22,818 nt of DNA from a virus. Location: IMG/VR virus record IMGVR_UViG_3300021335_001605, positions 1-22,818 of that record; one strand, 5' to 3'. Shown piece by piece: positions 1-22,818 of the stretch. Numbering within the stretch: position 1 is the first letter of the stretch; each line of letters begins with the position of its first letter. Made by a program: the position numbers and the translations under genes. The notes under the pieces were generated by a model. The model made no database searches, was not told the DNA's origin, and saw only the letters and a list, made by a program, of their open reading frames with translations.

Positions 1-2
1 CT

Positions 3-1370
3 AAACCTGGTGAACCTTTTATGCAGGACCTTATTGATAATTATATTGAGGGCACATTAGAACCAGATAAGATTGCATGGGAACTTAGATCTATTGGCGG
101 TAGAGTACATGATTTAGCAAAAGAAGACTATTCAGTATATGAGGACCATATTGATTATCTTACTGAAACAGTACAATATGCTTGGAATAATAAAATGGAA
201 CCTTTTATTGTTGTAGAGACCACAAGAGGTTGTCCATATAAATGTGTATTCTGCGAGTGGGGCGGAGGTATTAATACCAAGATCTATAAAAAAGATATTG
301 AAATTGTAAAGCGTGATATTCTTGCTATGAAAAAAGCTGGCTATCGAGATGCTTATTTAACTGATGCAAACTTTGGTGCCTTTGAAGATAGGGACTTAGC
401 TATTTTTGAATTTGGTTGGAAGAATAATTTTAATCTTACAGATATTTCTACCATGAAGTCTAAATCATTAGATAGACGTAAAAGACTTATTGATCGTTGG
501 TTTAATATTGTAGGGCCAGGAACATCAGCACCCAAATCATTAGAACAAAAGCATGGATTAGACATGTGGGGAGAAACTGAATTTGTATCTGTAGTACCAA
601 CTGTATCAATTCAAAGTATTTCAGAAGAAGCAATGAAGTTAGCTGATAGAGTAGATCTATCAACAGAAAATAAATTAGAGTTAAGTAGGTACATTAATAA
701 AAGATGTAGTGAATATGGTTTTCCTATTCCAGCTTTAGAACTTATTCTTGCTATGCCTGGTTCTACAATTGAAGACTTTTATAATGAAATGGAAGTCATA
801 TGGAACTTTAAAGCATGGGGATCATTTAGACATGACTATATGTTCTTACCTGATTCACGACTAAACTCACAAGAATATAAAGATAAGCATCAAATCGAAA
901 CTGTAGAAGTCTATAGTGATATTGTAGATGAAGATGGTAGTGATAATTGGAATAGCTTATATAAGAATAAGAAGACATATTTCAAAACAATCAAATCTTG
1001 TTACTCTTTTACAGAAGACGAAATGATAGAGATGTGGTTTATGAATAATGCCGCAAACTACATCTTGCAGAATTTTTATCCACTTTTTATTGATTTAATT
1101 TCACCTCAGGGGTTTACAAAGCACGTATACTGTGTTATAATAAATCTATCTGATTTTAAGGAAATAGAGGATGAGATAAAAGATATATTCAATCCTAATA
1201 CTCCACCCCGTAGTATAAGACAGCTAGGCGGTAAGTTCAGGGTAGATACTATTAATGAGTACTTAGAAAGAAACAGACTATATATTATATCGGAGGTAAG
1301 TAAGAAATGTCTAATGTCTCAGACATATATACAAAAGGATACGTTAAGTTCTATGAGCCTGCCGGCTTAG
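3..1370 (+). CDS. B12-type radical SAM enzyme, 5'-partial
   Basis: The frame is open to the left edge, so the gene probably starts upstream; the first visible ATG is at 21 (449 aa from there). Counting from that Met, a radical-SAM CxxxCxxC motif lies at C71-C75-C78, followed by EWGGG and, at 115-119, DANFG. The pair CxWG then DANFG is characteristic of radical SAM proteins that also bind cobalamin; their B12-binding domain lies N-terminal to the SAM barrel, which here would be outside the window. Such enzymes use a [4Fe-4S] cluster and SAM to make a 5'-deoxyadenosyl radical, and many methylate unreactive carbons. Substrate is unknown. The last 64 nt overlap the next gene. It is the first visible gene of a tightly packed plus-strand operon with two further radical SAM genes. 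The family call is fairly sure; the chemistry and B12 dependence are inference. Confidence 0.85.
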   Translation, partial: KPGEPFMQDLIDNYIEGTLEPDKIAWELRSIGGRVHDLAKEDYSVYEDHIDYLTETVQYAWNNKMEPFIVVETTRGCPYKCVFCEWGGGINTKIYKKDIEIVKRDILAMKKAGYRDAYLTDANFGAFEDRDLAIFEFGWKNNFNLTDISTMKSKSLDRRKRLIDRWFNIVGPGTSAPKSLEQKHGLDMWGETEFVSVVPTVSIQSISEEAMKLADRVDLSTENKLELSRYINKRCSEYGFPIPALELILAMPGSTIEDFYNEMEVIWNFKAWGSFRHDYMFLPDSRLNSQEYKDKHQIETVEVYSDIVDEDGSDNWNSLYKNKKTYFKTIKSCYSFTEDEMIEMWFMNNAANYILQNFYPLFIDLISPQGFTKHVYCVIINLSDFKEIEDEIKDIFNPNTPPRSIRQLGGKFRVDTINEYLERNRLYIISEVSKKCLMSQTYIQKDTLSSMSLPA

Positions 1371-1819
1371 ATCTAATAAAGATTGACGACCATAGACTAC
1401 TTAATACTGAAGAGCGTGCAAGAGATAACGGTAAAGAAGATATTGATTATCTCTTAGCCAATAAACTTAATCTATTTGGTCAGCATCTTCATACTAACTA
1501 TATATTACCAGAATGGCCTGATGCTGTATTTAATAAATATTTGGTATGGGACGGTGTAGATAAAGATAATCAAGGCTGGCATACTGATATGTTTGAAGAT
1601 TATGATGTCTTTTTTCTATACTATTTAGATCATACCTATAAAGAATCTGGTGGTGCAATTAATTTTAAGTGGGACGGAGACTGTGTTTCAAGTTATCAAC
1701 CAATGGCAGGTGACTTATTTATGATCTCTAATCTAAGAGGATTCTGGCATAAGGCAGATGATACTAAAATAAAGCGGAGGGTCTGTTCTTTTGACTATTC
1801 TACAGGACGTACTGAATAA
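1307..1819 (+). CDS. 2OG-Fe(II) dioxygenase-like protein (paralogue 1)
   Basis: A 170-aa protein with the signature of the small 2-oxoglutarate/Fe(II) oxygenase fold: HxD at H92-T-D94, a distal histidine at H148 (in FWHKAD), and an arginine pair at R157-R158, where the family binds the 2OG carboxylate. The spacing fits a minimal double-stranded beta-helix. Such enzymes hydroxylate or oxidise proteins, nucleobases or small molecules; the substrate is not identifiable. The start is supported by GGAGG at 1292-1296, ten bases before ATG 1307. It overlaps the upstream radical SAM gene by 64 nt and the next ORF by 29 nt. It aligns by eye with the protein at 2083-2586, sharing W-x-GVD before the HxD and RRV-x-SF-x-Y at the end, so the two look like diverged duplicates. 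The metal site appears complete. Confidence 0.8.
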   Translation: MSNVSDIYTKGYVKFYEPAGLDLIKIDDHRLLNTEERARDNGKEDIDYLLANKLNLFGQHLHTNYILPEWPDAVFNKYLVWDGVDKDNQGWHTDMFEDYDVFFLYYLDHTYKESGGAINFKWDGDCVSSYQPMAGDLFMISNLRGFWHKADDTKIKRRVCSFDYSTGRTE

Positions 1820-2090
1820 AAAATCTATTCTATGTAAAGAAAGAGATCTTACAGCAGAATTGTATAATCTATGGATCACCAAGATGCATGATTTTCAAGA
1901 CGATAAGTATAAGTACGAAATGTACTTGAAGATGATTGATAACTTAGAGCCTTATGCTAATATGATTAAAGAAGAAATTCGTGTTTGTAATAGACAAATA
2001 TGCAAAATTGAAGGCGTAGAATCTATTGAAGACACGCCTTATGGAGTGGAGTGTACGTATAAGTATGGATATGAAAAACCAAATGACTAA
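1791..2090 (+). CDS. Small hypothetical protein between the two 2OG genes
   Basis: A 99-aa charged, probably helical protein that I do not recognise. The proposed start is TTG at 1791, ten bases after GGAGG at 1776-1780; no in-frame ATG lies nearby, and another TTG is at 1860. It has three cysteines, two in CNRQIC near residue 66, with no clear metal motif. It overlaps the preceding 2OG gene by 29 nt, and its stop overlaps the likely start of the following 2OG gene (ATGACTAA, 2083-2090). Its place between two oxygenase paralogues and the good Shine-Dalgarno sequence argue that it is a real gene. It could be a partner or a substrate of the neighbouring enzymes, but nothing in its sequence proves this. 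Confidence 0.6.
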   Translation: MTILQDVLNKKSILCKERDLTAELYNLWITKMHDFQDDKYKYEMYLKMIDNLEPYANMIKEEIRVCNRQICKIEGVESIEDTPYGVECTYKYGYEKPND

Positions 2091-2586
2091 CGAACAAACT
2101 TTTTTTATTGATGGATACTGGCATGATACACTACCAGAAGAAATCGATATTAGTGGGTTTGATAAATTTGATTTTAAGGATTGTACACAGCCAGAAGAAT
2201 TATGGCTAGATCCTGAGGCTCAAGATGATTTAGATAATATTCATAAATGGTTAGCTGATAACTATATTTCTAAGATCTTTGATGATTTTGAAATGAAGCA
2301 GTGCGCTATGTGGTCAGGTGTAGATGAAGGTTCTCGTAATTGGCATAATGATTTTGAAGATGGTGACTCTTTTAATAGTAATATATTAATTTATTTAGAT
2401 GATAACACTAAACAAAATGGTAATAATATTCAAGTAAAAGTAGGTGATTATCATTTTACATTATATCCTAAACGTAGAGATTTTGTATGGTTGAATCAGA
2501 AAAAATGTTTTCAACATCGAGCTCAGCACCTTTCTGGAACTCGTAGAGTTTTATCATTTGAGTACTTAGTCCCGGCACTATACTAA
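2083..2586 (+). CDS. 2OG-Fe(II) dioxygenase-like protein (paralogue 2)
   Basis: With the start at ATG 2083 the protein has 167 aa, close to its 170-aa paralogue upstream. It carries HxD at H88-N-D90, a distal histidine at H145 (in FQHRAQH) and R154-R155 before a final beta strand, the full set for a 2OG/Fe(II) oxygenase. The frame is open further upstream, with possible starts TTG 2026, ATG 2041, ATG 2065 and ATG 2071. I prefer 2083 because the overlap with the previous stop (ATGACTAA) is short and because the conserved region begins just after it; GGAG at 2048-2051 could instead favour ATG 2065. The stop codon shares one base with the next small ORF (TAATG, 2584-2588). Substrate is unknown. 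The two paralogues may act on related substrates or form a heterodimer. Confidence 0.78.
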   Translation: MTNEQTFFIDGYWHDTLPEEIDISGFDKFDFKDCTQPEELWLDPEAQDDLDNIHKWLADNYISKIFDDFEMKQCAMWSGVDEGSRNWHNDFEDGDSFNSNILIYLDDNTKQNGNNIQVKVGDYHFTLYPKRRDFVWLNQKKCFQHRAQHLSGTRRVLSFEYLVPALY

Positions 2587-2699
2587 TGGATGAAGTATTA
2601 CTTTGGCAGTATAGACGTAGTCTTATTAAGTATATTTGTATCAACAATTATTCTCCTAGACATGCTGCTCGTATACTAAATGGAATATCATGGATTTAA
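2586..2699 (+). CDS. 37-aa ORF translationally coupled to the SPASM radical SAM gene
   Basis: This short reading frame fills the only gap in the operon. Its ATG (2586-2588) shares a base with the preceding stop in TAATG, and its TAA (2697-2699) lies ten bases inside the next gene, whose ATG is at 2690. The peptide has 37 residues, begins MDEVLLWQYRRSLIKY, is basic and aromatic, and has one cysteine (C18). I do not recognise it. The position between a 2OG oxygenase and a SPASM radical SAM protein is where a precursor peptide for a modifying enzyme may lie. It could equally be a coupling leader that carries ribosomes to the radical SAM gene, or chance. The interlocked start and stop support translation; no function is claimed. 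Confidence 0.45.
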   Translation: MDEVLLWQYRRSLIKYICINNYSPRHAARILNGISWI

Positions 2700-3724
2700 T
2701 AATTAAGCCAACTGAGTTATGCAATTTCAAATGTACCTTTTGCTCATCAACTAAACTTGTAGACGATAAGGCGGCTAAGCTTGACCTTATGAAGATCTAT
2801 CAATTTCTTGACAGGTTTCCAGAGACTAATACAATAATTGTAAATGGTGGTGATCCTTTAATGATGGATCCTCAATACTATAGAGAAATTATTAAGTATT
2901 GTGATGATAATGATTTACCTGCTAATATATCTCTTACCACAAATCTTTGGCCGTTCTATAAAAATCCAAGCAGATGGTTAGATATTTTTCAAAATCCTAG
3001 AGTTGGTATTGCTACTTCGTTTCAATATGGAAGTGGTAGATTAAAAGGTGACTATTCTGTATTTACTGAAGAAGATTTTTGGAAGTGTTCTGATGCAGTA
3101 CTCGAACACTGTGGGTATAGACCTTCATTCATTGCTGTAATTACCGAAGAGAATGAAGACTCTGTAATACAAACGGTTGAATTAGCTAAAAAAATGGGTG
3201 TTGTTTGTAAAGTAAACTATGCCATGGCCAGTGGTGAACAAGACAAACCATATATGTTATCTAAAATATATGCACAATATGTAAAGATCTGGCAGGCTGG
3301 ACTAGCTGAGTGGGAACATAATACACAACAAATGATGGGTAAGATACGAGGTGAGGCTGCAGTATGTCCATTGACTCGTACTTGTGATTCTCATATACGA
3401 ACTATACAGCCAGAAGGTGACTACTATTCATGTGGTGCATTTGGTGACGATAAAGAAAAAGCTATTGACTTTGATAAAGAGATGAAAGGCGAATTCTTCA
3501 CACCTCTTGCAAACTCGCCAGAACTTAATAACTTAAAACATGCTTGTTGGACGTGTCCTATGTTTGATATATGTAATGGTTGTAAGAAAACTATCAAAGA
3601 TCTTAAACAGCATAATATGGTAGAAGAACACTGTTACAATATGAAGCTTATAGCACCTGCAATCTTGGCAGCCAATGGAGTTGACAGGGAAGTAACACCT
3701 TATGTCAATGAGAATATATTATGA
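2690..3724 (+). CDS. Radical SAM protein with SPASM domain
   Basis: A 344-aa protein. The radical SAM cluster motif is C11-N-F-K-C15-T-F-C18, and GGDP at 53-56 matches the SAM-binding glycine motif. The C-terminal region has the cysteine pattern of a SPASM domain, which holds auxiliary [4Fe-4S] clusters: C232-x10-G243-x4-C248, then C286-x2-C289-x5-C295-x2-C298 and C315, with C226 just before. SPASM enzymes include sulfatase maturases and many enzymes that modify ribosomally made peptides, though some act on small molecules. The ATG at 2690 overlaps the end of the 37-aa ORF, and the stop overlaps the next start (ATGA, 3721-3724). The N-terminus resembles the next gene (K/N-PT then CNFKC), so the two may be diverged duplicates. 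The family is clear; the substrate is unknown. Confidence 0.9.
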   Translation: MDLIIKPTELCNFKCTFCSSTKLVDDKAAKLDLMKIYQFLDRFPETNTIIVNGGDPLMMDPQYYREIIKYCDDNDLPANISLTTNLWPFYKNPSRWLDIFQNPRVGIATSFQYGSGRLKGDYSVFTEEDFWKCSDAVLEHCGYRPSFIAVITEENEDSVIQTVELAKKMGVVCKVNYAMASGEQDKPYMLSKIYAQYVKIWQAGLAEWEHNTQQMMGKIRGEAAVCPLTRTCDSHIRTIQPEGDYYSCGAFGDDKEKAIDFDKEMKGEFFTPLANSPELNNLKHACWTCPMFDICNGCKKTIKDLKQHNMVEEHCYNMKLIAPAILAANGVDREVTPYVNENIL

Positions 3725-4647
3725 ATGTATCAATCAATCCAACATACTTCTGTAACTTTAAGTGTAACTTCTGTTATCTGACTCCTGAACAATTAAGAGA
3801 TCAGAAAAAAATAGAACCAAAACAATTAGACAAATTACTAAAAGATATACCAGAACCAATAGATCATATTGACTTATATGGTGGAGAAATCGGTGCACTT
3901 AGACGAGATTACTATGATGAAATAAAAGCAGTAATACGTAAACACTATAACGGTAAAATTAATATCAACACAAATTTTTCTATGCTAGATAGTAGATTTT
4001 TTGAGCATGATATTACTTTATCTGTATCTTATGATTTTGAGGCCAGAGAAAAACATGAATTAGTATTTCAAAACATGATGATGAGTCCTAAACCGATAGC
4101 CTTGCTGATCTTGGCATCACCAAGGGTTATCACCATGGACGTGGACGAGATGATTCAGAACCTCAATCTGCTCAAATCTGTTACTTCTGTTGAAATTAAG
4201 CCGTATTCTATCAATCAGGCTAATACATTAGATCTTTCTCACAAGGAGTATGAAAATTTTGTTATAAAGTGGTTAGAGTCTCCAATACAAAAGAACTTTG
4301 AATTTATCAATCTTTACAATATTGAAGATAGTTATAACAAACATTATAATGCTTTTAGTGATGACCATGTATATATTACACCCAATGGCAAGTATGGTGT
4401 ACTTGATTTTGATAAAGATGATAAAGAATACTTTTTAGAATTAGCTAGCTGGTCTAACTATCAACAATGGGCTTATCAAGAAAAAGTTACGTTATCAGAT
4501 ATCTGTAATAATTGTAAGTATGTAGGTCACTGTCTTACAGAACATTATAGATATGTTAAAGATTTAGATAATAGCTGTAATGGCTATATAAATTTACTAG
4601 AGTGGTATGATGCAAGAGTGGAAGATAAAACAAAAGTTATATCATAA
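3721..4647 (+). CDS. Radical SAM protein with reduced SPASM/twitch domain
   Basis: A 308-aa protein with C11-N-F-K-C15-N-F-C18 and a glycine motif GGEI at 54-57, so the SAM-radical core is complete. In the C-terminus only C262-x2-C265-x5-C271 and C286 are present. The segment matching the earlier GxxxxC of the SPASM neighbour (YITPNGKYGVLDFD, near 218-231) has no cysteine. This suggests one auxiliary cluster rather than two, as in twitch-type domains. It is coupled to the upstream radical SAM gene by a four-base ATGA overlap and overlaps the next ORF by 41 nt. A stretch around 4081-4170 is richer in G+C than its surroundings. It may act with the SPASM paralogue on the same substrate; that is inference. 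Confidence 0.88.
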   Translation: MNVSINPTYFCNFKCNFCYLTPEQLRDQKKIEPKQLDKLLKDIPEPIDHIDLYGGEIGALRRDYYDEIKAVIRKHYNGKININTNFSMLDSRFFEHDITLSVSYDFEAREKHELVFQNMMMSPKPIALLILASPRVITMDVDEMIQNLNLLKSVTSVEIKPYSINQANTLDLSHKEYENFVIKWLESPIQKNFEFINLYNIEDSYNKHYNAFSDDHVYITPNGKYGVLDFDKDDKEYFLELASWSNYQQWAYQEKVTLSDICNNCKYVGHCLTEHYRYVKDLDNSCNGYINLLEWYDARVEDKTKVIS

Positions 4648-5047
4648 ACTAAATAAAGATTATGAAGATGACTTAAATAATGTTGATATCGAAATCACAA
4701 AAGATATTACTTTCCATGCTATCAGATATTTTAGAGAAAAAGATATTGGCTGGATCTATCCATCTAAATCTTATATGGTAGCAATATGCTACGCTTTTTG
4801 GATAATGGAAGACTATAATGAAAATTTTTATGATGTTCTAAATGATCCAGAACTTCTTCCAATGGATCCTTATTTTGTTCCATACAGAGAAGATAGTGTA
4901 ACATACAATAATATAATTAGTGTAGTTTGCGCAAACAATAAAGGTAAACTTACAACAGAAGGAATGGTACAAGATGTCCGAAGATATTACGAAGCTGAAA
5001 TTAAGAACGGGGACACACTATCTATATCCAACGTTACTGAGGTTTGA
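4607..5047 (+). CDS. Hypothetical protein, 146 aa
   Basis: I cannot assign a family. The protein is acidic and aromatic, with a mid-region FHAIRYFREKDIGWIYPSKSY followed by a hydrophobic helix (MVAICYAFWIME), too short and interrupted to call a membrane segment. A proline- and aspartate-rich turn region follows (LNDPELLPMDPYFVPY). It begins with two adjacent ATGs at 4607 and 4610, overlaps the preceding radical SAM gene by 41 nt and the following oxygenase gene by 74 nt. No cysteine motif or catalytic signature is visible. The compact, in-register location inside the operon and the protein-like composition argue that it is real. It may be an adaptor, a substrate or an unrelated phage protein. 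Confidence 0.65.
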   Translation: MMQEWKIKQKLYHKLNKDYEDDLNNVDIEITKDITFHAIRYFREKDIGWIYPSKSYMVAICYAFWIMEDYNENFYDVLNDPELLPMDPYFVPYREDSVTYNNIISVVCANNKGKLTTEGMVQDVRRYYEAEIKNGDTLSISNVTEV

Positions 5048-5504
5048 ACACATACCTATTGATGACGAATGGGTTATGGATGGACTACAAAAGAAAGTAA
5101 CGCAATCCTTAATTGATGATGCTTACTTTTATTTTGATGACTTTATTCAAGATTGGACTGGTCATAATATACATGACTGGAAAGATTATGAAATAAAATC
5201 TTGGATTAACCGTTATGAGAATATTGGTATGGAAACACACACTCATTCTGGTGCTCATGCTTCAATGGTAGTATATTTAGAATCTGATCCCGAGTCAGGT
5301 GGTGAAATAGTTTTTTATGATCCTAGGCCACATGTAGCTCGTGGATATGATATGAAATTTAGAAAAACTACTGACCCAACTTATCATGCACCAAAGACTG
5401 GAGATTTATTAATCTTTCCTAGTTACCTATATCACTCTGTCAGACCTGCAACTCACACGAGAGTATCTTGTGCATTAGATCTATATTTGTATAATGATGA
5501 TTAA
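4974..5504 (+). CDS. 2OG-Fe(II) oxygenase-like protein of the TIGR02466/2OG-FeII_Oxy_5 type
   Basis: A 176-aa protein with the features of the phage-common family: LYPT near residues 17-20, an asparagine/tyrosine strand, then H89-T-H91, a YLxSDPxSGGEIVFYDPR block at about 101-118, GDLLIFPSYLYH ending in H154, and R163. H89, H154 and R163 fit iron and 2OG binding; the usual HxD position reads HxH here. GAAGGA at 4958-4963 supports ATG 4974. It overlaps the previous ORF by 74 nt and is the last gene of the operon. Its TAA (5502-5504) overlaps the stop of the convergent fibre gene. Related proteins are frequent in marine T4-like phages and their targets are mostly unknown. It belongs to a different subfamily from the two oxygenase paralogues upstream. 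Confidence 0.85.
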   Translation: MSEDITKLKLRTGTHYLYPTLLRFEHIPIDDEWVMDGLQKKVTQSLIDDAYFYFDDFIQDWTGHNIHDWKDYEIKSWINRYENIGMETHTHSGAHASMVVYLESDPESGGEIVFYDPRPHVARGYDMKFRKTTDPTYHAPKTGDLLIFPSYLYHSVRPATHTRVSCALDLYLYNDD

Positions 5505-6694
5505 AGAATAACGGCTTCTATTTTGCCAGTAGGATTTTTCTTAGTGGCTTTAAAGTCTTCAAGGGCTACTGCAAATCCATGAGGTGACTCATTATCTACT
5601 ACACCATGACCTTCAGGTGCACCCACTAAACGATCACCCTTTTTAACAGTACCACCGACCTTTACAGGAACACGGCCTTTCAAGGCAACCGGAATACCAT
5701 TTTCTAGTTGATTATTCATTAAGTATGCAGGATAAGCAGAGATAACTCCAAGTACTGAATGATTGTGTTCACCATCGGTAGCTGTTACTTCGAATTCACC
5801 ACCTACTCTTACTACTGTACCAGCTTCGTATGCATAATCAGAAAGATAAAGCTCAGCCAAGTCAGCGTAGTTTGCAGTCGTTGCAGTACCACTAAAGGTA
5901 GTTGCATGAACAGTACTCCATTTAAGAGAACTTTCTCCTAATGTATAGCTATTATTTGCATTGGGTACAATTGCAGTATTAACTCTAGATCCAAATGTAA
6001 CTATATCAGATGCAGTTGAATTACCAAGTACAACATTACCATTGGCAGTAAAGGTACTTGCTACCGTAAGAGTATCACCCATATTGAAAGCATTATTAAA
6101 TTGTGCTGCACCAGATACTGTTAATCCTTGGTTAAGAGTAGTTACTGCACCATTTACTGTAAGTCCATTTCCAACTGTAGCAGATCCACTAATAGTAGTG
6201 GTATCAGAAGTTTGATTACCTAGTGTACTACTTCCATCTACAGTTAAAGTACCAGATACGTTAATTAGTCCATTACAATCAATATCAGCATTTGCGATTA
6301 AAAGACCTTGAGAAGTCAGAGTACCACCAACAGTAGTATTACCCGTTACTCCAAGTGTAGTTCCCACGCTCGTAGCTCCTACAATACTTAAATCAGCAGC
6401 AACTGTAGCATTACCTGTTTGATTGAGGGTTAATACATCTTGTGCACCGGCAGTAAGTTTAAGAGTAGCTGCTTCACCAGCCACGATAACTGTTCCATCT
6501 CCAATTTGATCTGCAATATTAATTTCGTTATCAAATGTAGAGTTACTTTTAATTTCATTAAGAGCACCAATAACATCAGTTGCGGTATATCTACTTGTTA
6601 GTCCAGAATCATCTCCAACTAAAGTTGCAAGACCATTGCTTTTGACTCTCCATTGTTCAAAGGTATCTGAAGTTGCTACATTTATGACAGCCAT
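5501..6694 (-). CDS. Tail fibre or spike protein
   Basis: A 397-aa protein with three parts. The first about 60 residues form a head (VINVATSDTFEQWRVKSNG) of the type found at the start of marine-phage fibre proteins. Residues about 60-240 are short repeats of small, beta-forming residues (LTV-x-G, T-x-VGNG-x-LTV), which predict a trimeric beta-structured shaft. From about 274 comes a C-terminal domain (NYADLAELY, YEAGTVV, PAYLMN, GRVPVKV, KKGDRLVG) common at the ends of phage fibres and resembling self-cleaving or chaperone-like fibre tips; whether it cleaves is unknown. It likely binds the host surface. The start overlaps the stop of the 67-aa gene at 6694. The stop overlaps that of the convergent oxygenase gene. 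Confidence 0.8.
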   Translation of the reverse strand: MAVINVATSDTFEQWRVKSNGLATLVGDDSGLTSRYTATDVIGALNEIKSNSTFDNEINIADQIGDGTVIVAGEAATLKLTAGAQDVLTLNQTGNATVAADLSIVGATSVGTTLGVTGNTTVGGTLTSQGLLIANADIDCNGLINVSGTLTVDGSSTLGNQTSDTTTISGSATVGNGLTVNGAVTTLNQGLTVSGAAQFNNAFNMGDTLTVASTFTANGNVVLGNSTASDIVTFGSRVNTAIVPNANNSYTLGESSLKWSTVHATTFSGTATTANYADLAELYLSDYAYEAGTVVRVGGEFEVTATDGEHNHSVLGVISAYPAYLMNNQLENGIPVALKGRVPVKVGGTVKKGDRLVGAPEGHGVVDNESPHGFAVALEDFKATKKNPTGKIEAVIL

Positions 6695-6897
6695 TAGTTA
6701 AGCCTCTTAATAATTTGGTTCATTAAATCTTTTAACTCCTGAACATCATTTTTAATGCTTTGAAGTTCTTCTTCTTTTTTCTCTGCTGCTAACTTAGCAT
6801 TTAATGCTTTTTGATAAGCAGTGTTATCTGTATTTATAACAGCCCCTGAGTTCATATCTCTTTGGAGGCCTGGTCTATTTTGTATATTAACCTTCAT
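6694..6897 (-). CDS. Small coiled-coil virion-associated protein
   Basis: A 67-aa protein. The first half carries NRPGLQRDMNSGAVINTDN; the second half (about 34-66) is a charged helix with heptad-like leucines and isoleucines (EELQSIKNDVQELKDLMNQIIKRLN), which predicts a coiled coil. It lies between the large DUF4815 protein and the fibre and overlaps each by a base or so, so the three are probably translated together. A short coiled coil there could trimerise or attach the fibre. That is inference from position; I know of no defined function. A TATAAATA match falls inside the gene at 6831-6838. Confidence 0.7.
   Translation of the reverse strand: MKVNIQNRPGLQRDMNSGAVINTDNTAYQKALNAKLAAEKKEEELQSIKNDVQELKDLMNQIIKRLN
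6831..6838 (-). promoter_or_regulatory. Possible internal late promoter before the fibre gene
   Basis: A TATAAATA on the minus strand inside the 67-aa gene, 136 nt upstream of the fibre start. The motif is right but the location is coding and the spacing unlike the others. A few matches per strand are expected by chance in DNA this AT-rich, so this is weak. Confidence 0.3.
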
Positions 6898-9800
6898 TAT
6901 GTACCTAACGCTATAACTCTAAAGTCTTTAATACGTGGAACTGCGGTAGATGCCTGAGCTCTAAATACTACCTTGATCGCTACAGTTTGGAAAGGTGCAG
7001 CCGAAAGATCTACAGTATATTCATAATCATTAAAGAGTGTAGGATCATCAACATTTGGAACAACTGTATCGATATTTGCTAGATTCCAGTTTAAGGTTTC
7101 GAAAGCAATATCTGAACCAGCTTCTTGTGTCTTATAATATACATCGATAAACGATCCATTAGGTCTATTACCGGCAAAGATAACTCTTAGTCCAATTGAA
7201 GATTGAGCAAGGGTTACTTTACGTGTGATATACTTAGAAAGAGCTGATCCACCAGTCGGTGCTGTTTCAGCCAAGTAATTAAGTACAGGATTCTGGCCTG
7301 TATTAGATCCACCAAATACTTGCGGGTTATCAATACGGTTTGAAATAGTAAATACTGACATACGATCTAGATCAAGCATTGGACTTAAGAATGGATCGCT
7401 TGAAGTCATTGTAGCTTTAAGATCCAATGATTTACTTCCACCAGCAACATAGTTTGTTTCATTAATTTGTGAAGCAACTAGCCTTGGTGTTGTTGGATAA
7501 AAGTTTTCATTAGCCACGATCTCAGTAAATGATGCATCTTTTTGATATGTTGGCTCTGATCCAGCCAAAGATTTAGATGAGGTAGTTTTTACAGCGTATG
7601 ATGTAAAGGTACCTGGCAAATTCATTTCGTTAATTTGTGGGTACATAATATCAATGTGCTTATTCTCAGTAGCTGTTACTGCTGTACCACCACCATTAGT
7701 AGTTGAAGTAGCATTAGAAGCTACAGTAATACTATACTGATCCTGTTCAACATTTGAAATTACGTGAGTAGCATTAAACTGTGATATTGCAATACCACCA
7801 ATCGTTGAAGCAACTCCTGTAATTGTTACACTTGAACCTGTAGGCATACCGTGATTCCTATGTTTTACAGTGCAAGTATTACTTAGGTTTGTTGTATAAA
7901 TTGGGTTAGCTTCTAAGTTACGAACTGGAATACTACCATTAGCAAAATTAACTACACCACTTGCAGTTGTATCAAAATTTGCTCTTTTAACTCTAAACTT
8001 AAGATCTTTTGTCTGATCTGCTGACCAAGTTGAACCATTTTGCGATTTAAAGAATACACCAGCATATGGTTGTGAGGAAATACGCCTTGTAGTTCCAATT
8101 GAGTTTTGGCCAATTTCAGCAGTGTAAGCTTCATACTGATTTGAGTTAGCAAGAAGACAAATTGCATATTCTTGGTTTTGTCTTAGATACACTGGAGATG
8201 GGAAAGCAAAATTAGTAGCAGCCGATGCATCCGTAGAAGTTACTACGTCTACAGCATCTTTAACAACTTCACCAAATGCTAGAATTTCGTTTGAAGGATA
8301 ACCATTTACCACTCCACGAATTTGAAGAGTAACTGGAATTGCTAAATCTTTTTCCTTAAAGAATATATCCATACTAGTAACGAACGCACCTGATGGATTA
8401 TCAATTAAGAATGTTTGAGCTAATGGATCAACCCATCCAACTGTACGTGTAGAAGCACGGCCAATTAAGGCTAATTGAACATCATTAACAGATTCTTGTA
8501 CAAGAGTTGGAGATCTTAGAGATACTTCTTGTGTACCTTCAACTAAACCACGAGCAGAATAAGTTGCACGGCCAGATGTAGTAATCAAATTTAGATTACC
8601 GTTTGGATCATCCATAAGTTTGAATAATCTTTCACCAGTTCTAAACCTGATATTAGCTGTATTTGGAATATAGAATTCACCATAAGCTGTACCAGTAGCA
8701 TCTGTAATAATAGCATTATTGCCTGCTGAAATATCTCCGGCAGTAATATCGGGGTGACGAATAGCAGATGCATTTGGCTCAGGATCTACTGAAGTAACAG
8801 AGTTACGTACAAATTGAGCTGCAGTAATATCGGTAGTAAAGTCATTAACGTTAATATCTTCAAAGTAAGGATACAAACGAGTATTTGGCTTAAAGCGCGA
8901 TGCTTTAAACTTAACTCTTCGCGCCCGAATAAATGGTACCATACGTACATCCACCACTCTTTCACCAAGTGATGTTTGAATGGTATCAGGCGCGACCGAA
9001 GTACGGACACCCGTACGTGTTTGCTGTGCAATTTGGGCCTGGAGCGTATTTCGGAAGACACGACGACCTGATCTTTGGTTACCCGACGTATCTCCTGCGA
9101 ATATCTCTCGTCCGGTCCACTGAGTTTCCCACTCATTCCAGACCGTGCCAAGCACTCCGTCTTCGTTCGCAAGTGTATTAACCACATCGAACAGACCTTC
9201 ATTATCGATAATAAGATCTGGTCTAACATCTGTTTCTTTCCAATCATCCTCTGCAGGAGTAAGATCAATTTGACCAATAAATTGGAAGATGTCATATGGG
9301 TTTACATTTTCAGCACCAGAAGCAAATGGTTGATCGATGATCGTTGCTTCAGTATAAGGAAGAGAAATTACATCCCCAGTTTGCTGAAATGAACTTGATG
9401 AGGCAGTGTCTTGATTAATTAACTTGACATTACCTTCATAGAATTGTGGTCTTGCTTCACCCTTATCAGCATCAATCGAAACATGATAATCAGGATCTTG
9501 TGGGTTACCAATATTGTGACCATAGAATGGATCTACAATAAAGCCAGACTTAAATCTATCTACGTTAGAAGAATTGAGTACTTGTGCATCTGCAGTTTCT
9601 TTTTCGAGAAGAGACAGAGATGTATAGTATTCCAGGTTATTGATTCTACTTTCTAGGCGACCAATGTCACGCATAGTGAATCGTTTATTGTCTTTCATAA
9701 TTGGTGTAACATCATTTGTGCTAAATGTGTATGGACCAATATCTAAGTCATAGATAACCATACCATCGTCTGGATTAGCAGGACGAGCTGGTGTAGCGGC

Positions 9801-12179
9801 TGAAACACCTTTTAGATGCTTAAACACGCCTTTGTTATCTACATAAATTTTATCTTTTCGTGGTAGGAAATAACGGAAGTCTAAGAACATATTAGATGCA
9901 ATCTTACCAATTTCAGTAAGTGCAGCACCTGATTGATTAGTACCACCCGCATTAGTAAAGGATGTTCCATCATCACGTACACGTGGACGGAAGTCTAAAA
10001 CATCTCTTAATTCGTATGTTGTACTGCTTGAAGCATATGATGGAATATCAGCATATCCAACTTGGCCGGTATAAGAATCTACTGAGAAATAATCTCCAGC
10101 GCCATGAGTAAAGTAATCAAATACCACATGGATTCGACCGACAGGACCAGGCTGGCCAGGCTTTAGTTTAATTCGACCAATGCCATAAAAGTTATCTCTT
10201 TGTCCATTATCTAACTCATACCTACTTGTAATATTCAAATCAGCTGTAGTAGCATTTGTACTTGGAGCAAGTGAGTCATGGACAGAAACTAGCCTGTAAA
10301 TATCTGCTTTATTTAATTCATCAAAGCTGTTAACTGTTGTATTTGGTCCAGTAATATTTATTGTAGCATTTTGTACAAGTGTTTTCTGTTTTTCTGAGGC
10401 TAATGATTTAGTAAGCGTTGTAATTACCGTAATACCTTCGGTTGTTAAACCAGCACCAGTAAGGTCAATATTAAGGTTAACACCATTTGCCGCTAAACGA
10501 GCAGCTCCACCAGTACCATCGGTAAGGCTCATATCGTATACCACACCAGTAGTTGTATTAGCTACTTGGTAATCAGCTCCACTATATGGGCTTTGGAATG
10601 TTTCATCCGACGCAATTGTGATAGTAGCCAATCCACCTGAAAGAGAAGTTGTATACCTACGACGTACTGTTACAATAGTATCTACCGCATTAAGTGCAGA
10701 CCTAATTGTTTCAACTTGACTATATGGAAGTGGGAAAAGCAAATCATTGTTATTAATATCGTAAAGTACCGCAAGTCCACCTGTTTTTACTGTGGTAGAA
10801 AGAAACTCACCAGCGGTAGATCCTTGATTATTAATTTGGTTTACTGCAGAAAATAAGTTTGACCCAGACATCTGAATATCAAAGAGATATAACTTATAGA
10901 CTGCACCAGAAGTACCTGGTGTTCCAGAGTGTAATTCATATGCCCTTGCTCGAGCAGTACCAATTACAGTATTGGCAGAACTACGAAGATCTAGCTTTTC
11001 GTAATCTGTAATATTAGGTAGGTTTGTTGTAGTATTAACAAGAGTATAGTTACCCATTTCAAAAGAAATAACATTATTCTCTAATTGAGCAGTGTCCCGT
11101 GCCTTATCTACACTAAGATATGTTGTGGCAATTGTATCAATTTCATAACCACGAACATAAGCTTTTCCAGGCTCTAAACCGATGGCCAACTTAGAATCAT
11201 CACCACCAGCTGCACTTGAATAGATACCTCTATTGTTACCGCTCTGTAAATGCTCTCTTACATCAATACCAAAAGGACGAACTGTATAGTCACCAGACTC
11301 ATCATAAGTCCTACGAGCAAATGTATCCTCAAGGATAGAGTATTCAGTTGATCTAATTTGTTTAGAAATAACACCATTCTCTACACGGATAAGTTCAATG
11401 AAGTTATCATCGTCTGTTGCGGTCAAACCTTTTTTCGTTAATGTAAGTAAAATCTTATAACGATTGGCACCTGGTGCCGCAAAGTTTGGAGAACCAGTAG
11501 CATTATCTGTAAGGTTTGCATCTTGTGTTGAAGATACTAAGCTTTCAACTACTGTAAGTCCGATTCTATAAGAAGGTGTATTTGTATATTTGTCAAGTAC
11601 AAGAGTTTGACTTAAAACATAAGCAAAGGTTCCATTGACATAATAGATACCAGGCTGAATAGATACGGCTGAGCCAAATCCTACACTGCCTGATACGTTG
11701 TTAATTTGTGCTGAACGAGGAGTTGATCCATTTGATAATACAACTTCGTTTTGAGCAAATTCTTTTGTAGTTTTATCTGTACCAGATGAAGTATATTTGA
11801 CAAACAGTGTAAGAGGATCTGAACCAGATACTGCAACTGTGCCAACTACTTTAGCTACTACTCCAGTAGTTTGACCAGTAATAAGAGTACCTTCAAATTC
11901 GGTACGGTATAATTCTACGTCTGCACTACTAAATGTTGAAGCAACTTTAATGAATCCATACTCTTTGTCTAATGCAGATTGGCCAGGGATAACCATGGCT
12001 CCATCTTTAAAAGTATGATTAGCAAATTGACTAATCTGATTTTGCAGAGTAGACTGTAATTGAGTTAACTCTCTTGCTTGAAGAGCCACTGAAGGCCGAA
12101 ACAAAATGCGATAGTATTGTTGCTTCGCATTTGTTTCGAAGTCATCATAGTAGGGGGATACATTAAAATCAATTGTCAT
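6897..12179 (-). CDS. Large baseplate/tail structural protein, DUF4815 N-terminus
   Basis: A 1760-aa protein. The N-terminus (residues about 5-66: SPYYDDF, YRILFRPSVALQARELTQLQ, HTFKDGAMV) matches the DUF4815 signature seen in large structural proteins of marine T4-like phages. Beta-rich modules follow. Around residues 1000-1110 is an arginine-rich region ending RARRVKFKASRFKPNTRLYPYF, which I believe is conserved in these phages. Residues about 1430-1500 hold an HGM-x-TGSSVTITG module typical of fibres and adhesins. The C-terminus (about 1640-1760) looks like a jelly-roll domain. It is probably a peripheral baseplate or fibre-attachment protein. No signal or catalytic motif was seen. AAGG lies just before ATG 12179; no promoter is visible, so it is probably co-transcribed with gp8. 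DNA at 8941-9180 is unusually G+C rich. Confidence 0.82.
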   Translation of the reverse strand: MTIDFNVSPYYDDFETNAKQQYYRILFRPSVALQARELTQLQSTLQNQISQFANHTFKDGAMVIPGQSALDKEYGFIKVASTFSSADVELYRTEFEGTLITGQTTGVVAKVVGTVAVSGSDPLTLFVKYTSSGTDKTTKEFAQNEVVLSNGSTPRSAQINNVSGSVGFGSAVSIQPGIYYVNGTFAYVLSQTLVLDKYTNTPSYRIGLTVVESLVSSTQDANLTDNATGSPNFAAPGANRYKILLTLTKKGLTATDDDNFIELIRVENGVISKQIRSTEYSILEDTFARRTYDESGDYTVRPFGIDVREHLQSGNNRGIYSSAAGGDDSKLAIGLEPGKAYVRGYEIDTIATTYLSVDKARDTAQLENNVISFEMGNYTLVNTTTNLPNITDYEKLDLRSSANTVIGTARARAYELHSGTPGTSGAVYKLYLFDIQMSGSNLFSAVNQINNQGSTAGEFLSTTVKTGGLAVLYDINNNDLLFPLPYSQVETIRSALNAVDTIVTVRRRYTTSLSGGLATITIASDETFQSPYSGADYQVANTTTGVVYDMSLTDGTGGAARLAANGVNLNIDLTGAGLTTEGITVITTLTKSLASEKQKTLVQNATINITGPNTTVNSFDELNKADIYRLVSVHDSLAPSTNATTADLNITSRYELDNGQRDNFYGIGRIKLKPGQPGPVGRIHVVFDYFTHGAGDYFSVDSYTGQVGYADIPSYASSSTTYELRDVLDFRPRVRDDGTSFTNAGGTNQSGAALTEIGKIASNMFLDFRYFLPRKDKIYVDNKGVFKHLKGVSAATPARPANPDDGMVIYDLDIGPYTFSTNDVTPIMKDNKRFTMRDIGRLESRINNLEYYTSLSLLEKETADAQVLNSSNVDRFKSGFIVDPFYGHNIGNPQDPDYHVSIDADKGEARPQFYEGNVKLINQDTASSSSFQQTGDVISLPYTEATIIDQPFASGAENVNPYDIFQFIGQIDLTPAEDDWKETDVRPDLIIDNEGLFDVVNTLANEDGVLGTVWNEWETQWTGREIFAGDTSGNQRSGRRVFRNTLQAQIAQQTRTGVRTSVAPDTIQTSLGERVVDVRMVPFIRARRVKFKASRFKPNTRLYPYFEDINVNDFTTDITAAQFVRNSVTSVDPEPNASAIRHPDITAGDISAGNNAIITDATGTAYGEFYIPNTANIRFRTGERLFKLMDDPNGNLNLITTSGRATYSARGLVEGTQEVSLRSPTLVQESVNDVQLALIGRASTRTVGWVDPLAQTFLIDNPSGAFVTSMDIFFKEKDLAIPVTLQIRGVVNGYPSNEILAFGEVVKDAVDVVTSTDASAATNFAFPSPVYLRQNQEYAICLLANSNQYEAYTAEIGQNSIGTTRRISSQPYAGVFFKSQNGSTWSADQTKDLKFRVKRANFDTTASGVVNFANGSIPVRNLEANPIYTTNLSNTCTVKHRNHGMPTGSSVTITGVASTIGGIAISQFNATHVISNVEQDQYSITVASNATSTTNGGGTAVTATENKHIDIMYPQINEMNLPGTFTSYAVKTTSSKSLAGSEPTYQKDASFTEIVANENFYPTTPRLVASQINETNYVAGGSKSLDLKATMTSSDPFLSPMLDLDRMSVFTISNRIDNPQVFGGSNTGQNPVLNYLAETAPTGGSALSKYITRKVTLAQSSIGLRVIFAGNRPNGSFIDVYYKTQEAGSDIAFETLNWNLANIDTVVPNVDDPTLFNDYEYTVDLSAAPFQTVAIKVVFRAQASTAVPRIKDFRVIALGT

Positions 12180-12191
12180 TATTTTTTTACC

Positions 12192-13496
12192 TTAAAACTC
12201 TAGTACAAGTTTAATATCTTCAATTTGTGAATTAGCTCGAGCAACCGCACTTCTGTTTTCGATATAAAGAACTTCCCCAGAAAACTTTTCAACTTCAGGG
12301 TCACCAAGAGAAGATATGTTAGCCGTTACCGCTCCACTATTTGAGATAGCTTCTGAAGCTTGAAATGTTCCATAACCGGTACTGGCATCTTGATGATATC
12401 GAATAGTACTTGTTCCTACGTCTATAGAAGTTATATAGGCCTGAGCTCCAGAGGTTCCGCCAGTAATAATTTCATCTGGTGCAAAAGCTCCACCTGCAAG
12501 AGATCCATATACTAGATTTCGAGTAGCTTGTAACGTAGAGGCTGTGGCATTTACAGTTGTTCCAAAATTAAATGGGTTACGAATAAGACCTAATTGACGG
12601 AAATCGTTGTCAATTGGAAAGTCTCCAGATCCTTCGGCTGAATCCAAGTTGATGTTACACATAATAAAGAAAGCACCAAGTTCATCAGCCATATTTGCGC
12701 CATGACCACCAGGAGGCGAAATAATAGCTCTTGCTGTAGCTCCTGTACCACCACCACCTGTGATAGTAACTAAGGCTTCATCATAACCAGTTCCGATATT
12801 ACTCATTGAAATGTCTGTAACTACTCCACCCACAACCGTAGCTGCAGCTGTAGCACTTTGCCCATTACCGGTAATTGTTACTGTCGGTGTTGAAGTATAA
12901 CCTGATCCTCCGCTTGTAACTACAACCCTGTGGATTGAACCATTTTGAGCATTTGTTTGAACATCATACTGGAGTGATCCATCATTTGATGTAATAACAT
13001 TTACTGGAATAAAAGAGTTTGTTAAGAACTTTGTGGCCTGTGTACCTGAAAGAGTAGCCATAAATTTCCAAACATAACCATCAGACTCTACAGCGTTAGC
13101 AGCATTTGTGGTTTGCCCAGTTGGTTTAACAACCGAAGCACCTGTACCAGCTTGCAAACATTTATAAACATTCAGTTCGTCTGTGATTACATAATACTGT
13201 GATGTACTTAACGTAGATAACTGATCATCATAGGCTACATAAGTAGTACCCGAAAGCCAGTTATAACGAGTGATACAATGGGAAACATCAGATTGAGCTA
13301 CTTTTTTAAGTGCAATCATATTCTGATGTACATTATTTTTGTCGAATACTGTATCAACCGGAGTTGCGATTGCAGTATCTGAGCTAGGCCAGTTATGTGA
13401 GCGACCGATGTATAGATAAGTACTATCAGTACCTACGTCATCGCGAAATGCACCCGCGTTATTGACCCTAATTTGTTTTGATACGATGGCCGTCAT
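12192..13496 (-). CDS. 8: Baseplate wedge protein gp8
   Basis: The ends match T4 gp8: an early IGRSHNWPSS (T4 FGRSEPWSS), DGYVWKFM at 139-146, and near the C-terminus FRQLGLIRNPF at 299-309 and SGEVLYIENR at 406-415, then a hydrophobic final strand. gp8 is a dimeric wedge protein that binds gp10, gp7 and gp6 in T4. At 434 aa it is about 100 residues longer than T4 gp8 (334). The extra sequence is in two places: glycine-rich GSGYTSTPTVTITG-type repeats at 191-260 and a GE-x-I-x-G-x-TSGA-x-A module at about 336-396. A TATAAATA late promoter lies 34 nt upstream, with GAGGTAAGG as ribosome binding site. Confidence 0.88.
   Translation of the reverse strand: MTAIVSKQIRVNNAGAFRDDVGTDSTYLYIGRSHNWPSSDTAIATPVDTVFDKNNVHQNMIALKKVAQSDVSHCITRYNWLSGTTYVAYDDQLSTLSTSQYYVITDELNVYKCLQAGTGASVVKPTGQTTNAANAVESDGYVWKFMATLSGTQATKFLTNSFIPVNVITSNDGSLQYDVQTNAQNGSIHRVVVTSGGSGYTSTPTVTITGNGQSATAAATVVGGVVTDISMSNIGTGYDEALVTITGGGGTGATARAIISPPGGHGANMADELGAFFIMCNINLDSAEGSGDFPIDNDFRQLGLIRNPFNFGTTVNATASTLQATRNLVYGSLAGGAFAPDEIITGGTSGAQAYITSIDVGTSTIRYHQDASTGYGTFQASEAISNSGAVTANISSLGDPEVEKFSGEVLYIENRSAVARANSQIEDIKLVLEF
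12720..12926 (-). repeat. Glycine-rich beta repeats inside gp8
   Basis: Two units of the GSGY-x-x-x-x-TVTITG-x-G-x-x-ATA pattern at residues about 191-260, separated by a GGVV turn. This type of repeat is widespread in fibres and adhesins and is absent from T4 gp8. Confidence 0.7.
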
Positions 13497-13530
13497 TTTA
13501 TAACCTTACCTCATTTAATTTAGTTAATAC

Positions 13531-13538
13531 TATTTATA
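13531..13538 (-). promoter_or_regulatory. T4-type late promoter for gp8
   Basis: A perfect TATAAATA on the minus strand in the 46-nt gap before gp8, 34 nt upstream of its ATG. The spacing equals that of the other two intergenic boxes within three bases. Confidence 0.83.
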
Positions 13539-13542
13539 CACG

Positions 13543-14445
13543 TTATGTGATGTTAATCACCGATTCAAACGATATATTTAATTTAGTACCTGCTGCAGCA
13601 TCAGCAATTGTAAAATTTGCATAATTACTCATAGGGCCGATATCTGGCAGGAATTTATACTTTTCAACATGCAAAAAGTTTGGACCTATTGCATATTGAT
13701 TAATTGGCTGAAGAACGAACGTAAGTTCGATATCTAGGGCAACACCACCAACCACTGGTATTGCAACATCTACGACTACTGGATCAGCAAAGACCGGAAT
13801 ACCAGTATCTAGTGTACTAAAGTCTGCTACACCTTTTGCTTTTACTGGACTACCAGCTACTCCAACGGCTTCAGAGAAGATAGTTACCTCACCGAAGAAA
13901 GCAAATCCTGCTGGATGCAATAGTTTCTTAACTACATCTTTCCAGTTATCAATTGTTTGTCCAGTCTTAATAACATAAGAAAATGACTGGTAATATCTTG
14001 AGTCTTGAATAAACTTTTTGACAGATAATTTACCATCATCGTTTTTCCAACGTCCGTTTGTTGGATCCCATTTAGCATCCGAAGGCTTAAGAATATCTAC
14101 TCTTGGAAAAAAGAGTTCAATGTCATCATTAAAGATAAGTCTGAACAAAGCTTTAAACGAAGGTTCAGCACCTTTTGAAAGGTATATATCTGTAATGTTC
14201 TTATATAGTTTGGATTTATCTGCAACAACAGTTTCTGGAATTGGAACAGCCAATTCTCTTTGTAACATCTCTAGAAATTCAGTACCAACTGTATCTAAAT
14301 TACGATGCGCAGGTAAAGACTTTAAGAATGCACCTGGCTGGTCTGGCTGATCTAAAAAATCATAGTACGCTTCCATGAACTTCATAAGCTCAGGCTTTTC
14401 AAGCTGAATATGCTCTGGTACTATGGTTGTTACTTTATGTGACAT
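13543..14445 (-). CDS. Baseplate-associated virion protein, unnamed family
   Basis: A 300-aa protein. The N-terminal 135 residues carry a pattern I recognise from phage baseplate proteins: PEHIQLEKPELMKFMEAYYDFLD, RNLDTVGTEFLEML, IYLSKGAEPSFKALFRLIF, then a DAKW turn. A beta-rich, proline/valine C-terminus (about 200-300) follows. No confident T4 gene number can be given. It lies between gp6 and gp8, and its ATG shares one base with the gp6 stop (TAATG, 14443-14447), so it is translationally coupled to gp6. This argues for a wedge or wedge-fibre connecting role. It is followed by a short gap holding the gp8 promoter. Confidence 0.72.
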   Translation of the reverse strand: MSHKVTTIVPEHIQLEKPELMKFMEAYYDFLDQPDQPGAFLKSLPAHRNLDTVGTEFLEMLQRELAVPIPETVVADKSKLYKNITDIYLSKGAEPSFKALFRLIFNDDIELFFPRVDILKPSDAKWDPTNGRWKNDDGKLSVKKFIQDSRYYQSFSYVIKTGQTIDNWKDVVKKLLHPAGFAFFGEVTIFSEAVGVAGSPVKAKGVADFSTLDTGIPVFADPVVVDVAIPVVGGVALDIELTFVLQPINQYAIGPNFLHVEKYKFLPDIGPMSNYANFTIADAAAGTKLNISFESVINIT

Positions 14446-16310
14446 TAGCTATTATTCGCTGTTGTTGTGTAACCAATACCTGCAATAACCGAACCTGTAG
14501 CAATTTCATCAACTTGTGGAGTAACCACTGTTTGTAGAAGATCAATTTGAAGTAATTGATTTCTTCTTGGTGCTAGGTCGTTTGAGGCTGGTGTACCCGT
14601 TACTGTTATATATGGATTAGATCCAACTACTCCACCATCAGGATTAAAATTAGTAAGTACTACAGTACCGGTTTTAATATCTACTGTGCCAGCATCTACT
14701 GTAGTAATAATTTTTTGATTGTTTGAAATTCTATATAACTGAACTTTTCTAATATTAGGATCACTTGTTGGAATGTCTTGCATCCTATGATTAAAGCCAT
14801 TCATAATAAATTCACTTGAATCAATTACCGAAGCTCCAGTAGCAATATTAGATGAGAATGGAGATGAAAATTCAAGAGTATATTTTTGTGGATAACCAAC
14901 ATTTGGTGTTAACCGTTTTTGTACAAAGACACGCTGAATTGTATTTAAGATAGAAGGATTAGTAGCATCCACGAGTGTAGTTACTTGTGATGCTCTAAAC
15001 ACACCATCAAACTTTTTCAGATTAGTATTATTGTAATTTGTGATTGTAGCAATAACTTGATCTTTTAATTCACCAGCTGTTAGTGATGTTAAGTTTGGAT
15101 CATACTTAAAGAATACTTCTAGTTTAATAAATGTATAATCAGGATCAACAATTTCTGGTGTAATAGACACTAGGTTTTTAGTCTTAAGAATAGAGTCTTT
15201 AATAAATGTTTTTTGAACTTCAGTAAGAGTATCTGCATTACCGGGCTTAATTGATAAGAACACTTTTCCGTATTCAGGAACTGCTTGTTCTTCTCCACCC
15301 CAGACTGAAACTGTTTCAGCATTTGTATAGTTATTTTTTACAATAGCTTTATAATCATCGGCTGTTACAACTCGGTTTTGAGCTAGGAAAGAAAGTGGAG
15401 CATTAAACTTAATTGAGTCAGTAGCTTCACGAGTAGCACCACCACCGGCTGCTGAGGATAAGGTTATACTGGTATTTGTATTACCTGAAATATTACCAGT
15501 AAGAGTAAACACAGTAGCGTTATTAGAAGCTTCGCCGTCAGTTATTAGATATTCTAATTGAACAATATTACCTGCAGCTAATTTTCTACCAAATACATTA
15601 TCACCAAAATAAATTTCGTATTTTCCATCCATGCCTTCTTGTAAGAAGTAGGCATTTGTATTTTGGTCAACATCAACGATATTAGTAACTAGTGTAAACA
15701 CTTCAAAGTCTGTAGTATTTGCATTTGTTTTAACTTTAACAATAAGACTTGCTGTATCTACATTTGTATCTGGAATCTCATACTTTTGAGATGTGTCTGT
15801 ATTATCGACAACATATTCTTGGTTTCTAATAGTACCTTGATTAATCTGTACATTACTAAATGTATATGCGCCATTTACCGGAACGATTGTTTGAGCTTCA
15901 AGGTTAACAAAAGTATAGTTTTTATTATCAATTGTAGTTTGGAATGTAGTACCACGAGGCATAGCCAATGAACTTGGTGCACCAGCTGGATTATTTACTG
16001 TTATATTAATTGTAGCAAAAGCTGAAGTAGTCGACCTTGGAACATACCCAAGTGACTTAGCATGTGATACAACATTGTTTCGTACTTGTGCAGTATCTAG
16101 AAAGATTTCGTTGACATTTAGATTAGCATTAAATGCGTTATAGAAAGTATTATAAGCAAGCACATCAATAATAGTGCTGAGAGCTGATCCTTCGAAGTCG
16201 TAGTCTGCAAGTGTGGTTTGAGATCGTAAAAACGTTTTAAGATTATCTTTAATCTGATCAAAGTCTTGCTCCGTAACGTTAAGTCTTTCTTTTGAAACCG
16301 TAATAGCCAT
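14445..16310 (-). CDS. 6: Baseplate wedge protein gp6
   Basis: A 621-aa protein, near the T4 gp6 length (660). Conserved blocks are FLRSQTTLADYDFEGSALS at about 28-46, followed by LAYNTFYNAF-x-ANLNVNE, and VTADDYKAIVKNNY with VWGGEEQAVPEYGKVF in the middle, all typical of the gp6/baseplate J-like family. gp6 forms the inner iris of wedges around the hub and rearranges on sheath contraction. AAGGGG lies just before ATG 16310. It is separated from gp25 by nine bases and overlaps the next gene by one base. No disruption is seen. Confidence 0.93.
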   Translation of the reverse strand: MAITVSKERLNVTEQDFDQIKDNLKTFLRSQTTLADYDFEGSALSTIIDVLAYNTFYNAFNANLNVNEIFLDTAQVRNNVVSHAKSLGYVPRSTTSAFATINITVNNPAGAPSSLAMPRGTTFQTTIDNKNYTFVNLEAQTIVPVNGAYTFSNVQINQGTIRNQEYVVDNTDTSQKYEIPDTNVDTASLIVKVKTNANTTDFEVFTLVTNIVDVDQNTNAYFLQEGMDGKYEIYFGDNVFGRKLAAGNIVQLEYLITDGEASNNATVFTLTGNISGNTNTSITLSSAAGGGATREATDSIKFNAPLSFLAQNRVVTADDYKAIVKNNYTNAETVSVWGGEEQAVPEYGKVFLSIKPGNADTLTEVQKTFIKDSILKTKNLVSITPEIVDPDYTFIKLEVFFKYDPNLTSLTAGELKDQVIATITNYNNTNLKKFDGVFRASQVTTLVDATNPSILNTIQRVFVQKRLTPNVGYPQKYTLEFSSPFSSNIATGASVIDSSEFIMNGFNHRMQDIPTSDPNIRKVQLYRISNNQKIITTVDAGTVDIKTGTVVLTNFNPDGGVVGSNPYITVTGTPASNDLAPRRNQLLQIDLLQTVVTPQVDEIATGSVIAGIGYTTTANNS

Positions 16311-16319
16311 TATAACCCC

Positions 16320-16757
16320 TTACCTAATTCTTTCTAAATAAAATTCTGTGGATCCAGTTTGAAGCGATGTAATCATTTGAAACTCTATAGAAACTCTAAA
16401 CCTGTTATAGTCGTCTTCACTAGTGACATCAATATTTAATAATCTAACTCTTGGCTCAAAATTTAGAACTGTTTCTTCAATAGCTTCTTTTAGATCAAAT
16501 TCAGTAAAGTAATCAGCAGGCTCAAATAATAAAGCTCTAATGTTAGATCCTAGTGTGGGTTGAAATGGCCTTTCACCTCTACTAGTCAAAATAAGATTTT
16601 TTATAGACTGTTTTACTGCATCCAGATCTTTTAAGATAGTTATATCTTTTGTGTTTGGATGTTTAAGAAAAGCCAAATCAAAATCAGAGTAAACCACTGA
16701 TCTACTAGTAATAATAGACTTTCCTGATGCATCTGATTTTGTTTGTGTTCTTGCCAT
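16320..16757 (-). CDS. 25: Baseplate wedge protein gp25
   Basis: A 145-aa protein of the GPW/gp25 family: YSDFDLAF at 23-30, AVKQSIKNLILTSRGERPF at 48-66, QPTLGSNIRALLFEP and then an acidic helix and a final beta hairpin. T4 gp25 is 132 aa, so length fits. gp25 starts sheath assembly and joins gp6 and gp53 at the core of each wedge. It follows the 71-aa gene by four bases and precedes gp6 by nine, forming one unit behind the promoter at 17014-17021. Confidence 0.94.
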   Translation of the reverse strand: MARTQTKSDASGKSIITSRSVVYSDFDLAFLKHPNTKDITILKDLDAVKQSIKNLILTSRGERPFQPTLGSNIRALLFEPADYFTEFDLKEAIEETVLNFEPRVRLLNIDVTSEDDYNRFRVSIEFQMITSLQTGSTEFYLERIR

Positions 16758-16761
16758 TTAA

Positions 16762-16977
16762 TTACTCAATATACTTTTCTACCATTTCTAGAATATCATC
16801 GTATTTTGCGACTTCTTCTAGTTCTTTTTCTACACTTTCCATAATATCTGAATGTTCACCAATACCAACTGGATTGGCTAAATAAATTTCTACATTAGCG
16901 ATATGTTTATCAATATGACCTTTTGCATGTGTCTTTAAAGATAAAATCATCATTTCTCTAATTTGTTCGCTTGTCAT
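16762..16977 (-). CDS. Small acidic protein upstream of gp25
   Basis: A 71-aa, mostly helical protein with a central HAKGHIDKHIANVEIYLANP segment and GIGEH, then an acidic helix. I recall similar small proteins beside gp25 in marine T4-like phages but no known function. It is the first gene behind a TATAAATA promoter (36 nt upstream), with AAAGG before the ATG. Its position suggests a baseplate assembly factor or minor virion protein; this is inference. Confidence 0.72.
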   Translation of the reverse strand: MTSEQIREMMILSLKTHAKGHIDKHIANVEIYLANPVGIGEHSDIMESVEKELEEVAKYDDILEMVEKYIE

Positions 16978-17013
16978 TTCAAAGCCTTTCTACATGATTA
17001 ATTAATACAGTTA

Positions 17014-17021
17014 TATTTATA
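17014..17021 (-). promoter_or_regulatory. T4-type late promoter for 71-aa/gp25/gp6 unit
   Basis: A perfect TATAAATA on the minus strand in the 48-nt gap between the 373-aa gene and the 71-aa gene, 36 nt upstream of the latter's ATG. It is preceded by TTG, as in the gp8 promoter where GTG stands there. Confidence 0.82.
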
Positions 17022-17025
17022 CAAG

Positions 17026-18147
17026 TTATTGGACAGAAACTGAGCTGCTTACAACCTGATTAGTATGATTAGCTACACCTTGGAAATCTGCTTTATTAGC
17101 ATCTAAATCAGATTTACCAGCTTCATATAGTGCCATATCTGAATCTAGTTCTGTTGTACCTACATGTTCTTTAAAATCATCTTTAAAGAATTTTTCACCT
17201 TTATCAAAATTTTCCTGTGATACACGACCAGCAAGATATTCAATATAAACTACTAACTGATCTTTAATGTTATCACGCCTAGTTTGAACATTGTGATATT
17301 CTATTTCTAGATCGATAAAGTTTTCATACCATTTAACCTGACTAGCTGACATTCTACCAGTTGCATATAACCTTTGTCTTTTTGCTGCTCCAGATCCATT
17401 AATGCCACTGCCGCCAGTTTGTCCATACTGAGGTTTTTTCTTTTCGGCTTCATAAGCTAATCTAGCTGCTTTTACTTTTGGTGTAAAATGTTTATTAATT
17501 TTACCTAGAGCCTCGCTTCTTGCGTTCATTGCATTACCAAATCCGCTATTACTTCTAGAAGTTCCATTAGGAGATACCGAAGATATAATAGATGTAAGAT
17601 CAATAGTTGTAGGACCAGTGATTGTTACTTCAGGCGATGTTGTTCCATCTGGTAATGTAATGGCTGCAATTTTTGTAGTAATTTCTGAAAAGCTTGGAAG
17701 TTTTGCTGGTTTTGCTTCAGGTATTTTCACTTCCTTAGCTTTGACAACAACTTCACCCGTAGCAGTATCTAATTCTTTATTTGGAATCGCTTCACAAGGA
17801 TCAAAAGAAGCTAATGATAATGGGTCACTAATAGCTGCAGTTACTTGATCTATATAACCCTGTAGTTCTCCATCACTTACTGCCGCTCCCCACTCAGCTT
17901 TGAACGCTGCTATAGCTCCTCCAGCATCTACTTGCATTTGAGCAATAAGAGAAGATACACTTCCCTGTAATGAAGGGCCTGCAGACGGTATTTCTGGTAA
18001 TGCAGCCTGTAATTCACTAAGAGCTGATGTGGCTTTTGATTCAAGATCACCAAGAGCTGACATTCCTTCGGCAAGCTTAGCTTTTATTTCATCTACTTTG
18101 CCAGTGATACTATCAAGAGCAGCACTATTTCCACAAGTTAAAGACAT
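17026..18147 (-). CDS. Hypothetical virion protein between PAAR tip and gp25
   Basis: A 373-aa protein when started at ATG 18147 (MSLTCG), which has GGGAGG six bases upstream; an in-frame TTG at 18162 would overlap the PAAR gene and is less likely. The N-terminal third is alanine-rich and helical, with coiled-coil character (about 10-100). A serine/threonine/proline beta segment lies near 160-200, followed by a glycine-rich linker and a charged helical C-terminus. No family is recognised. It sits directly after the PAAR gene with a one-base gap, so it may be a hub-associated or injected protein. The TAA stop is five bases from the next late promoter. Confidence 0.68.
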   Translation of the reverse strand: MSLTCGNSAALDSITGKVDEIKAKLAEGMSALGDLESKATSALSELQAALPEIPSAGPSLQGSVSSLIAQMQVDAGGAIAAFKAEWGAAVSDGELQGYIDQVTAAISDPLSLASFDPCEAIPNKELDTATGEVVVKAKEVKIPEAKPAKLPSFSEITTKIAAITLPDGTTSPEVTITGPTTIDLTSIISSVSPNGTSRSNSGFGNAMNARSEALGKINKHFTPKVKAARLAYEAEKKKPQYGQTGGSGINGSGAAKRQRLYATGRMSASQVKWYENFIDLEIEYHNVQTRRDNIKDQLVVYIEYLAGRVSQENFDKGEKFFKDDFKEHVGTTELDSDMALYEAGKSDLDANKADFQGVANHTNQVVSSSVSVQ

Positions 18148-18148
18148 A

Positions 18149-18445
18149 TCAACCTCCCGCAATCACGTTAGAAGAACCACCAGCAGATGCATTAGGTACC
18201 CATGACCCATGACCTCCAGTACCGTCTCCTATTCTATGAACGCCTTGACCGTTTATTATTACTGTACCACTACCACCAGTAGCAGGATCTCCACAACTAG
18301 TTGAATCACCAATACGAACTGCAGCAGCTCCATTAACATTTACATTAGGAGAACCAGATGAATATGATGTTTGATGGAATGGATTAGGTGTAGGACTTGC
18401 ATGACCTACATGACTATCTGTTCCCACTCTTGTTATTCCTGGCAT
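18149..18445 (-). CDS. PAAR-motif spike tip protein
   Basis: A 98-aa glycine-rich protein with PAAR hallmarks: MPGITRVGTDSHVGH, VNVNGAAAVRIGDS, TVIINGQGVHRIGD. Histidines H13, H16 and H69, and C51, are candidates for the bound metal. PAAR proteins cap the gp5-type spike with a sharp tip that pierces the outer membrane (gp5.4 in T4). It lies nine bases downstream of the gp5 stop, as expected of a spike and tip pair. Confidence 0.9.
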   Translation of the reverse strand: MPGITRVGTDSHVGHASPTPNPFHQTSYSSGSPNVNVNGAAAVRIGDSTSCGDPATGGSGTVIINGQGVHRIGDGTGGHGSWVPNASAGGSSNVIAGG

Positions 18446-18454
18446 GTTTACCTC

Positions 18455-19729
18455 TTAGTTCAAGTTAATGTTAGGACCGCCGTTGATAGTAATATCACCA
18501 CCAGCTGTTGTATCCTGTGTTGAGCCATAAGTTTCTGTAACAGCACCAGTAATATTATCAGTAAGTGTACCAGTTACGGTCCTTGCATAGTTGGCGGGTG
18601 TTTCAACCTTGATATTACCTTTTGATGTAATGGTAAGCTTACCAGCTGTTGCAGTTGAATAATCCAATAATGAAAAGACATTTAGTTTATTCATAACTGT
18701 AATACTAGCTTCACCCGTAACATTTAGATCTTCAGTTTTACCGATTGTGGTATTCCTTAAACCATCTACTAACCGTGTCTCATCAAGTAATACTTTTTGT
18801 ACATAGTTCCCACCAACAACAGAAGCAAAGTCTTGAGTAATTTCGGTATGCTCTGACTGACCAATTTTACTTTGCCTCGATCCACGAACAACTTCTGTTT
18901 TATTACCGTTTACTTCTAAATGATAGTTACCTTTTACAAGCTGTCTTAAATCACCATCTACTGTAATATTTGCGGTCCCTTTAATATAGATATTGTCACT
19001 ACCATAAACAACTGTATAATTAGATCCTACAACTGTAAGTGTTTTATTACCATTCTGCTGAAACTCTTCATTTGTTCCAGAGTTATGAAACCGAGAAAAT
19101 CTTTCGTTGCCTGGTGTATCATCAATTTCAAATAGGTGACCACTTTCTGTTTCATTTACTTTATTGAAAGGATAAGATGGGAATACACCATTTGCAATAA
19201 AAGGCATATCCCAAGTTTTTCTAGCATAATAAGAATCAGCTTCGTCCTGTACTACAGCAGTAACTTTTTCTGGTGCGGCTGTTTCTATTCTTTCTTGTCT
19301 TAAGTCTACCTTTTGAATATAAGGAGCTGTTGTTTCATACATACCGCCTATAGCACTATATGAAGTATCTGGTCCTTCACTCCTCATTGGATGTCTACCT
19401 GATGGATCAGAAAATCCCTGATCAGGTAAAGCATCTGCTCCAGCTGATCCAACAATAGTTCCCATTACCATAGGATTCTGTTTAGACATTCCATCCATAT
19501 AGAATCCAACAACCCAAGAACCTTGAACAATACCAGTTGCGCTTTCACCAACTCCACCACAAGCAGCTGATGTCACTGGCATCATTACTTGCGACCAAGG
19601 AAGAGATGCTGTAGGAATTTTAGTTTTATCAGCATCATGATCGCCATATATACGAACTCTAACCCGACCCATATTTTTTGGATCTTTTCTATCTTCAACT
19701 ACACCAATAAAATAATTCATACTAGGCAT
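18455..19729 (-). CDS. 5: Baseplate central spike gp5, without lysozyme domain
   Basis: With ATG 19729 the protein has 424 aa. The N-terminal about 110 residues form the gp5 OB-fold (YFIGVVEDRKDPKNMGRV, GSWVVGFYMDG, NPMVMGTIVG). The C-terminal half has repeats of the type V-x-G-x2-x-x-V-x-G-x-x (VDGDLRQLVKGNYHLEVNG) that build the trimeric beta-helix spike. T4 gp5 is 575 aa with an internal lysozyme; no lysozyme segment is visible here. A GTG at 19753 would add eight residues, but GGAG at 19739-19742 is nine bases from ATG 19729, which I prefer. It then overlaps the hub gene stop by eight bases. It pierces the outer membrane together with the PAAR tip. Confidence 0.9.
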   Translation of the reverse strand: MPSMNYFIGVVEDRKDPKNMGRVRVRIYGDHDADKTKIPTASLPWSQVMMPVTSAACGGVGESATGIVQGSWVVGFYMDGMSKQNPMVMGTIVGSAGADALPDQGFSDPSGRHPMRSEGPDTSYSAIGGMYETTAPYIQKVDLRQERIETAAPEKVTAVVQDEADSYYARKTWDMPFIANGVFPSYPFNKVNETESGHLFEIDDTPGNERFSRFHNSGTNEEFQQNGNKTLTVVGSNYTVVYGSDNIYIKGTANITVDGDLRQLVKGNYHLEVNGNKTEVVRGSRQSKIGQSEHTEITQDFASVVGGNYVQKVLLDETRLVDGLRNTTIGKTEDLNVTGEASITVMNKLNVFSLLDYSTATAGKLTITSKGNIKVETPANYARTVTGTLTDNITGAVTETYGSTQDTTAGGDITINGGPNINLN

Positions 19730-20987
19730 TATATTCTTCTCCAAGTCCGTCACTTACTGCTTCAATAACTAATGTATATTTATCGCGGTCATCTATTTTA
19801 TGACGGCATTTAGTTATTAGGTACCTGCCACTTCTTTTCTTATCAAGTCCAGATTCAGGATCTTCTTCGTTATAAGGTCTATTTGAAGGAAATCTTAAAT
19901 TAATAAGAGAACCAACTTCAATATCGTTACGTCCATTTACAACTAAGTTATACTTAAAAGATTCTAACATTCTATTCATGTTATTAAAGAAAGGTAAAAA
20001 ACTATTTGTGTTGCCTTCATAATTTAAGTGAGATGGACCAAAATTTTCACCACTTTGAAACTTTACACTCTGAATAGTTTTAGAATATTTATTGAGAGGT
20101 TTATCATTCCATTTATTTTCTGAGTCAAGAATAATATTTTTTTGTAACTTTGGCATATCATCATAGTATTCTAAAACGTCAAATTCAAATGTATCAGCTG
20201 ATTTATTTGTAGTGTCAACACTTATATAAGTAGAACCAAATGCACCGTTTTTTAATTGATTAGTTACTTGACCATTAGCAATATTATTAAAAGCTAAAGG
20301 TGTCTGAGCAAGATCTTGATAGTTGTACATCTTACCATCTTGCTCACTCTGTTTATGGTATGTAAATTCTTCCATTATATCTCTAGAAAAAATAGTGTCA
20401 AAAGAAAGAATACTAGTTCCATTCTTAAAAGTATTAGTAATAACTAATGGTTTATTATTTTTATCTTTGGCTCTAGCCATTAACCATTTAACAGTTTTAT
20501 AAGGACTCCAGTTGGGAATAACACACTTGTATTTTCCACTTGAATCGTCTTTATAATTTAATTCTGTTTTTAGATAGTCAGTATAGATTGAGTCAATAAT
20601 ATCGGTAATGTTACCTTCATAAGCCTGAGAAACAAGAGAAGTAAGGCTATTCAAATATGCACCTTCTACTAGATCTAATGTATAACCATAAACTTGCTGA
20701 CCATTATCTGATATCCTACCTATATCGATAACTTTCCAATTCAAATCATACATTACATCACCTTTTTTAAGAGTGCATGTAAGAGTCTCTTGTCCTGTTA
20801 CTGGAAAACTAGATAAAAGACCTACTGAGTCAGCTATAGTTATGTCAGCCAAAAGTATTGGCTGTCCTAGTTCTTCGTATATATTAAACTCACCACAAAG
20901 GTCAGTAATATCTAAACCCTTTTGGTTACCTTTAGATATTTTGACTTCAAGAAGTTCTGCGTCTTGTGGACTAAAAAAATCAGCCAT
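19722..20987 (-). CDS. 27: Baseplate hub protein, gp27-like
   Basis: A 421-aa protein; T4 gp27 has 391. The N-terminal region (ISKGNQKGLDITDLCGEF-x-IYE, then LADITIADSVGLL-x-SFPVTGQE) and the C-terminal SGRYLITKCRHKIDDRDKYTL strand are typical of tail hub proteins of the gp27/late-control-D type. The hub trimer joins the tail tube to the gp5 spike. The direct overlap with the gp5 gene (eight bases) and with gp53 upstream (20980-20987) supports this. The gene number is inferred from fold-type motifs and position, not from direct alignment. Confidence 0.8.
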   Translation of the reverse strand: MADFFSPQDAELLEVKISKGNQKGLDITDLCGEFNIYEELGQPILLADITIADSVGLLSSFPVTGQETLTCTLKKGDVMYDLNWKVIDIGRISDNGQQVYGYTLDLVEGAYLNSLTSLVSQAYEGNITDIIDSIYTDYLKTELNYKDDSSGKYKCVIPNWSPYKTVKWLMARAKDKNNKPLVITNTFKNGTSILSFDTIFSRDIMEEFTYHKQSEQDGKMYNYQDLAQTPLAFNNIANGQVTNQLKNGAFGSTYISVDTTNKSADTFEFDVLEYYDDMPKLQKNIILDSENKWNDKPLNKYSKTIQSVKFQSGENFGPSHLNYEGNTNSFLPFFNNMNRMLESFKYNLVVNGRNDIEVGSLINLRFPSNRPYNEEDPESGLDKKRSGRYLITKCRHKIDDRDKYTLVIEAVSDGLGEEYNA

Positions 20988-21687
20988 TAACTACTCTTCG
21001 GAATTGTCTTGCTACATCATCAATAAGCTCAGGTCGAATTACTTTAATTTTTTTCTTTGTTTCATTTACTCTTTGTTCATATTCTAAGTTAGTAACCTTT
21101 GCTGCTCCTGCAGTTCCGCGCGGAACTACTAGATTATCTTTTTCGTAATGATGTGCAGCATTTAATTTAGTAGCAGCGCCATCAATAGTTGCGGTATCTC
21201 CTGAAGTTTGTCCTTGAATAATCTCTCCATTCTGAAAAGTTCCAGTAATGGCTCCAACTGATACCCAACCTAAAGACGTATTCTTACCATCAACAATTGC
21301 AGTTGCTCCAGATACTAGACCATTTATTGTTTCTCCATTTTGAAATTTATTAAAAAAATCAAATGTAGAAATGTTAATAACATTACCAGTATAATCATGA
21401 GCCAGTTTTTTAGCTAAGTCTGCCTGAGCTAAAGGCCAATCTTCTAAACTTTTTAATCTGGGATTAGCTACAAAGAAAGACCAGTAATAGTCTGGTGTTT
21501 TGTATAAAGTCTGAGATGTATGGTCTGGTCTTTCGCCATCTGGTATATCATAAAAACGATAAAAAGTAATATCATCTTTTATACTATTTACGATTTTAGC
21601 AAAGCGAAAACTATCTACAATATCTTTAGTTTCGCCACTAGCATCTAAATCATATGGAATTGTTGGGAAGTACTTAAAGTATTTCAT
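20980..21687 (-). CDS. 53: Baseplate wedge protein gp53 with inserted tandem repeat
   Basis: A 235-aa protein. The N-terminal 100 residues match gp53 (YFPTIPYDL, FYRFYDI-x-DGERP, LYKTPDYYWSFFVANPRL, then a LysM-like tail) and the C-terminus has VTNLEYEQRVNETKKKIKVI. T4 gp53 is 196 aa. The extra length is largely two copies of FQNGE-x-I-x-G-x-x-SG-x-TA at 115-131 and 151-167, spaced 36 residues. gp53 binds gp6 and gp25 at the wedge core and helps complete the baseplate. AGGAG precedes ATG 21687. A 16-bp perfect palindrome lies inside the gene at 21112-21127. Confidence 0.9.
   Translation of the reverse strand: MKYFKYFPTIPYDLDASGETKDIVDSFRFAKIVNSIKDDITFYRFYDIPDGERPDHTSQTLYKTPDYYWSFFVANPRLKSLEDWPLAQADLAKKLAHDYTGNVINISTFDFFNKFQNGETINGLVSGATAIVDGKNTSLGWVSVGAITGTFQNGEIIQGQTSGDTATIDGAATKLNAAHHYEKDNLVVPRGTAGAAKVTNLEYEQRVNETKKKIKVIRPELIDDVARQFRRVVNG
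21112..21127. repeat. 16-bp perfect palindrome in gp53
   Basis: AGTTCCGCGCGGAACT, with a GC-rich core, inside coding sequence for VPRGT. It is conspicuous in AT-rich DNA; no function is known. Confidence 0.6.
21184..21345 (-). repeat. Tandem FQNGE repeat inside gp53
   Basis: Two protein repeats spaced 36 residues (108 nt), each FQNGE-x-I-x-G-x-x-SG-x-TA. The same module type appears once in gp8 (about residues 336-356). Such units are common in phage beta-structured insertions. Confidence 0.7.
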
Positions 21688-21699
21688 ATTATTTTACTC

Positions 21700-22611
21700 C
21701 TAACGAGGGCCTTGAGCCAGATCCTCGGGTGACATTGCACCGTAATTTTGCTCAACTGGAGAAGATGCAGGTTTACCGTTTGGATGCTCAATATCTCCAC
21801 GGCTAAGTACTTTTGTTTCTTGAAGAGACATAGTAAAATCAATTTCAGCTGGTGAACCATCTCCAAAAAATGCTGGCCCTGATCCTCCATAACTAACATT
21901 AACTGCTGTACAATATGCATGAGAGAATGGAATCATTTTAGCTTGACCACCACCTTTAGTAATAAAATCTACTTTGAAAACATCTGGAAAACTAAAATTA
22001 AAACCGGCATCGCTTAACTCAGGATGAGCATGCATTCTTATTTTTTTAATTAAGCCTTCAACAACAGCAGATTCAGATGCGTTTGAAGGCATAAATTTCC
22101 AAGTAAGTGATAATTGCCTAAGTGCTGGAGCTCTAAATAACATTTCTAATCTAGGGTTTCTTACAACACCAAGTTGTAATTGAGCTTGTTGACCTATACC
22201 AGACTTTCTTATCTGGCCAGCAATAAACCCTGTTGCAGCACCCGTAGTAGTTTTAACTGCATTTTCTGTTCCAGTGTTTGATGCATCTGCAGCAGATTGG
22301 AGTGCACTTACTACAGCTGACATTTCAGCATTGTCATAAGCTAAGCTATCTGAGAATTGGATTCCTGCAGGAGCATATAAATAAATTTGAGCAATTGCAG
22401 TCGAGTTAGTATCAATAATTTGTCTATTTACTGTTTGCTTACCAGCTTGTGTAAGAGTCTCAATTGCCTTTGTTACGCTAGCATCATTTGCCACATCGGC
22501 ACCTGCGTCTATAACAGCTTGCATTTTGTTAAGGCGTTTATGAATAGAAATTCTACACTGAACGGGATGCTGTTCAGCCAAACCTTGGGGATATACATAT
22601 TTTGTTGTCAT
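21700..22611 (-). CDS. 48: Baseplate tail tube cap, gp48-like
   Basis: A 303-aa protein with the pattern of the gp48/gp54 tube-like family: MLFRAPALRQLSLTWKFMP at about 163-181, then PSNASESAVVEGLIKKIRMH, FPDVFKVDF, CTAVNVSYGG, AFFGDGSPAEIDFTMSLQE. The central beta region is that of a tail-tube fold that caps the hub and starts tube polymerisation. The N-terminal 150 residues are alanine-rich and helical. It is the first gene behind a TATAAATA promoter (22645-22652), with TAGG before the ATG. gp48 rather than gp54 is inferred from its position beside gp53 in marine T4-like phages. Confidence 0.75.
   Translation of the reverse strand: MTTKYVYPQGLAEQHPVQCRISIHKRLNKMQAVIDAGADVANDASVTKAIETLTQAGKQTVNRQIIDTNSTAIAQIYLYAPAGIQFSDSLAYDNAEMSAVVSALQSAADASNTGTENAVKTTTGAATGFIAGQIRKSGIGQQAQLQLGVVRNPRLEMLFRAPALRQLSLTWKFMPSNASESAVVEGLIKKIRMHAHPELSDAGFNFSFPDVFKVDFITKGGGQAKMIPFSHAYCTAVNVSYGGSGPAFFGDGSPAEIDFTMSLQETKVLSRGDIEHPNGKPASSPVEQNYGAMSPEDLAQGPR
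22376..22383 (+). promoter_or_regulatory. Possible plus-strand late promoter for gp4
   Basis: A TATAAATA on the plus strand, inside the antisense of gp48, 268 nt upstream of the gp4 ATG. It is the only such box I found on that side. It could drive gp4 with a long antisense leader, or be chance. Confidence 0.25.
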
Positions 22612-22644
22612 TAAACCTAACCTATAACCATATTGCCATACGAT

Positions 22645-22652
22645 TATTTATA
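22645..22652 (-). promoter_or_regulatory. T4-type late promoter for gp48 operon
   Basis: A perfect TATAAATA on the minus strand, 33 nt upstream of the gp48 start. It matches the T4 late promoter consensus used by the gp55/gp33/gp45 system. Its last base overlaps the A of the gp4 ATG on the other strand. Confidence 0.8.
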
Positions 22653-22818
22653 TGACTTATAAAGGCCGTTACAGAGTAAAAAACATCTCTAAATACAAAG
22701 GAGATCATAAAAAAGTAGTTTATAGATCTTCTTGGGAAAGAGCTGTATTCAAATTCCTAGATAACAAACCAGACGTTTCTGAATGGAGCTCTGAAGAATA
22801 TGTTATTCCTTACAAATG
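22652..22818 (+). CDS. 4: Head completion protein gp4, 3'-partial
   Basis: The frame from ATG 22652 is open to the window edge (55 codons). It reads MTYKGRYRVKNISKYKGD, then KKVVYRSSWERAVFKFLD and SEWSSEEYVIPYK. This aligns residue by residue with the start of T4 gp4 (gp50/65), a head-completion protein with a nuclease-like fold that joins the head after packaging. The gene faces away from gp48. No Shine-Dalgarno sequence is visible before the ATG, and the ATG overlaps the late promoter on the opposite strand. Confidence 0.9.
   Translation, partial: MTYKGRYRVKNISKYKGDHKKVVYRSSWERAVFKFLDNKPDVSEWSSEEYVIPYK

Follow-up and report, generated by a model that had tools for sequence, protein, structure and literature searches.

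A conserved phage cluster of radical SAM enzymes and oxygenases and its possible role in modifying the tail of a fibre-associated virion protein

What does a phage do with three radical SAM (rSAM) enzymes and three 2OG-Fe(II) oxygenases in one run of genes? The question is raised by IMGVR_UViG_3300021335_001605, a virus contig whose 22,818 bases form the window analysed here. At 3-5504 it carries nine plus-strand genes (A-I), neighbours overlapping by 1-74 bp, which encode these six enzymes and three small proteins without known function. T4-type baseplate genes (gp5, gp6/wedge, gp8 and gp25) lie on the minus strand of the same contig. A preliminary description had read the nine genes as what looks like one complete tailoring pathway, with a protein, a nucleobase or a sugar as its plausible target. 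The open reading frames and the Pfam and PHROG matches bore out the gene count and the enzyme content.

Gene A (3..1370, +; PF04055) encodes a predicted B12-type rSAM, KedN5/C-methyltransferase-like, whose 5' end, with the N-terminal B12-binding domain, is lost at the contig start. Looking upstream in relatives confirmed the B12 type proposed earlier: the complete copy in locus L081 contains a PF02310 B12-binding domain in the Pfam scan, and it matches the KedN5 family at 1.1e-25, under the curated cut-off. The cluster core gene F (2690..3724, +; PF04055, phrog_1802) encodes a SPASM rSAM with radical SAM and SPASM cysteines kept in 26-27 of 27 sequences, and it is present throughout the related phages. 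Its paralogue G (3721..4647, +; Pfam Radical_SAM), likewise phrog_1802, has the twitch set only, with 4 C-terminal cysteines conserved in 36/36; these cysteine sets confirmed the SPASM and twitch-like assignments of the preliminary description. A viperin or other anti-phage defence role was tried and rejected, a G relative scoring 31 bits against a viperin cut-off of 180 bits and PADLOC pVip matches being weak only. In the virus-like locus L254, a tryptophan-halogenase-type flavoenzyme is encoded beside G.

The small oxygenases B (1307..1819, +; weak PF13640, 2OG-FeII_Oxy_3; HTD...H...R motif) and D (2083..2586, +; HND...H...R motif) are called paralogous dioxygenases, as had been suggested, because phrog_19592 is common to both; the Pfam scan gave no oxygenase match for D. 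Relatives of B in viral contigs were all on cluster-bearing contigs (5/5), and those of the third oxygenase, I (4974..5504, +; 2OG-FeII_Oxy_5, PF13759, 8.1e-15; phrog_81), also occur outside the cluster. Among the small proteins, C (1791..2090, +), an orphan of ~99 aa with a TTG start, follows A and B and is conserved there in relatives (40-88% identity). The 37 aa ORF E (2586..2699, +) is kept in close relatives only, with 95-97% identity in L001 and L003 and no match in the other loci compared. H (4607..5047, +; phrog_20737), an orphan of ~140 aa, is the constant partner of G; AF2 predicted it confidently (pLDDT 87.8), and the predicted fold had no PDB match with E<=0.001. The neighbouring gene J (5501..6694, -) is fibre-like with a C-terminal Peptidase_G2-type (intramolecular chaperone) domain (weak PF11962).

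The order A-B-C-(D)-F-G-H-I recurred in dozens of contigs, and the same set and order was also found in distant contigs, jumbo phages and Bdellovibrio-like chromosomes. Complete relatives add upstream a fibre gene, a JmjC-like cupin, a SPASM rSAM (K), a small tailed protein (PREC), two orphans (L and M) and a further SPASM rSAM (N). The window, which starts inside gene A, thus appears to hold only the 3' half of a larger system, and the pathway cannot be called complete as first described. The main guide to the missing upstream half is L081, with 75-91% protein identity in the main genes. G and H were present in 53/53 F loci having enough flank. F, K and N each matched the identical 7 of 50,697 phage records, which are jumbo phages of Burkholderia, Agrobacterium, Sinorhizobium and Pseudomonas. 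Homologues in viral genomes are therefore neither single nor independent, and this recurrence in order strongly supports the earlier idea of one tailoring pathway. A tblastn search with gene A in cultured phages gave no match; the cultured jumbo phages seem to be without an A similar enough for detection. Burkholderia phages add two dihydrofolate reductase genes to the cluster, seen only there, and these are the sole exception to the absence of nucleotide-modifying or sugar families among the genes scanned.

The CxxxCxxC radical SAM motif was found in 50/51 K, 55/55 N, 24/24 A, 27/27 F and 36/36 G sequences, and seven to eight conserved C-terminal cysteines place K, N and F in the SPASM class. 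K resembles peptide maturases including PapB, all below curated cut-offs. In the cupin, H82, D84, K97 and H122 (HxD...K...H) are invariant in 8 sequences, and its profile matches the histidyl hydroxylases MINA53 (4e-7) and NO66 (2e-4); an iron triad plus a basic 2OG residue fits a predicted JmjC-type Fe(II)/2OG oxygenase. C, H, L and M are orphans: profiles of L, M and H found no significant relative in the PDB, and L members gave scattered chance matches only in Pfam. No RRE-like leader-binding domain was identified.

PREC (phrog_35144) is a protein of 120-300 aa ending CHxSCHxSCHxSRGRR. It is carried upstream in all 19 viral loci found with gene A and is present on 62 of 64 contigs found with gene F, the remaining two being short. 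Among F loci whose upstream flank reaches >=7 kb, 56 of 64 have it 2.8-7.3 kb before F, and 6 of the other 8 have it elsewhere on the contig. Conversely, loci found by the tail alone had a cluster rSAM on the same strand within <=8 kb in 124/128 cases; tail-pattern matches in Frankia, Pseudoalteromonas and Bordetella genomes were rejected, having no PREC-like ORF. PREC directly follows K in most marine loci and in all four examined jumbo-phage loci. Tail positions 4, 8 and 12 are Ser in 143-165 of 183 distinct proteins, a count independent of the search pattern, which left these positions free. Among 68 aligned PREC proteins the mean column identity was 24%, and the invariant residues apart from Met1 were all in the tail. 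The model (pLDDT 86, pTM 0.80) predicts a folded N-terminal domain followed by a low-confidence, probably disordered C-terminal tail; comparison of the fold with the PDB gave no relative with E<=0.001. A tblastn search with marine PREC found no match in cultured phages because the jumbo-phage proteins are too divergent in sequence; these were found by position and motif, and that of Atu_ph07 by fold too. For the virus of the window itself, whose PREC gene would lie outside the window, we infer the protein from relatives, above all L081.

Where PREC sits hints at a place in the virion. A J-type domain is encoded 4-2645 bp upstream of PREC in 61 of 92 loci, and in most relatives the J-type-domain gene directly precedes the cupin. 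Each of four cultured genomes scanned whole had a single tail, and it lay inside the cluster. On the chromosomes of Bdellovibrio-like bacteria, by contrast, the neighbour of the cluster is a pilin-like fibre gene rather than a phage tail. The Atu_ph07 PREC is gp170 (YP_009611835.1), whose fold matches the marine PREC model. A virion-protein cluster defined by MS was published for this phage as CDS 170-215 (PMC6102473), and gp170 is exactly its first gene; this position at the cluster boundary suggests that PREC may be a virion component.

Our preferred reading, to which we give a probability of roughly 60%, is a RiPP-like system of tailed phages that modifies the tail of a fibre-associated virion protein and keeps that tail attached. 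The cluster with its gene order, the association with fibre genes and the near-invariant tail are plain at the sequence level; from them we infer that the PREC tail is the substrate. K, the paralogues N, F and G, the B12-rSAM A, the cupin and several 2OG-Fe(II) oxygenases would act successively on it, plausibly by Cys-based cross-linking, C-methylation and His/Arg hydroxylation. Since Pfam and NCBIfam scans of the window and L081 cluster genes found no protease or transporter/exporter families, the modified tail probably stays on PREC. The protein would then be incorporated into the virion close to the tail fibres, and its tail might there contact the host envelope. A precursor-like gene beside a maturase gene (PREC/K) is typical of RiPP pathways, whereas neither a conserved leader with a variable core nor a leader protease or exporter was found. 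Because the conserved C-terminus and variable N-terminus reverse the order of most RiPP families, the tail could instead serve as a tag for recognition, and the residues that are modified could lie elsewhere.

Among known systems, proteusins of the polytheonamide type have a large folded leader, and one substrate is processed by an Fe(II) oxygenase together with rSAMs that include a methyltransferase-like B12-rSAM. The phage system has a similar enzyme mix and a large folded leader-like part, but no search run related the PREC leader to those known from proteusins, its core would have 16 residues, and no leader peptidase was seen. The His-Xaa-Ser system (HxsA/B/C/D) likewise joins a repeated His-x-Ser substrate to paired radical SAM enzymes, whereas the phage repeat is Cys-His-x-Ser at the extreme C-terminus, and K and F scored far below membership (K-HxsB 27.4 bits vs 370; F-HxsC 28.1 vs 267.9). 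The JmjC ribosomal oxygenases MINA53, NO66 and YcfD share the HxD...K...H motif and profile matches with the cupin by K, which is much smaller (about 134-205 aa) and without ribosomal context. In ranthipeptides, PapB forms Cys-X3-Asp thioethers in PapA (PMC9413430). There too a SPASM rSAM adjoins a ribosomal substrate with Cys every four residues; K matched the PapB model NF047865 at E 5e-9 and 35.8 bits, outside the family (cut-off 340). Unlike PapA, PREC has a tail without an acidic acceptor and a conserved C-terminus on a folded domain, and the phage cluster has several rSAMs plus oxygenases. Phage rSAM clusters have been reported in Aeromonas phage 332-Vera, in a TARA T4-like genome with 12 and as pelagimyophage cassettes; in their available portions, two of these three reports place the genes in tail or host-recognition regions, and all count rSAM genes and name neither a substrate nor a conserved system (PMC12390700, PMC5332604, PMC7029224). 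A literature search on the tail motif and phage-encoded RiPPs returned nothing relevant and no description of the system.

The enzymes might instead act on a surface glycan, a fibre protein, a DNA base or a small molecule; PREC, itself unmodified, would then bind metal as a partner or scaffold in the same assembly. CHx2CHx2CH could bind metal unmodified, single I-type oxygenases were described beforehand as common in marine phages and I relatives do occur outside the cluster, and the Burkholderia dihydrofolate reductases would suit such a target. We nevertheless consider it unlikely: the distribution of A, B, F, G and H follows that of PREC rather than that of sugar- or DNA-modification genes, K adjoins PREC directly and has peptide-maturase relatives, and Pfam/NCBIfam scans of the window and L081 marine cluster genes found no glycosyltransferase or nucleotide-modifying family. 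Of the targets first proposed, the comparisons thus favour a protein, at its C-terminus, over a nucleobase or sugar, dihydrofolate reductases aside.

A secreted RiPP, in which a protease of the host or the phage would release the modified tail during infection as an antibacterial, signalling or lysis-related peptide, appears improbable. The rSAM/2OG mix, a precursor adjoining a SPASM maturase and the L254 flavoenzyme are all RiPP-like, yet besides the lack of protease and exporter families among the genes scanned, the N-terminal part of PREC is a confidently folded domain and no short leader, the position beside fibre genes is constant, and gp170 stands at the edge of a virion-protein cluster. 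That auxiliary metabolic genes gathered by chance in a flexible region around the tail fibres can practically be dismissed: the pelagimyophage host-recognition cluster does gain and lose radical SAM cassettes, according to the available portion of that report (PMC7029224), but here one set keeps its order in distant contigs, dozens of them, as well as in jumbo phages and in the chromosomes of Bdellovibrio-like bacteria, and K, F and N share their 7-record distribution.

If our preferred reading is true, phages in large number and variety (marine T4-like phages, jumbo phages of the phiKZ-like and other kinds) have in common with some predatory bacteria an undescribed machine, whose radical enzymes, up to five or more, and several oxygenases rebuild one end of a protein associated with the fibre. 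Such a RiPP-like system would yield a part of the virion instead of a secreted molecule, and it would explain the puzzling radical SAM gene clusters in phage tail regions. Atu_ph07, SURPRISE13, FLC6/FLC8, Phosso and DT01 are cultured, so the system is testable. More speculatively, and with considerable doubt, the tail might be a virion-displayed, ribosomally made and enzymatically tailored chelator, its cross-linked and hydroxylated Cys-His-x-Ser repeats (for example with beta-hydroxyhistidine from the MINA53/NO66-like cupin) serving as a metal-binding group of the fibre, a metallophore mimic that docks onto outer-membrane receptors. A dedicated biosynthetic pathway, common to Bdellovibrio-like predators, would then stand behind the 'Ferrojan/Trojan horse' idea that phage tails carry iron.

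The window (22,818 bases, the entire virus record) encodes T4-type tail and baseplate proteins on its minus strand at 5501-22818, including gp5, a gp6-like wedge, gp8 and gp25. Nine plus-strand genes occupy 3-5504, with overlaps of 1-74 bp between neighbours throughout: A (radical SAM), B (2OG-Fe(II) oxygenase, 2OG), C, D (2OG), E (37 aa), F (SPASM radical SAM), G (twitch radical SAM), H and I (2OG). The enzyme assignments, proposed from sequence alone, were borne out by family searches; D was assigned by phrog_19592, in common with B, and by its HxD...H...R motif, not by Pfam. E was kept in close relatives only. The preliminary description had taken this unit for a complete tailoring pathway, which did not hold: the window contig begins within A. 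In the related locus L081, whose main genes encode proteins 75-91% identical to those of the window, six further genes lie upstream, namely cupin (139 aa, operon start), K (SPASM radical SAM), PREC (189 aa, C-terminal end CHASCHSSCHGSRGRR), L (223 aa), M (391 aa) and N (SPASM radical SAM). They are followed by a complete A that includes the B12-binding domain, so that both the domain and the further genes sought upstream were present.

The set had also been weighed as a possible chance accumulation. When the window proteins were compared by tblastn with 99 viral loci retrieved with F or A, the order A-B-C-(D)-F-G-H-I was the same in dozens of contigs and the F-G-H segment was nearly invariant. 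Judged by this conserved order, the gene cluster is not a product of chance. Of the loci found with F that have enough flank, all 53 had G, H and an N homologue and 52 had K; the tblastn counts of K and N may contain cross-hits, as these two are paralogous with each other and with F and G. Cupin and L were each found in 46/53, I in 43/53, M in 37/53 and A in 29/53; counts of H, L, cupin and the tail are free of the paralogue problem.

PREC, the presumed substrate, was traced by the DNA pattern CHxxCHxxCHxxRxRR-stop, expected by chance less than once per 257 billion bases by our own estimate. It matched at least 120 viral stretches and 19 genome contigs, and in 124 of the 128 loci with a real ORF the strand that encodes the tail also carried a cluster radical SAM gene no more than 8 kb away. 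The free tail positions 4, 8 and 12 were Ser in 165, 143 and 163 of 183 distinct proteins, and position 14 was Gly in 163/183. A plus-strand tailed protein was present in 19/19 loci found with A, and upstream of F in 56/64 F loci having at least 7 kb upstream; six of the remaining eight carried it elsewhere on the contig, and the two contigs without it are short (22.7 and 35.9 kb).

The N-terminal domain of PREC is divergent, with a main leader family (115/169 proteins), a second (41/169) and other small groups. Second-family proteins usually form tandem pairs of 124-140 aa each. At L118, L123, L125, L148, L190 and similar loci, such pairs carry the same tail and are followed by a different, divergent radical SAM family, with K-F-G sometimes several kb off. 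At L093/L094 (3217-4730), a single contig encodes a tandem of tailed proteins whose two leaders differ. AlphaFold2 (68 sequences) predicted the PREC domain confidently (pLDDT 86, pTM 0.80), with confidence dropping along the tail. A fold search returned no PDB relative at E ≤ 0.001; matches among viral models included gp170 of phage Atu_ph07. The fold also occurs in larger proteins (504-660 aa, E 5e-5 to 2e-4) of one phage, Myoviridae sp. ctijX18 (BFVD A0A8S5USJ7, A0A8S5USJ8 and A0A8S5USV2), which may hint at the virion position of PREC.

Searches of 50,697 phage records with K, F and N gave the identical seven matches: Burkholderia SURPRISE13, FLC6 and FLC8, Agrobacterium Atu_ph07 (two records), Sinorhizobium Phosso and Pseudomonas DT01. 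The four cultured genomes examined share the order fibre-region gene(s), cupin, K, PREC, L and/or M, N, F, G, with H after G in three and G shortened in Atu_ph07; each, scanned whole, holds exactly one tail motif. Six radical SAM genes are annotated in the DT01 unit. In SURPRISE13 (L102:13855-15032), two adjacent dihydrofolate reductase genes lie within the radical SAM cluster, as also in the FLC6 annotation. Across related loci with at least 4 kb upstream, a protein with the chaperone-type C-terminal domain of J, the fibre-like neighbour in the window, lay 4-2645 bp upstream of PREC in 61/92, the commonest distance fitting the gene directly preceding cupin. The Atu_ph07 proteome paper places the virion-protein cluster at CDS 170-215 (PMC6102473), and its gene numbers match those of the Atu_ph07 record for baseplate (gp181), portal (gp198) and prohead (gp204). 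PREC is gp170, the first CDS of that cluster, and we infer from this that it is among the proteins detected in virions.

Cluster copies also stand beside a pilin-like gene in two Bdellovibrio-like chromosomes (L246-L249), and the one pilin-like protein tested, that of L246, has a Peptidase_S74 chaperone domain. The chromosomal cluster might serve in prey attachment. Since only 5/129 genomes of that class carry the tail, the cluster there was probably gained by horizontal transfer. Contigs that bear the cluster but were binned into cellular MAGs of Euryarchaeota (L106), Rickettsiales (L111) and Bacteroidetes (L113, with a phage sheath gene) look like stray phage contigs. A tryptophan-halogenase family flavoenzyme (PF04820, 3e-53) immediately adjoins G at L254:3-1073, on a contig that is virus-like yet binned as a Bacteroidetes genome.

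CxxxCxxC is kept in each radical SAM family, SPASM cysteines in K, N and F, and the twitch set in G. Since these four all match phrog_1802, the pathway probably grew by gene duplication. The closest named families of K are mainly peptide maturases, every score far under cut-off, and that of A is the KedN5 C-methyltransferase family; cupin has an invariant HxD...K...H and its profile matches the histidyl hydroxylases MINA53 and NO66. No informative relative was found for L, M, H or C, and no peptidase or transporter among the genes scanned.

The cluster enzymes most likely act one after another on the PREC tail. In the modification steps that we infer, K could form Cys-centred cross-links, given the PapB-like period-four Cys spacing, A could methylate, and hydroxylation of His, Arg or further residues could fall to cupin and the 2OG enzymes. 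Finished PREC, its tail retained, would enter the virion fibre region. That the finished tail binds metal is attractive but unproven; PMC11705849 covers both the Trojan horse idea and the iron found in phage-fibre HxH motifs. The abundance of radical SAM genes in phages has been remarked on before, with no substrate given in the parts available (PMC12390700, PMC5332604, PMC7029224), and searches of an open-access library for the tail motif and for phage-encoded RiPPs gave nothing relevant. The system is classed among the RiPP-like modification systems, as a new variant, rather than within any named RiPP family.

Follow-up and report, generated by a model that had tools for sequence, protein, structure and literature searches.

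The DNA considered here (the window) is a 22,818-nt stretch of IMG/VR record IMGVR_UViG_3300021335_001605, a fragment of a T4-like phage with the baseplate genes gp5, gp6, and gp25 and a PAAR gene. Positions 3–5504 of its plus strand hold eight overlapping or closely spaced ORFs (Table 1). The initial annotation had counted nine genes there, among them three for small proteins of unknown function, of which two are present. Its assignment of three radical SAM enzymes (rSAMs: a B12-type, a SPASM, and a twitch-like one) and three 2OG-Fe(II) oxygenases has proved right: PF04055 matches all three rSAMs, and the oxygenases are recognized by PF13640, phrog_19592, and PF13759 as well as by their ligand motifs. 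A tail fibre gene on the opposite strand borders the cluster; its match to PF11962 is weak and below the cut-off.

Table 1. Genes of the cluster in the window and the adjoining fibre gene.
Feature	Position	Strand	Evidence
B12-binding rSAM, KedN5-like C-methyltransferase type	3..1370	+	PF04055 E 1.6e-6; NF033712 61 bits
2OG-Fe(II) oxygenase, family 8 copy a	1307..1819	+	PF13640 E 8e-5, just below cut-off
Small conserved protein, family 18	1791..2090	+	88% aa identity to L002, dN/dS 0.04
2OG-Fe(II) oxygenase, family 8 copy b	2083..2586	+	phrog_19592 E 2e-7
SPASM rSAM, family 1, core enzyme	2690..3724	+	PF04055 E 7e-9; TIGR04085 SPASM 25.5 bits; phrog_1802 E 1.7e-53
Twitch/half-SPASM-like rSAM, family 0, core enzyme	3721..4647	+	PF04055 E 9.5e-9; phrog_1802 E 3e-36
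Conserved protein, family 4	4607..5047	+	phrog_20737 E 2.5e-39
2OG-Fe(II) oxygenase (PF13759), family 9	4974..5504	+	PF13759 E 8e-15
Tail fibre protein, family 15, Peptidase_G2-like C-terminal region	5501..6694	-	phrog_19602 tail fiber protein E 1.7e-15

The first gene has no start codon, its 5′ end and B12-binding domain being lost at the contig end. This domain, expected upstream, was found as PF02310 in the complete homologue (L002:7193–8920), and its absence from the window is due to the truncation. The two small oxygenases are indeed paralogues, as first suggested (30% identical, E 1e-13), and the HxD...H...R motif is present in 92 of 92 members of their family; the ORF of copy b opens at 2026, and its homologue suggests a start near 2083. 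The twitch-like rSAM is a paralogue of the adjoining SPASM rSAM (E 2e-7), relatives of which are encoded on 268 IMG/VR stretches. The CxxxCxxC and 2OG ligand motifs are kept in nearly all family members, and the ligand motif together with a PF13759 or PF13640 profile match places the oxygenases in the 2OG-Fe(II) superfamily. Family 4 is also present in jumbo-phage isolates and Bdellovibrionota, and family 18 has likewise been found in Bdellovibrionota clusters. PPR matches of family 4 were discarded because they rested on a 16-residue stretch. Judged by dN/dS against the nearest relative (0.04–0.21), all eight genes are under purifying selection.

The complete cluster and its distribution

The eight genes are what the contig retains of a conserved cluster of about 13–17 genes, namely its 3′ part; the rest is lost beyond the contig end. 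In its relatives (L002, 76–93% amino acid identity), the cluster starts with genes for a cupin, two further rSAMs, and a protein of about 190 aa with a conserved C-terminal tail (family 7). The gene for this tailed protein is not in the window and was invisible to the initial annotation, the contig breaking off within the B12 rSAM gene.

A census of the cluster covered 101 loci carrying the SPASM/twitch rSAM pair (families 1 and 0). Family 2 was found in 92 of them, families 3 and 4 in 85 each, family 5 in 82, family 6 in 80, family 7 in 79, the family 9 oxygenase in 75, and family 11 in 58, with a near-constant gene order. Thus, the homologues do not occur singly and independently, the pattern by which the initial annotation would have recognized a chance accumulation: 79–92 of the 101 loci carry the other core genes, and the idea of a complete tailoring pathway has been supported and strengthened by this conserved set. 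The accessory 2OG families (8, 9, 16, 22, and 24) do vary between clusters, as could be the case if oxygenase and rSAM genes common in marine phages had gathered with no joint function. This explanation is, however, already refuted by the co-occurrence, since roughly a hundred loci, several unrelated jumbo-phage isolates, and bacterial chromosomes all keep the gene order and content, and purifying selection extends to every cluster gene of the window.

The cluster has been found in hundreds of marine and soil phages, with hundreds of marine phage contigs among its sources, and in a few predatory bacteria. A tblastn search with the SPASM rSAM matched named phages; the same search with the B12 rSAM gave no match in named phages. 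All four core rSAMs fall into phrog_1802, and their best model matches are to peptide maturases. For the family 6 protein, modelled with a pLDDT of 93, no PDB relative was found.

The tailed protein and its link to the enzymes

Family 7 proteins are 100–364 aa long (median 187), and every one of them from the rSAM-selected loci ends in CHxxCHxxCHxxRxRR or, written more fully, C-H-x-[SN]-C-H-x-[SN]-C-H-x-S-R-x-R-R (in short form, (CHxS)3RGRR). The N-domain is folded, comprises about 170 aa, and is variable between phages; in the predicted structure, it forms a globular body followed by a flexible tail (pLDDT 85.8, with 53–68 in the tail). The protein matches no Pfam or NCBIfam model, and its predicted structure matched nothing in the PDB by Foldseek or VIA-align (best Foldseek E 0.63). 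In a viral structure library, it is matched by its homologues and by larger proteins of Myoviridae sp. ctijX18 (TM about 0.5). Two contigs encode the N-domain in fusion with a Gly_rich_2 domain (PF21722).

Three CH pairs lie within 12 residues of the tail, and Cys makes up only 0.3% of the protein outside it. Such a composition could suit a cofactor or metal site, the enzymes building a redox or metal centre with Cys–His ligands on a virion or infection-stage enzyme or electron carrier; a protein-bound cofactor is known to mature through rSAM action in quinohemoprotein amine dehydrogenase, and the model of that maturase gives a weak match, at the superfamily level. We consider this quite unlikely, since no solved enzyme matches the N-domain in fold and the predicted structure has a flexible tail.

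A tblastn search with the bare tail gave no match, the query being too short or of low complexity; therefore, DNA patterns of the tail were used. When viral stretches and bacterial genomes were scanned for the pattern alone, it was found in at least 120 viral stretches; among the viral matches listed, the tail closes an ORF in 119, with rSAM genes close by in 113 of those 119. The scan of bacterial genomes gave 19 matches. Sixteen of them likewise lie at the end of an ORF, and 15 of the 16 are accompanied by rSAM genes. The remaining three (in Frankia, Pseudoalteromonas, and Bordetella) do not end an ORF and were set aside as chance matches; the reversed pattern had 0 matches in 12 genomes. 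In phages and bacteria alike, the tail motif predicts the enzymes and the enzymes predict the motif. Six jumbo-phage isolates carry the tail, namely FLC6, SURPRISE13, DT01, Phosso, Atu_ph07, and the source of a 222,888-bp record (L148), which we take to be phage RSF1. In the Burkholderia phage FLC6, the tailed protein is gp72.

The initial annotation had left the choice between a peptide or protein, a modified nucleobase, and a surface sugar as the target; of these, a protein is favoured by the data, namely the invariant-tailed one encoded inside the complete cluster. It is true that phage 2OG enzymes are commonly taken to target nucleic acids and that B12 rSAMs have many small molecules as substrates, which would fit a modified DNA base, tRNA, lipid, or surface sugar as the target and a carrier, scaffold, or regulator role for the CH-tailed protein. 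Such a target is nevertheless improbable, given that the invariant tail and the enzymes predict each other in phages as well as bacteria, that the core rSAMs resemble peptide maturases most, and that the genes stay with fibre genes and not with nucleotide metabolism.

Late promoter, fibre neighbours, and virion genes

The T4 late promoter TATAAATA occurs within 90 nt of 32 of the 149 precursor (family 7) genes, with 1.8 expected, versus 19 of 1092 enzyme genes (Fisher p 1e-18, the counts being phylogenetically non-independent). The exact sequence is found in only 21% of precursors, and the hits include 15 distinct precursor clusters; an upstream TATAAATA thus marks the precursor as a T4-type late gene in a subset, not universally. 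Where present, this promoter of the putative substrate gene sits inside the enzyme operon.

In phages, fibre families lie upstream of the cluster; within the fetched stretch, fibre genes are absent from some clusters. In Bdellovibrionota, prepilin/Peptidase_S74 genes adjoin four of the five clusters. The fibre genes next to the tailed-protein gene are chaperone-tipped in both groups. Bdellovibrio genomes encode many S74 proteins (13 in HD100, PMC10769870); therefore, some of this adjacency could be due to chance. In Atu_ph07, the published virion-protein gene cluster spans CDS 170–215 (PMC6102473), and the first gene of this cluster, gp170, encodes the tailed protein, the gene numbering having been checked against portal gp198 and sheath gp140. 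From the boundary of the cluster, gp170 may be expected in Atu_ph07 virions. The putative substrate resembles a virion protein that is made late and linked to the fibre.

A different fate would be that of a conventional secreted RiPP, the tail being a core peptide that, once cleaved off its carrier and released, would kill or manipulate competing cells or phages in the role of an antibacterial, metallophore, or signal. The enzyme set does resemble known maturases (DynA, PapB, TIGR04083, KedN5-like), and two ABC exporter genes adjoin one Bdellovibrionota copy. Even so, we regard a released peptide as rather unlikely: no peptidase or exporter was recognized among the tested genes of the complete phage cluster, several of which match no assigned function; the putative leader is a folded, variable domain, whereas RiPP leaders are usually conserved; and the precursor's own late promoter, fibre linkage, and place as the first gene of a virion-protein cluster are what one would expect of a structural product.

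Proposed maturation and comparison with known systems

The reading we favour, with a probability of roughly 0.6, is a RiPP-like maturation operon in which radical enzymes modify the tail and the product is a late, fibre-associated virion protein with a contact tip. The operon would mature a protein encoded in its own earlier part, upstream of the genes in the window. The four core rSAMs (SPASM/twitch), often joined by a B12-dependent rSAM methyltransferase, would act on the tail together with a changing set of 2OG oxygenases and the cupin protein; the Cys, His, and Ser residues of the tail would likely undergo crosslinking, methylation, and hydroxylation, and families 6 and 4 may be substrate-handling partners. 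Production of the substrate would be a late event, driven in many phages by a promoter of its own; the protein would then join the tail fibre or a site next to it, and its modified tail might form a chemically unusual tip touching the target-cell surface. Going further, one may tentatively suppose a new class of post-translationally built receptor-contact tips, in which the (CHxS)3RGRR tail becomes a non-proteinogenic claw (crosslinked, methylated, and hydroxylated) that binds to or reacts with the target surface in both phages and predatory bacteria; this extension is possible but, on balance, doubtful.

As in RiPP clusters, a precursor with a conserved short core segment is encoded beside modifying enzymes; no RRE or known recognition domain was found among the Pfam/NCBIfam matches of the cluster genes tested. 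The known SPASM-rSAM RiPP systems (dynobactin/darobactin DynA/DarE, ranthipeptide PapB, TIGR04115, HxsABCD) are likewise small clusters, with an rSAM/SPASM enzyme beside a protein bearing a short conserved Cys, His, or repeat segment. The scores make the phage rSAMs relatives of these maturases at the superfamily level and fall far short of the family cut-offs: 48.5 bits for DynA (cut-off 450), 19.5 bits for family 3 with the CXXX-repeat model TIGR04115 (cut-off 350), with which the tail shares only the C-x-x-x spacing, and 27 bits for the His-Xaa-Ser system (cut-offs 370 for HxsB and 268 for HxsC), whose HxsA-type precursor has no counterpart here by NCBIfam models. Unlike SPASM RiPP precursors, the phage precursor is folded and up to 364 aa long, carries its motif at the extreme C-terminus, and has a late promoter and fibre linkage. 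KedN5-type methylcobalamin rSAM C-methyltransferases share the B12-binding plus rSAM architecture and are the closest NCBIfam match for both the window's first gene and its complete homologue, yet the scores (61 bits, and 89.9 for the complete homologue) remain far from the cut-off of 700, and KedN5 sits in an enediyne cluster, whereas the phage enzyme sits in a phage cluster with 2OG oxygenases.

No match was found in the literature for the tail sequence or for phage RiPP/rSAM combinations. Pelagimyophages are reported to have rSAM cassettes in their host-recognition islands (PMC7029224), and up to 12 rSAM genes have been reported for T4-like marine genomes (PMC5332604). These are probably the same or related loci, in the fibre island of marine T4-like phages; the portions of the two papers considered here count or mention rSAM genes and describe no conserved oxygenase cluster, substrate, or function. 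Single rSAM genes and cassettes were already known in such phages; the substrate and the system appear to be undescribed. If the favoured reading is true, this would be, to our knowledge, the first multi-enzyme radical pathway encoded by viruses to rebuild their own protein, and it would give a function to many rSAM and 2OG “auxiliary metabolic genes” of ocean viromes, so far read as host metabolism.

The gp38-like fibre tip adhesins and the mosaic adhesive trimer fibres of Bdellovibrio (PMC10769870) are also encoded beside fibre genes with C-terminal chaperone domains, and they share with the tailed protein the setting of target-cell contact, in phages and predatory bacteria. Neither by sequence nor by fold does the tailed protein match a solved adhesin. 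We know of no adhesin that carries a dedicated multi-enzyme modification pathway. That predatory bacteria, too, have the cluster next to fibre-like genes suggests that they and the phages grip bacterial surfaces by a common means, and the cluster is possibly a source of new peptide chemistry. Since it is present in cultured phages of Burkholderia, Pseudomonas, Agrobacterium, and Sinorhizobium, it is directly testable.

Gene set and its conservation

The window is a 22,818-bp fragment of a T4-like phage, whose gp5, gp6, gp25 and PAAR genes all lie on the minus strand. The initial annotation had counted nine genes in the plus-strand enzyme operon, where the ORF count gives eight; all eight were assigned to families with Pfam, PHROGs and NCBIfam, and its enzyme assignments proved correct. 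The first gene lacks a start codon, and thus the operon is truncated by the contig end. Catalytic motifs are intact in nearly all homologues of the window enzymes, and comparison with the nearest relative gives dN/dS values of 0.04-0.21.

IMG/VR was scanned with the B12 radical SAM (rSAM) enzyme, yielding 19 loci, and with the SPASM rSAM, yielding 268 stretches, of which 80 were kept; ORFs were called and clustered in 107 loci. About 13 families are common to most of these, in a near-constant order: cupin (family 5), SPASM rSAM (3), a tailed protein (7), unknown proteins 6 and 10, rSAM (2), B12 rSAM (11), 2OG oxygenase (8), a small unknown protein (18), optional 2OG genes (16, 8, 22, 24), SPASM rSAM (1), twitch rSAM (0), an unknown protein (4), and 2OG (9). 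Among the 101 loci with families 0 and 1, family 2 occurs in 92, 3 in 85, 4 in 85, 5 in 82, 6 in 80, 7 in 79, 8 in 76, 9 in 75, and 11 in 58, many contigs being cut and some loci being overlapping stretches of one contig, so that the counts refer to loci rather than independent phages. Since families 2-9 recur together (75-92 loci each), the homologues are not the single, independent occurrences by which the initial annotation would have recognized a chance accumulation, and the conserved set is upheld. The fold of family 6 is predicted confidently (pLDDT 93, pTM 0.87), and a search of its model for a PDB relative found none.

Two arrangements exist: the long T4-like one and a shorter one, where a fibre gene is immediately followed by one or two tailed proteins (120-140 aa) and then by other rSAMs (family 25). 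In L108, L131, L140, L171, L181 and other stretches of this second type, the two tailed proteins, about 125-140 aa long, stand in tandem right after the fibre gene; several family-25 rSAMs are present and 2OG genes absent. In Pelagibacter phage HTVC023P (L274), several 2OG-Fe(II) oxygenase genes adjoin tail genes and a Gly-rich protein, the stretch shown being without an annotated rSAM gene.

Coordinates of the features; the window promoters precede three structural genes by 41-44 nt
Feature	Sequence	Position	Strand
Enzyme operon	window	3-5504	plus
Late promoter TATAAATA	window	13538	minus
Late promoter TATAAATA	window	17021	minus
Late promoter TATAAATA	window	22652	minus
Split tailed gene	L115	4643-5569	
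Variant tailed gene	L138	8105-8878	
Exporter genes beside the cluster	L264	2392-5782	
2OG genes	L274 (stretch of HTVC023P)	42543-51031	

The tailed protein and its linkage to the enzymes

The tailed protein is encoded in the complete cluster and is missing from the window through truncation. All 83 family-7 proteins from rSAM-selected loci end in C-H-x-x-C-H-x-x-C-H-x-x-R-x-R-R. In a set of 177 distinct tailed proteins, whose C, H and R columns are partly fixed by the search pattern, Ser occupies the fourth position of repeats 1, 2 and 3 in 90, 78 and 89%, Gly stands at position -3 in 90%, and Cys makes up 0.3% of the protein outside the tail. The tail was found at the matching gene in the four named-phage clusters first examined (4/4) and was confirmed by translation for gp72 of the jumbo phage FLC6. 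AlphaFold2 with 55 aligned precursors predicts a globular domain (pTM 0.80, mean pLDDT 85.8), for which a PDB relative was sought and none found, and low-confidence last ~16 residues.

A viral search with the tail's DNA pattern only, independent of the enzymes, matched at least 120 stretches; the pattern is an ORF C-terminus in 119, and rSAM families lie on the fetched piece in 113 of these, the other six being mostly short. Among 84,980 species genomes there were 19 matches, 16 of them real, and 15 of the 16 are accompanied by rSAM genes; the reversed pattern had no match in 12 genomes. We infer from this linkage that the tail is likely to be the enzymes' substrate.

Probable late expression and association with fibres

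TATAAATA, the T4 late promoter, precedes structural genes of the window, so T4-type late transcription operates in this phage. An exact match lies within 90 nt upstream of the tailed gene in 32 of 149 cases (1.8 expected), representing 15 distinct precursor clusters, and upstream of 19/1092 surrounding enzyme genes versus 18/48 for a fibre-assembly gene. The p value of 1e-18 for the contrast is too small because the sequences are related, but the difference between the tailed gene and its same-operon neighbours stands despite this kinship.

In phages, the fibre genes that the cluster follows encode a Peptidase_G2-like chaperone region, and related clusters adjoin virion structural genes in isolated jumbo phages of Burkholderia, Pseudomonas, Agrobacterium and Sinorhizobium. 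Of 291 genomes sampled across the phylum Bdellovibrionota, 8 carry the tail too. Peptidase_S74, a fibre chaperone domain, is present in proteins adjoining the cluster in 4/5 long contigs of this phylum, mostly with a prepilin N-terminus; Bdellovibrio uses its S74 fibres as surface adhesins on prey (PMC10769870). In Bacteriovorax sp. MedPE-SWde (L264), the bacterial cluster copy is bordered by two ABC exporter half-transporter genes; in the cellular version, these may serve to export the modified protein.

According to the virion proteome paper on the jumbo phage Atu_ph07, most virion proteins come from CDS 31-76, 170-215 and 284-329. The second cluster begins exactly at gp170, the tailed protein, and the numbering matches for portal gp198 and sheath gp140; from this start, we infer that gp170 is among the virion proteins. 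The tailed gene is in two pieces in L115 and L197: the N-domain is fused to a Gly_rich_2 domain (PF21722), and a separate 140-aa ORF downstream carries the (CHxS)3 tail, as if an adhesin module had recombined in. The promoter, the fibre and S74 adjacency, the Atu_ph07 cluster and the Gly_rich_2 joining point to a late, fibre-linked protein, which is probably virion- or fibre-associated.

Proposed maturation and its precedents

rSAM families 0-3 are paralogues (phrog_1802) and resemble peptide maturases at the superfamily level. In peptides, SPASM enzymes of such a type form crosslinks of the C-S, C-C or C-N kind; B12 rSAMs add methyl groups to unactivated carbons, and 2OG enzymes are hydroxylases. 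On the most economical reading, the rSAMs, B12 rSAM and 2OG enzymes would successively modify the three CHxS units. For the explanation as a whole, including a putative contact role, we estimate a probability of about 0.62.

T4-like marine genomes were noted in earlier work to contain many rSAM genes (PMC5332604), and pelagimyophage host-recognition islands to contain rSAM cassettes (PMC7029224); single genes have already been listed for FLC6 and SURPRISE13. No mention of the tail or of a phage rSAM/RiPP system was found in the open-access papers searched, which is not proof of absence, and none of the cluster proteins reaches existing RiPP family cut-offs. The cluster is filed as a form of rSAM-based protein maturation that appears undescribed; demonstration of a role at the virion tip would make a new kind of system plausible. 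The sole repeat-number variant seen, in L138, carries four CHxN repeats as against three CHxS.
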